The position numbers and the translations under genes were made by a program. This document shows, piece after piece, positions 1-64,000 of a stretch of 64,000 nucleotides of DNA (within the stretch, counting starts at the first letter, position 1; each line of letters opens with the position of its first letter). Below the pieces are notes generated by a model. That model was not told the DNA's origin, did not search any database, and saw only the letters and a list, made by a program, of their open reading frames with translations. The DNA comes from Streptosporangium sp. NBC_01495. GTDB taxonomy: Bacteria > Actinomycetota > Actinomycetes > Streptosporangiales > Streptosporangiaceae. Location of the stretch: contig NZ_CP109430.1 in NCBI RefSeq assembly GCF_036250735.1, forward strand, positions 3,844,001-3,908,000, in the 5' to 3' direction.

Positions 1-723
1 CTGGCGTGTGTGCTCGCCGCGGTGGCCGCGCTGGCCTTTCCCGAGCATCGCGTAAGCCCCGGCAGGGAAGCCGAGGCGGCCGGTGAGGGGGAGACGCCGG
101 AGGGCGGCTACGCCGCGATCCTGCGCGAGGGGCTACGGGCGGCGCGTGCCGACCGGTCGACGCGCCGGGCGCTGCTGCTGGTACCGGCGGTGACGGCCCT
201 GTGGGGGTCGCTGGAGGAGTACACCCCGCTGCTCGCGATCGGCACCGGCGTCGCCACGCACGTCGTGCCGCTCCTGGTGCTTCTGGTCTCCGTGGGCATC
301 GCGGCCGGTGGCCTGCTCGCGGCGGCCGGGCGGAGCTTCACGGACCGGGAGTTCGCCGCGCTCCTCGCGTTCGGGGCGCTGGCGCTCGGCGCGGGCGCGG
401 TCAGCGGTGTCGCGGCGGGGTTCGTCGCCCTCGCGGTGGCCTTCTGCGTCTTCCAGATGGCGAGCGTGCTGGCCGACGTGCGGCTGCAGGAGAGCATCAC
501 GGGCCCGGCCCGCGCCACCGTGACCTCGCTGGCCGGGGTGGGCACCGAAGTGGGCGCCGTCCTCGTCTACGGCGGTTACGCCGCGGCCTCGGCGCTGACC
601 GGTCACGCCGCGATCTTCACCGCCTCCGCGGTGCCGTACGCCGTCCTCGCCCTGGTCCTGTTCCTCGGCGGGTCCCGCTCGCGGAGGGCCGAGACCGTCC
701 GGGCCCCGCTCGGCGATCCGTGA
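1..723 (+). CDS. MFS transporter, C-terminal part (5' end outside window)
   Basis: The reading frame is open from base 1, so only the last 240 or so residues are present. They hold about six hydrophobic segments typical of the second half of a 12-helix major facilitator, after a hydrophilic central loop rich in Glu and Gly (about residues 17-45) that would join the two six-helix bundles. The substrate cannot be read from this half; membrane efflux is the default expectation. The gene converges on the EEP-family gene at 961-1923. It ends in an Arg-rich cytoplasmic tail. Confidence 0.8.
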   Translation: MACVLAAVAALAFPEHRVSPGREAEAAGEGETPEGGYAAILREGLRAARADRSTRRALLLVPAVTALWGSLEEYTPLLAIGTGVATHVVPLLVLLVSVGIAAGGLLAAAGRSFTDREFAALLAFGALALGAGAVSGVAAGFVALAVAFCVFQMASVLADVRLQESITGPARATVTSLAGVGTEVGAVLVYGGYAAASALTGHAAIFTASAVPYAVLALVLFLGGSRSRRAETVRAPLGDP

Positions 724-798
724 GGCGTGAGGCGGGCCGGTCGGGTCGGTCGGTTCGGGCCGGTCCTGGCTGATCGGCCCGAACCGGTGAGGGGCGGG

Positions 799-936
799 CC
801 CCGCGCCGGCCGGAGCCCGCCCCTACCGGCCCGTGCGAGTGGTCCCGGCCGGAGCCCGCCCTTTCACTGGCCCGTGCGGGCGGTCCCGGCCGGAGCCCGC
901 CTCTTCACCGGCCCGTGCGGGCGGTCCCGGCCGGGG
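799..936. repeat. 41-bp tandem repeat between convergent genes
   Basis: Two nearly identical 41-bp units (841-881 and 882-922) are preceded by a diverged copy (about 799-840) and followed by a partial copy (923-936). Each unit has a GGTCCCGGCCGG head and a GGCCCGTGCGGGC tail that can pair into GC-rich hairpins. It lies between the stop codons of two convergent genes, where termination is expected. No ORF here looks real. Confidence 0.75.
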
Positions 937-960
937 TCGGCGTGGCGGATCGAGCCGGGT

Positions 961-1923
961 TCAGCGCTTCGTGAAGCGGGGCAGGCCCAGCTCGGAGAAG
1001 ACCGGGCGGTGGTCGGTGTCCGGGAGGTGGTGGACGCCGAAGGTCCTGATCGCCATGCGCGAGTCGGCGAATATGTGGTCGATGGTCACGCCGGGGACGG
1101 GCTCCCAGCCCTGCTGCGGCCAGGTGGCCGTCAGGCCGTGCCCGGTGACGTCGGCCGCGTCGCGGTAGCCGCTGTCGAGCAGGTCGCGCACCAGCCGGTG
1201 GTCGAGGGTGGCGTTGAAGTCCCCGGCGAGAACCCGCAGCTGCCCGCCCGCCCTGGGCAGCGCCCGCAGTCCCTGCTCCCAGCACGGCACCCTGTCGCCG
1301 TACCGGGGCGCGCAGGGGTGGACCGAGACGACCTCGATCTCGTGGCCGCTCGGGTGCCTGATCACCCCTCGCGCCTGCCGGAACCTGCCCAGCGCGATCA
1401 GTGGCCTCTCGGTGACGGGGTGCTTGGAGTAGATGCCCGAGCCCCACACCCCGTCGACCGCGCGGTCCACGACGTGGGGCATGCGCTCGCGCAACCCGGC
1501 CGCCTCCAGACGGTCGCGCGCGGCCGGGGTGACCTCCTGGAGGGCCAGCACGTCCGGGTCGAGGGAGCGCACGAGCCTCATCAGGACGTCGGTGTCGCCC
1601 GCGCCGACGGCGAGGTTCGCGGCGAGCACCCGCAGCCGCCCCCCGTCGGCGGCGGGCCGGTCGCCGTCGCCGAAGTAGCGGGGGAGCACGGTCGTCGCCA
1701 GCACCGCGCTCGTGACCAGGGCGAGGGCCGCGGCCGCCCAGCGGCGCAGGCCCAGGGCGAGGAGCAGCGGGATCGCCGAGGCCGCCGCCACGTACGGCGT
1801 GAACGCCACCAGGGCGACCCACTGCCAGACGGGGGTCCACCCGCCGGCCCTGAGCAGCGCCCAGGCCGCGAAGGGCAGCACCGCCGACCAGACCAGCAGG
1901 CTCACCCATCTCGATCTGATCAT
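961..1923 (-). CDS. Membrane-anchored endonuclease/exonuclease/phosphatase (EEP) family protein
   Basis: This 320-residue protein starts with about three hydrophobic helices (residues 5-75), followed by an extracytoplasmic EEP domain. The fold's catalytic elements are in order: an Asn in RVLAANLAVG, the metal-binding Glu in ALQEVTP, the GDFNATLDH motif, then IDHIFADSRM and DTDHRPV at the C-terminus. These are the expected Asn, Glu, Asp/Asn and Asp-His residues. Three N-terminal helices plus an EEP domain is a common actinobacterial arrangement of unknown substrate, either a phosphodiester or a phospholipid headgroup. It stands alone on the minus strand, divergent from the metallophore-like operon starting at 2085. 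Confidence 0.88.
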   Translation of the reverse strand: MIRSRWVSLLVWSAVLPFAAWALLRAGGWTPVWQWVALVAFTPYVAAASAIPLLLALGLRRWAAAALALVTSAVLATTVLPRYFGDGDRPAADGGRLRVLAANLAVGAGDTDVLMRLVRSLDPDVLALQEVTPAARDRLEAAGLRERMPHVVDRAVDGVWGSGIYSKHPVTERPLIALGRFRQARGVIRHPSGHEIEVVSVHPCAPRYGDRVPCWEQGLRALPRAGGQLRVLAGDFNATLDHRLVRDLLDSGYRDAADVTGHGLTATWPQQGWEPVPGVTIDHIFADSRMAIRTFGVHHLPDTDHRPVFSELGLPRFTKR

Positions 1924-2021
1924 GCACCCGGAGCGTAGTGGTCACCTGTGCAGTTTCGGTGGAGATTGAGGCCTTTACCGGCGCAGATGCATCAGATCCG
2001 GATCAAAGGGGTCTTATCGTG

Positions 2022-2049
2022 TTGCAAAGAAAATGAAAGTGATTATCAT
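2022..2049 (+). promoter_or_regulatory. Predicted promoter of the metallophore-like operon
   Basis: A -35-like TTGCAA (2022-2027) and a -10-like TATCAT (2044-2049) are separated by 16 bp. Transcription would begin near 2056, giving a leader of about 30 nt that carries the AAGGAGG ribosome site at 2073-2079. The elements sit directly under the Zur-like box, so binding there would block RNA polymerase. Confidence 0.6.
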
Positions 2050-2050
2050 T
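2032..2050. promoter_or_regulatory. Zur/Fur-family operator-like palindrome
   Basis: The 15-mer TGAAAGTGATTATCA (2034-2048) matches the actinobacterial Zur box as I recall it, TGAAAATGATTTTCA, at 13 of 15 positions, and is flanked by AA and TT. The site is AT-rich within GC-rich DNA and overlaps the predicted -10 element. This predicts zinc-dependent repression of the ten-gene operon downstream. A generic Fur box is the alternative reading. Confidence 0.65.
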
Positions 2051-2084
2051 CCTTCCATCTGGTCTTGTGATGAAGGAGGCTGTC

Positions 2085-3335
2085 TTGGGGCATCTGCTGA
2101 TGGTCGAGAGCTGGGTGGGATCGATGAGTTCCCTGCTGCCCAGGGCGATCCGGGAGGCGGGTCACCGGTTCACCTTCCTCACCCGCGATCTGCACCACTA
2201 CCTGCGCGCCCCGTCAGGGGCCCTCGCGCACCCCCTGCTCGCCGCCGACAACGTGGTCACCGCGGAGACCAACGACGTCCCGGCCCTGCTGAGGTACGTC
2301 GAGCGGCTGCACGAGGCCCTCGGCTTCGACGGGGTGATCTCCTCGTGCGACTACTACCTCGCGACGGCCGCCCGGCTCGCCGCCCACCTGGGGTTGCCGG
2401 GGGCCGGTCCCGAGGCCGTCGAGCGGGCCTACCGCAAGGACCTCACCCGGGAGGCGCTGCGGAAGGCGGGGCTGCCGGGACCGGCCTTCGCCGTCACGGG
2501 CGGCTGGCCCGAGACGGCCTCGCGCGCCGAGGAGATCGGCTACCCCCTGGTGATCAAGCCGGTCGACCTGTGCGCCGGGATGTACGTGCGCAGAGTGGAC
2601 GACCGGGAGCAGCTTCGCGAGGCCTACCTGGCGCTGGAGGGATTCCCCGTCAACGCGCGACAGCAGCGGCGGCTGCCCGTCGTCCTGCTGGAGGAGGTCC
2701 TGACCGGCCCCGAGATCAGCGTCGAGTCGGTGGCCTTCGAGGGCGAGACCGGCATCGTCGGCATGACCGACAAGAGTCTCACCGGCGAGCCGTGGTTCGT
2801 GGAGAGCGGCCACATGTTCCCGGCCGCGCTCGACCCCGGCACGGTGCGGTCCGCCGGAGAGGCCGCCCTCGCCGCGCTGGCCGCGGTCGGACTGGACCAC
2901 GGCGTGGCCCATACGGAGCTGAAGCTGACCCCGGACGGGCCGAGGGTGGTCGAGATCAATCCCCGGCCCGCGGGAAACCAGATCACCGAGCTGGTCCGCC
3001 GGGTGACGGGCGTGGACATACCGACCGCCTACGCCCAGCTCGCGCTGGGAGAGCGGCCCTGGCTGGCACCCGCCGACACCGGGGTGCGCAGCGCGGCCAT
3101 CGCCTTCCTGCTGCCCCCGGGGCCGGGAACGCTCTCGGCGGTCCACGGCACCCGGCGGCTCGCCGAGGCCGGCGACGTCGTCGAGTGGCAGGTCAAGACC
3201 GCCGGATTCCGCGCGGGGGAGCCGACGAGCAACAACGGCTACCTCGGCCACGTGATGGTCGCGGACACCGCCGGCTCCGGCGCCCGATCCCGGGCCGAGG
3301 AACTCGTGGCCGGCCTGACCGTGGAGTACGCGTGA
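2085..3335 (+). CDS. ATP-grasp amino-acid/peptide ligase
   Basis: This 416-residue ATP-grasp protein resembles L-amino-acid ligases, which join a carboxylate to an amine through an acyl phosphate. Visible elements are the N-terminal Rossmann-like part, the nucleotide-binding [16 protein letters not shown] and the Mg/ATP-binding [11 protein letters not shown] near the C-terminus. The TTG at 2085 is chosen because AAGGAGG (2073-2079) lies 5 nt upstream; an upstream GTG at 2067 or ATG at 2070 would place the start almost on the operator and has no ribosome site. It is the first gene of a strictly coupled operon and overlaps the next by 4 bases. Given the epimerase encoded nearby, a dipeptide or pseudo-dipeptide backbone is a reasonable inference. 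Confidence 0.85.
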
Positions 3336-4141
3336 AGCCGTCGGCCGGGCTCGGCGGGCTGGTCGCGGACGTGCTGGCCTGCCGGGCGGGCTCCGACCCC
3401 GCCCGGCAGCGGATCAGCGTCGGATTCGTCACCAAGCAGGGCGCGCACCACGCCACCCGGGGCCGCGGCTACCGCAACCACGTGATCAGTCTCCGGCTCG
3501 GCGAGGCGGTCGGGTCCTGCGCGGTGGAACCGGACGCGATACCCGACGACGTGGTGTACGACTGCGTGGGCCGCGACGTGGCCACGCTGCTGTCGCACCC
3601 GCTGGCCGCGGTGCGCACGGCCGCCCTGGACGCCTACCTGATGCGCGAGCATCCCCACGACCCGGCCGACGCCGTGGCCGTGCCCGCCGGGTCCTCCCTG
3701 GACAAGTCGATGGCCCGGGCCGCCATGGTGGTGGACCTCCTCCCCGTCCCCGCCGGGGGCCGGGTACTGGTGGTCGGCGTGGTCAACTCGCTCCTGCACC
3801 GCCTGCGGGAACGCGGCCTCCGCTACGTGCCGTGCGACCTGCGGGGCGGCGAGACCGAATGGGGCGAGCCGCACGTCACCGACGCCGGGGCCGCGCTGGA
3901 GGGCTGCGACGCCGTGCTCGCCTCCGGAATGACGCTGGGAAACGGGACCTTCGATCCGCTGCTGCGCCACGCGCGCGACACCGGCAAGCCCCTGGTGCTC
4001 TTCGCCCAGACCGGCAGCGCCGTGCTCCGGCGGTTCGTCGGCGCCGGGGTCACCGCCCTCTCCGCGGAGCCGTACCCGTTCTTCTGGCTGGACGGCGGCC
4101 CGACCCTCATCTACCGCTATCGGTCGGAAGGAGCCAGGTGA
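3332..4141 (+). CDS. DUF364 / putative heavy-metal chelation Rossmann-like protein
   Basis: This 269-residue protein starts at GTG, overlapping the previous stop (GTGA). It has the layout of the DUF364 family: a small N-terminal domain, then a Rossmann-like half with [20 protein letters not shown], a [17 protein letters not shown] segment and a C-terminal [17 protein letters not shown]. Pfam describes the family as putative heavy-metal chelation, but its biochemistry is little known to me. Its place between a ligase and a PLP enzyme suggests an intracellular enzyme or metal/metallophore-handling step. The downstream gene overlaps it by 4 bases. Confidence 0.8.
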
Positions 4142-5193
4142 CCTCCGCACCGGACCTGCTCACCCTGCTCGGCAACACCCCTGTCGCCAGGATCGGGACA
4201 CCGCTGCCGCACGCCCATCCCGGCTTCTGGGCCAAACTCGAAGGCCTCGGCGCGGGCGGCATGAAGGCCAGGGCCGCGGTGTCGATGCTGCTCGGGGCGC
4301 GGGCCAGGAACGAGCTCCGGCCGGGGGCGCCGGTGGTGGAGTCCACCAGCGGCACCCTCGGCGTCGGGCTGGCCTTCGCCGGCCAGGCCCTGGGCCACCC
4401 GGTGGTGCTCGTCGTCGACGCCGAGCTGGAACCGGGCATGCGGGCACTGCTGGCCGCGTACGGGGCACGGCTGGAGACGGTCGACCGGCCGCACCCGGTG
4501 GGCGGGTGGCAGCAGGCCCGGCTGGACCGGCTCGACCGGGTCATGGACCGGCTGCCCGGCGCGTACTGGCCGAACCAGTATCACAACCCCGACAACCGCG
4601 CCGGGTACGCCTCGCTGGCACGCGAGCTGGTCGCCCAGCTGGGCGCGGCGGATGTGCTCGTGTGCAGTGTCGGGACCGGCGGGCACAGCGCCGGCGTGAT
4701 CTCCGAACTCCGCCGGCACTGGCCGGAGGTACGGCTCATCGGGGTCGACACGGTCGGTTCGACGATCTTCGGGCAGCCGGCGCGCCCCCGCCTCATGCGC
4801 GGGCTCGGCAGCAGCATCCACCCGCGCAACGTCGCCTACGAGGAGTTCGACGAGGTGCACTGGGTCGGGCCCGCGGAGGCCGCCGACACCTGCCGGCGCC
4901 TAGCCCGGCACGCCTTCGTCACCGGAGGCTGGAGTACCGGGGCCGTCGCGCTCGTCGCGGCCTGGGCCGCGCGGGTGGAGACGGGCGCGCGGGTGGTGAC
5001 CGTCTTCCCCGACGGGCCGCACCGCTACCTCGACTCGATCTTCAACGACGACTACCGGCGCTCCCGCGGGCTGGCCGGACATCCGGTGACCCGGCCACTG
5101 GAGATCGCCGATTCCGATGCCGTCGAGGTGACGGGCTGGGCGCGCTGCCGCCGGGTCGCCGACCCGCTGCGCGCCGTGGAGGTCCCGGCATGA
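4138..5193 (+). CDS. CysK/SbnA-like PLP-dependent enzyme
   Basis: This 351-residue fold-type II PLP enzyme is related to cysteine synthase. The Schiff-base lysine is K43 in [14 protein letters not shown], the substrate loop is [15 protein letters not shown], and the phosphate-binding [10 protein letters not shown] is present. The STSGTLG loop differs from the SGNTG of true cysteine synthases and is closer to SbnA-type enzymes, which make beta-substituted alanines for metallophores. Likely role: replace the O-acyl or O-phospho group of serine with a nitrogen nucleophile to build a diamino-acid unit. GTG overlaps the previous stop, with AAGGAG about 5 nt upstream. No SbnB-type dehydrogenase lies nearby, so the chemistry must differ from staphyloferrin B. 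Confidence 0.85.
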
Positions 5194-6197
5194 GGCTCGG
5201 CTGGGAGGTGGTCCCGCTGCGGCTGCGCGAGCCCTTCCGCATCTCCCGCTCGGTGATGGCCGCGCGCGACGCCGTCCGGATCGCGCTGCGCCACGACGGG
5301 GTGACCGGGTACGGCGAGATCGTGTCCAGCGCCTACCTCGGGCTGGACGTGCCCCGAATCACGGCCGCGCTGGAGCGGGTGGCCGGTCGGCCCGACCCGG
5401 AGACACTCCTCGCGGAGCTGCCGGACCTGCCGTGCCCGCCGGGGGTGCTCGCCGGCCTCGACGCGGCCCTGCTGGACCTGGCGGGCAAGCGCGACGGGCT
5501 GCCCGTCCACCGGTTCACCGGATCCCCCTCCTGGCGGCCGGTGCCCACCGCGTACACGATCGGGATCTGCGGGCCGGAGCGGGCGGCCGGAGCCGCCCGT
5601 GACCTGCGCGACCGAGGTTTCACCGTGCTGAAGGTCAAGGCCGGGTCGCCCGACCCGGCCGACGACGTGGCGCGGATCGAGGCGGTCAGGAGAGCCGCCC
5701 CCGGAGCGCGCCTGCTGCTGGACCCGAACGGCGCCTGGAGCGCCGAGCGGGCCGTCCGGCTGCTGGAGCGGATGCCCTACGTGGACGCCGTCGAGCAGCC
5801 CATCGCGCCGGGCCGTCCCGACCTGCTCGCCTGGGTCGGCCGGCGGGTATCGATGCCGGTGATAGCCGATGAGGACGCCGGAGGAGTGGCCGAGGTCGAG
5901 CGGCTGGCGGGAGCCGTCCGGGGGGTCAACGTCAAACTCGCCCGGTGCGGCGGCGTGCTGGCCGCGCTCGGCGTCATCGACGCGGCGCGGCGCCACGGCA
6001 TGGACGTCATGCTCGGCTGCCTGGTGTCCAGCTCGCTCGGCATCGCCCCCGCCGCCCACCTGGCCGGGCAGGCCCGCTGGGTCGACCTCGACGGCCATTT
6101 ACTGCTGGAGCGCGACCCCTGGACCGGTATCGGCGGCGAGGACGGCGTGCTGCGGCTCTCCGGCCTCCCCGGCCTCGGCGTGCGGCCGGCGACATGA
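5190..6197 (+). CDS. Enolase-superfamily dipeptide epimerase-like protein
   Basis: This 335-residue muconate-lactonizing subgroup protein resembles L-Ala-D/L-Glu (dipeptide) epimerases. The expected catalytic set is present: KVK in TVLKVKAG, the metal ligand Asp in [10 protein letters not shown], Glu in DAVEQPI, Asp in VIADEDAGG, and the second acid/base lysine in [10 protein letters not shown]. Epimerases of this group invert an alpha carbon of dipeptides. Beside an amino-acid ligase it would set the stereochemistry of a condensed product. ATG overlaps the upstream stop (ATGA). Racemisation of an N-substituted amino acid is the alternative. Confidence 0.85.
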
Positions 6198-7387
6198 GGA
6201 CGTTCCGGTCCTTTCCGCTGTCCGTACGGCTCCTGCTGGTCAACCAGATGGGCGTCAACACCGGTTTCTACCTGCTGATCCCCTATCTCGCCGGCTACCT
6301 CGGCGGAAGCCTGGGCATGTCGGCCGCCGCCGTCGGGGTGGTGCTCGGTGTGCGCAACCTCAGCCAGCAGGGCCTGTTCCTGATCGGCGGGACGGCCTCC
6401 GACCGGCTCGGTGCTCGCACGGTCATCATCGCGGGGTGCGCGCTGCGCGCCGTCGGCTTCGGTCTCTTCGCGTTCGGCGGCTCGCTGCCCGTGCTGCTCG
6501 GCGCCTCGGTCCTGTCCGGTCTGGCCGGGGCGCTGTTCAACCCGGCGGTCCGCTCCTACCTGGCCGTCGAGGCGGGCGACCGCCGCGCGGAGGCGTTCTC
6601 CCTGTTCAACGTGTTCGCCAGCACCGGGGCGCTGCTCGGCCCGCTGCTGGGCGGCGCGTTGCTGCTGGTCGACTTCCGGGTGGCGGCCGTCGCCGCAGCG
6701 CTGATCTTCGCCGGGCTGACGGTGGCACAGGCGCTGACGCTGCCGTCGCGGCCCGTGCCGCCCGGCGGGGGGTCGGTGCTCGCCGACTGGCGGGAGTGCC
6801 TGGCCAACCGCCGGTTCGTCGCCTTCACGCTGGCGCTGAGCGGGATGTTCGCCCTGCAGAACCAGCTCTACCTGATCCTGCCGATGCGGGCCGAGGAGGT
6901 CACCGGCTCCGCCGCCTCGGTGGCGGCGTTGTTCCTGGTCTCCACCGTCGCCACCCTGCTGCTGCAGGTACGGGTCACCCGGTGGCTGCGGGACCGTCTC
7001 AGCGGGGGGACCGCCATCGCGCTCGGCCTGGCGGTGATGGGCGCGGCCTTCCTCGCCCCGTTGCTGCCCGGTCTGACCCCGGTGCTGTTCACCGTGTTCG
7101 GGCTGGCCCTGGGAGTGATGATCGCGCAGCCGTTCGTGCTGGAGCTGATTCCCTCCTTTGGCAGGGAGGGCGTCATCGGTACTTATTTCGGGATGTTCTA
7201 CCTCGCCTCGGGCCTGGTCGCCGCGGTGGGCAACGTCGTCGTGGGCTGGGCGGGCGACACGGCGGGCTGGCTCGCCTGGCCGCTCTGCGCCGCGCTCGGG
7301 CTGGGCTCCGCGATCGCGGTGCGCCGCGCCGGTGTGCCGGAGAGCGGTTCCCCCGGGAACTTCCCGGCGGCGGAGAAGGCGCCGTGA
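6194..7387 (+). CDS. MFS transporter, probable metallophore exporter
   Basis: This 397-residue protein has about 12 membrane helices. The conserved loop between helices 2 and 3 reads GGTASDRLGARTVIIAG, and FNPAVRSYLAVEA lies in the helix 4-5 region, as in MdtH-like drug exporters. It is embedded in a biosynthetic operon after the epimerase (ATGA overlap) and before a methyltransferase, so export of the operon's product is the natural role. The short C-terminal tail is encoded by the first copy of a small duplication discussed at 7358-7421. Confidence 0.85.
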   Translation: MRTFRSFPLSVRLLLVNQMGVNTGFYLLIPYLAGYLGGSLGMSAAAVGVVLGVRNLSQQGLFLIGGTASDRLGARTVIIAGCALRAVGFGLFAFGGSLPVLLGASVLSGLAGALFNPAVRSYLAVEAGDRRAEAFSLFNVFASTGALLGPLLGGALLLVDFRVAAVAAALIFAGLTVAQALTLPSRPVPPGGGSVLADWRECLANRRFVAFTLALSGMFALQNQLYLILPMRAEEVTGSAASVAALFLVSTVATLLLQVRVTRWLRDRLSGGTAIALGLAVMGAAFLAPLLPGLTPVLFTVFGLALGVMIAQPFVLELIPSFGREGVIGTYFGMFYLASGLVAAVGNVVVGWAGDTAGWLAWPLCAALGLGSAIAVRRAGVPESGSPGNFPAAEKAP

Positions 7388-7422
7388 ACTTCCCGGCACC
7401 GGAGAGGACGGCGCGGCCGTGA
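7384..7422 (+). CDS. 12-codon minigene bridging MFS and methyltransferase genes
   Basis: GTG at 7384 overlaps the MFS stop (GTGA) and opens a 12-codon frame (VNFPAPERTARP) whose TGA (7420-7422) overlaps the GTG start of the methyltransferase. It is preceded by GGAGAAGG. The DNA is an imperfect duplicate of the methyltransferase initiation region (7358-7386 versus 7387-7421, both ending GTG and followed by AACTTCC). Most likely a duplication relic that still passes ribosomes along; a functional peptide is unlikely. Confidence 0.4.
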   Translation: MNFPAPERTARP

Positions 7423-8369
7423 ACTTCCTGACCGACAACCCCGAGCTGTACGAGCTGCGGTTCCCCGACCCCGGTCATCTCGCGGCCCGGTTCGCCGACG
7501 ACCTCGCCCGTCGCTTCGGTGGCGGGACCCGGCTGCTCGACATCGGCTGCGGCACCGGCCGCGACGCCGGTCACCTGGCCGGCGACGGCTACACCGTCAC
7601 CGGCTTGGACGTCTCCGAGCCGATGCTCGCCCACGCGCGCGGCCGGTATCCGGGTGTGGAGTTCGTCAACGCCGACATGAGGTCGTTCGACCTCGGCCGC
7701 CGGTTCGACGTGGTCACCTGCCTGGACAGCGCGCTGCTCTACTGCCACGAGAACGCCGACCTGACCGCGTTCCTGTCCCGCTGCCGCGCGCACCTGGCGC
7801 CCGGCGGGCTGCTCGTCGCCGAGATGCGCAACGGCGCGTTCTTCCTCGGCAACACCGAGCTGCTGGAGGGGACGGTCACCGGGTCCGTGCTCTGGGAGGG
7901 CGTGCCGTACACCTCCCGCACCCGCCTGTGGATCGACCATGCCGCCCAGCTGCTGCGCCGGCACCGCACCTGGGAGTGGCCGGGCCGCGCCGGGCCGCTG
8001 CACCAGTATTCGGCCTGGAGGCTGCTCTTCCCCCGGGAACTGGAGTACTTCCTCGACGTCGCCGGCTTCGAGGTACTGGCCCTGTTCGGCGGGCCGGGAC
8101 CGCGCACCCAACCCCCGTGGACCCCCGGTGCGCCGCCGTCGGACGGCCTGTCCGGCGACCGGCTCCATGTCGTGGCCCGCCTGCGTCCCCCGCCCGGCGG
8201 CCCACACGACCGTATCGGGAATCGTCCGGCCGCCTGCCCGGCCGCCTGCCCGGCCGATGTCAGAGCCGATGTCAGAGCCGATGTCAGCGCCGATCGTCCG
8301 GCTGTTCGCGCGGCCGGCCGTACAACCGGCACAACCGATGAAAGGACCCCTCTCCCATGCACTCCCTGA
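7419..8369 (+). CDS. Class I SAM-dependent methyltransferase with repeat-derived tail
   Basis: This 316-residue protein carries the SAM-binding motif LLDIGCGTGRDAGHLAGDG, then GLDVSEPMLAHAR and the motif II-like FDVVTCLDSALLY, as in Methyltransf_25/11 proteins. It would N- or O-methylate an operon intermediate, or act on the exported product. The GTG start has GGAGAGGA about 10 nt upstream. The catalytic domain ends near residue 265. The rest is low complexity, encoded by tandem 12-bp DNA repeats (8253-8294), and it runs 13 bases into the next gene. A spurious read-through tail on a shorter ancestral gene is plausible. Confidence 0.8.
   Translation: MNFLTDNPELYELRFPDPGHLAARFADDLARRFGGGTRLLDIGCGTGRDAGHLAGDGYTVTGLDVSEPMLAHARGRYPGVEFVNADMRSFDLGRRFDVVTCLDSALLYCHENADLTAFLSRCRAHLAPGGLLVAEMRNGAFFLGNTELLEGTVTGSVLWEGVPYTSRTRLWIDHAAQLLRRHRTWEWPGRAGPLHQYSAWRLLFPRELEYFLDVAGFEVLALFGGPGPRTQPPWTPGAPPSDGLSGDRLHVVARLRPPPGGPHDRIGNRPAACPAACPADVRADVRADVSADRPAVRAAGRTTGTTDERTPLPCTP
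8253..8294 (+). repeat. 12-bp tandem repeat in the methyltransferase tail
   Basis: GCCGATGTCAGA occurs at 8253-8264 and 8265-8276, as GCCGATGTCAGC at 8277-8288, and as a fragment at 8289-8294. Two copies of GCCGCCTGCCCG lie just before. Because the unit is four codons long, copy-number changes would keep the reading frame. Confidence 0.8.
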
Positions 8370-9898
8370 ATCGCCGCGGCTTCCTCGGCGCCACCGCCGG
8401 GCTGTCCGCCGCCCTGCTCGCCGGGTGCGGCACCGGTCCCACCGCCGGGGGCACCACGGCGGGCAAGCCTCGCGCGGGGGGCCGGCTGCGTGTCGCGTTC
8501 GCGGGGGGCGGAGCCCAGGAGACCCTGGACCCGCACCTGTCCAACCTGTTCGTCGAGGCGTCCCGGTCCAAGGCGTTGTTCGACAAGCTCGCCGACTACG
8601 GTCCCGACCTGTCGGTCGTGCCGCGCCTCGCCGAGCGCTGGGAACCCTCCGCCGACCTCACCACGTGGCGGGTCACCCTGCGCCGGGCGACCTTCCACGA
8701 CGGCAGGCCGGTGCGCGCCGCCGACGTCCTCTACAGCTACGCCAGGATCGCCGACCCCGCCCGCGCCTTCCGCGCCAGGTCCACCCTGGCGGTCATCGAC
8801 CTGGCCGCCAGCAGGGCCGTCGACGACCGCACGGTCGAGTTCGCGCTCAGGCAGCCGTTCGCCGAGTTCCCCAACGTGCTGGCCGCCTTCGGCGTGTTCG
8901 TCGTCCCCGAGGGCGCCGAGGACTTCACCAAACCGATCGGGTCCGGCCCGTTCACCTTCGGCTCCTTTGAACCTGGCCGCTCCCTGCTGCTCAAGCGCAA
9001 CCCCGACTACTGGGAGGGCGCGCCCCATGTCGACGAGCTGCAGTACCTGATCGCCAACGAGGAGTCGGCCCGGGTCAACGCCCTGCTGGGCGGACAGGCC
9101 GACTACGCCCACGACATCACCGCGACCACCGCCAGGACCTACCGGGGCAACGACCGCCTGGCCGTCACCCGGCTCACCAACAGCGGCATGCAGGCGTTCG
9201 CCATGAAACTCGACCGCCCGCCCTTCGACGACCGGAACCTGCGCGAGGCGATGTTCCTGCTGGCCGACCGGAGGGAACTGGTCGACACCGTGCTGGCCGG
9301 CGCCGGGCAGATCGGCAACGACCTCTTCGGCAGGGGCTACCAGTACTACGCCGAGGAGATCCCGCAGCGTGCCCGTGACCTGGACAAGGCCAGGTGGCTG
9401 GTGGAGAAGGCCGGTGCGAAGGGGCTGAAGGTGCGGCTCGACACATCGGCGGCGGCCAGCGGCTTCGTCGAATCGTCGAGCGTCTTCGCCGACCAGATGC
9501 GCCAGGCCGGTCTCGACGTCGAGGTCGCGGTGGGCGACAAGGACACCTACTGGAAGGACGTCCTCGACAAGGGCACGCTGTGCTGCTTCCGGTCCGGCGC
9601 GATGCCCATCGAGTCCCACTTCGCGCAGCGTCTGCTCAGCACGTCCACCACCAACATCACGAAGTGGAAGCGCCCGGAGTTCGACGAGCTCTACGCCAAG
9701 GCCGTCTCGCTCGCCGACGAGAAGGCGCGCCGCGACGTGTACGCCGAGATGCAGCGCGCCCAGCACGCCGAGGGCGGCTACCTCGTCTGGGGTTTCGCCG
9801 ACTGGCTCGTCGCGACCGCGCCCGGGGTGGGGGGCGTCGCCGACGCCCCGGCCAACACCCTCGACTGGGCCCGGTTCGACAAAGTGTGGCTGGCTTGA
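8357..9898 (+). CDS. ABC transporter substrate-binding lipoprotein, family 5 (NikA/CntA/DppA type)
   Basis: This 513-residue binding protein has a twin-arginine-like lipoprotein signal: NRRGFLG, then a hydrophobic stretch ending in the lipobox LLAGC (Cys about residue 18), so it should be anchored outside the membrane. The mature part shows family 5 traits: RLAERWEPSADLTTWRVTL, FHDGRPVRAADVLYSY, and GSGPFTFGSFEPGRSLLLKRNPDYW. This family binds peptides, nickel chelates and opine metallophores. Within a Zur-box operon with biosynthetic and export genes, binding the metal-loaded metallophore is the best inference. ATG is preceded by GAAAGGA. Confidence 0.88.
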   Translation: MHSLNRRGFLGATAGLSAALLAGCGTGPTAGGTTAGKPRAGGRLRVAFAGGGAQETLDPHLSNLFVEASRSKALFDKLADYGPDLSVVPRLAERWEPSADLTTWRVTLRRATFHDGRPVRAADVLYSYARIADPARAFRARSTLAVIDLAASRAVDDRTVEFALRQPFAEFPNVLAAFGVFVVPEGAEDFTKPIGSGPFTFGSFEPGRSLLLKRNPDYWEGAPHVDELQYLIANEESARVNALLGGQADYAHDITATTARTYRGNDRLAVTRLTNSGMQAFAMKLDRPPFDDRNLREAMFLLADRRELVDTVLAGAGQIGNDLFGRGYQYYAEEIPQRARDLDKARWLVEKAGAKGLKVRLDTSAAASGFVESSSVFADQMRQAGLDVEVAVGDKDTYWKDVLDKGTLCCFRSGAMPIESHFAQRLLSTSTTNITKWKRPEFDELYAKAVSLADEKARRDVYAEMQRAQHAEGGYLVWGFADWLVATAPGVGGVADAPANTLDWARFDKVWLA

Positions 9899-10899
9899 CG
9901 CACCTCCGACTCGCCCCGTCGTCCTGGTACTCCCGCTCCGGAGGCCGGAGGAGCCTGCCCGGGTACGCCGCACGGCGCCTGCTGCTCGGCCTGGCCCAGG
10001 TCGTGGCGGTCACCGCACTGGTGTTCGCCCTCACCGAGGCACTGCCGGGAGACGCCGCCGTGGTGCTGGCCGGGGACACGCCCGACCCGGTGCGGATCGA
10101 GCGGATCCGCCAGGAGCTGGGGCTCGACCGGCCCGCGCCGGTCCGCTATGCCGAATGGCTGCTCGGCCTGTTCCGCGGCGACCTCGGCACGTCGCTGACG
10201 GCCGGGCGCCCGGTCACCGGTTTCCTCGCCGACGCCGGCGGGCCGACCCTCCAGCTCGCCGCGATCACCCTGCTGCTCCTGGTGCCGCTGGCGGTGGCCG
10301 CGGGCGTCGTCGCCGCGATCCGCGAGGGCCGGTTGCTCGACCGGATCCTCACCTCGGCCGGCATCGCCCTGTACTCGGTGCCGGAGTTCGCCCTCGCCGT
10401 GCTTCTGGTCGCGCTGTTCGCCCTGCGGCTCGGCTGGTTCCCGCCCACCGCGGTGGGCGTCGGCCCGAACCTGCTCGCACAGCCGGCCGTGCTGGTGCTT
10501 CCCCTCCTGGTCCTGCTCGCCCGGCCGATCTGCTCGATCAGCAGGCTGGTCAGGGCCGGGATGATCGACGCTCTGAGCTCCGAGTACGTCCGCCACGCCC
10601 GCAGGCTCGGGCTCTCGGGCCGGAGAGTCGTCGTGGCGCACGCCCTGCCCAACGCGGTGGCGCCGGCCGTGCAGCAGCTCGCCAGGACCACCGACTGGCT
10701 GCTCGGCGGTGTGATCACCGTGGAGGCCGTCTTCGTCATCCCGGGCCTCGGCACCTCCCTGGTGAGCGCGGTCTCCGCCCGCGACATTCCGGTGATCCAG
10801 GGACTCGCCCTGGTCTTCGCGGCCACCACCGTGGTCGTGAACCTCGCCGCCGACGTCGCCGCGTTCCGTCTCGCCCCGCGCGCGGCGGGTGCGACATGA
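9895..10899 (+). CDS. ABC transporter permease (NikB/DppB type)
   Basis: This 334-residue BPD_transp_1 permease has the N-terminal RRLLLGLAQVVAVTALVFAL helix, the DPVRIERIRQELGLDRP loop typical of DppB/NikB, and the ATPase-contacting EAA-like loop around EYVRHARRLGLSGRRVV with the following ALPNAVAP. No ATG or GTG fits; TTG at 9895 overlaps the previous stop (TTGA), consistent with translational coupling. It forms the channel with the next permease. Confidence 0.85.
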   Translation: MTHLRLAPSSWYSRSGGRRSLPGYAARRLLLGLAQVVAVTALVFALTEALPGDAAVVLAGDTPDPVRIERIRQELGLDRPAPVRYAEWLLGLFRGDLGTSLTAGRPVTGFLADAGGPTLQLAAITLLLLVPLAVAAGVVAAIREGRLLDRILTSAGIALYSVPEFALAVLLVALFALRLGWFPPTAVGVGPNLLAQPAVLVLPLLVLLARPICSISRLVRAGMIDALSSEYVRHARRLGLSGRRVVVAHALPNAVAPAVQQLARTTDWLLGGVITVEAVFVIPGLGTSLVSAVSARDIPVIQGLALVFAATTVVVNLAADVAAFRLAPRAAGAT

Positions 10900-11729
10900 G
10901 GCCGGGACGGGAACCGGGGCCGGAGCGGGGATCTGAGCGGGGATCCGGGCCGGTGCCGAGGTGGGGGTCGGGCGGGGTGCTGCTGGGCGTGCCGCTGGTG
11001 ATCGCCCTCGCCGGTCCGTGGTTCGCGGGCGAGCCGGGTCTTCGCGGTGTCCCGTTCGGCTCCGGCCCCTTCCTGGGCACGGACTTCGTCGGCCGGGACG
11101 TGTGGCGGCAGGTGCTTCTCGGCGGTCGTACGGTCGTGGTGGTCGCCCTGGCCGCCACCGCCCTGGCCTTCCTGGTGGGCACGCCGCTGGGGCTGCTGGC
11201 CGCGATGACCCGGCGGCGGTGGCTCGACGAGCTGCTGATGAGACCTCTGGACCTGCTGCTGGCCGTCCCCTCGCTGTTGATGCTCATCCTGCTCGCCGCC
11301 ACCGTTCCGCCAGGACCCGTCACCCTGGTCGTCATCGTCGCGGTGATCAGCCTGCCGGAGGTGGCCCGGATATCCCGCGCGGCGGCCCTGGAGATCGCCG
11401 CCAGGCCCGCCATGGAGGCGATGCGGCTCCAGGGTGAGAGCTGGTGGCGCCGGGCGGTCGGCTACGTGGGCCGGTCGATGCTCCGTACCCTCCTGGCCGA
11501 CCTGGGCGTCCGCGTCGTCGGCGCGCTCTACCTTGTCGCGACGGCGAGTTTCCTGGGCGTCGGCGTCTCCCCGGACTCCGGCGACTGGGCGGTGATGGTC
11601 GACCGCAACCGGACCGGCATGTTCCTTCAGCCCTGGGCGGTGCTCGTCCCGGCGCTGCTGATCGTGGCGCTGTCCGTCGGGCTGAACCTGCTCTTCGACG
11701 GGGTGCGGCGCAGGGGGGAGATCGCGTGA
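10896..11729 (+). CDS. ABC transporter permease (NikC/DppC type)
   Basis: This 277-residue partner permease has the DppC/NikC signature FLGTDFVGRDVWRQVLLGGR, five to six helices and the TASFLGVGVSPDSGDWAVMV motif. The coupling loop is around RISRAAALEIAARPAMEAMR. Its N-terminus carries a Gly/Pro/Arg-rich extension of about 25 residues. ATG overlaps the upstream stop, and the ATPase gene overlaps its own stop by 4 bases. Confidence 0.85.
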   Translation: MRPGREPGPERGSERGSGPVPRWGSGGVLLGVPLVIALAGPWFAGEPGLRGVPFGSGPFLGTDFVGRDVWRQVLLGGRTVVVVALAATALAFLVGTPLGLLAAMTRRRWLDELLMRPLDLLLAVPSLLMLILLAATVPPGPVTLVVIVAVISLPEVARISRAAALEIAARPAMEAMRLQGESWWRRAVGYVGRSMLRTLLADLGVRVVGALYLVATASFLGVGVSPDSGDWAVMVDRNRTGMFLQPWAVLVPALLIVALSVGLNLLFDGVRRRGEIA

Positions 11730-13498
11730 TCCGCGTTGTGGGACTGCGCGCCGAAGCCGGTGGCGGCACGCTGGTCGACGGCGTCTCCTTCCAGCTCGCA
11801 CCCGGCCGGGTGCTCGCCCTGGTCGGGGCCTCGGGCAGTGGCAAGACCACCATCGGGCGGGCGCTGCTCGGCGAGCACGCGCCCGGGGTGGTCCTGTCGG
11901 GGACGGTCGAGGTGGCCGGGACGGTGGGCTACCTGCCGCAGCACCCCGCGTCCGCGCTCAATCCGGTCCGCCGCGCCGGCGCGGTGCTGCGCGAGGTCGC
12001 CGGGCGCCACGCGCCTGGTGGGGCCGTGCCTGGCGGGGCCGTGATGAACGGATCCGTGGCGGACCGGATCTCGTCCGTGCTCCGCCGCGTCGACCTGCCC
12101 GCCGGTGAAGGGGTGGCGCGCCGCTACCCGCACGAGTTCTCCGGCGGGCAGCAGCAACGCCTGGTGCTCGCCCAGACGCTGCTGACGGCGCCGTCGGCGA
12201 TCGTGGCGGACGAGCCCACCACCGGCCAGGACGCCATCACCAAGCGGGAGGTCGTGGACGCACTGGCGGACCTCGTACGGCAGGGCATCGCGCTGGTCCT
12301 GCTCAGCCACGACCTGGACGTGGTGCGCACGCTCGCCGACCATGTCGTCGTACTGCGCGGCGGCCGGGCGGTGGAGAGCGGTCCGGCCGGGGAGGTACTC
12401 GCCCGGCCCCGGCACGACTACACCCGACGCCTGCTCGCCGCCCGGCTCCCGGCGGTCCCGCCCTCCGGTCCGGTGGTTCCGTCTCCCGGTGCGATGAGCT
12501 CGTCCACCGGTCAGGAAGGGAGTCCGTCCTCCGGGGAGGTGGTTCCGTCTCCCGGTGCGGTGAACTCGTCCACGGGCCGGGGATGGGGCCTGTTCTCCGG
12601 TGAGGCGGGCCGGCCTTCCCGGCAGGCGGCGTCACCCCGGAACGCCGTGCCGGGGCCGGTCCGGCTCGACGTCGTCGGACTGACGGCGAGGCACCGCTCG
12701 GTGCCGGTGCTTCACGACGTGTCGCTGCGGGTGGCCGCCGGGCGGTGCCTGGCGCTGGTCGGGCGTTCGGGAAGCGGGAAGACGACCCTCGCGCGCTGCG
12801 TCGCGGGGCTGCACGAGCCCGCGAGGGGAGCGGTGCTGCTCGACGGGAGACCGCTGGCGGGGGCACTGTCACGGCGGCGGCGCGAGGACGTGGCCCGCGT
12901 TCAGTATGTCTTCCAGGACGCGCACGCCTCCTTCGACCCGAACCGGACGGTAGCCGACCAGGTGAGCCGCACCGCCGTGCGGCTGCGCGGCCTGAGGTCC
13001 GGTGCGGCGCGGGACGCGGCGCTGGAGATGCTCGAACGCGTCGGGCTCGGCGCCGCGTCGGCGGCCCGCCGACCTACCGGGCTGTCCGGAGGGGAGCTCC
13101 AGCGCGCGGCGCTCGCCCGCGCGCTGCTCGCCTCCCCCGAGGTCCTTGTTTGCGACGAGATCACTTCGGGGCTGGACACGATCACCCAGGCCGGGGTGCT
13201 CGACCTGCTCGACGAACTGCGCCGAGAGTCCGGGCTGACCCTCGTACTGATCAGCCACGACATGGGTGTCGTGGCGCGGCTGGCGGACCACGTCGTGATC
13301 CTCTCAGGGGGGAGGGTCGTGGAGGAGGGGGCCGAGGCGTTCTGGTGGTCACCGGCGACGTCGGCCCACGACGCCCGCGACGGTGCCCACGAGTACTTCC
13401 AGACCTCGCACTCCGAGACCTCGCACTCCGAGACCCCGCCGAGCGGCGACACCCGGCCCGGCAGGGCGGTGCGGACGGAGGGCCGGGCGGGTGGCTGA
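11726..13498 (+). CDS. Fused double ABC ATPase (NikD-NikE / DppD-DppF fusion)
   Basis: This 590-residue protein carries both nucleotide-binding domains of the importer. Domain 1 has Walker A GASGSGKTT, signature FSGGQQQRL and Walker B AIVADEPTTGQD, followed by LLSHDLD. Domain 2 has GRSGSGKTTL, LSGGELQRA and VLVCDEITSGLD, followed by LISHDMG. The linker (about residues 250-310) repeats VVPSPGA...SSTG, and the C-terminus repeats TSHSE, both of tandem-repeat origin. GTG overlaps the previous stop. Single-chain fusions of the two ATPases are known in this class. It closes the operon, which then meets a convergent gene. Confidence 0.87.
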   Translation: MIRVVGLRAEAGGGTLVDGVSFQLAPGRVLALVGASGSGKTTIGRALLGEHAPGVVLSGTVEVAGTVGYLPQHPASALNPVRRAGAVLREVAGRHAPGGAVPGGAVMNGSVADRISSVLRRVDLPAGEGVARRYPHEFSGGQQQRLVLAQTLLTAPSAIVADEPTTGQDAITKREVVDALADLVRQGIALVLLSHDLDVVRTLADHVVVLRGGRAVESGPAGEVLARPRHDYTRRLLAARLPAVPPSGPVVPSPGAMSSSTGQEGSPSSGEVVPSPGAVNSSTGRGWGLFSGEAGRPSRQAASPRNAVPGPVRLDVVGLTARHRSVPVLHDVSLRVAAGRCLALVGRSGSGKTTLARCVAGLHEPARGAVLLDGRPLAGALSRRRREDVARVQYVFQDAHASFDPNRTVADQVSRTAVRLRGLRSGAARDAALEMLERVGLGAASAARRPTGLSGGELQRAALARALLASPEVLVCDEITSGLDTITQAGVLDLLDELRRESGLTLVLISHDMGVVARLADHVVILSGGRVVEEGAEAFWWSPATSAHDARDGAHEYFQTSHSETSHSETPPSGDTRPGRAVRTEGRAGG

Positions 13499-13584
13499 AG
13501 GACAGGGCCGGGCCGGCGCCGAGCGCGCGGAGGGAGGGGCCGAGACGAAGGCGGCGGGCGGCACTCGGGGACGGGCGCCCCCGG

Positions 13585-14643
13585 TCAGGAACCGCCGGTG
13601 AGGTCGTACGCCTGGGCGACGAGCTCGTAGGAGCGGGTCCGGGCGGCGGGATCGTGGACCATCGTGGTGATCATCAACTCGTCGGCCTCGGTGCGCTTGC
13701 GGAGATCCTCCAACCCCTGCCGCGTCCCGGCGGCGTCCCCGATCACCACCTTGGACAGGTAGTCGTCGAGGAAGTCCCGCTCCATCGGGCTGTACGGGTA
13801 GCTCTCGGCCTCCTCGGGCGTGGGGATCGGCTGCGGCGCCCCGCGCCGCAGCCGCAGCATGGACAGCCCGCCGGAGCGGGCCAGGCGCAGCGCCTGCTCG
13901 GGGGTGTCGGCGGCGATCGCGGAGACGCCGATCATCGCGTACGGCCGGTCGAGGACGGCGGAGGGCTCGAAGGACGACCGGTACAGCTCCAGGGCCGGGA
14001 TGGTGTTGTTCCCGCTGAAGTGGTGCGCGAACGCGAACGGCAGGCCGAGCATCCCGGCGAGCTGGGCGCTGAAGCCGCTGGAACCGAGCAGCCAGATCGG
14101 CGGGCGGCCCGACTCGGGGGAGCGGGGCACCGCGACGACCCGCTCCAGCGGGTGGCCCTGCGGGAACGTGCCGTCCAGGAAGGCCGTCAGCTCGGCCAGC
14201 TGCTCGGGGAAGTCGTCGGCGTCCAGGCCGTGCCGCCCGCGCAGGGCCCTCGCCGTGGCGGGGTCGGTGCCGGGGGCCCGGCCGAGCCCGAGGTCGATGC
14301 GGCCCGGGTGCAGCGCGTGCAGGGTGCCGAACTGCTCGGCGACGACCAGCGGGGCGTGGTTGGGCAGCATGACGCCGCCGGACCCCAGCCGGATGCTCCT
14401 GGTCGCGGCGGCCAGATGGGCGATCAACACGGCGGGCGAGGAACTTGCCACGGACGGCATGCCGTGGTGCTCGGCCACCCAGATCCGGTGGTAGCCCCAC
14501 TCCTCCGCGCGCCTGGCCAGCTCGGTGCTCGCCGCCAGGGTCTCGGTGGGTGTCACTCCCGAACCGACGGTCGCCAGCTCCAGGATCGACAGGGGTACCT
14601 CGGAGGAGCCGCGGGCCGTCCCGCGGATGTCGTCATCAGCCAT
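13585..14643 (-). CDS. LLM-class flavin-dependent oxidoreductase (luciferase-like monooxygenase)
   Basis: This 352-residue TIM-barrel protein is of the bacterial luciferase family, MsnO8-like subgroup: ILELATVGSG, RIWVAEHHGMPSVASSSPAV, RIRLGSGGVMLPNHAPLVVA-type beta-4 region and RIDLGLGRAPGTD. Such proteins use reduced FMN or F420 on unidentified small substrates. I start at the ATG of MADDDIRGTARG; an upstream ATG would add 15 non-conserved residues. It converges on the ABC operon and diverges from the tetR gene at 14849. No dedicated reductase is adjacent. Confidence 0.85.
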   Translation of the reverse strand: MADDDIRGTARGSSEVPLSILELATVGSGVTPTETLAASTELARRAEEWGYHRIWVAEHHGMPSVASSSPAVLIAHLAAATRSIRLGSGGVMLPNHAPLVVAEQFGTLHALHPGRIDLGLGRAPGTDPATARALRGRHGLDADDFPEQLAELTAFLDGTFPQGHPLERVVAVPRSPESGRPPIWLLGSSGFSAQLAGMLGLPFAFAHHFSGNNTIPALELYRSSFEPSAVLDRPYAMIGVSAIAADTPEQALRLARSGGLSMLRLRRGAPQPIPTPEEAESYPYSPMERDFLDDYLSKVVIGDAAGTRQGLEDLRKRTEADELMITTMVHDPAARTRSYELVAQAYDLTGGS

Positions 14644-14812
14644 GTAGGCGGCAACCAGGCGGAGCAGAGGTTTATTTCTGTCGACCACCTGAGATCGATC
14701 TTCCCCCTACCTGGTCGGTGGCCGCCCGGTCGCCGCCGCGGCCATGGCCGGGCAGGCGCGAGTGAGGGGCAAGCACGTCTTCGGAGTGGATGGCAGAGGG
14801 CCGGGTTCCATA

Positions 14813-14830
14813 TTGCATCGATCGATGTAA
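14813..14830. promoter_or_regulatory. TetR operator upstream of tetR (copy 1)
   Basis: TTGCATCGATCGATGTAA is an 18-bp near-perfect palindrome whose 12-bp core CATCGATCGATG is fully symmetric. It overlaps a TAAAAT -10-like element 16-21 bases before the tetR ATG. An identical copy sits at 15575-15592 before the MFS gene, so autoregulation plus control of the pump is expected. Confidence 0.85.
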
Positions 14831-14848
14831 AATGTGTAGCGTGCCCGT

Positions 14849-15445
14849 ATGGCTCGACCGCGGACATTCGACGAGGACCGGGTCCTGGAGGCCGCGATGC
14901 GCGCCTTCTGGGCGAACGGCTACGAGGCCACCTCGACCCGGGACCTGTGCGACGTTCTCGGCCTGGACCGCAGCAGCGTCTACAACGCCTTCACCAGCAA
15001 GCGCGAACTCTTCAAGCGTGCGCTGACCCGCTACATCGACACCACGACCGCCTCCCAACTGGAGATCCTGGAGGACCGGGAGCGGTCGGCCGTCGAGCGG
15101 ATCCGCGCGCTGCTCTCCGGAATCCTCGAGATCGAGTCCGCGAACCGGCGGGACGGCCACGGCCGCGGCTGCCTGACCGTCAACACCACGGTGGAACTCG
15201 CCGGACGCGACCCGGAGATCGCCCGGTTGCTGGATCGCGACATGGCCCGGCGACTGGAGTGCTTCAAGACCGTCATCGCGACCGGGCAGCGCGATGGCGA
15301 CATCACCTCTCCGCGAGACCCGGACTCGCTCGCCTGGTTCCTCAACGCGGTGATCGCGGGAATCCGGGTGGCCGCTCAGGGGGGCGCCGACCGCACCGTC
15401 CTGGAGGCCATCGCGGCAACGGCGGTGGACACCCTGACCCCATGA
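14849..15445 (+). CDS. TetR/AcrR-family transcriptional regulator
   Basis: This 198-residue regulator has an N-terminal helix-turn-helix with the RPRTFDEDRVLEAAMRAFW start and the recognition helix in GLDRSSVYNAFTSKRELF. The C-terminal ligand domain, including ESANRRDGHGRGCLTVNT, is of the TetR_C_16 or similar type seen in efflux regulators. It lies 170 bp upstream of the DHA1 pump gene on the same strand, and both promoters carry the same 18-bp palindrome. The simplest model is repression of itself and the pump until a substrate drug binds. Confidence 0.9.
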   Translation: MARPRTFDEDRVLEAAMRAFWANGYEATSTRDLCDVLGLDRSSVYNAFTSKRELFKRALTRYIDTTTASQLEILEDRERSAVERIRALLSGILEIESANRRDGHGRGCLTVNTTVELAGRDPEIARLLDRDMARRLECFKTVIATGQRDGDITSPRDPDSLAWFLNAVIAGIRVAAQGGADRTVLEAIAATAVDTLTP

Positions 15446-15574
15446 CGCTTCGACCCCTGCCCCCTGGTCCTTTGACCCTCCTGACGCTTTGACCCTTTGT
15501 CTCTGACGTCCTGACCCGCCCCATCCCCGCCGGCGCGCCGCGGGCCGTCCGTGCCGCGTCCGCATGCCCTCATT

Positions 15575-15592
15575 TTGCATCGATCGATGTAA
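15575..15592. promoter_or_regulatory. TetR operator upstream of MFS pump (copy 2)
   Basis: Identical in all 18 bases to 14813-14830, and placed 27 bases before the pump's ATG. The stretch between tetR and this site (15446-15574) otherwise holds only short TGACGCTT(C/T)GACCC direct repeats. Confidence 0.85.
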
Positions 15593-15618
15593 AACTCACC
15601 GACACAGGAGCCCCTACC

Positions 15619-16836
15619 ATGCCCCGTGCCGTATACCTGCTGGCCCTCGGAATCTTCGCCATGGTGACCAGCGAGTTCGCCGTCGCCGGCCTGATGCCGC
15701 AGATGGCCGACGGACTGAACGCCACCATCCCGCAGATCGGCTATCTCATCACCGCCTTCGCGGTCGCGATGGCCGCCGGCGGGCCGCTCCTCACCATCGC
15801 GGTGCTGAAACTGCGCCCCAAACCGGCACTCATGGTGCTGTTCACGATCTTCCTGGCGGGTAACCTGCTGGCCGCGACCGCCCCCTCCTACCCGGTCATG
15901 ATGGCGGCGCGGATCATCAGCGGCATCGCCTCCCAGGCGTTCTTCGGACTCGCCGTCTCACTGGCGATTCAGCTGACACCTCCGCAGGTACGCGGCCGAG
16001 CCATCGCGATGGTCATGAACGGGCTGATGGTGGGCACCCTGCTGGGGCTGCCACTGTCCACACTGATCGGAGAGCGTCTGGGCTGGCGCGCCGCCTTCTG
16101 GGCCATCAGTGCCCTGACCGTCCTCGCCGCGCTCGCCACGATGATCGGCGTACGTCGGCTGGAGCGTGCGGAAGGCGACGGTGGCGACTTCCGGCAGGAG
16201 ATGCGTGTCTTCAGGAACCCCAGACTGTGGCTGGCGCTCGCGACCAGCACCCTCATCATCGGCGCGACCTTCTCCGCCTTCAGCTACCTCAACCCGATCC
16301 TCACCCAGGTCACCGGATTCGGCGCCGGAGCCGTCCCGCTTCTGCTCATCGCCTACGGCGCCGCCACCGTGATCGGCAACAACATCGTCGGACGCCTCGC
16401 CGACAGGCACACCGTCGGCGTCCAGCTGTGGGGGCTGGCCCTGAACCTGATCTTCCTGACCGGGTTCGCGCTGCTGGCCCACCTCAGCGTCCCCGCCGTG
16501 GTGTTCATGCTCGGCATCGGCCTGGTCGGCGTCACCATGAATCCGGCGATGGCCATCCGCGTCCAGCGAGCCGGCAACACCCGGCCACTGGTCAACACCG
16601 TGCACTCCTCCTTCATCACCCTCGGCGTCATCATCGGCTCCTTTGCCGGGGGAGTGGCCATCGACAACTTCGGCCTGCGAGCCCCGCTGTGGTTCGGTGC
16701 CGCGCTGGCCGCGCTCGGGATCCTGGCACTCCTCCCCGAACTCACCCGCCGCTCCGCCGCCGGGTCCGCACCCGCGTCCAACGCACCCGCCACCCGGGAA
16801 GGGCCCGCTGCGGACATCCGCAAACAGGTGGTTTAG
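15619..16836 (+). CDS. DHA1-family MFS efflux transporter
   Basis: This 405-residue, 12-helix transporter is of the AraJ/Cmx/PbuE group: MVTSEFAVAGLMPQMADGL at helix 1, SAPSYPVMMAARIISG-like helix 4 region, and the antiporter-type segment around FFGLAVSLAIQL. The family exports chloramphenicol, arabinose-like sugars or purine analogues. AGGAG lies about 10 nt before ATG. It is controlled by the neighbouring TetR through the operator at 15575-15592. The C-terminal tail is Ala/Pro-rich and cytoplasmic. Confidence 0.88.
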   Translation: MPRAVYLLALGIFAMVTSEFAVAGLMPQMADGLNATIPQIGYLITAFAVAMAAGGPLLTIAVLKLRPKPALMVLFTIFLAGNLLAATAPSYPVMMAARIISGIASQAFFGLAVSLAIQLTPPQVRGRAIAMVMNGLMVGTLLGLPLSTLIGERLGWRAAFWAISALTVLAALATMIGVRRLERAEGDGGDFRQEMRVFRNPRLWLALATSTLIIGATFSAFSYLNPILTQVTGFGAGAVPLLLIAYGAATVIGNNIVGRLADRHTVGVQLWGLALNLIFLTGFALLAHLSVPAVVFMLGIGLVGVTMNPAMAIRVQRAGNTRPLVNTVHSSFITLGVIIGSFAGGVAIDNFGLRAPLWFGAALAALGILALLPELTRRSAAGSAPASNAPATREGPAADIRKQVV

Positions 16837-17064
16837 AAGGTCGATGAAGATCGCGTGTCGGGGGTCGTGGAGTACGACGGCCCTCTTTACGGGGTCTCCG
16901 CGGTCCCGGGGAGATCTTGGTTCAGGCACACATTCCGCGATCTTCCCGCGGCGAGGTCGGCGACTCGATCGCGGTACGGACGATCTGTTCGGTGATCGGC
17001 GTGTCGCGCGGTACGCGGTTACGCCAGGGCATCCGAGTCGTCCTGTGCCTAGTTCGAAAAATCT
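16837..17064. other. Intergenic stretch without recognisable gene
   Basis: Together with the repeat and promoter region up to 17167 this is 331 bases with no credible ORF. The first 230 bases show no repeat, hairpin or promoter that I can support. Confidence 0.5.
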
Positions 17065-17115
17065 CTTGCACTTTGTTCAAGAGATGGCCTACGTTCGGCT
17101 TGAACTTAGTGCAAG
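17065..17115. promoter_or_regulatory. Inverted pair of 17-bp motifs before the membrane-protein gene
   Basis: CTTGCACTTTGTTCAAG (17065-17081) and CTTGAACTTAGTGCAAG (17099-17115) are inverted copies matching at 15 of 17 positions, separated by 17 bases. The first contains a TTGCAC -35-like element, with TACGTT 18 bp downstream as a possible -10. It could be a double operator or a long hairpin; the short distance to the start at 17168 favours an operator. Confidence 0.55.
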
Positions 17116-17167
17116 TCGATGTGGTGCCCGTTCGAACTCAGCGCACGTTCGCCCCCGGAGGTTCACC

Positions 17168-17716
17168 ATGCCGCTTCCCGTCGCCGTCGCCGTCACGTTG
17201 CAGCTCCTGCTCGCCGCGACCTTCCTCATCGTCCCAATCGCCGCCTGGATCACCGGAGGTAGCGCCCAGCGCGCGGCCGAAGCGGAAATCGTCCGGCAGG
17301 GCCGCCCGCCCGCGATCCTCGCGCAGCACGGAATCAGGTTCAAAGAGCAGGCCTGGGAATTCGCGCTCGCCCTCGGCATCGCCGGGTGCCTGACGGCGCT
17401 GGCCCTGCTCAACCTCGCCGCGAACGGGACCGGCCGCATCCTGTCGTGGATCATCGAGCCGGTCGTTCTGCTCGGTGTCGGCTTCGTCACCGCCGGCCAG
17501 GTGTTCGCTACCCGCTATACCGAGGCCGCCTTCAGGAAGTCCGGTGACCACACCGTGCGGAACATCGACGTACGAGCCGTGATCGCCGCTGCGAACACCG
17601 GCTTCCCCTCCTGGCTGCGCCCCCTCGTCCTGGCACGCTTTCCTCTGACGACCTTGGGCTCGCTCCTCGTCATCATCCTCCTGGCGACCCCGGCGGCCGG
17701 CGCGTACTTCCGCTGA
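17168..17716 (+). CDS. Small integral membrane protein of unknown function
   Basis: This 182-residue protein has about four hydrophobic helices: residues 5-27, 60-82, 88-110 and a C-terminal one near 160-180. Between helices 1 and 2 lies a charged segment, AAEAEIVRQGRPPAILAQHG. I do not recognise a family with certainty. ATG has GGAGG about 7 nt upstream, and the inverted repeats at 17065-17115 suggest a dedicated regulator elsewhere. It borders the accessory stretch that begins with the broken recombinase. Confidence 0.65.
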   Translation: MPLPVAVAVTLQLLLAATFLIVPIAAWITGGSAQRAAEAEIVRQGRPPAILAQHGIRFKEQAWEFALALGIAGCLTALALLNLAANGTGRILSWIIEPVVLLGVGFVTAGQVFATRYTEAAFRKSGDHTVRNIDVRAVIAAANTGFPSWLRPLVLARFPLTTLGSLLVIILLATPAAGAYFR

Positions 17717-17872
17717 CTTGCAGGACGTCCGTGATGCCGAGCGCAAGGCGAAATGTCGACCACTCACGCCTTCTCTGGGTCTTCGACCCTCCGTCTCTGA
17801 GGTTTCTGGGTAAGTCAGGTTATCCGGGGAGTCCCGGCAGGATCTCTCCAAATAACCTCCGGGCAGAGGCAC

Positions 17873-17896
17873 GGCTAACGCCGGAAAAACTTCCCG
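17873..17896 (+). repeat. 24-bp inverted repeat, left copy
   Basis: This 24-bp sequence, beginning GGCTAACGCCGGAAAAACT, recurs in inverted orientation at 22734-22757 with 23 of 24 positions matching. The two point inward like terminal inverted repeats and enclose 4.9 kb. The recombinase remnant begins immediately inside the left copy. Confidence 0.75.
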
Positions 17897-18269
17897 CCGG
17901 CGCCAGGCTTTCGCCTACCGGGAGTGGTTGCTCGCGCGGGCGGCTGAGCGCGCGGATGCGCTCGTCGACCTGGTCGGCGCCGAGGCCGCCGTCACCGCTT
18001 GGCGCCGGCACCTGCTGGCCGGCGCGGACGGCTGTCGGTCGACGGCGTCACCGACATCGTGCGCGCCGTCGGTAAGGACGCCGACTTACCCGGTCTGCGC
18101 CCGTACCGGCTGCGCCACACCTACGCCACCCGACTGCGCGAAGCAGGCGCCGACCACGCCCAGGTCCAAGCCCTCCTCGGCCACACCTCTATTGAGACCA
18201 CCGCCCGTTACTTCCGCGCCTCCCCCCACCGAAGTCGCCGAACTGGTCGACCGCGCCCTCGACTACTAA
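17888..18269 (+). pseudogene. Broken tyrosine recombinase/integrase (C-terminal part)
   Basis: Joining three frames gives an integrase C-terminus. The first part (AFAYREWLLARAAERADALV) runs to about 18030. The second frame has GLRPYRLRHTYATRLREAG and VQALLGHTSIETTARYFRA, with the catalytic R-x-x-H, His/Gly and Tyr residues of the family. After about 18222 the first frame resumes with TEVAELVDRALDY and a stop. Two frameshifts and the missing N-terminus, including the first catalytic Arg, show that it is dead. It marks an old integrated element. Confidence 0.8.
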
Positions 18270-18496
18270 CCCCCAAAACCGCCCGGGCGGCCCGCCCGTT
18301 CCCCTCTGGAACATCCCGCGGGCGCGCTGGCTGCACCAGGTAGAGCAGTAGCGGCGGATCCTGGCGGTGGTGAAGTTCATCGCGGCCAGGAGCTGGGCGC
18401 AGACCAGGCAGCAGCCGGCCGGGACGGTCGCGGCGAGGTCGGCCAAGAGGCGCTCGACGTCGGCGAGTTGGTGGGGCAGGGGGTCGTCGGCAAGGA
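18189..18496 (-). pseudogene. Fragment of a small Cys-rich, zinc-finger-like protein
   Basis: The minus frame contains CCLVCAQLL followed by RRYCSTWCSQRARG, a CxxC...YCSxxC pattern typical of small zinc-binding proteins, preceded by a plausible helix (LADVERLLADLAATVPAG). An in-frame TGA lies just upstream of the coding-like part and there is no start codon, so I call a fragment. Its 3' end overlaps the recombinase remnant on the opposite strand. Confidence 0.4.
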
Positions 18497-18558
18497 CGGA
18501 TCAACCGGGCATACCGACCGGCGCCGAACACCTGCCGGTAACCCGCGAGATGGGGCCG
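18489..18558. repeat. 70-bp dispersed repeat, copy 1
   Basis: It aligns with 25021-25090 without gaps at 56 of 70 positions. The best-conserved core is GCGCCGAACACC and CCCGCGAGA. Both copies lie just outside recognisable genes. In the minus frame both encode RPxLAGxRxVFGAG, so a shared decayed coding origin is possible. Confidence 0.65.
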
Positions 18559-18669
18559 ACGGCGACCCCTCGGCGGACTCGTCATCATCCACGCGCTGCC
18601 GGTGCGATCTGCAGAGGTGAGGCATCCGGGTGGTAGTCCCGCGTACATGAGGCATGCAGAATGCCTGGC

Positions 18670-18969
18670 ATGGATCTACGACCGGAGCTGCCTCCCCCGT
18701 CTGTCTCCCAGGAGCGCCAGGAGCAGTTGGGGAGGGAGATCGACCGGATCGCGGAACTTATAGAAACCGGCAGGCTGATGGAGGCACGCGAGGCCGTCGC
18801 CGCGTTCAACATGCAGACTGGACACACCTACGAGCCGTCGGATTTCGCCGCGTACTGGGAATCGCAGAGACTGGAGGACCTCGCCCGGGATGCCGCCCGT
18901 GGCTGTGTTGGGTTCTTCGGGAGGCGTTTGTCGCTGACTTCGGGAGGCGGTTGGGGGCCGATTCCTTGA
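18670..18969 (+). CDS. Small conserved hypothetical protein, probably 3'-truncated
   Basis: This protein of 99 residues from the ATG at 18670 has a predicted amphipathic helix (QEQLGREIDRIAELIETGRL) followed by MEAREAVAAFNMQTGHTY and a YWESQRLEDLARDAARG segment. Proteins of this type are common in actinobacteria, usually ending soon after the YWES...R segment. The Gly/Phe-rich last 20 residues look like read-through into unrelated DNA, and the next feature is also a fragment. Function unknown. Confidence 0.5.
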   Translation: MDLRPELPPPSVSQERQEQLGREIDRIAELIETGRLMEAREAVAAFNMQTGHTYEPSDFAAYWESQRLEDLARDAARGCVGFFGRRLSLTSGGGWGPIP

Positions 18970-18991
18970 TCAATGTCGGTGAGTTTTGACG

Positions 18992-19198
18992 TCACTCCGG
19001 GCTGTCTGGGTGGCCGGGCGGTGGCTGTTTGGCGAGGATGTCGTGGAGGGGCAGTAGGTCTCGCAGGGCGCTTCGAGACAGTGCGAGTTCGACGGGTGGA
19101 CTGGGATTGGCCAGGATGAGGCTGCCGCCGGCGTGGTGGATGGCCTCGCGGATGCCGAGAAGCGTGTAGAAGCTGGCGTTATCGCAGCTAGTGCCGCG
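18992..19198 (-). pseudogene. STAS-domain (anti-sigma antagonist-like) C-terminal fragment
   Basis: Only the last 65 or so codons remain, limited upstream by an in-frame TGA at 19199-19201. The translation contains CDNASFYTLLGIREAIHHAG and SLILANPSPPVELAL, matching the strand-helix-strand of STAS domains where the phospho-Ser/Thr normally sits (here Ser in DNASF). There is no start codon, so it is a decayed gene. Confidence 0.55.
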
Positions 19199-19413
19199 TC
19201 AGGCAACGTTTGCGACGTTCGTCGTTGGCCCTGAGCCGACGGTAGGTGACGTGGCACCGTGCATCGAAGTCGAGCGTTATGAGCGCCGTCCCGTTGTGAA
19301 CCTGAACGCCCCGAGCGCCCGAATCGGTCGCGCGCTCAGTCTGCGGTCTGGTTCGCATCACGACGGTGTTGAGTAGGTGGGATCGGGCGCCGATGAGAAA
19401 TGGCGCCGACAGT

Positions 19414-19427
19414 CGTCTAAGTAGACG
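19414..19427. promoter_or_regulatory. Short palindrome upstream of the RibD-like gene
   Basis: CGTCTAAGTAGACG is a perfect 6-bp dyad around a 2-bp centre, 43 bases before the ATG at 19470. It may be an operator. The preceding bases 19199-19413 show no supported gene. Confidence 0.35.
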
Positions 19428-19469
19428 TCCGGTGAAAACGCGCTGCGCGCATCAAGGGAGAGCAACGAG

Positions 19470-20039
19470 ATGAGACCACTTCGATACTCGATCAACGTCA
19501 CGCTCGACGGCTGCTGCCATCACGAGGCAGGGCTCCCCCCGGACGAGGAGTCGATGCGTTACTGGACCGCTGAGATGGAGCGAGCCGATGCCCTGCTATT
19601 CGGCCGGGTGACCTACGAGATGATGGAGTCGGCGTGGCGGAAGCCGGCCACGGACACGTGGCCTGACTGGATGGATGAGTGGCAGATCCCGTTCGCCGAG
19701 ACCATCGACCGGGCGAAGAAGTACGTTGTGTCGAGCACGCTGAGCGCGGTCGATTGGAATGCCGAGCTGGTGCGAGGCGACTTCGGGCAAGCGGTTCAGC
19801 GGCTCAAGCAGGAGTCAGGCGAGGGCCTGTGGGTGGGTGGCGTGACGCTCCCCCTGGCGTTGGCAGATCTGGGACTGATCGACGAGTACGAGTTCCTTGT
19901 GCAGCCGGTCCTTGCCGGACACGGGCCGACGTTGCTCGCCGGTCTGCGCGAGCGCATCCAGCTCGAGCCCGTGGACCGCCGTGAGTTCCGGTCGGGGGCG
20001 GTCGCCCTGCGATACCGGCCCACGCGAGTTACGGCTTGA
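19470..20039 (+). CDS. Dihydrofolate reductase family (RibD C-terminal-like) protein
   Basis: This 189-residue protein has the usual start of the group (LRYSINVTLDGCCHHEAG), the ADALLFGRVTYEMMESAW segment, KKYVVSSTL, and the GLWVGGVTLPLALADLGLIDEYE block that binds NADPH in RibD reductases. Such stand-alone proteins are frequent in actinomycetes and their substrates are mostly unknown. AGGGAGAG precedes the ATG by about 9 nt. It is monocistronic within the accessory region. Confidence 0.85.
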   Translation: MRPLRYSINVTLDGCCHHEAGLPPDEESMRYWTAEMERADALLFGRVTYEMMESAWRKPATDTWPDWMDEWQIPFAETIDRAKKYVVSSTLSAVDWNAELVRGDFGQAVQRLKQESGEGLWVGGVTLPLALADLGLIDEYEFLVQPVLAGHGPTLLAGLRERIQLEPVDRREFRSGAVALRYRPTRVTA

Positions 20040-20385
20040 CATGATTTATCCTGGCACGTTGGCCGCTCCCTCGCGACGGAACGACGGCTCGGAGTCGCGT
20101 TGGCCGCGCTGGCCGTGCCCCCGAACGCGCGGACATATCGACGGGGGACATCGCCCCGAGGTGCCGGTAGCGGACAGGGCAAACGTTGCGAATCGCCGTA
20201 TACAGCTCGACCTTGGTCGCCGATATGCGCATGGGGCCCCAAACGGGAGAAGCACACCGACTCTCCCACCGCAAGAACCCCACTGCCGTCAAAACTCGGC
20301 GACATCACCCCTCACCACACGAAGCCGCCTTCCCTGCCCCAGCAACAAACGCCTCCGCAACTCACGTACATAGCCACCGCCCGCC

Positions 20386-20612
20386 CGGAGCGGCTCAAGG
20401 TATCGGACATCACCCAGGAAGAACTCGCCGAAATTGTCCGCAGGATCATGGAGGCAGACCCGGACTCCGACTTCTACCTACGCCTGCTAGAGGCCAATGT
20501 GCTCCATCCACGCGTCAGTGATCTGATCTTCTGGCCGCCGGAAGAATTACAGGACGCCACAGCCGAGGAGATTGTTGAAGCCGCTCTCAAGTATCGCCCC
20601 ATCGCGTTGTGA
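20386..20612 (+). CDS. Small conserved hypothetical protein, start uncertain
   Basis: The conserved part reads TQEELAEIVRRIMEADPDSD, YLRLLEANVLHPRVSDLIFW, then PPEELQDATAEEIVEAALKY, ending RPIAL. I have an impression of similar 70-80-residue acidic proteins in actinomycetes but know no function. No ATG, GTG or TTG occurs in frame close to the conserved start, so the 5' end may be damaged or a rare codon is used. The coordinate given marks the start of the conserved block. Confidence 0.45.
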
Positions 20613-20661
20613 GCGCGGGCCAGGAGCTGAAACAGATCACCTGGGAACGGACAGCAGAAAC

Positions 20662-20712
20662 CGACAAGTTAGTCCGGACGACCATGAGCCCCCCGTCCGG
20701 ACTAACTTGTCG
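20662..20712. terminator. Perfect 19-bp stem hairpin between convergent genes
   Basis: The 19-mer at 20662-20680 (CGACAAGTTAGTCCGGACG) pairs perfectly with 20694-20712 around a 13-nt loop. It lies between the + strand gene ending at 20612 and the minus-strand OYE gene, whose TAG stop (20702-20704) is inside the right arm. A bidirectional terminator is likely. Confidence 0.75.
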
Positions 20713-22009
20713 AGCCGCAGGTCACGCCGGATTCCCCCGAAACCATGCAGCGGACCTGACAACGACGGAACTTACGGGGCTTCGGCAGCTGTCGGCGGGC
20801 TCGCTGGCGACGCACGGTGCGGCGCAGTTGAAGACGGTCGGCCATCAACGCCGCGACCGGACGAGGAATGCGGCGCGCCTCGCCGCCGCGGGCAAGGTCC
20901 ACGAACCGGCGGTGCACGATGGCCAAGGTCGCCGCAGCAACGATGGTCTTGTCCCGCCAGCGGACCTGCACGGGGGTCGCCTCGGCCTCCTCGCCGGCCA
21001 GCCAGCGACGGGGCAGGTCGGGATCCACGGCGAGGGCCGTGCCGACGCCCGCGACATCCGCGCCACCCTCGATGACCCGGTGGAGCGTCGTCAACCGGCG
21101 GATTCCGCCGGTAAGCATGATCGGCACGGTAGCCTCGGCGAGGATCTGCCCGGCGGCCTCCAAGAAGTACGCCTCGCGCGCCAGCGTCCGGCCGTCGGCT
21201 CGGTAGCCCAGGGTAGCCAGGCTCTCCACCGACCCGCCTGAGAGCTCGATCAGATCCACGTCACGTTCGGCGAGCATGGTGACGACGCCGCGGGCATCGT
21301 CCTCGGCGAAGCCCCCGCGCTGAAAGTCCGCAGTATTGATCTTCACGGCCACCGAGAAGGTGTCTCCGACGCGCTCCCGCACGGCGGTCACCACGTCGAG
21401 CAGGAGCCGGGCCCGGTTCTCCAGCGGACCGCCCCACGCGTCCGAGCGCCGGTTGGTGCGCGGGGAGAGAAACTGGCTGAGCAGGTAGCCATGTGCGGCG
21501 TGGATCTCGACTCCGTCAAACCCTGCCTCCTGCGCCAGCCCCGCAGTGGAGGCGAACCGGTCGACGGTGTACGCGATCTGCTCCGGTGTCATGGGGATGG
21601 GACGCGGGAACATGCGGGACCACCGCCCGAGATCGACTGGCACATCCGATGCCGACCACGCAGTGCCGCAAGGGCCGGTCTGCACGATCCGGCCTGGATG
21701 GTTGATCTGCATCCACACCCGGCCACCGCCGGATTTCGCGGCCTCGGCCCACCGTCGGAACGGTTCCAGCGGCGTGCCCTCCACGAGCGCGACATCGCGG
21801 GGGTCAGCCATCGCTCGGGGGTCGACCATGACGTGCCCGGTGATGAGCAGGCCCGCCCCGCCCGCGGCCCAGCGCTGGTAGAGCCGGACCATGGTTTCGC
21901 TAGGCAGACCTTCCTCGTCGGCCAGGAATTCCTCCATGGCCGGCTTGGCGATCCGGTTCGGCAGCGGTTGACCGTGTGCGAGCGCCAGCGGCGCCCCGGC
22001 ATCCGTCAT
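20702..22009 (-). CDS. Old-yellow-enzyme-type NADH:flavin oxidoreductase
   Basis: This 435-residue FMN TIM barrel has LPNRIAKPAMEEFLADEEG at the start, MVRLYQRWAAGGAGLLITGH, INHPGRIVQTG, and the substrate-binding HAAHGYLLSQFLSPRTNRR with the His...Asn pair. The ATG at 22009 is chosen for GAGGA 7 nt upstream; ATG at 22021 is the alternative. The last 50 or so residues are Arg-rich and unlike the family, and the stop codon lies in a terminator hairpin, so the original C-terminus may have been altered. It is divergent from tetR, sharing a 47-bp dyad. Confidence 0.85.
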   Translation of the reverse strand: MTDAGAPLALAHGQPLPNRIAKPAMEEFLADEEGLPSETMVRLYQRWAAGGAGLLITGHVMVDPRAMADPRDVALVEGTPLEPFRRWAEAAKSGGGRVWMQINHPGRIVQTGPCGTAWSASDVPVDLGRWSRMFPRPIPMTPEQIAYTVDRFASTAGLAQEAGFDGVEIHAAHGYLLSQFLSPRTNRRSDAWGGPLENRARLLLDVVTAVRERVGDTFSVAVKINTADFQRGGFAEDDARGVVTMLAERDVDLIELSGGSVESLATLGYRADGRTLAREAYFLEAAGQILAEATVPIMLTGGIRRLTTLHRVIEGGADVAGVGTALAVDPDLPRRWLAGEEAEATPVQVRWRDKTIVAAATLAIVHRRFVDLARGGEARRIPRPVAALMADRLQLRRTVRRQRARRQLPKPRKFRRCQVRCMVSGESGVTCGSTS

Positions 22010-22061
22010 GGGTGTCCTCATCTCGTGCGGCGATATGCGCTGCCCAGGGACAGTGCGCCCA

Positions 22062-22108
22062 ATGTTGACGAGGCACACATTATGGAGCAATGTGTATGAT
22101 GTCAACAT
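22062..22108. promoter_or_regulatory. 47-bp nested dyad operator between OYE and tetR
   Basis: Outer arms ATGTTGAC (22062-22069) and GTCAACAT (22101-22108) and inner arms ACACATT (22075-22081) and AATGTGT (22089-22095) share one centre at 22085. The right outer arm overlaps the tetR ATG. Symmetry over 47 bp suggests two regulator dimers or a looped double site controlling both divergent genes. Confidence 0.75.
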
Positions 22109-22721
22109 GAGTCGCCAGAGCTACCACCACGGCGACCTGCCCGCAACCCTGCTACGGGCAGGCGCCGAACTCGTCGAGGTCGAAGGGGCCGACAGGCTCT
22201 CGCTGCGATCCGTCGCGCGAGCCGCAGGAGTCTCGGCGAACGCGCCCTACCGCCACTTCACCGACAAGGACGACCTCCTCGCGGCCCTCGCTGAGCACGG
22301 CTGCGCGGACCTGGTCAACCGCATCGCCGTGGCCAACGGGCAGACCGCCCGGGATCGTCTGGTCGCCGTAGTGCAACTGGGAGTTCAGTTCGCTCTGGAA
22401 CGGCCACAGATGTTCCGGCTGATGGGCGGCAGCGTGTGCAGCACTCGGCCCTCGGTACGGACGGCAATGGACGCCGTTCAGGCAGCCATCGTGCGAGCCG
22501 TCGGTCTCGACGCATCCTGCGACATCGAGGAAGCAACCGCACTATGCACCGGCATATGGGCACTCACCCACGGCCTCAGCTCCCTGATCGTCGCGGGCAA
22601 TGTGCACCCCGGCAGCGACGAAGGGACCGATGCGTACGTGGCCCGCGTGGTCCGGGCCACCATCGAGGCGGCGAAATTCATGGTGATCGAGGGTCTGCCG
22701 CCTACCAACACGGCGCAGTGA
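22107..22721 (+). CDS. TetR-family regulator of the OYE gene
   Basis: This 204-residue regulator starts MSRQSYHHGDLPATLLRAG, the typical opening of the TetR/WHG subgroup, with the recognition helix in GVSANAPYRHFTDKDDLLAA and a C-terminal domain ending TIEAAKFMVIEGL. It is divergently transcribed from the oxidoreductase across a strongly symmetric operator. The expected role is to repress the OYE until an electrophilic or quinone-like ligand appears. Confidence 0.88.
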   Translation: MSRQSYHHGDLPATLLRAGAELVEVEGADRLSLRSVARAAGVSANAPYRHFTDKDDLLAALAEHGCADLVNRIAVANGQTARDRLVAVVQLGVQFALERPQMFRLMGGSVCSTRPSVRTAMDAVQAAIVRAVGLDASCDIEEATALCTGIWALTHGLSSLIVAGNVHPGSDEGTDAYVARVVRATIEAAKFMVIEGLPPTNTAQ

Positions 22722-22733
22722 AACAGATCGATC

Positions 22734-22757
22734 CGGGGAGTTTTTCCGGCGTTAGCC
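22734..22757 (-). repeat. 24-bp inverted repeat, right copy
   Basis: Reverse complement of the 17873-17896 sequence with one mismatch. It lies 12 bases after the tetR stop. The flanking bases on the two outer sides (GGCAC and CGCTC) do not form an obvious target duplication. Confidence 0.75.
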
Positions 22758-22773
22758 CGCTCCTTGGAGGCCG

Positions 22774-23049
22774 ATGATGAGTGGCTGGTCTCCCGGACGC
22801 CTCAGCCTGGCCGGCTCAGAACCGGACCTGTTCGACAACCCGGCGAGCGGCAGTCAAGGCAGCATCCTTCGCGACGGTGAGATCGTCGGCTGGGACCTTC
22901 ACCCGGGCGGAACCCCGTGGGAGGACGACGGGCCCCTGGAGGTCTTCTTTTCCTGCCTCTACCGGTACAACGCGGTGGCCTACTCCTGCGCCTATGCGGG
23001 CTTACGGATGATTGACACTCGCGCGGTCATCGGGCCGCCCGACGTCTGA
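22774..23049 (+). CDS. Hypothetical protein, 91 residues
   Basis: This short acidic protein is preceded by TTGGAGG; ATG at 22774 or 22777 is possible. It contains DNPASGSQGSILRDGEIVGW and a Cys-bearing FFSCLYRYNAVAYSCAYAG segment. I do not recognise it. It starts right beside the right-hand 24-bp repeat, so it could be either resident DNA or the first gene outside an inserted segment. Confidence 0.45.
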   Translation: MMSGWSPGRLSLAGSEPDLFDNPASGSQGSILRDGEIVGWDLHPGGTPWEDDGPLEVFFSCLYRYNAVAYSCAYAGLRMIDTRAVIGPPDV

Positions 23050-23101
23050 CTGCGCCTGCCCGAACGTGACTACTGGCGCTGACCTCGGCGTCGCGAACCC
23101 G

Positions 23102-24112
23102 TTACCCCGCGACTTCACGCGATGTCGGTGATGTGATGTCGTGGCCGGCTGTGGTTCTGGTGAATCGGCGGGCGAGGTGTTCGAAGGCGTCGGTGAGTCC
23201 GTCGGGGCCGATGACTTCGATGTCGGCGTCGTAGCGGGCGATGGCGGCGGCGAGGCTGGGCCAGGACCAGGATCCGAGGGTGAGCCGGCAGCGGGAGGGG
23301 CCGATCTCCTCGACGAGTCCGTCGCGGGTGTAGAGGGCCACGGTGGCGGCGGGCAGGTCGAGGATCACCGTGCCTTGGCAGGGCCAGTTGCCCAAGGCGT
23401 CGCCGGAGCCGCGGAACGTGCCGGTGACGAAGGTGGCGGCGTCTCCTCCGGGCAGGACGCGGGGGGTGAACCGGGGCCCGTTGGGGGTGCGCGGGGTGAT
23501 CCGGTCGGCGCGGAAGGTGCGCCAGTCGTCGCGGTCGAGGTCCCAGGCGATGAGGTACCAGCGTCCGTCCCAGGTGATGACGTGGTGGGGTTCGACGCGG
23601 CGCGGGGGTTTGTCCGTGGCCTCGCCACCGTAGTCGAAGCGCAGGATCTCGCGGGCGTGGACGGCGGCGCTGATGCTCAGGAGCACGTCGCCGTCGACCG
23701 GGGTGGCCGGCCGGGTGAGGGGTCGTTCGACGGCGGTGACGCGCAGCGCGTCGATGCGGTGCCGGAGCCGGGAGGGCATGACCTGCCGGATGGTGTTCAG
23801 CGCCCGTTCGGCGGGTTCGGCGAGGCCGTTGCCGGGGGTGGTGGCGGCGATCTGCAGGGCGATGGTGAGGGCGACGGCCTGTTCGTCGTCGAACAGCAGC
23901 GGGGGTAGTTCGGTGCCGGCGCCGAGCCGGTAGCCGCCGTCAGGGCCTTTGACGGCGGCGATGGAGTAGCCGAGCTCGCGGAGCCGGTCGACGTCGCGGC
24001 GCACGGTGCGCAGGCTGATGCCCAGGCGATCGGCCAGCACCGTGCCGGACCAGTCCCGGCGGGTCTGCAGCAGAGACAGCAGGGCCAGCAGTCGGGCAGA
24101 GGTTTTCGGCAT
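23102..24112 (-). CDS. WYL-domain transcriptional regulator (YafY/DeoR-like)
   Basis: This 336-residue protein has an N-terminal HTH_11 winged helix (SARLLALLSLLQTRRDWSG, then LGISLRTVRRDVDRLRELGY) and a WYL sensor domain with WDGRWYLIAWDLDRDDWRTF and the WCX extension at the C-terminus. ATG at 24112 gives the family's normal start. It is divergent from a VOC protein gene, a pairing often seen in actinomycetes, so the WYL protein probably controls that gene by an unknown ligand. Confidence 0.88.
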   Translation of the reverse strand: MPKTSARLLALLSLLQTRRDWSGTVLADRLGISLRTVRRDVDRLRELGYSIAAVKGPDGGYRLGAGTELPPLLFDDEQAVALTIALQIAATTPGNGLAEPAERALNTIRQVMPSRLRHRIDALRVTAVERPLTRPATPVDGDVLLSISAAVHAREILRFDYGGEATDKPPRRVEPHHVITWDGRWYLIAWDLDRDDWRTFRADRITPRTPNGPRFTPRVLPGGDAATFVTGTFRGSGDALGNWPCQGTVILDLPAATVALYTRDGLVEEIGPSRCRLTLGSWSWPSLAAAIARYDADIEVIGPDGLTDAFEHLARRFTRTTAGHDITSPTSREVAG

Positions 24113-24292
24113 GAACCTGATTCTGCCCACGGTAGGTGCCACACCCTGTCACCTACCCCTGCGAATCTTCGTCTCGAGCCGGTCAGCCAGCCGATTCGGC
24201 CGTCCGACACCCCTTCCCTGGTTCTCTCAAACGAGACCTAACACCCCATACCGGGCGTACCGCGCCCGGAAAATCAGCGAGGAGTCACCAGC

Positions 24293-24742
24293 ATGGCCAT
24301 CTCCACCACCACCCACCTGAACTTCCGCGGCGACGCCCGCGCGGCGCTGGAGTTCTACCAGACCGTGTTCGGCGGCCACCTCACCACCATCGCCTACGGC
24401 GGCTTCGGCATGCCGAAGGAACTGCCCGACGCCGACAAGATCGTCTTCGGCCAGGTCACGGCCGACAACGGCTTCAGCATCATGGCCTACGACGTACCCA
24501 GCCAGGCACCGGCCGCCGCCGCGCCCGCCGCCACCACCCGCGAGCACGGCATGACGCTGACCGGCGAGCGGTTCTTCGTCTCCGTCCGCGGCGAGACCGC
24601 CGAGGAAGTCGGCGCGCTGTGGGACAAGCTCACCGACGGCGCCGACCTCATCGAGAAGTACGGCCCCTCGCAGTGGGCCCCGGGCTTCGGGATGCTGACC
24701 GACCGCTTCGGCGTCACCTGGATCCTCGACGTCGCCACCTGA
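24293..24742 (+). CDS. VOC-family protein (PhnB/glyoxalase-like)
   Basis: This 149-residue single-chain VOC protein has the PhnB-like start HLNFRGDARAALEFYQTVFG, the GGFGMPKELPDADKIVFGQV strand region and the final SQWAPGFGMLTDRFGVTWIL. The His at the start and the Glu positions typical of metal-binding members are only partly kept, so an enzymatic role is uncertain; drug sequestration is another possibility. It is divergent from the WYL regulator. Confidence 0.85.
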   Translation: MAISTTTHLNFRGDARAALEFYQTVFGGHLTTIAYGGFGMPKELPDADKIVFGQVTADNGFSIMAYDVPSQAPAAAAPAATTREHGMTLTGERFFVSVRGETAEEVGALWDKLTDGADLIEKYGPSQWAPGFGMLTDRFGVTWILDVAT

Positions 24743-25181
24743 CGTGCCTGCCCACGACCACCGGCAGGAGCGCAAAGTCCCTGAGTACTGAGCTTCGGGT
24801 GGCACTACGGAAGACCCGGAGGCGTCAGACGCAGGAGGTTCGGCACGTCGGCCACGAGGTCGAGGATGTAGGAGGAGAAACTCCTGAGGTTGAACGCGCT
24901 GTCCTTCACCGGGCCGCTGCCCAAGCGCTGATGACCACGACGTCGCGCCAGACGCCATGATGGCGGCCGGTCCGCTCGTGGGTGGGTAGCGCGACACGAA
25001 GCCCTCAGCCAAAGAGCGCGGGCAAGCGCGGACTGTCCGGGCATGGCAACCAGCGCCGAACACCCGCCGGTGCCCCGCGAGACGGGGCCGCACCGCGCGG
25101 CTGTCCTGTTGCAGCGTGGCGCGTAGGTGACCCGCGCAGGGACGGACGAGGCCGCGTGATTCGGTTGGCGGCGGAGCGACA
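24743..25181. other. Gene-free stretch with dispersed repeat
   Basis: No long credible gene lies here. A short minus-strand frame beginning GTG near 24909 encodes 34 residues starting VKDSAFNLRSFSSYILDLVA; it is unusually natural-looking but unsupported. The second copy of the 70-bp dispersed repeat occupies 25021-25090. Confidence 0.4.
25021..25090. repeat. 70-bp dispersed repeat, copy 2
   Basis: Same orientation as 18489-18558, 80 percent identical without gaps. It lies upstream of the second OYE gene's 3' end. Confidence 0.65.
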
Positions 25182-26255
25182 TCAGGCGGTGTACTGGTAT
25201 GTCGAGTAGGTCAGGTAGCCCGCGTCACCGCCCTGGTAGTACGTCGCCTCGTCGACGGGAGCGATGGGGAGGCCGGTACGCAGCCGCTCGACCAGGTCGG
25301 GGTTGGCGAGGAACCCGCGGCCGAAGCTGATGAGGTCGGCGCCCAGGCCGAGCCAGTGGTCGGCCTCGGCCCGTCCGGTCTGCTTCGGGCCCATCGGCAG
25401 CACCGGGTTCAGGACGAGGGTGCCCGGCCACGCGCGGCGCAGCCCGATCAGCACTTCTTCGTCGGCGGTGGCCTCGAGATGGACGTAGGCCAGGTCGAGG
25501 TGGGACAGCTCGGTCAGCAGCGCGGTGTACAGCTTCGGGACATCGGTTTCCTGCACGCCCCAGAACGTCCCGCCCGGGGAGAGGCGTATCCCGGTCCTGG
25601 CCGCGCCGACGGCTTCGGCGGTCGCGGACACCGCTTCGACGGCGAACCGGATCCGGTTGGTCACCGAGCCTCCGTAGCGGTCGGTGCGCAGGTTGGCGTT
25701 CGATGAGAGGAACTGCGAGATCAGGTAGCCGTTCGCGCCGTGCAACTCCACGCCGTCGAAGCCGGCCTCGACGGCACGGCGGGCGGCCTGGCCGTAGGAC
25801 TCGGTGTGCTCGGGCACCTCGGCGGTGTCCAGGGCGCGTGGCGTCGGCGCGGGCCGGGGCCCGGATGGGGTGAACACGTCGCCGATGGCCGGGACCGCCG
25901 AGGGTCCGACCGGCTGCATACCGGTGGTAGCGGGATGGGAAACTCGTCCACCGTGCATGATCTGAGCGAAGATCCGCCCGCCGTTGGAGTGTACGGCGGC
26001 GGTCACCGGGCGCCACGCGAAGGCCTGCTCATCGGTGTGAAGTCCCGGCGTGCCCGGGTTGGACTGTCCGATCAGGCTCGGCTGCACGCCCTCGGAGATG
26101 ATCAGCCCGGCCGTCGCGCGCTGAGCGTAGTACGTCGCCATCGACGGCGTCGCCAAACCGCCGACGGCGGCCCGGACTCGTGTCATCGGGGCCATCACCA
26201 TCCGGTTGGGTAGCGTCAGGTCGCCGAGTCGATAGCTGTCGAAAAGGGTCGTCAC
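25182..26255 (-). CDS. Alkene reductase, old-yellow-enzyme family (NemA-like)
   Basis: This 357-residue classical OYE has LGDLTLPNRMVMAPMTRVRA, the flavin-binding QIMHGGRVSHP, the catalytic HGANGYLISQFL with its His-Asn pair, and the ADLISFGRGFLANPDLVERL C-terminal FMN phosphate site. It would reduce alpha,beta-unsaturated carbonyls, nitro esters or quinones with NADPH. It diverges from a MerR gene 110 bp away and is distinct from the 435-residue OYE at 20702; the two belong to different branches. Confidence 0.9.
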   Translation of the reverse strand: MTTLFDSYRLGDLTLPNRMVMAPMTRVRAAVGGLATPSMATYYAQRATAGLIISEGVQPSLIGQSNPGTPGLHTDEQAFAWRPVTAAVHSNGGRIFAQIMHGGRVSHPATTGMQPVGPSAVPAIGDVFTPSGPRPAPTPRALDTAEVPEHTESYGQAARRAVEAGFDGVELHGANGYLISQFLSSNANLRTDRYGGSVTNRIRFAVEAVSATAEAVGAARTGIRLSPGGTFWGVQETDVPKLYTALLTELSHLDLAYVHLEATADEEVLIGLRRAWPGTLVLNPVLPMGPKQTGRAEADHWLGLGADLISFGRGFLANPDLVERLRTGLPIAPVDEATYYQGGDAGYLTYSTYQYTA

Positions 26256-26365
26256 GTCGTCCTCCGTGGTCGTCGATCCCGGATTGCGGGTACGGCGAGT
26301 ACGCTAGAAGCTCACACCCATGTCAGAGGCAAGCTTTGTGTCGCAGATCACAGTGGGAGGGCGAT

Positions 26366-26743
26366 GTGCGCATCGGTGAGCTCGCGTCACGGACCGGGGT
26401 CAGTGTCCGGTCGCTGCGCTACTACGAAGAGCAGGGGCTGCTGACCAGTACCCGCAGCTCCAGTGGACAGCGGCACTACACGGACGACGAGGTCGAGCGG
26501 GTCGCGTTCATCCAGCGTCTGTACACCGCGGGTCTGTCCAGCCGCACCATCGCCGAACTGCTCCCGTGCACCGATTCGCCCAGCACGGAGAACTCCGACG
26601 CCGCCCTGGAACGGATGGCACAGGAGCGCGACCGGCTCTCCGCGCACATCGGCGACCTCATCCGCACCCGCGACGCACTCGACGGGCTGATGGCCACGAA
26701 CCGAGCGCACCGTGAGCAACTGCGGGTACCGCTGGCCGGCTGA
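26366..26743 (+). CDS. MerR-family transcriptional regulator
   Basis: This 125-residue regulator has the MerR start VRIGELASRTGVSVRSLRYY, a wing with SSSGQRHYTDDEVERVAFIQ, and a dimerisation helix. The C-terminal part has one Cys (LPCTDSP) but no metal-binding Cys cluster, which fits aldehyde/electrophile or organic sensing. The GTG start has GGGAGG just upstream. It is divergent from the NemA-like reductase, presumably its target. Confidence 0.88.
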   Translation: MRIGELASRTGVSVRSLRYYEEQGLLTSTRSSSGQRHYTDDEVERVAFIQRLYTAGLSSRTIAELLPCTDSPSTENSDAALERMAQERDRLSAHIGDLIRTRDALDGLMATNRAHREQLRVPLAG

Positions 26744-26904
26744 CCACCGCCGGCAGCCCAGCGGGTAGCCGAGAGTGCTGGCCGCCAATCCAACGAACCC
26801 TGCTTCGACCTGCAACGTCTTTACCGCAACGTGGGGCGGGCGAGTGGGACCGCCTTTCGTGAGAGACCAGGTCGGAGCGGGGTTCGTTGGATTTTCCGCG
26901 ATTG

Positions 26905-27828
26905 CTACCGGGTTTCCTGCAGGCGTTCGTGCGCCCATTCCCGGAAGGTCGTGAGCGGGATGCCGAGCGCCCGCGCGAACTCCGGCCGGGCCGGCTGCCC
27001 GGCCACGTTCATGCGTTCGTGCGGGACCCCCGCCCACACCGGCATGCCGGCGGCGAGCGCCTCCTCCTCGGTCAGGTCGGGCGCGGCCAGCGGGGTGCCC
27101 AGCGCGGCGGAGAGCACCTCGGCGATCTCTGTCATCGGCAGGTAGTCGCCGGCCAGTTCCAGCTCGACCCTGTCGAACCGTTCGGGTTCGGCGATCGCGG
27201 CGGCGGCGGCCCGGCCGATGTCCTGGACCGCGACGAGGGAGAGCCGCGTCTGGGGCCGTAGCACCGTCACCAGCCCGCCCTCGACGCCTCGGGGGAACAG
27301 GTAGGCCGCGGCGGGCAGGAAGTTCTCCATGAACCAGCCCGGCTTGAGAATCGTCCAGTGCGGGAAGCCGGCCTCGCGCACCCGATCCTGGATGCCGCTC
27401 TTGGTGTTGTAGTACGGCTCCAGCGCCGCCCAGCGGCCATCGGCCCAGCCGGGGGCCCGCGTGTGCTGACCCGCGCCGGAGACCGACGTGTGCACGAACT
27501 GCGGCACTCCGGCGGCCTTCGCCGCCTCGATCAGGTTGACGGCCTGGCCCAGCTCACCGTCGAAGTCGAGCACGCCCTCCTTCATCACGGGCATCTGCAC
27601 CGAGAAGACGGCACGGGCACCGTCCGCGGCCTTGACCAGCGAGTCACGGTCGTCGAGGTCGCCGGTCACCAGCTCGGCCCCGAGCGCCTCGACGGCCTTG
27701 GCCCGGTCGGTCGCCGGGTCGCGGACCAGCGCCCGCACGGGAACACCCGCGATCAGGGCCCGCGCGGTGGCGCCCCCTTGTTGCCCGGTGGCGCCGGTGA
27801 CCAGGACGGGAGCGGAATCAGCAGACAT
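26905..27828 (-). CDS. NmrA-like NAD(P)-binding protein
   Basis: This 307-residue atypical short-chain dehydrogenase has the N-terminal VLVTGATGQQGGATARALIA dinucleotide motif, GDLDDRDSLVKAADGARAVF and FVHTSVSGAGQHTRAPGWAD, as in NmrA/HSCARG proteins that sense or use NADP(H). The catalytic Tyr-x3-Lys is replaced by YYNTKSGIQ. It is divergent from a TetR gene, giving another regulator-oxidoreductase pair. Confidence 0.88.
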   Translation of the reverse strand: MSADSAPVLVTGATGQQGGATARALIAGVPVRALVRDPATDRAKAVEALGAELVTGDLDDRDSLVKAADGARAVFSVQMPVMKEGVLDFDGELGQAVNLIEAAKAAGVPQFVHTSVSGAGQHTRAPGWADGRWAALEPYYNTKSGIQDRVREAGFPHWTILKPGWFMENFLPAAAYLFPRGVEGGLVTVLRPQTRLSLVAVQDIGRAAAAAIAEPERFDRVELELAGDYLPMTEIAEVLSAALGTPLAAPDLTEEEALAAGMPVWAGVPHERMNVAGQPARPEFARALGIPLTTFREWAHERLQETR

Positions 27829-27853
27829 GGCACTCCTACGACGGCATTAAACG

Positions 27854-27904
27854 GCGGACCCCGCCGCTTCTGTGGTCGCTACAATACGGAGGCCCCCGCC
27901 GCTT
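27854..27904. promoter_or_regulatory. Directly repeated element between NmrA-like gene and tetR
   Basis: CCCCGCCGCTT occurs at 27859-27869 and again at 27894-27904, 35 bp apart, in the only intergenic space between the divergent genes. The first copy is part of a CGGCGG...CCGCCG dyad. Likely the regulator's binding region. Confidence 0.5.
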
Positions 27905-27925
27905 AGCAACATCGAGGTGAAGCCC

Positions 27926-28495
27926 ATGCCGTCCCAGCGCGCGGACGCCCGCCGCAACTACGCGCGCCTGCTCGCCGTGGCCGAGGAGGAGATCGCCGTC
28001 CACGGCGCCGACGCGTCCCTGGAACAGATCGCCCGCCTCGCGGGAGTCGGCTCGGGCACCGTGCGCCGGCACTTCCCGACCCGCCACGCCCTCTTGGAGG
28101 CGGTCTTTCGCGAGCGCGTCGAGACCTTGTGCGCCCACGCCCGCGACCTGACCGCCCGGCCCGACACCCGCGCCGCCCTGCTGGAGTGGCTGAACGCGGT
28201 CACCGCCTCCGCCGCGACCATCCGGGGGCTGGCCATCGCCCTGACCAGGGACCGGGTGAGCGACCCCGACGTGGCACACGAGCACTGCGCGTCGGCGCAG
28301 CTCACCGAGGCGGGCGACCTCCTGGTCCGCCGTGCGGCGGAGGCCGGCACGCTGACCCCGGGAGTGACCGTCACGGACGTGCTCGCCCTGGTCACCGGCA
28401 TCGCCCTGGCCACGGAGAACGACCCGGACCCGGCGGCCGAGGCGAAGCGGCTGCTCGGCCTGACCATCACGGGAATCAGCCCCCTTCGAGGGTGA
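27926..28495 (+). CDS. TetR-family regulator
   Basis: This 189-residue protein has the HTH in SLEQIARLAGVGSGTVRRHF and a C-terminal domain with DRVSDPDVAHEHCASAQLTE, as in the SbtR/YxaF-like subgroup. ATG at 27926, preceded by GAGGTGA, is preferred over upstream starts that would run into the operator. Divergent NmrA-like oxidoreductase is the probable target. Confidence 0.87.
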   Translation: MPSQRADARRNYARLLAVAEEEIAVHGADASLEQIARLAGVGSGTVRRHFPTRHALLEAVFRERVETLCAHARDLTARPDTRAALLEWLNAVTASAATIRGLAIALTRDRVSDPDVAHEHCASAQLTEAGDLLVRRAAEAGTLTPGVTVTDVLALVTGIALATENDPDPAAEAKRLLGLTITGISPLRG

Positions 28496-28540
28496 GCGAT
28501 CCGCGCCGGTTACTTGGGAAATGCGAGTCGGGGAAAAGGG

Positions 28541-28612
28541 ATGCACGAACGGGACGCCTTCGGAACGCTGATCGTCGGAGGCTCCGTCGGGGGCCTCGCG
28601 GCCGCGTCGAAG
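28541..28612 (+). pseudogene. N-terminal fragment of a FAD-dependent oxidoreductase
   Basis: ATG at 28541 is followed by MHERDAFGTLIVGGSVGGLA, a GxGxxG-like FAD-binding start, and then the similarity stops. The frame continues only as unrelated sequence. A leftover 5' end of a flavoprotein gene. Confidence 0.4.
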
Positions 28613-28768
28613 GCGACGACGTCACGGCCGAGTTCGCCGGCTGTTACGTCGCGGAAGGCGATTTCCTGATCACGTCAGGAGGGGGCGCCAGCGGTCGGCC
28701 GACTCGATCATGTCCACGATGACGCGTTCCAGGAACGTCGCTGTCTTGGCCGGCCGTTTCCCCACGGG

Positions 28769-28890
28769 GTTGTCGAGCCCGTACGCCTCGTCAAGCTGGA
28801 CCGGCGGATCACGGTGCGGATGCTGCTGCAGCACACCAGCGGGTTGTACGCCTACACCGGCGAGTTTCGTCCTGACGGGACGGTCGAGCC
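28769..28890 (+). pseudogene. Fragment of a serine hydrolase (beta-lactamase/DD-peptidase class C)
   Basis: The frame reads VVEPVRLVKLDRRITVRMLL then QHTSGLYAYTGEFRPDGTVE, the segment that follows the catalytic SxxK in class C beta-lactamase-like hydrolases. Neither the SxxK nor the rest is present. It abuts the 3' end of the sigma factor gene on the other strand. Confidence 0.5.
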
Positions 28891-28897
28891 GAGGAAG

Positions 28898-30111
28898 TCA
28901 GTCCAGCGCGGCCGCCTTGCGCAGCAGCACTGAGCGTTCGCGCTGGTTGGCGCACAGCCTGGCGGCCAGCTCCAGCTCGGCGCGCGCCTCCGGTCGCCGG
29001 CCGAGGCGGGCCAGCAGTTCCCCGCGTACGGTCGGAACCAGATGCGAACCGGGGAGCCGGTTCGAGGTGATCAGCTCGTCCACGATGGCCAGGGCCTGCG
29101 CCGGACCCGAGGCCATGGCCACGGCGACGGCCCGGTTGAGCTCGACCACCGGCGAGGGCGCGACCCGGCCGAGCGCCTCGTAGAGCAGCACGATCCGGTC
29201 CCAGTCGGTCGCCTCGACCGAGGGCGCCGACGCGTGGGCGGCGGCGATCGCGGCCTGCAGGCCGTAGGGGCCGAGGCCGCCGGTCGATGCCCTGGCCAGC
29301 GCGGCCAGCCCCCGGCGGATCGCCGAGAAGTCCCACAGCCGCCGGTCCTGGTCCTCGAGCAGGATCGGCGTGCCGTCCGGGCCGGTCCGGGCCGGGAAGC
29401 GCGCGGCCGTCAGCTCGCACAACGCGAGCAGACCGTGCGCCTCCGGCTCGTCGGGCTGCAGCGCGGCCAGCGTGCGGGCCAGCCGGATCGCCTCGTACGC
29501 GACGTCGGGGCGCAGCAGCCGTCGCCCGACGTGGCCGTCGACCCCTCGGTGAAGATCACGTAGAGGACGCTGAGCACGCCGCCCAGCCGTTCCCGGCGCT
29601 CGCCGGCCGGCGGCAGCTCGAACGGCACCCCGGCCGCCGCGATCGTCTTCTTGCCCCGGGTGATGCGGGCCTGCACGGTCGGCACGGGTACCAGGAACGC
29701 GCGGGCGATCTCCTCGCTGGACAGGCCGCCGACCACGCGCAGGGTCAGCGCCACCCGGGCCTCGCGGGAGAGCACCGGGTGGCAGCTGACGAACATCAGC
29801 GCCAGGACGTCGTCGTCGATCTTGTCGGGGTCGATTTCCCGGTCGGCCGCGAGGTCGGCCGCCAGCAGGGCGTATCGGTCCTGGAGAGCGGTCCGGCGGC
29901 GGATCGCGTCGATCGCCCGCCGCCGGGCCGTGGCCATCAGCCAGCCGGCCGGATTGGCCGGAGAGGCACGCGGCCACGACACCAGCGCCTCGGCCACCGC
30001 CTCCTGGGCCGCGTCCTCGGCCAGCCCGAAATCGCCGGTGAACCGGGTCAGCGCGGCGACGATCCGGGCGGACTCGATCCGCCAGACGGCCTCGACGTCG
30101 GCCGTACCCAT
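28898..30111 (-). pseudogene. ECF-like RNA polymerase sigma factor (DUF6596 type), frameshifted
   Basis: Residues 1-130 or so hold sigma regions 2 and 4: FGLAEDAAQEAVAEALVSWP, GWLMATARRRAIDAIRR, then GGLSSEEIARAFLVPVPTVQ. The frame runs through VLYVIFTEGSTATSGDG and then derails; the family's continuation (LLRPDVAYEAIRLARTLAAL) is found in another frame right after, to the normal end RSVLLRKAAALD. One missing base near 29520 explains this; restored, it would be about 404 residues. It may be a true mutation or a sequencing error. ATG overlaps the stop of the YCII gene (TGATG), the usual pairing for this sigma group. Confidence 0.8.
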
Positions 30112-30497
30112 CAGATCTGGCCGCTGCTCTCGCTGCCCTGCGGGACCTCGTCGGCCCCGGCCACCCGCCGGACCTCGATCTTGGACCCGCGGACCGCCGG
30201 AACCCGCTTGGCCCACTCGACCGCCTCCTGTTTCGTGGCGACATCGAGCAGGAAGTAGCCACCGAACAGTTCCTTGGTCTCGCCGTACGGCCCGTCCGTG
30301 ACCACCGGCGCCTCGCCGCTGAAGTCGACCACGACGCCCCGGCCCGGATCGTCCAGCCCTTCGGCCGCGACGAGGACCTCGGCCTTCATCATGTCCTCGA
30401 TGAACCGGCGGGTCGTGGCCATCATCTCGTCGAGATCAGCCATCATGGCCGCGTTCGTCTCATCGGTGCCCCGCATGATCAGCAGGTATTTCGGCAT
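30111..30497 (-). CDS. YciI/DGPF-family protein
   Basis: This 128-residue ferredoxin-like protein has the typical MPKYLLIMRGTDETN start, the family signature VTDGPYGETKELFGGYFLLD, and VEWAKRVPAVRGSKIEVRRV. DGPF proteins are nearly always cotranscribed with sigma factors of the type that follows here, and may form a sensory or regulatory partner; the biochemical role is unknown. Its stop overlaps the sigma gene's ATG. Confidence 0.88.
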   Translation of the reverse strand: MPKYLLIMRGTDETNAAMMADLDEMMATTRRFIEDMMKAEVLVAAEGLDDPGRGVVVDFSGEAPVVTDGPYGETKELFGGYFLLDVATKQEAVEWAKRVPAVRGSKIEVRRVAGADEVPQGSESSGQI

Positions 30498-30844
30498 CGC
30501 GTTCTCCTCGTCCGGCGGGGCCGCCCCTCGGCCCTCGCCCCCATACGTCGAACGAGCGGCCCGCTGATCGACACGGCCCCGGAGAAATCTCTCGCCGCGA
30601 CACAGCCGATCCCGTCAGACCGGCCCCTGAGCGATGGCTGACGCGGACGCCCCGCTGCTGATGATGCTGGTCAGCTCAGTAGCGCTGTTGACCAGGATGC
30701 CATCGCACGACGGGTCTTCGGCGGCCATGCGCAGCAGGACCGCGCCGGGGACGCCGACGTCGCACTGTGACCCGTGCGCCTGCGACGCCACCTCCAGGTC
30801 TCTGATGGGGAGCGAATCGCCTGCTCGACCACGGCGGCCGGCGG
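30498..30844. other. Stretch with unrecognised coding-like fragment
   Basis: No complete gene. The minus strand carries a frame lacking a start codon, with VPGAVLLRMAAEDPSCDGIL and VNSATELTSIISSGASASAI, whose composition looks protein-like but which I cannot assign. Probably a remnant. Confidence 0.3.
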
Positions 30845-30884
30845 CTCATGTACGTGATACATGATCCATTGCCACGTACATGAG
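30845..30884. terminator. Perfect 12-bp stem hairpin
   Basis: CTCATGTACGTG (30845-30856) pairs perfectly with CACGTACATGAG (30873-30884) around a 16-nt loop, 25 bases beyond the 3' end of the minus-strand oxidoreductase gene. No T-run follows, so it could also be an operator. Confidence 0.5.
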
Positions 30885-30909
30885 CGATGTTGATCCCGGC
30901 GCCCCGGGG

Positions 30910-31863
30910 TCAGTCAACCGTGATGACGAGCTTTCCGGGCGCGTTGCCCGCCGCCAGGTCACCCACCGCGGCGGAGGCTTCCGCCAAGGGGTACGTGCGC
31001 CCGACGGCCGGTCGCACGGCCCCGGCCTCGATGAGGTCGCGCAGCGCGTCCAGGTCGGCGGTGCGGGTCAGCGCGATCAGCGCGTCCAGGCGCTGGCGCG
31101 TGAACGGGGTGATCAGCCGGGCGGCCAGCATCCGGCCGATCCCGCCGAACCACCGACCGCCGCCCTCGCCGCCGACGATGACGAGCCGGCCGCGCTCGGT
31201 GAGCAGCCCGCGCAGCAGGGCCAGCGGCCGGATGCCCGCGATGTCGATGATCAGATCGTACGTCCCGGTGAGCGGCTCGCGCGTGTAGTCGATGACGGCC
31301 CGGGCGCCCAGCGACCGGACGAGGTCGGCCTTGGCGGTGCTGCACACGGCGGTGACGTGGGCGCCGCCGGCGACCGCGAGTTGCGTCGCGAAGCTGCCCA
31401 CTCCGCCGCCGGCGCCGATGACCAGCACCTTCTCGCCGGCGGTGACCTGGCCGACGGCCCGCAACGCGGTCATCCCTGACACGGGTACGGCCGCCGCTTC
31501 GGTGAAGCTCAGGTTGGCGGGCTTGCGGGCGAGTTTGCCCGGGCGGGCGAGCGCGAACTGCGCGTACGCGCCGGTCGCCTCGCCGTACACCTCGTCGCCG
31601 GGGCGAAACGCGGTCACGTTGGCGCCGACGGACTCCACGACGCCGGCCACGTCCATGCCGGGCACGCGGTTGCGGGGCCGGCGCAGGCCGATGCCGAGGC
31701 GGGCGACGAGCGGCAGCCCGGTCATGATGTGCCACACGCCGTAGTCGACGCCGGCCGCGTGCACCCGGATCAGCACATCGCCGGCGCCGGGCGTCGGGAT
31801 CGGGACCTCGCCGAGGCTCAGCATGTGCGGCGGGCCGTACTCGTCCTGGACGATCGCCCTCAT
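30910..31863 (-). CDS. Zinc-free quinone oxidoreductase-like alcohol dehydrogenase (MDR family)
   Basis: This 317-residue medium-chain reductase has MRAIVQDEYGPPHMLSLGEV, the substrate-domain MDVAGVVESVGANVTAFRPGDEV and the NADPH motif VLVIGAGGGVGSFATQLAV. The zinc-binding Cys/His set is absent, so a quinone or enone reductase is likelier than an alcohol dehydrogenase. ATG overlaps the stop of the XRE regulator gene (ATGA). Confidence 0.88.
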   Translation of the reverse strand: MRAIVQDEYGPPHMLSLGEVPIPTPGAGDVLIRVHAAGVDYGVWHIMTGLPLVARLGIGLRRPRNRVPGMDVAGVVESVGANVTAFRPGDEVYGEATGAYAQFALARPGKLARKPANLSFTEAAAVPVSGMTALRAVGQVTAGEKVLVIGAGGGVGSFATQLAVAGGAHVTAVCSTAKADLVRSLGARAVIDYTREPLTGTYDLIIDIAGIRPLALLRGLLTERGRLVIVGGEGGGRWFGGIGRMLAARLITPFTRQRLDALIALTRTADLDALRDLIEAGAVRPAVGRTYPLAEASAAVGDLAAGNAPGKLVITVD

Positions 31864-32093
31864 GAGGGGTCTCCTTCGGTGTCGGGATACTGGAAGACGT
31901 CGTCGAGTCCGGCCCGGAACACCCGGGCGATGCGGAACGCCATCTCCAGCGAGGGGGAGTAGCGACCCTGTTCGATCGCGATGATGGTCTGGCGGGTGAC
32001 GCCGACCCGGTCGGCCAGCTCGGCCTGGGTCATCTCGTCGTGCGCGAACCGCAGGGCCCGGATCGCGTTGGTGACCCGCGTCGGCTTCACCAC
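31860..32093 (-). CDS. XRE-family small DNA-binding protein
   Basis: This regulator of about 77 residues is of the compact Cro/YozG type, with the HTH in MTQAELADRVGVTRQTIIAI and EQGRYSPSLEMAFRIARVF. GTG at 32093 or 32090 is used; both overlap the TGG-TGA end of the small membrane-protein gene. A membrane protein followed by this kind of regulator is a common pair in many bacteria. It is followed, overlapping, by the oxidoreductase gene. Confidence 0.87.
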   Translation of the reverse strand: MVKPTRVTNAIRALRFAHDEMTQAELADRVGVTRQTIIAIEQGRYSPSLEMAFRIARVFRAGLDDVFQYPDTEGDPS

Positions 32094-32290
32094 GTCTGGA
32101 AGCCGCCCTTGCGGTACGCCATGATCTTGGCAAACGAGCTGAGCACCGAGGACAGCACGAGAGTTCCCGTGTAGGCGACGTCGGTGAGCGGGCCGTTGCC
32201 GGCCCGGCTCAGGACGGTCGCCACGTAGATCGTGTACGCGCTGACGGAGACCACGATCATCACCCAGGCGCGCTTTTCCTCGAAGGCCAT
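32087..32290 (-). CDS. Small membrane protein with apparent internal deletion
   Basis: These 67 residues begin MAFEEKRAWVMIVVSVSAYT and end VLSSFAKIMAYRKGGFQTW. As I recall, family members partnered with XRE regulators are about 130-150 residues, with the same start, a GPLTDVPY-like segment and the same ending, but with two further helices between. Here the middle (roughly 75 residues) is missing while the frame is kept. Whether the short form still works is unknown. Confidence 0.6.
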   Translation of the reverse strand: MAFEEKRAWVMIVVSVSAYTIYVATVLSRAGNGPLTDVAYTGTLVLSSVLSSFAKIMAYRKGGFQTW

Positions 32291-32301
32291 GCCCGCTCCT
32301 C

Positions 32302-32367
32302 ATGTAAAACAAAGCTGACATCAACCAATGTAAAGCGCCCTGGACACCATGTCAAAGTTTATTTACA
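32302..32367. promoter_or_regulatory. AT-rich control region with TGTAAA/TGTCA dyads
   Basis: ATGTAAA occurs at 32302-32308 and 32328-32334, ATGTCAAA at 32349-32356 and the reverse TTTACA at 32362-32367; TGACAT (32316-32321) mirrors ATGTCA. This AT-rich patch sits directly upstream of the membrane-protein/XRE/oxidoreductase operon and is its likely promoter-operator. The bases 32368-32658 show no supported gene. Confidence 0.45.
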
Positions 32368-32658
32368 CACACGGTCGGCGACGCCATGGCGCCCGGCGCG
32401 GTGTTGCTACAAGACGTCCACGGTCGGCCCCGGACGGCGCAGGTCGCACCGGCCCGCCCTCATCGGAAGAAGACGCAGTTCGCAGGCAGCGAGCGTGCAA
32501 GGCGAGGAGGGTCCAACGCCCTCAACTCAAGAACTGTTGCTTACCCGACGCGCGGGGAAGACTGTGATGTCTACGTCGTAGACGACGAGGTCGGCGGCGT
32601 CCGCGACGACGCAGGCGAATCCGCCGACCCACCTCAGCTCGATGCCGCCGCCGGAGCG

Positions 32659-33786
32659 TCAGGAACAGCTGCCCTTCTTGGTGAGCTGACCGCCGATGAC
32701 CTTGTTGTCGCAGGCAATCGTGTTGCCGCCCACGGTGTCGTTGATGCCGACGCCCCTGCCGCCGGCGAGATCGATGCTGTTCTTGCGGAAGACGTTGCCG
32801 GTGCCCCAGCCATCGACGATCTCGTGGGTTTGGAAGCCGTCCTGTGGTGTCTTCTTTCCGGTGTTGCCCTCGATCACATAGTTGTTGCCCTTGACGTCGA
32901 CCCAGGAGTCGTTGAGCTTGTCCCCGCCGAGTGCCGACCCGTCGAAGATGTTGCCGACGATGCGGCCCCCGCTGGTGCCTTCCTTGATGTCCACGGCCTC
33001 AGCCGTGGCCCGGATCACATTTCCGCGCACCAGGTTGTTGTCGCTCCTGTCCATCTGCCCGCCGGAGTACTGCTTCCAGTTCGACTCCGCCGATCCGAGA
33101 TAGACGCCCTCGCCGAACTTCGCACGACGCAGGCCAGTGTTGTAGATCTTGTTGTATTGCACCATGTTGCCGGTACTGAAATTGCGCAGATGGACGGCCT
33201 CGTCGCCGATGTCGTGCACGGTGAGGCCCTGGATGATCGAGCCGTTGGTCCTGTCTGCCATGACGCCCTTCTGGGAGTTCTGAACGGTGAAGCCCACCAA
33301 CCGCCAGAAACTGGCCTTGTCGAGGTGGAAGGCGTAGCCCTTCTTGATGCCGCCGCCGTCCAGAACCGATTGGGCGTTGCCGCACAGAAAGATCGGCTTA
33401 CCCCGTGTTCCCGACCTCTGGGCGACGAACTTGCCCTGGTAGGTGCCCGGACGCAGTCGGATGACGTCGCCCGCCCGAGCCGCCCTGACCGCCTGCTGGA
33501 GCTCATCGGCGCTGCCGACGGTCTTGGTCGGCCGCGGGCAGCGCACCGTGCCGGGGCCGGTCGGCACGGTCGTGACCGGTGCGGGAGCAGACGCGGACAC
33601 CATCCTCAAGCCCTTGAGGTCGCTCGCCTCCCTGTCCCCGCCGTACCCGCCGTTGTTTCCGTAACCGCCGGTGTCGGCGCCGTTCCCAAGGTCCATGCCC
33701 TCGTTGCCACCGGTCACCAGCCAGAGCCCCGTGGCCATGACCAGCGGGCCCACCAGCCCGGCGCCTAACTTGATATCGATCCTCAT
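32659..33786 (-). CDS. Secreted right-handed parallel beta-helix protein
   Basis: This 375-residue protein has an N-terminal hydrophobic signal or anchor (about residues 7-26), a Gly/Asn-rich linker (NGADTGGYGNNGGYGGD), then a pectate-lyase-like beta-helix: ELQQAVRAARAGDVIRLRPG, TYQGKFVAQRSGTRGKPIFL and repeated coils such as GSIIQGLTVHDIGDEAVHLR. Four Cys in the mature part may form disulfides. Likely an extracellular polysaccharide-binding or lyase protein; no catalytic Arg/Lys cluster can be assigned with confidence. Confidence 0.85.
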   Translation of the reverse strand: MRIDIKLGAGLVGPLVMATGLWLVTGGNEGMDLGNGADTGGYGNNGGYGGDREASDLKGLRMVSASAPAPVTTVPTGPGTVRCPRPTKTVGSADELQQAVRAARAGDVIRLRPGTYQGKFVAQRSGTRGKPIFLCGNAQSVLDGGGIKKGYAFHLDKASFWRLVGFTVQNSQKGVMADRTNGSIIQGLTVHDIGDEAVHLRNFSTGNMVQYNKIYNTGLRRAKFGEGVYLGSAESNWKQYSGGQMDRSDNNLVRGNVIRATAEAVDIKEGTSGGRIVGNIFDGSALGGDKLNDSWVDVKGNNYVIEGNTGKKTPQDGFQTHEIVDGWGTGNVFRKNSIDLAGGRGVGINDTVGGNTIACDNKVIGGQLTKKGSCS

Positions 33787-34323
33787 AACTCGTCTCCCTT
33801 TCCGGGGGTCGACAGACGATTACTTCACCGGGAACACAAGACTTGCTTTGTTGCGAAAACTCCTGAGGTGACGCTTACCGATGATCAAAGGTCGGCGTTA
33901 CCCGGAACGCGTGTACTACTCAGCGATCCGACCCACCCGCGACGAGAACGATTCGCCATCGCACGGCTCCGCTACGAACGGCAATCGCCGTACCGAACCC
34001 GCCCGCTCCACCACGAACACCGCCTGCCGGTCATACCAGGATGATCAACGCTGCAATCATGGATGCTTTCACCGGCGGCCGCTGCAAGATCGAGGAAATA
34101 TCGGTTACCGTGCTGCGGTCTTCGCCGGCAATCGAGCCGCACCCCACCCGGAATTCTCAGCGGAGGGTACGGCACCCGCACGCCGATGCGCTGGGCCGCC
34201 GTGGCCGGACCTGTCCGGGCGGGACGGCCGCCCGTCTGCCGGCGATCGCTCGACGGTCATGTCCAGAGCCGTTACGTGACGCCGGCGGGTTGGTGACATG
34301 ACCGGTAAGTACTGGAAGGCGTT
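33787..34323. other. 537-base gene-free stretch
   Basis: Both flanking genes are on the minus strand, so this contains the beta-helix gene's promoter and the IclR gene's 3' flank. I see no supported ORF, repeat or hairpin. The AT-richer bases near 33830-33860 could be the promoter region. Confidence 0.4.
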
Positions 34324-35145
34324 TCAGGAGCCGCCCGCGGTGACGTGTGAGGCGTGCGCGGGTGAGGCGACGTGGAGGTCGTGGCCGGAGCTGAGCCGCT
34401 GGGCGGTGGCGGCGAGCCGGGCGGTCAGCTCGGGGAGCCGGTCGTCGCCCAGCCGTACGGCCGGGCCCTGGATGGCCAGCGCGGCCAGCACGTTGCCGTG
34501 GCCGTCGTGGACCGGCACGGCCACGGCCCGGACCCCGGCGACGCGCTCCTCGAAGTTGATGGCCGTGCCCCGGGCGCGGATGCGGTCGAGCTCGGTCTCC
34601 AGCCCGGCGCGGGTGGTGATCGTGGTGTCGGTGTAGCGGGCGAAGGGCTCCTCCATGCCCACCCTGGGATCCCCGAAGGCGAGCAGGACCTTGCCCATCG
34701 CGCACACGTGGATCGGGTTGCGCTGGCCGGGCTCCTGCTCGTAGCGGAGCGGCTGCCGCGAGGGGACCTGGAGCAGCACGGCCACCTCGTCACCGATGCG
34801 CACGCCCAGATTCACGGCCTCCCCGGTCAGGTCGCGCAGGGCCTCCAGCTCGGGGAGCATCGTGGTCGCGCCGAGGCGCTCCAGGGCCAGTCGGCCCAGC
34901 GTGGCGGTGGTGATCCCGAGATGGTAGCGCTCGGTCACCGGATCCTGGCCGAGCATCCCCGCCGCGTGCAGGGCGCGGACGATGCGGTGGGCGGTGCTGA
35001 CCGACAGGTGGAGGCGCTGAGCCACCTCGGTGGGGGAGAGGGTCACCGACCGCTCGAACGCGCGCAGCACCGCGATGGCGCGTTCGATCGCCTGGGTGCC
35101 CCTGCGGGTGGCGTCTTCAAGCTTCGGCTTCATCAGGTCCACCAT
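34324..35145 (-). CDS. IclR-family transcriptional regulator
   Basis: This 273-residue protein has the winged helix AIERAIAVLRAFERSVTLSP, RLHLSVSTAHRIVRALHAAG, and the IclR effector domain with NPIHVCAMGKVLLAFGDPRV and INFEERVAGVRAVAVPVHDG. ATG at 35145 or 35133 (GGTGGA 5 nt upstream of the latter). It is divergent from the ABC/monooxygenase operon and is the obvious candidate for its control. Confidence 0.88.
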   Translation of the reverse strand: MVDLMKPKLEDATRRGTQAIERAIAVLRAFERSVTLSPTEVAQRLHLSVSTAHRIVRALHAAGMLGQDPVTERYHLGITTATLGRLALERLGATTMLPELEALRDLTGEAVNLGVRIGDEVAVLLQVPSRQPLRYEQEPGQRNPIHVCAMGKVLLAFGDPRVGMEEPFARYTDTTITTRAGLETELDRIRARGTAINFEERVAGVRAVAVPVHDGHGNVLAALAIQGPAVRLGDDRLPELTARLAATAQRLSSGHDLHVASPAHASHVTAGGS

Positions 35146-35179
35146 CCCAGCTTAGGGTGAAAAGCTATTCCCTACACTC

Positions 35180-35208
35180 TTGACGGGTTTTTGGGGTATT
35201 ACTACTAT
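35180..35208 (+). promoter_or_regulatory. Strong sigma-70-type promoter of the ABC/monooxygenase operon
   Basis: TTGACG (35180-35185) and TACTAT (35203-35208) with a 17-bp spacer, unusually consensus-like for this genome. The upstream AT-rich AAAAGCTATTCC (35160-35171), between the promoter and the IclR gene, is a plausible IclR site. Confidence 0.65.
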
Positions 35209-35266
35209 GTGGAATGAAGATCTTGCCATGTGGGATCTGGCTCGTTTCCCTGAGAGGACCCCCGTC

Positions 35267-36799
35267 ATGCCTGTCCGTCGGCTTCTGCGACCGCTGGCCC
35301 TGCTCGTCTCGGTCGTTCTCGCGTTGACCGCCTGTGGCGGCGGCACCCAGTCGGCCACCACCGGCTCCGGCAGCGAGGGAGGCACCCTCAAGTGGGGCTG
35401 GACTCTTCCCACAACGTGGGATCCGGTCACCTCCAGCGCCGGTAACGACGTGAACGCCCTGTCCCTCGTCTACAGCGCCGTCACCCGTCTGGACGACACG
35501 GGCGACGCCGTCTCCGGCCTGGCCACCGCCTGGAAGTACGCCGACGGGGGAAAGAGCGTCACCTTCACCCTCAGGGCCGGGCTGACCTTCTCCGACGGCT
35601 CCCCGCTAGACGCCGAGGCCGTGCGCAGGAGCGTCCTGCGCGGCCGGGACCAGAAGGACTCGCTGATCGCCTCCCAGCTGCGCGGGGTGAAGGACGTCGA
35701 GGTCGTCTCGCCCACCGAGTTCAGGATCCTGCTCGACCGGCCCGACTACCAGATCCCCAACCTGCTCGCGGGGAAGACCGGGATGATCGTCAACCCCCGG
35801 GCCTTCGAGGCGGACGCCAAGGCCGTCGGCGCCAAGCCCGCGGGCGCCGGGCCCTTCACCCTCACTCAGCTCGTTCCCGGCTCGCACGCCAACCTGGACC
35901 GCAACCCGTCCTACTACGACGTCGCGAACATCCACCTGGCCAAATTCGAGCTGAAGACCGTCTCCGAGCCCGCCACCGTCGTCGCCGGGCTCCAGTCCGG
36001 CCAGTTCGACGTCGCGATGCTGCCCGCCGCCCAGATCGACGCGGCCAAGGCGGCCGGGCTGAAGGTCGACCTCATCCCGTCGCTGACCGTCCGGGTCCTG
36101 GACGTCAACAACAGGATCGCGCCGTTCGACAACCCCAAGGTCACCGAGGCGCTGAAGTACGCGGTCGACCGCGCGGCCCTGCTGGAGACCTCCGGCTTCG
36201 GCGTCGGCGAGGTCAACACGCAGCCGTTCCCCAAGGGCCACCTCGGCTACAACCCCGGGCTGGAGAACCTCTACCCGTACGACCCCGCCAAGGCCAGGAA
36301 GCTGCTCGCCGAGGCCGGGTTCCCCAACGGCGTCGACATCCCGCTGACCACCGCCACCCCCGAGGGCCTGCCCGAGCAGGTCCAGGAGCAGCTCAAGGCC
36401 GCCGGGATCAGGACCACCATCAAGCTCATCGCCCCGGCCCAGCACACCCAGCTCGTCTACGTCCAGCACAACGTGGCCCTCGCCCCCGACGGCTTCGTCG
36501 GCCGCGAGTCGCCGCTGCAGGCGCTCGGCGTCGTCTACGGGCCCGAGGGCCTGATGAACCCCGGCCGCAACACGCCCAAGGCACTGCTGGAGCAGTTCGA
36601 CAGGATCCGCACCACGCCGCCGGACGACCCCGGCTACGCCAAGGCCGTCCAGGACGCGGTCGCCATCGGCGTCAAGGAGCTGCCCAACGTCTGGCTGTTC
36701 ACCACGCCGCGCATCTTCGCCCGCAGCCCCAGGGTCTCCGAGCTTCCCGCCAACCTCGCGGTGCAGCGCTTCGACGGCGTCCGGGTGGCGAACCCGTGA
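35267..36799 (+). CDS. ABC transporter substrate-binding lipoprotein, family 5
   Basis: This 510-residue protein has a lipoprotein signal MPVRRLLRPLALLVSVVLAL ending in the lipobox LTAC, a Gly/Ser linker, and family 5 motifs: LKWGWTLPTTWDPVTSSAGN, TFSDGSPLDAEAVRRSVLRG and GAGPFTLTQLVPGSHANLDR. ATG at 35267 is chosen for GAGAGGA about 8 nt upstream. It delivers its ligand to the permease pair downstream. The ligand is probably the molecule attacked by the flavin monooxygenase of the same operon rather than a peptide. Confidence 0.87.
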   Translation: MPVRRLLRPLALLVSVVLALTACGGGTQSATTGSGSEGGTLKWGWTLPTTWDPVTSSAGNDVNALSLVYSAVTRLDDTGDAVSGLATAWKYADGGKSVTFTLRAGLTFSDGSPLDAEAVRRSVLRGRDQKDSLIASQLRGVKDVEVVSPTEFRILLDRPDYQIPNLLAGKTGMIVNPRAFEADAKAVGAKPAGAGPFTLTQLVPGSHANLDRNPSYYDVANIHLAKFELKTVSEPATVVAGLQSGQFDVAMLPAAQIDAAKAAGLKVDLIPSLTVRVLDVNNRIAPFDNPKVTEALKYAVDRAALLETSGFGVGEVNTQPFPKGHLGYNPGLENLYPYDPAKARKLLAEAGFPNGVDIPLTTATPEGLPEQVQEQLKAAGIRTTIKLIAPAQHTQLVYVQHNVALAPDGFVGRESPLQALGVVYGPEGLMNPGRNTPKALLEQFDRIRTTPPDDPGYAKAVQDAVAIGVKELPNVWLFTTPRIFARSPRVSELPANLAVQRFDGVRVANP

Positions 36800-37878
36800 C
36801 CGCGCTGGGATCACGCGCCCCCGCGACCGCGCGGGGAGCCCGCGAAGACAGGGAGAACAGGGGAGCCGGGGAGGGCGGAGAGATCCGCCGGCCCGTCGTG
36901 ACGGCGGGCCCGGCCCCCCGCACCCGTCGTACGGCGGGGAGGGCCCGGTGGCGCGCGGTGGCGCGCGGGTCGGCCGCCCTGGTGGTCGTGGCGCTCGCCT
37001 CCACCTTCATCACCTACGGGCTGGGCGCGCTCGGCGACGCCAACCCGGCGGCGGCCGTACTGGGGGCGACCGCGACCCCCGAGGACATCGCCAGGATGAG
37101 CCACGAGTTCGGGCTCGACCGTCCGTTCCTGGAGCAGTACGTCACCTGGCTGGGCAACGCCCTCACCGGAGACCTGGGCCGCTCCTGGTTCACCCAGATC
37201 CCGGTCGCCGAGAGCATCGCGCAGCGTCTCCCCGTCGACCTGTCGATCACCGGCCTGGCCGTGCTCATCGCGGTCGTCGCCGGGGGCGCGGCCGGGATCG
37301 GGGCGGCGGTGAGCAACGGCGGCAGGTTCGACCGGATCGTGACCGCCGTCTGCGCGGTCGCCTCCACCCTGCCGGCGTTCGTCGTCGGCATCGGGCTGAT
37401 CGTGCTCTTCGCCGTGATCGTCCCGGTGTTCCCCTCCGGCGGGTACGTGCCGTTCTCCCAGGATCCCGTCCAATGGCTGCGGCTGATCACCCTCCCGGCG
37501 ATCGCGCTCAGCCTCGACGCCGCCGCCGACCTCGCCAGGCAGCTCCGTACCGGCCTGGTGGCCGCGCTACGGGAGAACTACGTGACCGGCGCGGTGGTCC
37601 GGGGACTCCCGGCCCGGCGGGTGCTGTTCCGGCACGCGCTGCGCAACGCCGCAGGCCCGGCGCTCACCGTGCTCGGGGTGCACATCCCCCGCCTGATCGG
37701 CGGCGCGGTGGTCACCGAGGCGGTGTTCGCCCTGCCGGGTCTCGGCCAGCTGACCGGCGAGGCCGCGCTCAAGCACGACGTCCCGGTGATCCAGGGCGCG
37801 CTGCTCGCCACCATCGCGCTGGTGCTCGTCTCCAACGTCACCGTCAACGCGGCCGTCGCCAGGCTGCGGGGTGCGTGA
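36796..37878 (+). CDS. ABC transporter permease (DppB/NikB type)
   Basis: This 360-residue permease has a long basic N-terminal extension (about 55 residues, Arg/Gly/Ala-rich) before the first helix (ALVVVALASTFITYGLGALG). TPEDIARMSHEFGLDRPFLE is the DppB periplasmic loop, and ALRENYVTGAVVRGLPARRV with ALRNAAGPALTVLG is the coupling region. GTG overlaps the previous stop (GTGA). Confidence 0.86.
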   Translation: MTALGSRAPATARGAREDRENRGAGEGGEIRRPVVTAGPAPRTRRTAGRARWRAVARGSAALVVVALASTFITYGLGALGDANPAAAVLGATATPEDIARMSHEFGLDRPFLEQYVTWLGNALTGDLGRSWFTQIPVAESIAQRLPVDLSITGLAVLIAVVAGGAAGIGAAVSNGGRFDRIVTAVCAVASTLPAFVVGIGLIVLFAVIVPVFPSGGYVPFSQDPVQWLRLITLPAIALSLDAAADLARQLRTGLVAALRENYVTGAVVRGLPARRVLFRHALRNAAGPALTVLGVHIPRLIGGAVVTEAVFALPGLGQLTGEAALKHDVPVIQGALLATIALVLVSNVTVNAAVARLRGA

Positions 37879-38975
37879 TGACCTCCTTCCGCGGGGCGTG
37901 GCGATTGCCCTCCGTCAAGCTGTCCGTGGCGATCCTCGCCGCCGTGCTCCTCGTCGCGGTGTTCGGCGGTGTGCTCGCCCCGTACGACCCGATCGCGCAG
38001 AACCCCGGGCTGCGCCTGCTGGGGCCGTCGGGGGAGCACCTCCTCGGCACCGACTACCTCGGCCGCGACGTGCTCAGCCGGCTGCTCGCCGGGACCGGCC
38101 TCTCGGTCGCCGGGGCGGCGGAGGCGGTCGCCGTCGGGCTGGTCCTGGGCGCGATCCCCGGCCTGGCCTCGGTGTTCTTCGGCAGGGTCTTCGAGTGGAC
38201 GACGATGCGGCTGGTGGACGCGCTGCTTACGCTGCCGTTCGTCATCTTCGCCATCGCCGTCGCCGGGATCCTCGGCAACGGCCTGCACCAGGCGATGGCC
38301 GCCATCGGGCTGCTGCTCACGCCGGTGTTCTACCGGGTCACCCGCACCGCGGCGCTGGGTTTCACCCGGGCCCAGTACGTCGAGGCGGCCGAACTGCTCG
38401 GCGCGTCCCGCTCCAGGATCCTGCGCACCCACATCGCGGGCAAGGTGCTGCCGACGGTCGCGGTGACCGCGGCCGGGGCGTCCGCGGCGGCGCTGCTGGT
38501 CGTCTCCTCCCTCGCCTTTCTCGGCATCGGTGTCGAACCCCCCGCCCCTACCTGGGGCGGGATGCTCGCCAGCGACCTGGGCTATCTCCACCAGCGGCCA
38601 CTGGCCCCGCTCGCGCCCGCCCTCGTGATCATGTTGACCGTCGGCGCGCTCAACGCCCTCGCCGACGCGGTACGCGACACGACCGGCCTTCACACGGATG
38701 GCCTCCTCGCCGAGAGCGCCGAGAGCGCCGAGAGCGCCGAGAGCGCCGAGAGCGCTGGCAGCGCTGGCAGCGCTGACGGCACTGACGGCGCTGACGGCAC
38801 TGACGGCACTCACGCAGAAAGCACCGGGAGCCTCCGGGCAGAGGGCACTCACCCCGGGAGCCTCCGTACCGGGAGTCACCGCGCCGGGAGCCTCCGTACC
38901 GAGAGTCCCCGTGTGGAGGGCACTCATCCCGAAAGCCTCCGCATCGACGAGAGCGAGGAGCTCCATGCCCGCTGA
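37878..38975 (+). CDS. ABC transporter permease (DppC/NikC type) with long repeat tail
   Basis: The first 270 or so of 365 residues are a normal DppC-type permease: EHLLGTDYLGRDVLSRLLAG, EAAELLGASRSRILRTHIAG and SLAFLGIGVEPPAPTWGGML. The last 90 or so are low complexity: AES/AGS/DGT triplets encoded by a 9-bp tandem repeat (38712-38810), then SLRTES/GTHPES repeats. The tail would lie in the cytoplasm or periplasm beyond the last helix. ATG shares one base with the upstream stop (TGATG); the next gene starts inside the tail. Confidence 0.85.
   Translation: MTSFRGAWRLPSVKLSVAILAAVLLVAVFGGVLAPYDPIAQNPGLRLLGPSGEHLLGTDYLGRDVLSRLLAGTGLSVAGAAEAVAVGLVLGAIPGLASVFFGRVFEWTTMRLVDALLTLPFVIFAIAVAGILGNGLHQAMAAIGLLLTPVFYRVTRTAALGFTRAQYVEAAELLGASRSRILRTHIAGKVLPTVAVTAAGASAAALLVVSSLAFLGIGVEPPAPTWGGMLASDLGYLHQRPLAPLAPALVIMLTVGALNALADAVRDTTGLHTDGLLAESAESAESAESAESAGSAGSADGTDGADGTDGTHAESTGSLRAEGTHPGSLRTGSHRAGSLRTESPRVEGTHPESLRIDESEELHAR
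38712..38810 (+). repeat. 9-bp tandem repeat, 11 units, in permease tail
   Basis: Units run GAGAGCGCC x4, GAGAGCGCT, GGCAGCGCT x2, then four GACGGC(A/G)CT copies. Each unit encodes three residues, so expansions keep frame. The gradual change along the array looks like local slippage plus divergence. Confidence 0.85.
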
Positions 38976-39981
38976 AGCGCTGTTGAGCGTGCGCGACCTG
39001 CGCGTGACCGTCTCGGGAGGCCGGGCCGAGGCCGTGCGCGGCGTCTCCTTCGAGGTCGCCCCCGGCGAGGCCGTCGGCCTGGTCGGTGAGTCGGGCAGCG
39101 GCAAGACCCTCACCTGCCGCGCGGTCCTCGGCGCTCTGGCTCCCGGCTGTTCGGTGAGTTCGGGCGAGATCGAGTTCGGTGGCCACGACCTGACGGGAGC
39201 GAGCCGGAGGGAGTGGCTCGGGATCCGCGGGAGCAGGATCGGCGCGGTCTTCCAGGACCCGGCCTCCTACCTGAACCCGTCCCTGCCGGTCGGCGGCCAG
39301 CTCGCCGAGGTGCTGCGGGTCAAGCTCGGACTGCGACGGCGCGCGGCCCGCGATCGCGCCGTCGAACTGCTGGACGCGATGGGCCTGCGCGACCCGGCCC
39401 GTGTCCACGGCCAGTATCCGCACGAGCTGTCCGGCGGCATGCTCCAGCGTGTCCTGATCGCCATCGCCGTCTCCTGCGACCCCGAACTGCTGATCGCCGA
39501 CGAGGCCACCACCGCGCTCGACGTGACCGTCCAGGCAGAGGTGCTCGAACTCCTCGCCCGGCTGCGCGCCGAGCGCGGCCTGTCGATCGTGTGCGTCTCC
39601 CATGACCTGGCGGTGATCGCGGCGCTCTGCGACCGGATCATCGTCTTCTACGGGGGCGAGATCGTCGAGTCGGGGCCGACGCGGGAGGTCCTGGCCCGGC
39701 CCGGACACCCCTACACCGAGGCCCTGCTGCGGGTCGCCTCGGTCGGCGACTGGGGCAGGCGGACCCTGGAGGTCATCCCCGGTCAGCCGCCACCAGCGGG
39801 CGCCTCCCTGCCGGGCTGCCGCTTCGCCGCCCGCTGCGCCTTCGCCGAAGAGGCCTGCTCGGCGGCTCCCGTTCCCCTCACCGCCCATCCCGGCGGGCGC
39901 GAGGTCCGCTGCCTGCGCCCGGAGGCGGCGGGCCGCGACGCGGTGACCGCCGGCGCCGGAGCATGGGGGACGGACCTGTGA
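38965..39981 (+). CDS. ABC transporter ATP-binding protein (OppD/DppD type)
   Basis: This 338-residue ATPase has Walker A GLVGESGSGKTLTCRA, signature PHELSGGMLQRVLIA, Walker B ELLIADEATTALD, and the switch His in VCVSHDLAV. The C-terminal oligopeptide/dipeptide extension ends with the Cys-rich CRFAARCAFAEEACSAAP motif that can bind an iron-sulfur cluster in DppD proteins. ATG lies 11 bases inside the previous gene with GAGGAG just upstream. Confidence 0.88.
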   Translation: MPAEALLSVRDLRVTVSGGRAEAVRGVSFEVAPGEAVGLVGESGSGKTLTCRAVLGALAPGCSVSSGEIEFGGHDLTGASRREWLGIRGSRIGAVFQDPASYLNPSLPVGGQLAEVLRVKLGLRRRAARDRAVELLDAMGLRDPARVHGQYPHELSGGMLQRVLIAIAVSCDPELLIADEATTALDVTVQAEVLELLARLRAERGLSIVCVSHDLAVIAALCDRIIVFYGGEIVESGPTREVLARPGHPYTEALLRVASVGDWGRRTLEVIPGQPPPAGASLPGCRFAARCAFAEEACSAAPVPLTAHPGGREVRCLRPEAAGRDAVTAGAGAWGTDL

Positions 39982-41414
39982 CCGGTTCCGTGAACACCTC
40001 CACGACCGATTCCGCGACCGGCCCCGAGCGCACCCCCGCGACTGGCCCCGCGAGCACCCCCGCGACTGGTTCGGCGAACACCTCCACGACCGGCTCCGCG
40101 AACAACGTCGCGACCGGTTCCGTGAGTGCTTCCGTGACCGGTCAGGTGAGCGCGCCGCTGCTGGCCGTGCGGGGGGTGAACGTGTCGCTCGGCAGGCCCG
40201 CCGTGCGGATCCTCAGCGACGTCGACCTCACCGTCCGGGCCGGGGAGATCGTCGGGATCGTGGGGGAGACCGGCTCCGGCAAGACGACCCTGGCCAGGAC
40301 CGTCGTCGGCCTGGTCCACCCCGACTCCGGTTCCGTCGAGGTGGAGGGCGTCGAGATCTCCTCACTGAGGGGGAAGGCGTTGCGGGCACACCGCCGTACC
40401 GGGAAGGTGCGGTTCGTCTTCCAGGACCCGCTCCGCTCGCTCGACCCCGACCACAGCGTGGGGACCGTCGTCGGCGAGGGCCTGGCCGTGCGGCGCGTTC
40501 CCCCGGCCGAGCGCGCGGCCAGGGTACGGGCGGCGCTGGAACTCGTCGGTCTGGACCCCGCCCTCGCGACCAGGACGCCCGGCCAGATCTCCGGCGGCCA
40601 GCGGCAGCGCGTCTCGATCGCCCGCGCGATCGTGTCGGAGCCGTCACTGCTGATCTGCGACGAGCCGGTCAGCGCGCTGGACGCCTCCAACCGCAACCAC
40701 ATCCTGCGACTCCTGGACGACCTGCGCGGGCGGCTCGGCGCCGGTGTCGTCGTCATCTCCCACGACCTCAGCTCCCTGGCGGGCGTCGCCGACCGGGTCG
40801 CGGTCCTCTACCGGGGCCGGATCGTCGAGGAGGGGCCGATCGGCGAGGTCTTCGACGACCCCCGCCACCCCTACACCGCGCTGCTCGTCGCCTCCGCCCC
40901 GCGCGTCGCCGGTATCGCCCGCCACTCCCTGGAGCGGCTGCGGGCGGCACCGACCGGTGTCGGTGCCGTCGGTGCCACCGGCGGCTGCGTCTTCGCCCAC
41001 CGCTGCCCGTTCGCCACGGAGGCCTGCTCGGTCGTTCCCGAGCCGGTCGTCCGGGGCGGGCGCGCGGTCGCCTGCCACCACGCCGGCACCTGGCCCGCCC
41101 AGGCCGCCGCGCCCCAGCCCATCCCCGGTCCCGCCCTCAACCTCAACCTCGTCCCCGGTCCCGCCCCTGGCTCCGCTCCGGAGTCCGTCACCGGTCCCGC
41201 CTCCGCCTCCGGTCCCGCCTCCGCCTCCGCCTCCGGTCCCGTCCCCGTCCCCGTCCCCGTCCCCGCCTCCGGTTCCGGTCCTGAGCTCGCCTCCGGTCCC
41301 GTCCCCGCCCCCGAGTCCACCCCGCCCCCCGGTTCCGGCTCCGGTCAGGACCCCGCCTCCGGTCTCGTCCCCGAGTCCGTCGCCGGTGCCGTTTCCCGCT
41401 TCGTCGCCCGTTAA
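39978..41414 (+). CDS. ABC transporter ATP-binding protein (OppF/DppF type) with repeat tails
   Basis: This 478-residue ATPase has Walker A GIVGETGSGKTTLARTVVG, signature QISGGQRQRVSIA, Walker B LLICDEPVSALD, switch VVISHDLSS and the Cys motif CVFAHRCPFATEACSVVP. About 55 N-terminal residues are TGS/NTST/ATGP repeats and about 90 C-terminal residues are Pro/Ala/Ser repeats (PASASGPASAS, PVPVPVP), leaving a normal core of about 330. GTG at 39978 gives the 4-base overlap usual here, with GGGGGA upstream; ATG at 39963 is the alternative. Confidence 0.86.
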   Translation: MTGSVNTSTTDSATGPERTPATGPASTPATGSANTSTTGSANNVATGSVSASVTGQVSAPLLAVRGVNVSLGRPAVRILSDVDLTVRAGEIVGIVGETGSGKTTLARTVVGLVHPDSGSVEVEGVEISSLRGKALRAHRRTGKVRFVFQDPLRSLDPDHSVGTVVGEGLAVRRVPPAERAARVRAALELVGLDPALATRTPGQISGGQRQRVSIARAIVSEPSLLICDEPVSALDASNRNHILRLLDDLRGRLGAGVVVISHDLSSLAGVADRVAVLYRGRIVEEGPIGEVFDDPRHPYTALLVASAPRVAGIARHSLERLRAAPTGVGAVGATGGCVFAHRCPFATEACSVVPEPVVRGGRAVACHHAGTWPAQAAAPQPIPGPALNLNLVPGPAPGSAPESVTGPASASGPASASASGPVPVPVPVPASGSGPELASGPVPAPESTPPPGSGSGQDPASGLVPESVAGAVSRFVAR

Positions 41415-41425
41415 GGAGCACACGC

Positions 41426-42517
41426 ATGTCCATCGAGATTCTCGGCATGGTCGGTACGAAGGATTTCTCAGAGACCCACGGGTCCTTCATCGACGGCCCG
41501 CCCATCGACGTTCCCTACCTGGCCCGGTTCGCCCGCGCTCACGAGGCCGCCGGGTTCGACCGGGTACTGATCGGCTACGGGTCCTCCTCACCCGACGGGT
41601 TCGCCGTCGCCGCGTCGGTGCTGCACGCCACCGAGCGGCTGCGCGTGCTGATCGCGCACCGGCCCGGTTTCGTCGCCCCGACGGTGGTGGCCAGGAAGCT
41701 CGCCACCCTCGACCAGCTCACCGGGGGAGGCAGGGTCGCCATCCACCACATCACCGGCGGCGACGAGGCCGACCAGCGTCGCGACGGCGACTTCCTCGAC
41801 CACGGTGCCCGCTACCGGCGTACCGGCGAGTTCATGTCCGTGCTGCGCCGTACGCTCACCTCGGCCGAGCCGTTCGACCACGAGGGCGAGTTCTACCGGT
41901 TCGAGGGCGCGTACAGCTCGGTCAGGGCCGACATCCCGCTCTACTTCGGCGGAGCCTCCCCGGCGGCCGTCCAGGCCGGGGCCGAGCACGCCGACGTCTA
42001 CATGCTGTGGGGCGAGCCGCTGGCCGAGACCGCCGAGCGGATCCGGCGTGTCAGGGAGGAGGCGGCCAGGCACGGCCGCGAGATCACCTTCAGCCTGTCC
42101 ACTCGGCCGATCGTCGCCGCGACCGAGGCCGAGGCCTGGGAGCGGGCCGAGCGGATCAGGGCGGCGACCGCCGAACGGACCTCCGGCGGCGGGCTGCGCT
42201 GGGGCAAGGGGAAGAGCGAGTCCACCTCCGTCGGGGCCGCCAGGCTCCAGGAGCAGGGCGCGGAGCGGGAGGTGCACGACGAGCGGCTCTGGTACGGCGT
42301 GACCAACCTGATCGGTCCCGGCGGCAACTCCACGGCCGTGGTCGGCACCGCGGAGCAGGTCGCCGAGGCGCTGCTGAAGTATCACGACCTCGGCGTCACG
42401 ACCTTCCTCATCCGCGGCTTCGACCCGGTGGACGACGTCGTGCGGTGGGGGGACGAGCTGGTGCCGCTGCTCCGGCAGGGTGCCGAGCGGCGCGAACCCG
42501 CGGGCGTGGGCGCGTGA
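41426..42517 (+). CDS. LLM-class flavin-dependent monooxygenase (SsuD-like)
   Basis: This 363-residue TIM-barrel enzyme resembles alkanesulfonate monooxygenase: EILGMVGTKDFSETHGSFID, FDRVLIGYGSSSPDGFAVAA, AHRPGFVAPTVVARKLATLD, and the long loop with RVAIHHITGGDEADQRRDGD. SsuD-type enzymes use reduced FMN and oxygen to cleave C-S or similar bonds. AAGGAG precedes ATG. It follows the ABC genes directly and is followed by its probable FMN reductase, so the imported molecule is its likely substrate. Confidence 0.88.
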   Translation: MSIEILGMVGTKDFSETHGSFIDGPPIDVPYLARFARAHEAAGFDRVLIGYGSSSPDGFAVAASVLHATERLRVLIAHRPGFVAPTVVARKLATLDQLTGGGRVAIHHITGGDEADQRRDGDFLDHGARYRRTGEFMSVLRRTLTSAEPFDHEGEFYRFEGAYSSVRADIPLYFGGASPAAVQAGAEHADVYMLWGEPLAETAERIRRVREEAARHGREITFSLSTRPIVAATEAEAWERAERIRAATAERTSGGGLRWGKGKSESTSVGAARLQEQGAEREVHDERLWYGVTNLIGPGGNSTAVVGTAEQVAEALLKYHDLGVTTFLIRGFDPVDDVVRWGDELVPLLRQGAERREPAGVGA

Positions 42518-42555
42518 GCGCGACCCGCGCGGCCAAGGGGGCAGGACCCGAGCAG

Positions 42556-42575
42556 CCCGGCCGCATCAGGCCGGG
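42556..42575 (+). other. Intra-operon hairpin
   Basis: CCCGGCC (42556-42562) and GGCCGGG (42569-42575) form a 7-bp GC stem with a 6-nt loop in the 116-base gap between the monooxygenase and reductase genes. No T-run follows; it could stabilise the upstream transcript or attenuate. Confidence 0.4.
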
Positions 42576-42633
42576 CAGGGCCGGGTACTCCCGGCGAACC
42601 GATCACCCCGGACACGGCACGGGAGGTACCTCG

Positions 42634-43152
42634 ATGAGCGCGGAGGCGGTCGGCGGCGGCCAGCCGCGAGACGTCTTCCTGTCCGCCTTCCGCAGGCACG
42701 CCGCCGGGGTCGCCGTCATCACCGCCCCCGGTCCCGTCGGCTTCACCGCCACCTCGCTGACCTCGATGTCGCTCGACCCGCCGCTGCTGTCGTTCGGCAT
42801 CTCGGTCGGCTCGTCGAGCTGGCCGGCGATCCGCGACGCGGACGGGTTCGTCGTCCACATTCTCGCCGGAGACCAGCGGGACGTGGCGGAGCTGTTCGCC
42901 AGGAAGGGCGCCGACAGGTTCGCCGACCCGGAGCGCTGGGAATCTCTCCCCGGAGGGGAGCCGCTGCTGTACGGGGCGGCCGCGTGGCTGCTCTGCCGCA
43001 CCCAGGAGCGGTTCATCGCGGGGGACCACCGGCTGGTCGTCGGCCGGGTCGTGGAGGGGCACACCGATCCCGCCCACCCTCCGCTGCTGTACCACGATGG
43101 AAGTTTCGGCGCGCTCGCGCCGCACCCTTCCGACCGAACCAGGAGCGACTGA
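42634..43152 (+). CDS. Flavin reductase domain protein (two-component monooxygenase partner)
   Basis: This 172-residue protein is of the FMN-binding split-barrel flavin reductase family: FLSAFRRHAAGVAVITAPG, GFTATSLTSMSLDPPLLSFG and the GDHRLVVGRVVEGHTD segment. It would supply reduced FMN to the upstream monooxygenase. GGGAGGT lies 7 nt before ATG. Its stop shares a base with the next ATG (TGATG). Confidence 0.88.
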   Translation: MSAEAVGGGQPRDVFLSAFRRHAAGVAVITAPGPVGFTATSLTSMSLDPPLLSFGISVGSSSWPAIRDADGFVVHILAGDQRDVAELFARKGADRFADPERWESLPGGEPLLYGAAAWLLCRTQERFIAGDHRLVVGRVVEGHTDPAHPPLLYHDGSFGALAPHPSDRTRSD

Positions 43153-43613
43153 TGCCGATCGTCCTTCCCGAAGACCCGTTCCACCGCCGCCTGCATCACA
43201 TCGGGCCAGGCGGTCTCACCTCCGAGACGGCCCAGACCGGCGGCATGCGCCGCCGCGCGGCCATCAGCGGCGCCATCGTCGGCTCCAGCCGCCTGTGGAT
43301 GGGGCAGACCCACGTGGCGCCCGCCACCGCCTCGGCGAACCACCACCACGGCGACTCCGAGACCGCCATCTACGTCGTCAGCGGCAACCCCTCGTTCGTC
43401 TTCGCCGACATCGAGGGGGAGGAGCCCGTCGAGGTGCGCATCGACGCCAAACCGGGCGACTACATCTTCGTGCCGCCCTTCGTCCCGCACAGGGAGGAGA
43501 ACCCCGACCCCGACCTGGAGGCGATCGTGGTCATCGCCCGCAGCACCCAGGACGCCATCGTGGTCAACCTGGACGACCTCACCTGGACGGGACCGGTCCT
43601 GACCTCGCGGTGA
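43152..43613 (+). CDS. Cupin-domain protein
   Basis: This 153-residue small cupin has metal ligands in SANHHHGDSETAIYVVSGN (His-x-His and Glu) and the second motif with PGDYIFVPPFVPHREENPD (His). The layout is that of DUF861/cupin_2 dioxygenase-like proteins. It ends the operon, so it may process the product released by the flavin monooxygenase or bind a reactive intermediate. No close functional match comes to mind. Confidence 0.8.
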   Translation: MPIVLPEDPFHRRLHHIGPGGLTSETAQTGGMRRRAAISGAIVGSSRLWMGQTHVAPATASANHHHGDSETAIYVVSGNPSFVFADIEGEEPVEVRIDAKPGDYIFVPPFVPHREENPDPDLEAIVVIARSTQDAIVVNLDDLTWTGPVLTSR

Positions 43614-43756
43614 CGACGGGCCACGGCGGGCCGTCGTCACCGTGAGGTGACCACGTGCCCGCCGGACGGTCCCCGGCCGATCATCCCGGCCGCAGCTCCT
43701 CGCTCATCCGGCCGCCGGACGGGTCTCCGGCCGGCCGTTCATTCGCCTCGTTCGCC

Positions 43757-44437
43757 TCATTCGCCGCCGGTGTCCCCGGCCGGTCGTCCGTCGGCCGCCC
43801 AGCCGCCGGCCACCTCCCCGGCCAGCCGGTCGTCCGCCACGACCCCGGCGTACACCAGGGCGGGCGGTATGTTGCGCCAGATCGGGCCCAGGGTGGCGAC
43901 GGTGGCGAACGTGCTGTTCATGAGGCCGCGGAAGTTCCGGAAGCGCTGGAAGGGCATCACGGTCAGCGTCGTGATGGTGCTGAAGGAGCCGCCGGGGACG
44001 ATGGAGGCCGCGATCTCCTCCAGAACGCGTTTCTGCTGGGCCTCCTCGAACAGGGTCCAGGGAAGCGAGGAGACGATCGCGTCGGCCTGGGACAGCCCGG
44101 CCTCCCGCAGCAGCTTGCCGAGGTCACCCGCGTCACCGGAGATCACTTCCAGCCAGGGCCTGCTGCGCCGCAGGTGGTCCACCATGCCCTCGTTGACCTC
44201 CACGGCGAGCTGCCGTCCCCCCGGGGGAAGGCGGTCGCGGATCGCGTCGCTGATCACACCGCCGCCGGCGCCGAGTTCGACGACCACGGCTCCGGGGGTT
44301 GTGGGAACGATCGAGGCCGCCAGACGTGCGACGGCCTTCGAACTGGGAGCGATCGCCCCCAGCTGATGGGGGTTACGCATGATCGCACCGAGGAATGTGA
44401 GCGTGTCACTACCGGCAGGACGAGTTTGAGAGAGCAT
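43757..44437 (-). CDS. SAM-dependent methyltransferase (phospholipid N-methyltransferase PmtA-like)
   Basis: This 226-residue protein has the PmtA/LigE-like start FLGAIMRNPHQLGAIAPSSK, the SAM motif VVVELGAGGGVISDAIRDRL, and the ADAIVSSLPWTLFEEAQQKR segment where an acceptor loop lies. ATG at 44437 is preferred over longer starts. A CCCCCT-GTTG-AGGGGG hairpin (44450-44465) lies just upstream and could affect initiation. In bacteria such enzymes methylate phosphatidylethanolamine; that role here is inferred. Confidence 0.8.
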   Translation of the reverse strand: MLSQTRPAGSDTLTFLGAIMRNPHQLGAIAPSSKAVARLAASIVPTTPGAVVVELGAGGGVISDAIRDRLPPGGRQLAVEVNEGMVDHLRRSRPWLEVISGDAGDLGKLLREAGLSQADAIVSSLPWTLFEEAQQKRVLEEIAASIVPGGSFSTITTLTVMPFQRFRNFRGLMNSTFATVATLGPIWRNIPPALVYAGVVADDRLAGEVAGGWAADGRPAGDTGGE

Positions 44438-44677
44438 CGACAGCTTATTCCCCCTGTTGAGGGGGTTATGCCAGATTAACGGGCTTTGATGATCGAGCTT
44501 CCGCCGCCGTACGGCTGCCGTACAGCCGCCGTACAGGTGCCGGTCCGCCGGTCGGGAACGGATATCACGGCGGCGGGCCCGCTCCGCCACCGGTGACGGT
44601 TGCCACCCGCCCCTGCCCGGGGGCGGGCGGGCGAGGTACCGTCGTCTTATCGGATCCCGGTCATGAGGGGAGCCGCC

Positions 44678-45220
44678 ATGCCAGACGATTCCGATCACGT
44701 GCTCGACTCCATCGACGGCGCCGTCGACGAATGGCTCGCCATGAGCGACGACTCGATGCGCTGGACGCCGCCGGAGAAGGCGCGGCCGAAGCCCCAGCTC
44801 GGCCTGCCGGTGCCGCCGCTGCCGCAGGTGCTGGAAGACCTCCTTCAAGAGGTCGGCACCCGCCTCGGGCCGCCCGCCCAGGCCGTGGTCGACGCGTTCC
44901 GTCCCCTGGGGGAGGGGGTGGTCGACGCGGTCTCCACGTTCCTCGACAGCCCGCCCATGCGGCAGCTCCTCGATCCGCCCGACCCGTCGGGCGAGCGCCC
45001 GGAGGCGCTCGGGATCCGCGCGTTTCCCGACACGTTCGGGCCGCCGCCGGAGGACGCGCCCCGGCCACCGCGCATGATCGAGTCGCGGCCGGACGGGGCC
45101 GGGCCGCTCCCGGGCACCTCCGATCCCTCGGACCCGTCCGGGGCGTCCCCGGTGCGGGAGCGGCCGGAAGCCGGGCCGTCAGGACACGACGGGTCCCCGG
45201 CCGGGCCGCAGTCCGCGTAG
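44678..45220 (+). CDS. Hypothetical acidic, proline-rich protein
   Basis: This 180-residue soluble protein has no signal peptide. The N-terminal third is acidic (PDDSDHVLDSIDGAVDEWLA), the middle has a possible helix pair (QVLEDLLQEVGTRLGPPAQA and VVDAFRPLGEGVVDAVSTFL), and the last 70 residues are Pro/Ser/Gly-rich and disordered. ATG at 44678 follows GAGGGGAG. I do not recognise a family. Confidence 0.55.
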   Translation: MPDDSDHVLDSIDGAVDEWLAMSDDSMRWTPPEKARPKPQLGLPVPPLPQVLEDLLQEVGTRLGPPAQAVVDAFRPLGEGVVDAVSTFLDSPPMRQLLDPPDPSGERPEALGIRAFPDTFGPPPEDAPRPPRMIESRPDGAGPLPGTSDPSDPSGASPVRERPEAGPSGHDGSPAGPQSA

Positions 45221-45331
45221 CCTTCGGTCACCTTTCGGTCACCCTCGGTTGCCGGGCCGGGCGTGAACGGCCGCACCCGCCCTCGGCCCGAGATCCCTGG
45301 ACTGAGATCATCGGACGGGGCCTCCTGGACT

Positions 45332-45373
45332 GAGCTCCTCGACCCGAGCTCCTCGACCCGAGCTCCTCGACCC
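45332..45373. repeat. 14-bp tandem repeat, three units
   Basis: GAGCTCCTCGACCC at 45332-45345, 45346-45359 and 45360-45373, with diverged flanking copies. It lies in the 400-base gap between the hypothetical protein and the GCS2 fusion gene; this unit length does not preserve frame and the site is non-coding. Confidence 0.8.
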
Positions 45374-45514
45374 GAGCCTCTCGGCCGGGGCCGGGGTGTC
45401 CGGCCCGCCGATCATCGGTGGTGTCCCGTCCGAATACTTATGAGATCTTCCGGGTGAAAAGGTGAGTCCTTCCGCCGGAGGGGAAGCGGGTCTGTCTCGA
45501 GCGCGGGGAACGAG

Positions 45515-45550
45515 TTCACGGTTTCACTTTCGCCCAAAGTGCCCCGTGAA
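45515..45550 (+). promoter_or_regulatory. Hairpin leader upstream of the GCS2/ATP-grasp operon
   Basis: TTCACGG (45515-45521) and CACTTT (45525-45530) pair with AAAGTG (45536-45541) and CCGTGAA (45544-45550), a two-part stem with a 5-nt loop. It is followed by a T-run (45563-45568) and an A-rich patch, 70 bases before the start at 45621. It may be an operator or an attenuator. Confidence 0.5.
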
Positions 45551-45620
45551 GTGCGGAACTCCTTTTTTCGGGCAAAGAATAAAAAACCCGATGAATCCGG
45601 CGTACTTCAGGAGTGATGAA

Positions 45621-48158
45621 ATGGCGGGTCTGGCGGGGCCGATCGCGGTCGGTGTCGAAGAGGAGTTTCACGTCGTCGATGTCGACACCCGGCACCTCGT
45701 CCCACGGGCCGGAGTCCTGCTGGAGCAACTGCCGGCGGAGCGCTTCACCCACGAGCTGCAGCGTTCGGTGGTCGAGGCCAACAGCAGGCCCTTCATGCAC
45801 CTGGAGGACCTCGGGCACGACCTGACCGCGCTGCGTCGCACGGTGATCCAGGCGGCGGACGGCCTCGGCCTGGGCATCGTGGCGGCGGGCAGCGTGCCGC
45901 TGGTGGATCTGGAGGCGCTGAAGATCTCCCCCGATCCCCGCTACGAGCAGATGCTCGCCGACTATCAGCTGCTCACCCGCGAGCAGCTGATCTGCGGGAC
46001 GCAGTTCCACGCCGACGTCGAGGACCGCGACCTGGCCGTGGCCGTCGCCCACCGCCTCGCCCCCTGGCTGCCCCCGCTGCTCGCCCTCAGCTCCAGCTCG
46101 CCGTACTGGCTGGGCTCCGACACCGGGTACGCCAGCTACCGCCCGCTGCTGTGGCAGCGCTGGCCCACCGCCGGTCCCGTGCCCCGGTTCGAGTCGGCCG
46201 CCGAGTACGACCAGGTGGTGCGGGACCTCGTCGCCTCCGGGGTGATCACCGACCCCGGCATGATCTACTTCGACATCCGGCCCTCGGCACACCTGCCCAC
46301 CATCGAGCTGCGGGTCTGCGACGCCTGCCCCCGCGTGGGCGACATCGTGCTGATCGCCGGGCTGTTCAGGGCGCTGGTGGCCAGGGAACTGGAGGCGGCG
46401 CAGAACGGCCCCGAGCGCACGGTCCGGCTGGAGATGGTCCGCGCCGCGTCGTGGCGGGCGTCGCGCTCCGGGCTGGAGGGCGATCTCGTCGACCCGGTCG
46501 ACGGCACCCCGGCCCCGGCCGCCGAGGTGATCCGGCGGATGGTGAACGGCCTGCGCCCGCAGCTGGAGCAGTGCGGCGACTGGGAGCTCGTCATCTCCCT
46601 GGCCCGGGAGTCGCTGGCCAGGGGCAGCTCCGCGGCCCGCCAGCGCGAGGCGTACGCCCGCAGCGGCCGGCTGGCCGACGTGGTGGACCTCGTCATCGCC
46701 GAGACGCGGTCCGAGGAGTGGGAGGCCGCCTTCGGCGGTCCGACGCCGAGGATGCACACCAGTCTCCTCGACGGCTACGAGGCCCCCGGCGACGAGGCGA
46801 TCATCGAGGGCACGGTGCGCGAGTCCTACCAGCCGGTGCTGCGGGCCCTCGACCGCCTGGGCGCCGAGGGACTGCGCGGCCGGGAGGAGAAGCGCGACGC
46901 CTACCAGCGCCGCAACGGCATGACCTTCCAGGTCGAGAGGGGCGGCGAGAGCCAGATCTACCCGTTCGACCTGGTCCCCCGGCTGGTCCAGGCCGGGGAG
47001 TGGGCCGGGATCCAGCGGGCCCTGCCGCAGCGGGTGCGCGCGCTGGAGGCGTTCCTGCACGACATCTACGACGGGCGCGAGATCATCCGGGACGGCACCA
47101 TCCCCGCGTGGGTGGTCGACGAGTCCCCCGGCTACCGCAAGCCCGGCCGGAGGGTGCCGCAGGGCACCGTGCGCTGCGCCGTGGCCGGGCTGGACCTGGT
47201 CCGCGACAACGTCGGCCGCTGGGCGGTGCTCGAGGACAACCTGCGGGTGCCCTCGGGCCTCGGGTACGCCGTGACCAACAGGCGGCTGATCACTGAGCTG
47301 ATGCCGGAACTCGTTCCCGGTGACGGGGTCGCCGACCCGATGGAGGGCCTGCGGACACTGCGGGAGGCACTGCTCGCGGCAGGATCCGGCGACCCGTCGG
47401 CCCTCGCCGTGGTCTCGGCGGGACCCGAGGACTCCGCCTACTACGAGCACAGGATGCTCGCCGAGGAGCTGGGGGCGGTCCTGGCCGTACCGGCCGACCT
47501 GTCCTTCAAGAACGGCTACCTGGAGATCGACGGGCGCAGGATCGAGGTGCTCTACCGCAGGATCGACGAGAGCGCGCTGCTCGACGGCCACCTCGGGCTG
47601 GAGATCATGGACGCCGTCGAGCGCTCCGCGCTCGTCCTGGCCAACGCGCCGGGCAACGGCGTCGCCGACGACAAGTGCCTGTACCGGTACGTGCCGCGCC
47701 TCATCGAGTACTACCTGGGCGAGCGGCCCCTCATCGACAACGTCACCACCTACCTGTGCCGCGACGCCGAGGACCGCGAGCAGGTGCTCGACCGGCTGGC
47801 CGAGCTGGTCGTCAAGCCGGTGGACGGGTTCGGCGGGCAGGGCGTGGTCGTCGGCCCCGACGCCTCCGCCGAGGAGCTCGAACAGGTCAGGAAGACGATC
47901 CTCGCCGCGCCCGAGGGCTGGGTCGCCCAGGAGACGATCCGGCTGTCGACGCACCCGACCTTCGACGGGCGGCGGCTGAGCCCGCGCGTGGTCGACCTGC
48001 GGGCCTTCGTCTGCTTCGGCGAGACGGCGACGGTGCCGCCGACGGCGCTGACCCGCGTCGCCCCGGCCGGCAGCATGATCGTCAACTCCTCCCAGGGAGG
48101 TGGTTCCAAGGACACCTGGCTCCAGAGAGGGACCGCCGAGGCGCGGCCCGAGCGGTGA
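45621..48158 (+). CDS. GCS2-type carboxylate-amine ligase fused to circularly permuted ATP-grasp
   Basis: This 845-residue two-domain protein has residues 1-375 or so as a YbdK/GCS2 glutamate-cysteine-ligase-like domain (GVEEEFHVVD, TVEANSRP-like VVEANSRPFMHLED, IYFDIRPSAHLPTIELRVCD). The rest is a circularly permuted ATP-grasp type 2 domain (VRDNVGRWAVLEDNLRVPSG, VVKPVDGFGGQGVVVGPDAS, STHPTFDGRRLSPRVVDLRA). Start at 45621 is chosen for AGGAG 7 nt upstream; ATG at 45591 is the alternative. Both halves make peptide-like amide bonds. With the amidotransferase next door it resembles clusters for N-acetylglutaminylglutamine amide-type osmolytes, though the exact product is uncertain. Confidence 0.88.
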   Translation: MAGLAGPIAVGVEEEFHVVDVDTRHLVPRAGVLLEQLPAERFTHELQRSVVEANSRPFMHLEDLGHDLTALRRTVIQAADGLGLGIVAAGSVPLVDLEALKISPDPRYEQMLADYQLLTREQLICGTQFHADVEDRDLAVAVAHRLAPWLPPLLALSSSSPYWLGSDTGYASYRPLLWQRWPTAGPVPRFESAAEYDQVVRDLVASGVITDPGMIYFDIRPSAHLPTIELRVCDACPRVGDIVLIAGLFRALVARELEAAQNGPERTVRLEMVRAASWRASRSGLEGDLVDPVDGTPAPAAEVIRRMVNGLRPQLEQCGDWELVISLARESLARGSSAARQREAYARSGRLADVVDLVIAETRSEEWEAAFGGPTPRMHTSLLDGYEAPGDEAIIEGTVRESYQPVLRALDRLGAEGLRGREEKRDAYQRRNGMTFQVERGGESQIYPFDLVPRLVQAGEWAGIQRALPQRVRALEAFLHDIYDGREIIRDGTIPAWVVDESPGYRKPGRRVPQGTVRCAVAGLDLVRDNVGRWAVLEDNLRVPSGLGYAVTNRRLITELMPELVPGDGVADPMEGLRTLREALLAAGSGDPSALAVVSAGPEDSAYYEHRMLAEELGAVLAVPADLSFKNGYLEIDGRRIEVLYRRIDESALLDGHLGLEIMDAVERSALVLANAPGNGVADDKCLYRYVPRLIEYYLGERPLIDNVTTYLCRDAEDREQVLDRLAELVVKPVDGFGGQGVVVGPDASAEELEQVRKTILAAPEGWVAQETIRLSTHPTFDGRRLSPRVVDLRAFVCFGETATVPPTALTRVAPAGSMIVNSSQGGGSKDTWLQRGTAEARPER

Positions 48159-48234
48159 GCTCAGGCGTGGGCCCGGTATGTGAGACGTGTGCGATGGGTG
48201 ACCGGAGCGGTGAGCCGGTCACCGGGGGGTTTCG

Positions 48235-50022
48235 ATGTGTGGTCTGAGCGGTGAGCTCCGGTTCGACGGCCGCCCGGCGGACGTCGCCGCCGTGGCCCGG
48301 ATGAACGACGTGATGCACGACAGGGGGCCCGACGGGGCGGGCCTGTGGTCGCTGGGGCCGGTAGCCCTCGGCCACCGGCGCCTGAGGATCATCGACCTGT
48401 CGGACCGGGGCGCCCAGCCGATGGTGGACAGCGACCTGGGCCTGACGGGGGTCTTCAACGGGTGCCTGTACAACTACCGCGGGTTGCGCGGGGAACTGGA
48501 GGGCCTGGGCTACCGCTTCTTCTCCACCTCCGACACCGAGGTGCTGGTGAAGTCCTTCCACCGCTGGGGAGGCGGCTGCGTCGACCGCTTCAAGGGCATG
48601 TTCGCCTTCGCGGTCGCCGAGCGCGACACCGGCAGGCTCACCCTCGGCCGCGACCGGCTGGGGATAAAACCGCTGTACGTCTCCCAGGACGCCGGGCGGC
48701 TGCGCTTCGCCTCGTCGCTGCCCGCGCTGCTCGCCGGGGGAGGGGTGGACACCGGCATCGACCGGGTGGCCCTGCACCACTACATGACCTTCCACTCGGT
48801 GGTGCCCGCCGAGCGCACCATCCTCGCCGGGGTGCGCAAGCTCCCCCCGGCCACCGTACGCACCGTCGAGCCCGACGGCACCGTCACCGACCACCTCTAC
48901 TGGCGGCCGCTCCACACCCGGTCGGCCCTGCCCGAGTACGCCGGGCTCACCCCGGACGAGTGGCGCGAGGCCGTGCTCGACCGGCTGCGGACGGCCGTGC
49001 GCAGGCGCATGGTCGCGGACGTGCCCGTGGGCGTGCTGCTCTCCGGAGGCCTGGACTCCAGCCTGATCGTCGCGCTGCTGGCCGAGGAGGGGCAGGCGGG
49101 CCTGTCGACCTTCAGCATCGGGTTCCCCTCGGTGGGAGGGGAGCAGGGGGACGAGTTCGCCTACTCCGACCTGGTCGCCAGGGAATTCGGCACCGACCAC
49201 CACCGCATCCCCGTCGACGACACCCGCATGCTGCCCGCCCTGGAGAACGCGGTGTCGGCCATGAGCGAGCCGATGGTCAGCCACGACTGCGTCGCCTTCC
49301 ACCTGCTGTCGGAGGAGGTGTCCAAGCACGTCAAGGTCGTCCAGTCCGGCCAGGGCGCCGACGAGGTGTTCGCCGGCTACAGCTGGTACCCGCCGCTCGC
49401 CGGCGTGTCGCGCGAGGACGCCGCTGCCACGTACGAGAGGGAGTTCTTCGACCGCTCGCACGGGACGCTGGCCGCGATCCTGTCACCCGAGTACATGCCG
49501 GCCGAGGACGTCAGCGGCGACTTCGTCCGGCGCCACCTCGCGCGGCCCGGCGCGGACACCGCGCTCGACGCGGCGCTGCGCCTGGACACGAACGTCATGC
49601 TCGTCGACGACCCGGTCAAGCGCGTGGACAACATGACCATGGCCTTCGGGCTGGAGGCCAGGACCCCGTTCCTCGACCACGAACTGGTCGAGCTGGCGGC
49701 GGCCTGCCCGCCTGAGCTCAAGCTCGCCTCCGGCGGCAAGGGCGTCCTGAAGGACGCCGCCCGCAAGCTGCTGCCCGCAGAGATCATCGACCGGCCCAAA
49801 GGATACTTTCCGGTCCCCGCCATCAGGCACATCCACGGCCCGTTCCTGGAACTCGTCAGGGACGCGCTGACCGATCCGGCCGCGAGGTCCCGCGGCCTGT
49901 TCGACCAGCCGTACGTCGACAAGCTGCTCGCGGCTCCGGACGAACACCGCACTACCCTGGGTGCCAACGCGTTGTGGCAACTCGGACTCCTGGAGCTGTG
50001 GTTGCAGGCACAAGGAGTTTGA
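48235..50022 (+). CDS. Asparagine-synthetase-like amidotransferase (N-acetylglutaminylglutamine amidotransferase type)
   Basis: This 595-residue protein has the N-terminal glutaminase Cys2 (MCGLSGELRFDGRPADV), RGPDGAGLW, and the FNGCLYNYRGLRGELEGLGY segment. The synthetase domain has the ATP-pyrophosphatase loop VGVLLSGGLDSSLIVAL and VVQSGQGADEVFAGYSWYPP, then EARTPFLDHELVELAA. It transfers ammonia from Gln to a carboxylate. The family, beside an ATP-grasp ligase and an S9 peptidase, is typical of actinobacterial NAGGN-like clusters. Its stop shares a base with the peptidase ATG (TGATG). Confidence 0.88.
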   Translation: MCGLSGELRFDGRPADVAAVARMNDVMHDRGPDGAGLWSLGPVALGHRRLRIIDLSDRGAQPMVDSDLGLTGVFNGCLYNYRGLRGELEGLGYRFFSTSDTEVLVKSFHRWGGGCVDRFKGMFAFAVAERDTGRLTLGRDRLGIKPLYVSQDAGRLRFASSLPALLAGGGVDTGIDRVALHHYMTFHSVVPAERTILAGVRKLPPATVRTVEPDGTVTDHLYWRPLHTRSALPEYAGLTPDEWREAVLDRLRTAVRRRMVADVPVGVLLSGGLDSSLIVALLAEEGQAGLSTFSIGFPSVGGEQGDEFAYSDLVAREFGTDHHRIPVDDTRMLPALENAVSAMSEPMVSHDCVAFHLLSEEVSKHVKVVQSGQGADEVFAGYSWYPPLAGVSREDAAATYEREFFDRSHGTLAAILSPEYMPAEDVSGDFVRRHLARPGADTALDAALRLDTNVMLVDDPVKRVDNMTMAFGLEARTPFLDHELVELAAACPPELKLASGGKGVLKDAARKLLPAEIIDRPKGYFPVPAIRHIHGPFLELVRDALTDPAARSRGLFDQPYVDKLLAAPDEHRTTLGANALWQLGLLELWLQAQGV

Positions 50023-52238
50023 TGACCGAAATTCTCGGCGCCCGTTCCTGCCCCTCGACGGGTACGGGCCTGACCGCCTGGAGCTGCCGGGCGCCCGCGC
50101 TGGCGCCCGACCTGAGCGCCGTCGCCTTCGTCGGCGACAGGGACGGCTCGCCGCGCGTCTGGATCCAGCCCCTCGGCAGGGACCTGGAGGCGTGGCTCCC
50201 GGGCCGGACCCCGGAGGAGCCCCAGGGGGAGAACCCGGAGGCCCGGCCGGTCGACACGGGATCCGAGCCCGTCGCCGACGTGAGCTGGTCCCCCGACGCC
50301 CGGCGGCTGGCCGTCCTCGTCGTACCGGGAGGCGGGGAGCACACGCAGGTATGGACGGTCAGGCCCGACGGCGGCGACCTGCGCCCGCTGTCCGCGCCCG
50401 AGGGCGGTTCGGCGGCGTTCGTGCGCTGGACCGGCCACGGAGAGGTCCTCCTCGTCGCGGAGGTCTCCTCGTCGGGTCGTACGGACGCGGTGCTGATCGA
50501 CGCGGGCACCGGAAGCCGGGAGGTCATCGCGGGCGGGGCCCTCATGCACCCGGCCGCGGTCAGCCGCGACCACCGGCGGATGCTGCTGCGGCGCGGCCCA
50601 CGCGGCGTGCGCCGGATGTACGTGGCCGACCTTCCCGCCCTTTCCGGGGACCTTCCTCCCGCTCATCCCGGCGATCCCGCGGGCCTTTCGGCCGCCCGTC
50701 CCGGCGATCCCGCGGGTTTCTCGCCCGTACGTCCCGGAGGCCTCGCCCCGGGTCTTCTCGGCCCCGGGGACCTTTCCGCCCACGGGGCGCCCGGCCAGAC
50801 CGTCTTCGGCGCTCTCGTCCCGGGCCTTCCCGGCGACCCCCAGCACGATCTTCCCCAGGATCTCGCGCCGGGGCTTCCCCACGACCTCTCCTCCGGTCCT
50901 CCCGCCGGGATCCGCGCCGATCTCACGCCGGGACATCTCTCCGACGTCCCGCCCGGCCTCCCCGCGAGCCTTCCCGACGAGGCCGCGGGTGACCTGCCGG
51001 GCCACGGGGAGCGGCCGCTGCTGGCCGGGCTGACCGGCACCACCGACTACGGCATCCTCTCTCCCGACGGGACGACCGCCTACCTGCTGTCCGACGTCGG
51101 CCGCGACCGGGCCGCGCTGGTCGCGGTGGGCGAGGACGGTGTGGGCGTCGTGCTGGCCGAGCGCTCCGACGCCGAGCTGGACCAGTTCGCGCTGAGCGCC
51201 GACGGCGGCCTCGCGGTCCTGGTGTGGAACGACTCCGGCCGCTCGGAGCTGGAGGTGATCGAGCTGGACACCGGCGAGACGCGCCCGCTCCCGCCCCTGC
51301 CCGCCGAGGTGGTGTCCTCGATCAGGGTGTCCCTGGACGGCAGCCTGGCCGTCCTGGCGGCCGAGGGGCCCGGCCACCCCTCCCACGTGCTGCTCTGCGA
51401 CCTGGCGACCGGCGGCTACCGGCGGATCGCGGGATCCGGGCGGATCCCCGACGCGGCCGGCGCGGAGCTGGTGCGCTTCCAGGCGGGCGACGGCATGGAG
51501 CTGACCGGCTGGCTCTACCGGGTCCCGGGCGCCCGTGGCCCCGCGCCCTTCGTCGTCTACCTGCACGGCGGTCCCGAGAGCCAGGAAAGGCCCACCTTCA
51601 ACCCGCTGTTCCAGAACCTGCTGGCCGCCGGGATCGGGGTGCTCGCGCCGAACATCCGCGGCTCGTCGGGGTTCGGGCGGGCCTTCCGCAACGCCGACAA
51701 CCACGCCCTCCGCTTCGACGCGATCAACGACGTCGCCGACTGCGCCCTGGAGCTGACGCGGGCGGGCCTCGCCGACCCGGCCAGGATCGCCTGCATGGGA
51801 CGCTCGTACGGCGGCTACCTGACGCTGGCCGCCCTCGTCACCCACCCGCGCCTCTTCCGCGCCGGAGTCGACGTCTGCGGCATGGCGGACTTCGAGACCT
51901 TCTACGAGCGGACCGAGCCGTGGATCGCCGCGGCGGCCGTCAGCGAGTACGGCCACCCCGTCGCCGACCGCGACCTGCTGCGGGCCCTGTCGCCCCTGCA
52001 CTCCTTCGACCGGCTGGCCGCCCCGCTGCTGGTCGTGCACGGTGCCCGCGACACCAACGTCCCCCTGTACGAGGCCGAGCAGGTGCTCCAGGCGGCGCGG
52101 GCCCGTGAGGTGCCCTGCGAGCTCCTGCTGTTCGAGGACGAGGGACACGAGATCCGGCAGATCGCCAACCGGGTGACCTTCGTCAAGAACGTCGTCGAAT
52201 GGCTCAGATGGCACCTGGCGGTCCCCGACCCGGCGTGA
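50022..52238 (+). CDS. S9-family peptidase (prolyl oligopeptidase-like) with low-complexity insertion
   Basis: This 738-residue protein has an N-terminal beta-propeller and a C-terminal alpha/beta hydrolase. The hydrolase has FVVYLHGGPESQERPTFN, the nucleophile Ser in CMGRSYGGYLTLAALV, Asp in HGARDTNVPLYEAEQV and His in FEDEGHEIRQ. Between about residues 205 and 325 the propeller is interrupted by Pro/Gly/Leu-rich repeats such as HPGDPAGLSAARPGDPAGFS, not expected in the fold. It is the third gene of the GCS2-amidotransferase set and could trim or recycle the peptide product. Confidence 0.88.
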   Translation: MTEILGARSCPSTGTGLTAWSCRAPALAPDLSAVAFVGDRDGSPRVWIQPLGRDLEAWLPGRTPEEPQGENPEARPVDTGSEPVADVSWSPDARRLAVLVVPGGGEHTQVWTVRPDGGDLRPLSAPEGGSAAFVRWTGHGEVLLVAEVSSSGRTDAVLIDAGTGSREVIAGGALMHPAAVSRDHRRMLLRRGPRGVRRMYVADLPALSGDLPPAHPGDPAGLSAARPGDPAGFSPVRPGGLAPGLLGPGDLSAHGAPGQTVFGALVPGLPGDPQHDLPQDLAPGLPHDLSSGPPAGIRADLTPGHLSDVPPGLPASLPDEAAGDLPGHGERPLLAGLTGTTDYGILSPDGTTAYLLSDVGRDRAALVAVGEDGVGVVLAERSDAELDQFALSADGGLAVLVWNDSGRSELEVIELDTGETRPLPPLPAEVVSSIRVSLDGSLAVLAAEGPGHPSHVLLCDLATGGYRRIAGSGRIPDAAGAELVRFQAGDGMELTGWLYRVPGARGPAPFVVYLHGGPESQERPTFNPLFQNLLAAGIGVLAPNIRGSSGFGRAFRNADNHALRFDAINDVADCALELTRAGLADPARIACMGRSYGGYLTLAALVTHPRLFRAGVDVCGMADFETFYERTEPWIAAAAVSEYGHPVADRDLLRALSPLHSFDRLAAPLLVVHGARDTNVPLYEAEQVLQAARAREVPCELLLFEDEGHEIRQIANRVTFVKNVVEWLRWHLAVPDPA

Positions 52239-52344
52239 CGCTCATGCCCTTCCGGTTCCCGGAAATCGGTCGGCCCGCTGACCGTATCGGGACGCGAGGT
52301 GATCCTGGAGGTCCGCGTGGCGGAACGGGATCCTGGCGGAGCTC

Positions 52345-53463
52345 TCAGAGCAGCCGAACGGGGCCGGCGTCGATCGGCGTGCGAAACAGCGCGTAGGGGT
52401 AACGGCGCAGGTCTTGCCCGTTCTGATAAGCCGCCTGCCTGTGAAGCTGATTGGAGGTGACATAGAGGTGTCCCTGGGTGACCGACATGGTGTCGGGCCA
52501 CAGCAGTCTCGGGGCGTGCACGAAAGTCTCGAAGGTTCCGTCCGGGAGGCGGCGCATGATGGCGTTGTGCTCCCAGTTCGTGATGTAAACGCGTCCGGCG
52601 TCGTCGGTTTCCAGACCGTCGGCCGAGCCGCCCTTGTCTCCCTCGTCCACGACCGTGGCCGCCACCTCCTCCTCGCTGACCGAGCGGTCGGCCAGGACGT
52701 CGGCCGACACGCTGTACAGGTGCCGTGACATGAGCGGGCAGTAGAACAGCCGTTTGCCATCGGCCGAGATGGCGATGCCGTCGACGCCCATCAGGACCGG
52801 CTTGGGCGGGCCGTCCTTCGGGCGTTCCATGAAGACGCGGCCTTCGACGATCGGCAGGTAGGCGGGCGGGCTTTCGGCCTTGGTACTGGGGTGGTCGTCC
52901 AGTCGCCGCCATGCCTGTCCGGTCGCCAGGTCCACCACGACGACGGCATTGGGACCGTTGCCGGAGGAGTCGGTGACGTAGGCGACGCCCTCGGCTGCCT
53001 TGCGCAGGTCGAAGCGGACGTCGTTGAGGTAGGAGGTGCTCGGCGCCACATCGGGTTCGAAGGTGATGACCCGAACCACGGTGTCGCTCCGCAGATCCAC
53101 ACAGACCAGCTTGGGGCCGCCCGGTTCGGTGGGCTTGAACAGCGGACTGCCGGTGTCCAGGATCCACAGACGGTCGGCCGGATCGATCACCACGCTCTGC
53201 ACCGACACCAGCCTCTTGGACAAGTCACCAGACCCGGCATTCCACGCCTGGTCCGGGAACGGCACAGCCTCGCCGTCGCGCAGCTCGACCACGGTGGCGG
53301 CGACGTCGTCGCCCCAGAGCGGGTAGTTGACGAAGATCCGGCCAGTGTGCGACACCGTGACGCCGGTCGGCATCGGGCCTTCCCTGAAGGCGTGCACCAA
53401 CTCCAGCGTGCCGAACGGCCGGTCGGTCTGCTCCCCGGCATCTTTGTGATCGTTTGCCGCCAT
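52345..53463 (-). CDS. Major royal jelly/yellow-family beta-propeller protein
   Basis: This 372-residue protein has MRJP/yellow features: the MPTGVTVSHTGRIFVNYPLW start, VVIDPADRLWILDTGSP, the YLNDVRFDLRKAAEGVAYVT strand and GIAISADGKRLFYCPLMSRH. These six-bladed propellers relate to SMP-30/gluconolactonases and dopachrome-converting enzymes. No signal peptide is evident, so it is probably cytoplasmic. It converges on the S9 peptidase gene; no operon partner is seen. Confidence 0.85.
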   Translation of the reverse strand: MAANDHKDAGEQTDRPFGTLELVHAFREGPMPTGVTVSHTGRIFVNYPLWGDDVAATVVELRDGEAVPFPDQAWNAGSGDLSKRLVSVQSVVIDPADRLWILDTGSPLFKPTEPGGPKLVCVDLRSDTVVRVITFEPDVAPSTSYLNDVRFDLRKAAEGVAYVTDSSGNGPNAVVVVDLATGQAWRRLDDHPSTKAESPPAYLPIVEGRVFMERPKDGPPKPVLMGVDGIAISADGKRLFYCPLMSRHLYSVSADVLADRSVSEEEVAATVVDEGDKGGSADGLETDDAGRVYITNWEHNAIMRRLPDGTFETFVHAPRLLWPDTMSVTQGHLYVTSNQLHRQAAYQNGQDLRRYPYALFRTPIDAGPVRLL

Positions 53464-53866
53464 GACCGTATTCCCCCTCTGCTCAGGATGAGTCGATGCT
53501 CCGCTACGGAACGTCGCGAGGTGGTCCTGGAAGCGACACCGCGGGGCGGAAGGCCGTCCACGCCCGTTCGGGCGAGATGTGGATGCGGTCTTGCCCTTGA
53601 CGCAAATCAAGATCTGGAGCATACGCGGAACGCCCTTTCCTCCCCAGCAGAGATCACTCGGGTTTCCAGCAGGTCATTGCACCCACCAGGTAAGGAAATG
53701 GCGATCCACTGCTAATTCGACGGGAAGGCGGCGGACTCGTCGTGGGTCTTGTGGTTATTTCGGAGCCCGGCCACCTTTTCCCTTCGGCGACCCATCATGA
53801 AGGCGAACGGTCTGTTCCTCACCCGAGGAGGAGATTCGATGTCCTCCTGCTCACACGGTCCCAGCC
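53464..53866. other. 403-base gene-free stretch
   Basis: Lies between two minus-strand genes. A plus-strand TTGACG near 53598 has no gene downstream. No supported ORF, repeat or hairpin; it must hold the promoter of the MRJP-like gene and the 3' flank of the ROK gene. Confidence 0.4.
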
Positions 53867-55111
53867 TCACAATGAGCGGATCGGTGGTGTGCCGGGCCCG
53901 GTCCGGGCGACACCGTGGGCGAGTACCTCCAGGGGGTTGGCCAGGAGGTCGGAGAAGGCGAGTTCGGCCGCGCCGATGAGGGTGGCGTCGTCCCCGAGAG
54001 CGGCGGTGCGCAGTTGTACCCTCTCCCGGGAGATCACCAGCACGTTGGCCTCCACCCGGTTGTGGACCTGGGCCGCCGAGCCCTGGTAGACCTCGCGCAG
54101 CATCCCGCCGAAGATCACCAGGCCGGGGTTGAAGAGGTTGATCAGGTTCGCCACCCCGATGCCGAGCCAGTCGCCGATCCGGCGCAGCGCGTCCTGGGCC
54201 GCGACGTCCCCGCTGCCGGCGGCGTCCACCACGGCCCGCGCGCCCTCGCGGCCGGACAGCTCGGCGGACCGGCTCGCGGCGTCGATCAGGGCCTGCTCGC
54301 CGACCTCCGCCTCCAGGCAGCCGCGCGAGCCGCACCCGCAGGGCCGCCCGTCGTACGGGTTCACCATCATGTGCCCGAGCTCGCAGCCGTACCCGCCGTC
54401 GCCGTCGAGCAGCTTGCCGCCGACGATGATCCCGCCGCCCACGCCGACGTCCCCGTGCAGGTAAACCAGGTTCTGGAAGCCGACGCCCACCCCGCGTTCG
54501 TGCTCGGCCAGCGCGCCCAGGTGGGCCTCGTTGCCCACGGCCACCGGTAGCCCGAGCCCCAGCCGGTGGCCGAGCTCGGTACCGAAGGCCTGGTCCACCC
54601 AGCCCATGTTCGGCCCGAAGCGCACCATCCCGTCACCGGGCCGGATCATGCCGCAGTAGGCCGCGCCGACCCCGACGCACACCGAGTCCGAGGGGGTCTC
54701 GCGGTGCATCTCGCGGGCGAACCCGGCGAGGGTGCCGACCACGTCGTCGAGGTCGGCCCCGGCGCGCGGCCGTACCGCCTCCCTGCGGTCCAGCACCGTT
54801 CCGCCCAGCCCGACCCTGGCCGCGACCAGCCGGTCCACCCGGACGTCGAAGGCCATCACGTGGACCCGGCCGGACTCCGGGCGGACCACCAGCGACGGCC
54901 GGCCCGCCCTGCCGGTGTCCTTGGGGAGCTCCTCGCGGACCAGGCCCGCCGAGGTGAGCTCGCCGGTGAGTCCCATGATCGTGCTGCGGTTCAGGCCCAT
55001 CCGGTCGGCCAGCGCCGTACGGGAGAGCGGGCCGCCCAGGTGCACGTGCCGGAGGAGGGCGCCGAGGTTGTGCCGGCGAATCTCCTCCTGGGACGGACCG
55101 GCTTTCAGCAT
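53867..55111 (-). CDS. ROK-family transcriptional regulator (NagC/XylR type)
   Basis: This 414-residue protein has an N-terminal MarR-like HTH (SQEEIRRHNLGALLRHVHLG, GLNRSTIMGLTGELTSAGLV) followed by a ROK sugar-kinase-like domain. LVYLHGDVGVGGGIIVGGKL is the phosphate loop, and the zinc motif GCELGHMMVNPYDGRPCGCG with SRGCLEAEVG carries the CxCGxxGCxE ligands. It likely senses a sugar. ATG at 55111 (MLKAGPSQEE) is chosen; longer frames run into unrelated GC-rich sequence. It lies just downstream of the uronate dehydrogenase gene on the same strand. Confidence 0.88.
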   Translation of the reverse strand: MLKAGPSQEEIRRHNLGALLRHVHLGGPLSRTALADRMGLNRSTIMGLTGELTSAGLVREELPKDTGRAGRPSLVVRPESGRVHVMAFDVRVDRLVAARVGLGGTVLDRREAVRPRAGADLDDVVGTLAGFAREMHRETPSDSVCVGVGAAYCGMIRPGDGMVRFGPNMGWVDQAFGTELGHRLGLGLPVAVGNEAHLGALAEHERGVGVGFQNLVYLHGDVGVGGGIIVGGKLLDGDGGYGCELGHMMVNPYDGRPCGCGSRGCLEAEVGEQALIDAASRSAELSGREGARAVVDAAGSGDVAAQDALRRIGDWLGIGVANLINLFNPGLVIFGGMLREVYQGSAAQVHNRVEANVLVISRERVQLRTAALGDDATLIGAAELAFSDLLANPLEVLAHGVARTGPGTPPIRSL

Positions 55112-55293
55112 CGTGGGGTCCTGACGACTCGGGGCCTGCCATCGTTGCGCGCCGCGACGGCGGGGCGGGGCGGCCACGCCGGCCGAGAGCACTGGAACAG
55201 ATCCTGTCACACCGCGGGAACACCGGCCGGTGGCCGCGGGAGCATTTCCCCGTTGCCTCGGCCGGTGAGGTCTCTCGCGCCGGGCGTCACCCG

Positions 55294-55349
55294 CTGCCCG
55301 CTGCCCGCTGCCCGCTGCCCGCTGCCCGCTGCCCGTCACCCGCTGCCCG
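55294..55349. repeat. 7-bp CTGCCCG tandem repeat
   Basis: Six uninterrupted CTGCCCG units (55294-55335), a TCACCCG variant and one more unit to 55349, in the 311-base gap between the ROK and uronate dehydrogenase genes. The unit length is not a multiple of three, and the array is non-coding. Confidence 0.85.
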
Positions 55350-55422
55350 CGCCGAGTGCCGCCCGCCGCCGCGGGCCCGGCGAGAAAGCTGCGGGGGAGA
55401 AGGCCGTGGGGAGAGGTGGGTG

Positions 55423-56307
55423 TCACCAGAAGGCGCCGAGTTCCCGGTCGCAGAACGCGCCCCCCACCAGGTTCTGGACCGGGTCGGTCAGGTCGGGCTC
55501 GCCGAACTCGGCCAGCAGCCGCGGGGCGTGGAGCTCGGCGTCGTCGCGCGGGGCGTAGCCGAGGGCGCGAGCCGCGTCGAGCGACCACCAGCGGCGGGTG
55601 TTGGCCGAGATGCCCCACACGAGGTGGAAGCCCCGGGCGGTGAGGGACGCCTCGACCAGCCGGGCGCAGTCGTCGTGCGACAGCCAGGTCGACAGTCCCC
55701 GGAGGTCGCGGGGCCGTTCGGAGCACGAGCCCAGCCGGATCGCCACGACGTTCATCGCGAACCGGTCGTGGTAGAGACTGCCGAGCGCCTCCATCGCGGC
55801 CTTGCTGAAGCCGTAGTAGGTGTCCGGCCTGGGGGAGAGGCCGTCGGGGGCGTCCGGACGGGGGTGGAACCCGGCCGCGTGGTGGCTGCCGACGAGCACG
55901 ACCTGCCGGACGTTCTCCCGGCGGGCCGCCTCCAGGAGCACCTGCGTGCCGTGGACGTTGACGCGCAGGATGTCCGCCCAAGGATGCTCGCGGCTCAGCC
56001 CGCCCAGGTGGACGACCGCGTCGACGCCCTTCATCGCCTCGGCCATCGCGTTCTCGTCGGTCAGGTCGGCGAGGATCGTCTCCTCGCGGGCTTGACCGGC
56101 CGCGACCGGGATGACCTGACCGGCCGCGACTGAGCCGACCTGACCGGCTGTGACCGGCGTGACCGGCTCGACTGAGCCGACCTGACCGGCCGCGACCGGC
56201 GCGACCGGGACGACGTCGGCGAGCCGCAGCGTCCGGCCGGACCTGGCGAGCCGGGGCCGGAGCGCGGTCGCCACCGCGCCGGCCGCGCCGGTGAGGAGGA
56301 TCCGCAC
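55423..56307 (-). CDS. NAD-dependent uronate dehydrogenase-like epimerase family protein
   Basis: This 294-residue extended SDR has ILLTGAAGAVATALRPRLAR at the NAD site, VDAVVHLGGLSREHPWADIL, the catalytic Tyr-x3-Lys in DTYYGFSKAAMEALGSLYHD and VAIRLGSCSERPRDLRGLST. Uronate dehydrogenases oxidise galacturonate or glucuronate to aldarolactones, which fits the glucarate dehydratase and KdgD-like genes nearby. Residues 34-74 (DNA 56086-56208) are an inserted VAPVAAGQVGSVEPVTPVTA-like repeat near the NAD-binding Asp strand. GTG start with GGAGG 9 nt upstream; one base separates it from the IclR stop. Confidence 0.83.
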   Translation of the reverse strand: MRILLTGAAGAVATALRPRLARSGRTLRLADVVPVAPVAAGQVGSVEPVTPVTAGQVGSVAAGQVIPVAAGQAREETILADLTDENAMAEAMKGVDAVVHLGGLSREHPWADILRVNVHGTQVLLEAARRENVRQVVLVGSHHAAGFHPRPDAPDGLSPRPDTYYGFSKAAMEALGSLYHDRFAMNVVAIRLGSCSERPRDLRGLSTWLSHDDCARLVEASLTARGFHLVWGISANTRRWWSLDAARALGYAPRDDAELHAPRLLAEFGEPDLTDPVQNLVGGAFCDRELGAFW

Positions 56308-56308
56308 G

Positions 56309-57085
56309 TCAGAGTGCCTCCTGCCGGAAGAGCTGGACGATTTGGCGGGCCGCTTCGCTGAGCACCGTCACGATCTGCGCGTGGTGTGTCTCGTCGAGCC
56401 GTACCAGCGGGACGGACGCGCTGATCGCGTCGGTCACCGGCGAGGTGTACGGGAGCGGCACCGCGACGCAGCCCAGGCCGGGGGTGTTCTGCTCCTTCTC
56501 GTCGGCGTAGCCGCGCAGCCGGGCGTTCTCCAGTTCCAGTATCAGGTCCGGGCGGCTGGTCACGGTGTGCTTGGTCAGCGGTGCGAGAACGTCGGGGATG
56601 TGCTTCTCACCGTCGTCGCGCATGGACAGGACCGCGCGGCCCAGCGCGGTCGCCCAGGCCGGCTGCCGGCGGCCCACGCGGGAGGTGAACCGCAGGTGGT
56701 GCAGGGACTCGCGGCTGGCGAGGTACACCACGTCGGCCCCGTCGAGGCGGGCCAGGTGGACGGTCTCGTTGATGTCGGCGCGGACCTGCTCGAGCACCAC
56801 CGCCGCCGCCCTGACGACGGGATCGCGGTCGAGGTAGGAGGTGCCGACCAGCAGGGCCCGTACTCCGACGGAGTACGTCATGCCGTGCCGGTCGGTCTCG
56901 ACCCAGCCTCTGCCGATCAGGGTCCGCAGCAGCATGTAGAGACTCGACTTCGGATAGCTGAGATCCCGTTGAAGCTCGGTGAGCGTGACCGGCCGCTCCG
57001 CCCGGGCCAGTGCTTCGAGCAGCTCGATCGTCCGATCGGCTGATTTGACGGGACGTTTCTCGGCCGGATGCTCACCTGTTGACAA
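56309..57085 (-). CDS. IclR-family regulator of the aldarate locus
   Basis: This 258-residue regulator has the winged helix SADRTIELLEALARAERPVT, LSYPKSSLYMLLRTLIGRGW, and an effector domain with WATALGRAVLSMRDDGEKHI. TTG at 57085 is used, supported by GGTGAGGGG about 7 nt upstream; no ATG or GTG fits. It is cotranscribed with the uronate dehydrogenase and divergent from the transporter and catabolic genes, with palindromes in between. Confidence 0.87.
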   Translation of the reverse strand: MSTGEHPAEKRPVKSADRTIELLEALARAERPVTLTELQRDLSYPKSSLYMLLRTLIGRGWVETDRHGMTYSVGVRALLVGTSYLDRDPVVRAAAVVLEQVRADINETVHLARLDGADVVYLASRESLHHLRFTSRVGRRQPAWATALGRAVLSMRDDGEKHIPDVLAPLTKHTVTSRPDLILELENARLRGYADEKEQNTPGLGCVAVPLPYTSPVTDAISASVPLVRLDETHHAQIVTVLSEAARQIVQLFRQEAL

Positions 57086-57120
57086 CCCACACCCCTCACC
57101 GGCTCGGCTTCATACACCTA

Positions 57121-57149
57121 TTGACAGCGTTGTTAGTGATTTTTACAGT
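57121..57149 (+). promoter_or_regulatory. Promoter of the aldarate transport/catabolic operon
   Basis: Consensus TTGACA (57121-57126), 17-bp spacer and TACAGT (57144-57149). Transcription would start near 57156, inside the palindromic region, leaving a leader of about 50 nt before the ATG at 57206. Confidence 0.7.
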
Positions 57150-57157
57150 TGCGGCAC

Positions 57158-57184
57158 GTTGTTCACAACCTAAACCACGGTTTA
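57158..57184. promoter_or_regulatory. Paired palindromes downstream of the promoter (candidate IclR operators)
   Basis: GTTGTTCACAAC (57158-57169) and TAAACCACGGTTTA (57171-57184) are adjacent dyads with 2-bp centres, placed at and just after the predicted transcription start. Position fits repression by the divergent IclR protein. Confidence 0.55.
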
Positions 57185-57205
57185 CATATGTGAATGGAGT
57201 GGTAG

Positions 57206-58504
57206 ATGCCCGCCCCCCGACGCATCATCGCCGGGCTCACCCTGCTCCTGTTCGCCACCACGGCGTGCGGATCAGAGTCGAAGTCCGAGGCCACCGGCCT
57301 GGAGTTGTGGACCAGATCCACGCCGGCCTCCGCGGAGGTCTACAAGAAGGTCATCGCGGCCTACACCGCGAAGACCGGAGTGAAGGTCACCTACGTCCCG
57401 ATCTACGAGAACTTCGAGAACAAGATCCAGGAAGCCGCCGCCGCCAGGGACCTGCCCGACGTCGTCATCAACGACGTCAGCCTGCTCGGCACCGGCCTCT
57501 CCCAGGGCCTGATCACCCCGGTCGACCGCACCGGCATCGCCGGTTCCGGCGACACCCTGGACCGGGCCTGGAACCAGGCCAGGGCCGCGGACGGCAAGTA
57601 CTACGGCGTTCCGTTCTCCACCCAGGCGGTGGCCACGTTCATCCGCAAGGACTGGCGCGAGAAGCTCGGCAAGGACGTTCCCAGGACCTGGGCCGAGCTC
57701 GACGCCCTCGCCAGGGCGTTCCAGAACGACGACCCGGACGGCAACGGCAAGGACGACACCTACGGCATGCTCGTCCCCGCCTCCACCGAGCGCGGCTACA
57801 CCGCCTGGTGGGCCTCCTCCTACCTGTGGCAGGGTGGCGGCGACTTCCTCACCGAGTCCGGAGGCAGGTTCACCCCCGCCATCGACCAGCCCCGGTCGGT
57901 CGAGGCGGTGAAGTGGATGCAGAACCTGTTCTGCAAGGACAAGGTCGTGGTCCCCGGCGCCCTCACCCTCATCACCGACGACGCCCACCCCTTCTTCGAG
58001 ACCGGCAAGGCAGGCGTCTACCTCACCGGCCCCTGGATGATGGGCCGCTTCGACAAGAGCCTCGGCAAGGACAAGTACGAGGTCATCCCCTCCCCGGCCG
58101 GTCCCGGCGGACAGGGCGTGCTGGGCGAGGGCGAGAACATCTACCTCATGGCGGGCTCGAAGCTGCAGCCGCAGCAGAAGCAGCTCGCCGAGTTCCTCAT
58201 CAGCGCCGAGGGCCAGCGGATCGGCATGAACACCAACCAGCCGAACCCGGTGGTCCGGCTTCCGGTCAACACGACCGTCGACGTCGTCGCCGAGCGCAAG
58301 GACGAGCGGTGGGCGACGATCAAGGAGATCTACCGGGACAACGGGCGACTGTTCCCACAGGTGCCGAACTGGACACCCCTGCGCCAGCAGGCGTCGGAGA
58401 CCCTCAACTCGATCTTCGCCAACTGCGGCGCCGACGTCCAGGCCGAACTCACCAAGCTGGCGGGCTCGTTCAAGACAGAGCTGGCCAAGCAGAAGGCCGG
58501 CTGA
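57206..58504 (+). CDS. ABC transporter substrate-binding lipoprotein, family 1 (sugar type)
   Basis: This 432-residue protein has a lipoprotein signal (RRIIAGLTLLLFATTACGSE; Cys after TTA), then a family 1 carbohydrate-binding fold: GLELWTRSTPASAEVYKKVI, NKIQEAAAARDLPDVVINDV, GKYYGVPFSTQAVATFIRKD and GVYLTGPWMMGRFDKSLGKD. GGAG lies 6 nt before ATG. Given the enzymes downstream, hexuronates or aldarates are the likely cargo. No ATPase gene is in the operon, so a shared MsiK-like ATPase elsewhere is expected. Confidence 0.88.
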   Translation: MPAPRRIIAGLTLLLFATTACGSESKSEATGLELWTRSTPASAEVYKKVIAAYTAKTGVKVTYVPIYENFENKIQEAAAARDLPDVVINDVSLLGTGLSQGLITPVDRTGIAGSGDTLDRAWNQARAADGKYYGVPFSTQAVATFIRKDWREKLGKDVPRTWAELDALARAFQNDDPDGNGKDDTYGMLVPASTERGYTAWWASSYLWQGGGDFLTESGGRFTPAIDQPRSVEAVKWMQNLFCKDKVVVPGALTLITDDAHPFFETGKAGVYLTGPWMMGRFDKSLGKDKYEVIPSPAGPGGQGVLGEGENIYLMAGSKLQPQQKQLAEFLISAEGQRIGMNTNQPNPVVRLPVNTTVDVVAERKDERWATIKEIYRDNGRLFPQVPNWTPLRQQASETLNSIFANCGADVQAELTKLAGSFKTELAKQKAG

Positions 58505-59436
58505 TGACGCTGACCACGTCCCGCCCCCGGGCCGCCGCCGGCGGCCCGGGGGCCTCCCCACGCCGTCGCGGGCCCGGCCGCCCTGGGCTCCTGCCCTGGC
58601 TGTTCCTGGCCCCCGCGCTGATCATCTTCCTGTACTTCAAGTACATCCCGATGACCAAGGGGGTCTGGCTCAGCTTCTTCAAGGTCCAGCCGTTCCTCGG
58701 CGACGAGTGGGTCGGCCTGGACAACTACCGCCAGGTCTTCACCGACGAGAGCTTCCGCGCGGCGATCGGCCACACCCTCTACCTGGCCGTGGTGCAGACG
58801 GGCGGCGCGATGCTCATCGGGTTCTGCCTGGCCCTGCTGCTGGAAGGCAGGGCGCGCACGCTGTGGTTCGTCCGCTCGGCCGCGTTCCTGCCCGTCGTCT
58901 CGGCGATCGCCGTGGTCGGCGAGGTCTGGCGGCTGCTCTACTTCCCCGCCGCGGACGGCATGCTCAACAACGTGTTCGGCTGGTTCGGGATCGGCCCGCA
59001 GGGCTTCCTGGACGACCCCGACTCCGCACTGTGGTGGGTGAGCGTCGTCGGCATCTGGAAGCACGCCCCCTACGACATGATGATCATCCTGGCGGGTCTC
59101 GCCGGGATCGACCGGCAACTCTACGAGCAGGCCGCCCTCGACGGCGCGGGCCTCCGGCAGCGCATCCGCTTCGTCACCCTGCCCGCGCTGCGGCCGGTCG
59201 TCACCATCCTCGTCACCCTCGCGTGCATCCGCGGCCTGCGGATCTTCACCGAGGTGTTCGTGCTGACCGCGGGCGGCCCGGCCGGCTCCACCGACGTCGT
59301 GATGACCCGCATCTACACCCTCGGCTTCCAGTCCGGCGACATCGGGTTCGCCTCGGCCGCCTCGGTCCTGCTGTTCCTCGGCATTCTCACCCTGACCGTC
59401 TGCGTCACCCTCTACCGCAGGCGAAAGGAGATCTGA
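58504..59436 (+). CDS. Sugar ABC transporter permease (MalF/UgpA type)
   Basis: This 310-residue protein has six helices after a Pro/Arg/Gly-rich N-terminus. The conserved coupling motif is LAGIDRQLYEQAALDGAGLR, and GPAGSTDVVMTRIYTLGFQS follows. ATG overlaps the binding-protein stop, and its own stop overlaps the next ATG by one base. Confidence 0.9.
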   Translation: MTLTTSRPRAAAGGPGASPRRRGPGRPGLLPWLFLAPALIIFLYFKYIPMTKGVWLSFFKVQPFLGDEWVGLDNYRQVFTDESFRAAIGHTLYLAVVQTGGAMLIGFCLALLLEGRARTLWFVRSAAFLPVVSAIAVVGEVWRLLYFPAADGMLNNVFGWFGIGPQGFLDDPDSALWWVSVVGIWKHAPYDMMIILAGLAGIDRQLYEQAALDGAGLRQRIRFVTLPALRPVVTILVTLACIRGLRIFTEVFVLTAGGPAGSTDVVMTRIYTLGFQSGDIGFASAASVLLFLGILTLTVCVTLYRRRKEI

Positions 59437-60296
59437 TGTTCGAGACCACGCTCGGCTGGGGCTGGGGAAGGAAGCACCCGGTCGCCACCGGCCTGCGCGT
59501 CCTGCTCTACGCGATCGTCCTCGTCGTCTTCTGCGGGCCGCTCGTCTCGGTGTTCGCCGGCGCGTTCGACAACGCCGCCGACCCCAGCAAGATGTCCCTC
59601 TACCCCCGCGATCCGACCCTGGAGAACTTCCAGGTCGCCGCCGAGCAGGGCCTGTGGCGGTACTTCTTCAACTCCGTTGTGATCGCGGGCGGCGCGCTGC
59701 TGCTGCAGGTGAGCGTCAGCGTGTTCGCCGCCTACGCCCTGGCGCGCAGGAGGTTTCGCGGGCAGGCGCTGGTGCTGCTGGCGATCCTGTCGACCATGAT
59801 GCTCCCCGAGGAGGTCATCGCGATTCCGCTGTCCCTGGTCATCGGCGACCTGCCCGTCCTGGGCCTCGACCTGCGCGGCACCGTGCTCGGCGTGATCCTC
59901 CCCCTGGGCGGCTGGGGTTTCTCCATCTTCGTGCTCAGTGAGTTCATGAAGGAGATCCCGCGCCAGCTGGAGGAGGCCGCCCGCTGCGACGGCGCGAGCG
60001 AACTGCGGATCTTCGGGCAGATCATCCTGCCGCTGTGCAAGCCGGGCATCGGCGTCATCGTCATCTTCGGCTTCAACATGATCTGGGACCAGTATCTCCT
60101 GCCCCTGATCGTCGCCCGCACCCCCGACGACTACACCCTGACGGTGGCGCTCGCCTCCCTGCGCTCCGACCCGCTCGTCGGGCCCGGCGCGCTGCTCGCC
60201 GGAGCCCTCCTCGCCCTGCTGCCCAGTTTGATTGTCTATCTGGCGTTCCAGCGCGCGTTCCTCTCGGGACTGGTCGCCGGCGCCGTGAAGGGTTGA
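59436..60296 (+). CDS. Sugar ABC transporter permease (MalG/UgpE type)
   Basis: This 286-residue partner permease has the coupling loop EIPRQLEEAARCDGASELRI and the preceding ILPLGGWGFSIFVLSEFM. The MalG-like N-terminus includes a periplasmic loop with YPRDPTLENFQ. AAAGGAG lies 5 nt before ATG. It completes the importer's membrane part. Confidence 0.9.
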   Translation: MFETTLGWGWGRKHPVATGLRVLLYAIVLVVFCGPLVSVFAGAFDNAADPSKMSLYPRDPTLENFQVAAEQGLWRYFFNSVVIAGGALLLQVSVSVFAAYALARRRFRGQALVLLAILSTMMLPEEVIAIPLSLVIGDLPVLGLDLRGTVLGVILPLGGWGFSIFVLSEFMKEIPRQLEEAARCDGASELRIFGQIILPLCKPGIGVIVIFGFNMIWDQYLLPLIVARTPDDYTLTVALASLRSDPLVGPGALLAGALLALLPSLIVYLAFQRAFLSGLVAGAVKG

Positions 60297-60301
60297 AAAC
60301 C

Positions 60302-61198
60302 GTGGACCTCGATGGTGTCCTCTTCTTTCCCGTCACCCCGTTCGGCCCCGACGGTGAGCCGAACCTTCCGGCACTGGCCGAACACGTGGGAAACGGGGTC
60401 ACGGCGGGAGCCGGCGCGGTGTTCGCCGCGTGTGGCACCGGGGAGTTCAACGCCCTGGACCCCGCCGAGTACGGCCGGATCGTCCGGGAGAGCGTGAACG
60501 CGGCCGGCGGACGGGTACCCGTGGTGGCCGGGACCGGCGGCGCGCTGCCCCTCGCCCGCGAGTTCGCCGCCCAGGCCACCGCGCAGGGCGCCGCCGGGCT
60601 GCTGCTGCTGCCTCCCTACCTGGTCGACGCGCCACCGGCCGGGCTCGTCGTCTACGTCCGGCAGGTGGCGGCCTCCACCGACCTGCCGATCATCGTCTAC
60701 CAGCGGGGCAACGCCCGGTTCACCCCCGGCTCCGTCGCCGAGCTCGCCGCCGTCCCCAACGTGGTCGGCTTCAAGGACGGCCTGGGCGACCTCGACCTGC
60801 TCCAACGGATCATCCTGGCAGTCGACCGGCCCGGCTTCACCTTCTTCAACGGCATGCCCACGGCCGAGATGACCGTCCTGTCCTACCGCGCCCTCGGGGT
60901 CGATCTTTACTCCAGCGCCGTGTTCTGCTTCGCCCCCGAGATCGCGCTCGCCTTCCACAAGGCCGTCACCGCCCGCGACGACACGCTCGTCACGGACCTG
61001 CTCCGGGAGTTCTACGGGCCGCTCGTCGAGCTGCGCGACCTCGTCCCGGGCTATGCCGTCTCGCTGGTCAAGGCCGGGGTGCGGCTGCGGGGCCTGGACG
61101 CCGGCCCGGTCAGACCGCCCCTGGTCGACGCCGCGCCCGAGCACGTCGCCCTCCTCGAAAAACTGATCGGCACCGGCCTGCGGATCGTGGGGGCGTGA
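60302..61198 (+). CDS. kdgD: 5-dehydro-4-deoxyglucarate dehydratase (KdgD-like, DapA superfamily)
   Basis: This 298-residue protein has the DHDPS fold: FFPVTPFGPDGEPNLPALAE, FAACGTGEFNALDPAEYGRI (the TGEF...E pattern of KdgD rather than the TGE of DapA), LPIIVYQRGNARFTP with the catalytic Tyr, and the Schiff-base Lys in NVVGFKDGLGDLDLL. It would dehydrate and decarboxylate 5-keto-4-deoxyglucarate to 2-oxoglutarate semialdehyde. GTG at 60302 is chosen because GAAGGG lies 9 nt upstream; TTG at 60293 would sit on that site. Confidence 0.85.
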   Translation: MDLDGVLFFPVTPFGPDGEPNLPALAEHVGNGVTAGAGAVFAACGTGEFNALDPAEYGRIVRESVNAAGGRVPVVAGTGGALPLAREFAAQATAQGAAGLLLLPPYLVDAPPAGLVVYVRQVAASTDLPIIVYQRGNARFTPGSVAELAAVPNVVGFKDGLGDLDLLQRIILAVDRPGFTFFNGMPTAEMTVLSYRALGVDLYSSAVFCFAPEIALAFHKAVTARDDTLVTDLLREFYGPLVELRDLVPGYAVSLVKAGVRLRGLDAGPVRPPLVDAAPEHVALLEKLIGTGLRIVGA

Positions 61199-61200
61199 CC

Positions 61201-62460
61201 ATGCTGATCAGCGACATCCGCGTCACGCCCGTCGCGTTCCGGGACCCGCCGCTGCTGAACGCCGCGGGGGTGCACCAGCCCTGGGCGCTGCGCACGATCG
61301 TGGAGGTGCACACCGACGACGGCCTCAGCGGGCTCGGCGAGACCTACGGTGACCTCGCCCACCTCACGAAGGTCCAGGCCGCCGCCCGGCGACTCGTCGG
61401 AATCGACGTCCACCACCACCACGCCCTCTACGCCGCGGTCGGCCGGGTCGTCGGCGGCGACGTCGTGACCGACAAGCACGGCCTGACCGGGGTCGCGACC
61501 AGGGAGAAGACCCTTGACCGGGTGTTCTCCCCGTTCGAGGTCGCCTGCCTGGACATCCGCGGCAAGGCCCTCGGCCGTCCCGTCTGCGACCTGCTCGGCG
61601 GACCCGTCCGCGACAGGGTGCCCTACAGCGCCTACCTGTTCTACAAGTGGGCCGCGCACCCCGGCGAGCCCGACGACGAGTTCGGGGCGGCGCTCGACGC
61701 CGACGGCCTGATCGCGCAGGCGCGGATGTTCGTCGAGGAGTACGGCTTCCGGTCGATCAAGCTCAAGGGCGGTGTCTTCCCGCCCGAGGTGGAGATCGAC
61801 GCCGTCCTCGCGCTGCGGGAGGCTTTCCCGGACGCCGCGCTGAGGATCGACCCGAACGGGGCGTGGTCGGTGCCCACCTCGATCGACGTCGGCCACAAGC
61901 TGGCCGGGACGGTCGACTACCTGGAGGACCCGACCCTCGGGCTCGCCGGGATGGCCGAGGTGGCGGCGCGAGTCCCGATGCCGCTGGCCACGAACATGTG
62001 CGTCGTCACCTTCGACCACCTGCCGGCCGCCATCCGGGACGGGGCCGTCGGCGTGCTGCTGTCCGACCACCACTACTGGGGCGGGCTCGTCCGCAGCACC
62101 CAGCTCGCCCGGCTCTGCGCCACCTTCGGCCTGCAACTGTCCATGCACTCCAACTCCCACCTCGGGATCAGCCTCGCCGCGATGACCCACCTCGCCGCGG
62201 CCGTGCCGAACCTCGCCCACGCCTGCGACACCCACACGCCCTGGCAGGCCGGGCAGGACGTCGTCAGGCCGGGCGCGCTGCGGTTCGTCGACGGCGCGGT
62301 CCCCGTGCCGTCCGGGCCCGGACTGGGCATCGAACTCGACCGCGACGCCCTGGAGGCGATGCATGAGCAGTACCTCGCCTGCGGGCTCACCGAACGAGAC
62401 GACACCTCCTACATGCGGATGTTCCAGCCGGACTTCTCCCCGGTACGGCCCCGCTGGTGA
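61201..62460 (+). CDS. gudD: Glucarate dehydratase (enolase superfamily)
   Basis: This 419-residue protein matches glucarate dehydratase: INVTPVAF-like RVTPVAFRDPPLLNAAGVHQ, the acid/base KxK in RSIKLKGGVFPPEVEIDAVL, metal ligand Asp in LRIDPNGAWSVPTS, LEDPTLGLAGMAEVA, ATNMCVVTFDHLPAAI, LSDHHYWGGLVRSTQLARLC and the catalytic His in LSMHSNSHLGISLAAMTHLA. It converts D-glucarate to 5-keto-4-deoxyglucarate for the preceding enzyme. ATG at 61201 is chosen; a GTG two codons upstream overlaps the KdgD stop. Confidence 0.9.
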   Translation: MLISDIRVTPVAFRDPPLLNAAGVHQPWALRTIVEVHTDDGLSGLGETYGDLAHLTKVQAAARRLVGIDVHHHHALYAAVGRVVGGDVVTDKHGLTGVATREKTLDRVFSPFEVACLDIRGKALGRPVCDLLGGPVRDRVPYSAYLFYKWAAHPGEPDDEFGAALDADGLIAQARMFVEEYGFRSIKLKGGVFPPEVEIDAVLALREAFPDAALRIDPNGAWSVPTSIDVGHKLAGTVDYLEDPTLGLAGMAEVAARVPMPLATNMCVVTFDHLPAAIRDGAVGVLLSDHHYWGGLVRSTQLARLCATFGLQLSMHSNSHLGISLAAMTHLAAAVPNLAHACDTHTPWQAGQDVVRPGALRFVDGAVPVPSGPGLGIELDRDALEAMHEQYLACGLTERDDTSYMRMFQPDFSPVRPRW

Positions 62461-63623
62461 CCGTGAAAGTGATCTACGCCTACCCCTGGGACGTCGTCGG
62501 GGACCCCTCCGCCCCCGAACGCCTCGCCCGGCTCGGCGCGGACACGGTGGCGCTGGCCGCCTCGTACCACTCGGTGCGGGCGGCCACCCCGTTCCACCCC
62601 GCCCACCGGCTCGTCGAGGCCAGGCCCGCCCTCTACGTCCCCGTCCGCGCGGGCTCCTGGGGCAGGCTCGTCCCCGCGGCCCCCACCTGGACGGCCCCCG
62701 ACGCGTTCGTCCAGGCCGCGGACGCGCTGCGCGCGGCGGGACTCGCCGTCCACGCCTGGACCGTCCTCACTCACAACTCCCACCTCGGGACCGCCCACCC
62801 GTCCCTGGCCGTCCGGAACGCCTTCGGCGACCGCTATCCCTACGCCCTGTGCCCGTCCCACCCCGACGTCGTCGACTACTGCCGGATCCTGGTCCGGGAG
62901 ATCGCCGAACTCGGCGCCCCCGACGGGTTCGTCCTCGAAGCCTGCGGCCCGCTCGGCGTCCGCCACGCCGGCACGCACGAGAAAACCGACGGCGCCGACT
63001 GGACCGCGGCTCAGCTCGACCTCTTGTCCCTGTGCTTCTGCACGGTCTGCGCCCGGCGCTACCCGGCGGGAACCCGTGAGCGGGTTCGAACCGGAGTCGA
63101 CACGGCCTCCCCGTCGGTCGAGGCCGCCCTCGGCGATCTGGCCCCTGTCGTCCAGGAGCTGCGTGCCGGCCTCGGCCGGGAACTGCAGCACACGCTGCGG
63201 CTGGAGGCGGCCGGCCTGCCGGTCACCCTGCACGCCAACCCCCACCCCTGGGCCGCCGGCGCCTTCAGCCAGGTCTCCGCGGCCCCGAGCGCCGACGTCC
63301 TCGTCGCCAACTGCTGGGACGACCCCGCCTCCGGCACCGCGCGCCTCCGGCGGCTTCGCGCCCTGGCCGCCCCCGGCACCCGCCTCGGCGCGTCCGTCCT
63401 GGTCCTCCCACCCGCCACCCTGAATCCGGAGACCCTGGCCGCCTACCACTCGGCCGGAGCCGACGAGATCCACGTCTACCACGCGGGCCTGGCCTCCCGA
63501 TCCCGTCTGGCCACGATCACCGACACCCTGCGCTCCTTCGGATCCGGGGCCGGCCAAAACGCGTGTTCGAATATCGCAAACACTGCAAACACTGCAAACA
63601 CTGCAAACCCCGGCGCGCCGTGA
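62457..63623 (+). CDS. Unrecognised protein of the aldarate operon (TIM-barrel-like)
   Basis: This 388-residue protein has GTG overlapping the gudD stop (GTGA). Its start (KVIYAYPWDVVGDPSAPERL), the GLAVHAWTVLTHNSHLGTAH segment and later GASVLVLPPATLNPETLAAY have the alternating strand-helix rhythm of a barrel like putative glycosyl-hydrolase/amidohydrolase proteins. LLSLCFCTVCARRYPAG holds three Cys that could bind metal. No signal peptide, so probably cytoplasmic. Position suggests an aldarolactone hydrolase, an isomerase or a glycosidase releasing uronates; none is demonstrated. The C-terminus has NTANTANTAN from a 9-bp repeat. Confidence 0.6.
   Translation: MTVKVIYAYPWDVVGDPSAPERLARLGADTVALAASYHSVRAATPFHPAHRLVEARPALYVPVRAGSWGRLVPAAPTWTAPDAFVQAADALRAAGLAVHAWTVLTHNSHLGTAHPSLAVRNAFGDRYPYALCPSHPDVVDYCRILVREIAELGAPDGFVLEACGPLGVRHAGTHEKTDGADWTAAQLDLLSLCFCTVCARRYPAGTRERVRTGVDTASPSVEAALGDLAPVVQELRAGLGRELQHTLRLEAAGLPVTLHANPHPWAAGAFSQVSAAPSADVLVANCWDDPASGTARLRRLRALAAPGTRLGASVLVLPPATLNPETLAAYHSAGADEIHVYHAGLASRSRLATITDTLRSFGSGAGQNACSNIANTANTANTANPGAP
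63576..63602 (+). repeat. 9-bp tandem repeat at a gene 3' end
   Basis: GCAAACACT is repeated three times (63576-63602) and followed by GCAAACCC, encoding an NTA repeat at the end of the preceding protein. It is AT-rich relative to its surroundings. Confidence 0.8.
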
Positions 63624-63649
63624 CCTCCACGACCTCCGGGATCGGACCG

Positions 63650-63800
63650 TGTCACACACGGTGAGACGGAAACGACGCCCGCGACAGGTCATGGCCGCGA
63701 CGACGTGAGAAAGGCCGACCATGTGATACCGGAATGACAGGCGCCGGTAGCCGAACAGCCGGGAGACGGTTCGTTCGACCATCCGGCGCCGGTGGCCCGG
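63650..63800 (-). pseudogene. IS5-family-like transposase C-terminal remnant
   Basis: The minus frame reads MVERTVSRLFGYRRLSFRYH, matching the C-terminal VERT...L..YRRL..RYE block of IS5-type DDE transposases, where the Glu of VER(T) is the last catalytic residue. The usual downstream LACxxI-like end is garbled and the N-terminal DD region is absent, so this is a decayed insertion. Confidence 0.6.
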
Positions 63801-63815
63801 CCGCCGGCCGGACTC

Positions 63816-63891
63816 GACACCCTCGCGGGCGACACGCACCCTGACGCGCCCGCCGGGCGGACCCGACGCCTTCGCGGGCGACACGCACCCT
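63816..63891. repeat. Direct repeat of 27 bp near the IS remnant
   Basis: GACACCCTCGCGGGCGACAC and following bases (63816-63842) recur at 63865-63891 with 25 of 27 matching, a 49-bp period. It lies on the 5' side of the transposase remnant and may be a slipped duplication. Bases 63892-64000 show no gene. Confidence 0.6.
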
Positions 63892-64000
63892 TGGCATGCC
63901 CGCCGTACGGCCATCGCCGCAGCTCGGAATGGTTGCGTGCCCTGTCGGCGTGAGCCTGCCCGGAACTCTCGCGACCCCTCCGGGTCGATCCGATTCTCTC

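Follow-up and report, generated by a model that had tools for sequence, protein, structure and literature searches.

The window analysed here, a stretch of 64,000 nucleotides from Streptosporangium sp. NBC_01495, carries ten adjacent genes in which biosynthesis-type enzymes stand beside an exporter and an importer, and we asked what such an operon would serve for. In our reading, which we hold with good confidence, it is a Zur-repressed zinc-metallophore system free of NRPS, which would make, export and re-import a small zinc-binding molecule.

Operon layout, enzymes and transporters

The first-pass annotation had described a same-direction run of ten mostly overlapping genes, and the ORFs of the window agree with it in place and strand: ten ORFs occupy the + strand from 2085 to 13498, and eight of the nine junctions overlap. 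The features are as follows.

2033..2049, + strand: predicted Zur box, ATGAAAGTGATTATCAT, 35 bp upstream of the probable ligase start codon
2085..3335, + strand: ATP-grasp enzyme of the L-amino-acid-ligase type (PF13535, 64 bits; LAL_C2 PF18603, 53 bits)
3332..4141, + strand: DUF364 protein
4138..5193, + strand: fold-type II PLP enzyme, SbnA/cysteine-synthase-like (PF00291, 185 bits)
5190..6197, + strand: enolase-superfamily enzyme of the dipeptide-epimerase type (PF13378, 136 bits)
6194..7387, + strand: MFS transporter, probable exporter (PF07690, 103 bits)
7419..8369, + strand: SAM-dependent methyltransferase, probably an N-methyltransferase (PF13649, 73 bits)
8357..9898, + strand: family-5 solute-binding lipoprotein (PF00496, 259 bits), with a twin-arginine motif and a lipobox
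9886..10899, + strand: importer permease 1 (PF00528, 99.7 bits)
10896..11729, + strand: importer permease 2 (PF00528, 80.6 bits)
11726..13498, + strand: fused two-domain importer ATPase, NikD/NikE- and CntD/CntF-like (PF00005 in two stretches, 178 bits)

Six overlaps are of 4 nt (ligase/DUF364, DUF364/PLP enzyme, PLP enzyme/epimerase, epimerase/MFS, permease 1/permease 2 and permease 2/ATPase) and two, with the chosen starts, of 13 nt (methyltransferase/lipoprotein and lipoprotein/permease 1), the sole gap being the 31 nt between the MFS and methyltransferase genes. For the ligase, TTG 2085 is the most likely start, ahead of 2067 and of the also possible 2070, because AAGGAGG is located at 2073-2079 and the resulting N-terminus matches that of most homologues. 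Ligase residues are numbered below from 2070.

The ligase combines the ATP-grasp fold, the C-terminal domain and the ATP- and metal-binding residues of L-amino acid ligases, with K163, E295, N297 and R299 conserved in 81/81 sequences, and its nearest solved structure is that of the L-amino acid ligase BL00235 (3vot). The DUF364 protein reached the Pfam gathering score for PF04016 and has the enolase-N-like plus Rossmann-like fold of that family. In the epimerase, the KxK motif (K148/K150), the D/E/D metal ligands (D178, E202, D227), the second catalytic lysine (K249) and the DxD motif (D299/D301) were conserved in all 79 sequences, and none of the equivalog models listed for it reached its cut-off. 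The best solved relatives of the methyltransferase include amino-sugar N,N-dimethyltransferases and glycine N-methyltransferase.

For the PLP enzyme, in which K43 is conserved in 80/80 sequences, SbnA is both the best-scoring named family and the nearest solved structure. The enzyme scored 250.2 bits against TIGR03945 (SbnA), one cassette relative 252.6 bits and the paralogue in the same genome 236.4 bits. As the score of the operon enzyme lies under the equivalog cut-off of 349.95, these profiles place it outside SbnA membership, and of the earlier "SbnA-like" label only the resemblance holds. By contrast, the announced absence of opine dehydrogenase, nicotianamine-synthase-like protein, SbnB and NRPS was borne out, as none of these domains was found in the ten proteins (Pfam, E 0.001); the single SbnB-type match (PF02423) of the genome lies 2.7 Mb from the operon.

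Domain and equivalog profiles place an MFS exporter and an Opp/Nik-type importer beside the biosynthesis-type genes within one operon, as expected from the make-export-reimport logic first proposed. The MFS transporter is 45% identical to the one adjoining the paralogous PLP enzyme in the same genome. The importer consists of four proteins because its two ATPase domains are fused in one. In the lipoprotein, each arginine of the RR pair is kept in 76/79 sequences and the lipobox C24 in 78/79. The nearest importer models are those of nickel permeases and NikD/NikE; the fused ATPase scored 305 bits for NikE (cut-off 332.6) and 298 bits for CntF (cut-off 385), and all the CntA, CntC, CntD and CntF models that appear stayed under their cut-offs. 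The binding protein scored weakly against the nickel (132 of 600 bits) and staphylopine (64 of 800 bits) models.

These weak scores would also suit a zinc-regulated peptide salvage, in which the importer takes up cell-wall peptides or oligopeptides, the enzymes process them, and zinc control reflects the demand for metal-bound peptides. A dipeptide epimerase together with an Opp-type importer is typical of murein recycling. Excerpts of PMC13338154 also present the dipeptide epimerase as typical of this process. However, Pfam detected no peptidase domain among the ten proteins, the ligase, the PLP synthase-type enzyme, the methyltransferase and the MFS exporter indicate synthesis, and the genes are kept as one block across relatives (see below). 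We consider salvage very unlikely. An even smaller chance is left to a zinc-controlled antimetabolite of the bacilysin kind, an ATP-grasp dipeptide released by an MFS exporter: BacD, the alanine-anticapsin ligase, is among the nearest ligase structures, behind BL00235, but the conserved block holds a dedicated four-protein importer that would be superfluous to an antibiotic producer, and the Zur context described below also argues against it.

The upstream box and its zinc context

The first-pass annotation had linked the operon to zinc through a Zur-like box, a link that the same motif at znuA-zur and at zinc-free ribosomal genes strengthens. When TGAAARTGATTWTCATT was searched with up to 2 mismatches, the only match in the 11.1 Mb genome was the operon box itself. 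The degenerate motif without mismatch occurred in this genome only at the operon and before the Cys-less L33 and L31B genes, and palindromes with 2 mismatches precede znuA-zur and L28 + S14; as a control, the reversed pattern gave 1 match in the same genome versus 19 for the pattern itself. The motif reported for Zur is tGaNNatSatNNtCa (PMC5472717, excerpt). Across ten genomes, a box was observed at 10/12 genes for Cys-less L33 versus 0/10 genes for CxxC L33; in this comparison, the L149 site lies 267 bp away on the opposite strand, and the search found none at the Cys-less paralogues L158 and L159. Since such boxes precede znuA-zur and the zinc-free ribosomal protein genes of the same genome, the case for a Zur box at 2033-2049, to which Zur would bind, is convincing on sequence grounds.

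The box is also kept across genera. Of the 291 related stretches the 80 best were examined, and the box was present in 73 of the 77 among them with enough upstream DNA (L094, L107 and L137, with fewer than 260 upstream bases each, were left out), a count that includes the L075 site, 285 bp away; the other four upstream regions had no site at up to 3 mismatches. Random windows, a lenient control as they are mostly coding and of higher G+C than the upstream regions, gave 0/385 matches, and the stricter control, those upstream regions with their dinucleotides shuffled (mean 67.5% G+C), gave 1/1540. In 25 homologous stand-alone PLP-MFS pairs (L186 was dropped, being near-identical to L185 in its matches), no box was found, the best site having 5 mismatches. 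Zur can also regulate genes without a metallophore role, which counts against our reading.

A metallophore for nickel, cobalt, copper or iron, with only partial Zur control, is unlikely in our view. It would fit the nickel-type importer models and the several metals carried by opine metallophores. Against it, the Zur-type box is nearly universal upstream of the cassette, and an iron box, searched with a general consensus at up to 5 mismatches, was absent from the window's first 14 kb and from 8 of 9 relatives, the ninth (L042) giving one weak match with 5 mismatches.

Conservation and a second cluster type

A genome-neighbourhood search, of the kind suggested in the first-pass annotation, found the complete ten-gene set with its order unchanged in 77/80 loci (the 80 best of 291 stretches in one genome collection), in genera including Streptoalloteichus, Lentzea, Micromonospora, Saccharopolyspora, Nonomuraea and Streptomyces. 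The exceptions are L077, which lacks the methyltransferase, L091, which lacks the middle of the cassette, and L138, which ends at a contig end. At six of the nine junctions the median overlap across the cassette loci of this set was 4 nt. L035 and L039 are probably the same as L070 and L114, and are therefore not independent.

A new observation, from gene content, is that a second cluster type, of another build, has the DUF364 + PLP pair at its core as well. The pair was present in 20/20 of these loci, with a different methyltransferase and mostly FecBCD-type importers, and 19/20 had a Zur-like site at some position within the locus; L054 and L218 had none at up to 2 mismatches, and L218 none at up to 3. 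The closest relative of the PLP enzyme in its own genome (63%) adjoins genes for a CDF efflux pump and a sensor of the CmtR type, outside any metallophore cluster, which speaks against our reading. We give roughly even chances to the proposal that DUF364 and the fold-type II PLP enzyme form the catalytic core of an unrecognised actinobacterial zincophore class with at least two builds, DUF364 being a dedicated chelator-building enzyme beside the PLP step.

Proposed pathway and comparison with known systems

In the zinc-metallophore reading, zinc shortage would release Zur from the box and a single transcript would then encode all ten proteins. The PLP enzyme would couple an activated serine with an amino acid through the latter's amine, and the resulting 2-amino-2-carboxyethyl amine would be a classic ethylenediamine-carboxylate chelating unit; DUF364 would act on the substrate or the product of this step. 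The ATP-grasp enzyme may then attach an amino acid in amide linkage; as amide nitrogens are poor ligands, this step is not obviously chelator chemistry. In the dipeptide-like compound that results, the epimerase would invert the terminal residue at its alpha-carbon, and the methyltransferase may N-methylate this compound. The tandem of ATP-grasp ligase and dipeptide epimerase is established in an engineered pathway (PMC13338154, excerpt). The MFS protein would export the product, and the lipoprotein, the two permeases and the fused ATPase would return its zinc complex.

The enzyme set, already called unfamiliar, remains so: the open-access PMC literature listed in our searches, covered mostly as titles and starts of abstracts, gave no description of the cassette or of a link between DUF364 and zinc metallophores. 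If the reading is true, many members of the actinobacteria, going by the 291 stretches matched in one genome collection, own a zinc-scavenging small molecule whose synthesis needs neither NRPS nor opine chemistry. This would broaden the picture of bacterial competition for zinc. For the uncharacterised DUF364 family it would provide a physiological context, a partner enzyme and an easily applied growth condition for substrate discovery, and genome-mining tools would gain a new signature, the PLP enzyme and DUF364 behind a Zur box.

The DUF364 family protein Dhaf4260 (PDB 3l5o) is 14% identical to the operon protein, and the excerpted account of it mentions neither a PLP partner nor Zur boxes, both of which were found here. 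Coelibactin of S. coelicolor, a Zur-controlled actinobacterial zincophore candidate (PMC5472717, excerpt), shares the control but is a non-ribosomal peptide (PMC3430247, excerpt), whereas the operon proteins have no condensation, adenylation or carrier domain. The staphyloferrin B route shares the SbnA resemblance; it differs by SbnB, whose type has no gene in the operon, and by the sub-cut-off score of the PLP enzyme, in which the serine of the VSTTGS loop of SbnA (5d84) is a glycine.

EDDS and EDHA are likewise made without NRPS, and they may share with the operon product an amine unit derived from serine. EDDS contains neither an amide bond nor a methyl group, so that the ligase, the epimerase and the methyltransferase would have no role in it. 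[S,S]-EDDS (aes, Amycolatopsis japonicum) is under Zur control (PMC9252823, PMC6103462, excerpts), and EDHA is described as iron-responsive, with four genes, AesA-D (PMC10702961, excerpt). The operon was compared with these clusters as they are described in the literature.

The staphylopine and pseudopaline (cnt) systems combine biosynthesis genes and an exporter in one metal-responsive operon, to which staphylopine adds an Opp/Nik-type ABC importer. Instead of the CntL/nicotianamine-synthase-like and CntM opine dehydrogenase domains, the operon has a ligase, a PLP enzyme, DUF364 and an epimerase. It shares with cnt a probable stereo-inversion step, by the epimerase here and by the racemase CntK there, and, with staphylopine, the grouping of synthesis genes, exporter and Opp/Nik-type importer.

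Layout of the cassette and its proteins

The first-pass annotation had described ten mostly overlapping genes in one direction, and this was borne out. The window (G+C of 71%, in a genome of 11.1 Mb) carries ten ORFs on the + strand at 2085-13498, and eight of the nine junctions overlap, the sole gap lying between the MFS and methyltransferase genes.

Genes of the cassette (window 2085-13498) and their Pfam assignments
Gene 1, + strand: ATP-grasp with LAL C-terminal domain (ligase)
Gene 2, + strand: DUF364
Gene 3, + strand: PALP (PLP enzyme)
Gene 4, + strand: enolase superfamily (epimerase)
Gene 5, + strand: MFS
Gene 6, + strand: class I methyltransferase
Gene 7, + strand: family-5 binding protein
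Genes 8 and 9, + strand: BPD permeases, one each
Gene 10, + strand: two-domain ABC ATPase

Judging from the sequence, TTG 2085 is most likely the start codon of the ligase gene; AAGGAGG is located 5 bases 5' of it, and the N-terminus read from it agrees with the majority of homologues. Among the matches listed (for the ATPase, the best 25 of 196 families), no cassette protein reached the cut-off of a named NCBIfam family. The PLP enzyme scored 250 bits against the SbnA model (cut-off 350), the epimerase-type protein 220 bits against the DgcA racemase model (cut-off 400), and the ATPase, within its best 25 of 196 families, 305 bits against NikE (cut-off 332.6) and 298 bits against CntF (cut-off 385). 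The 316-aa methyltransferase is extended at its C-terminus (window 8200-8369) by a stretch containing short repeats (ADVRADVRADVSAD); its relatives measure at most 300 aa in 76 of 77 cases, with a median of 264.

Two other loci of the window were named by eye. A second Opp/Nik-type importer operon (34324-42517) is preceded by a gene for an IclR-type regulator and followed by one for a luciferase-like monooxygenase. Consecutive carboxylate-amine ligase-like, asparagine-synthase-like and peptidase-like genes (45462-52238) resemble an N-acetylglutaminylglutamine amide locus.

Zur-like sites in the genome and its relatives

The box ATGAAAGTGATTATCAT at 2033-2049 ends 35 bp 5' of the first cassette gene and matches the S. 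coelicolor Zur motif tGaNNatSatNNtCa, as given in an excerpt of PMC5472717. The whole genome was scanned with the degenerate motif ATGAWARYSRTTWTCAT, itself derived from the cassette box and the L33 box, which at 0 mismatches occurs in these two places only, the second preceding a Cys-less L33 gene and then an L31B-type gene (both identified by eye). Once up to two mismatches were allowed, the count rose to 13 places, and at six of these the motif fits both strands; the reversed pattern gave one match in the genome. Four of the six both-strand sites are as follows.

Ahead of the cassette
Ahead of the L33 and L31B genes
Ahead of an L28 gene, then a Cys-less S14 gene (named by eye)
Ahead of znuA (ZnuA, 247 bits), an ABC ATPase gene and a Fur-family gene (FUR, 104 bits)

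The remaining two lie at loci L057 and L066, and we know of no zinc link for the genes near them. At L066 (G000:C1:10110725, in the same genome), the palindrome stands about 20 bp 5' of a gene that was identified by eye as encoding a CooC/MinD-like P-loop ATPase and that may also be under Zur control. The genome encodes four Fur-family proteins. Across this genome and nine relatives, a site (up to three mismatches, 350 bp upstream) precedes 10 of 12 Cys-less L33 genes, the other two being paralogues lacking one in that range, and none of the 10 CxxC L33 genes. Motif and context together mark the cassette box as a Zur box and support Zur regulation.

Searched for across the class, the DUF364 protein had counterparts in 33 of 394 genomes. 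Ten of these, the own genome among them, match at 64-100% identity, 20 at 41-50%, and three match weakly. Since the only other same-genus genome listed had no match in this search, the cassette is patchy in distribution. All nine other high-identity loci hold the ten genes in unchanged order, each with a Zur-like site (up to three mismatches of a 15-base core, 400 bp upstream). An ATP-grasp alignment found 291 related stretches in a species-genome collection, and 77 of the best 80 carry the complete cassette in unchanged order. The exceptions are L077, without the methyltransferase, L138, interrupted by a contig edge, and L091 (Nonomuraea roseoviolacea), where most of the middle is missing: ligase and DUF364 remain and lead on to permease 2, ATPase and binding protein, which looks like a loss or rearrangement. 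With start codons picked by similarity to the window genes, six of nine junctions show a median intergenic distance of -4. A site with up to three mismatches lies upstream of the ligase in 73 of 77 loci (0 mismatches in 1, one in 12, two in 37, three in 23). As controls, none of 385 windows drawn at random from these loci contained such a site, and 1 of 1540 did when the upstream regions were shuffled with their dinucleotides preserved. One of the 73, at L075, is 285 bp away and may be a chance match.

A second cluster type and a paralogous pair

The loci with 41-50% identical DUF364 proteins (L044-L054 and L213-L221, here group B) form a second Zur-boxed cluster type on the DUF364-PLP pair, with a different PLP enzyme adjoining (26-33% identity to that of the window, 11 loci). 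Both genes are present in 20/20 loci, an MFS gene (either of two types searched) in 19/20, and a second methyltransferase, different from that of the cassette, in 15/20; the latter is MTS-type in L044 and too divergent for a Pfam match in L051. At the cut-off used, FecCD-type importer genes were detected in 15/20 and FecB-type in 14/20; in one locus, L052, the importer is Opp-type and a PhyH dioxygenase is present. A Zur-like site, counted anywhere within the 12-19.5 kb locus, was present in 18/20 at up to two mismatches and 19/20 at up to three, and in 0/20 after the loci were shuffled once in two-base blocks. An iron box was observed in one of 11 loci scanned (L048, at the far end). The feature common to the two zinc-linked systems is therefore the PLP-DUF364 pair, not the entire cassette. 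When the own genome was searched with the group B PLP enzyme and 5 of 21 candidates were scored, no protein but the cassette PLP enzyme reached E 1e-30.

The own genome also holds a second PLP enzyme copy, 63% identical to that of the cassette over 339 residues and followed by an MFS gene (45% identity to the cassette MFS). This pair (L181, 7336-11987; G000:C1:9456500-9476400) has as neighbours a CDF efflux gene and a metal sensor of the CmtR type (170 bits against a cut-off of 150). Over 26 loci compared with 1.5 kb flanks, these two neighbours were seen in no genome but the own one. The pair is maintained in 24 of the 26 (L185 and L186 look identical), and no Zur-like site was observed at the 25 pairs examined (best, five mismatches). 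It may represent an older 'make and export' pair recruited by the zincophore cassette, and at L181 is possibly a metal-detoxification exporter pair.

Proposed product and comparison with known systems

SbnA performs a beta-substitution on activated serine with an amino-acid amine. By analogy, the cassette PLP enzyme probably joins activated serine to an amino-acid amine in an SbnA-like beta-substitution. The ligase and epimerase would probably act in tandem, a use engineered elsewhere according to an excerpt of PMC13338154. This probable tandem points to a dipeptide-like amino-polycarboxylate as the likely product, N-methylated and with one centre inverted. DUF364 enters the scheme only because it always accompanies the PLP enzyme. 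In the staphylopine model, export is followed by import of the metal complex by an Opp-type transporter; similarly, the MFS protein would export the product and the Opp-type transporter import its zinc complex.

A survey of opine zincophores (PMC7438024) does not mention ATP-grasp, DUF364, EDDS or epimerase in the excerpt available. Since our literature search covered open-access sources only, mostly titles and abstracts, and gave no account of the cassette, an earlier description elsewhere is possible. By their defining features, the cassette falls outside the opine type (cnt), the SbnA/SbnB systems and the NRPS zincophores. Its PLP enzyme falls under the curated SbnA cut-off and has a glycine where SbnA of 5d84 has a serine in the VSTTGS loop. 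In its way of working, the cassette is nevertheless like the cnt and EDDS systems.
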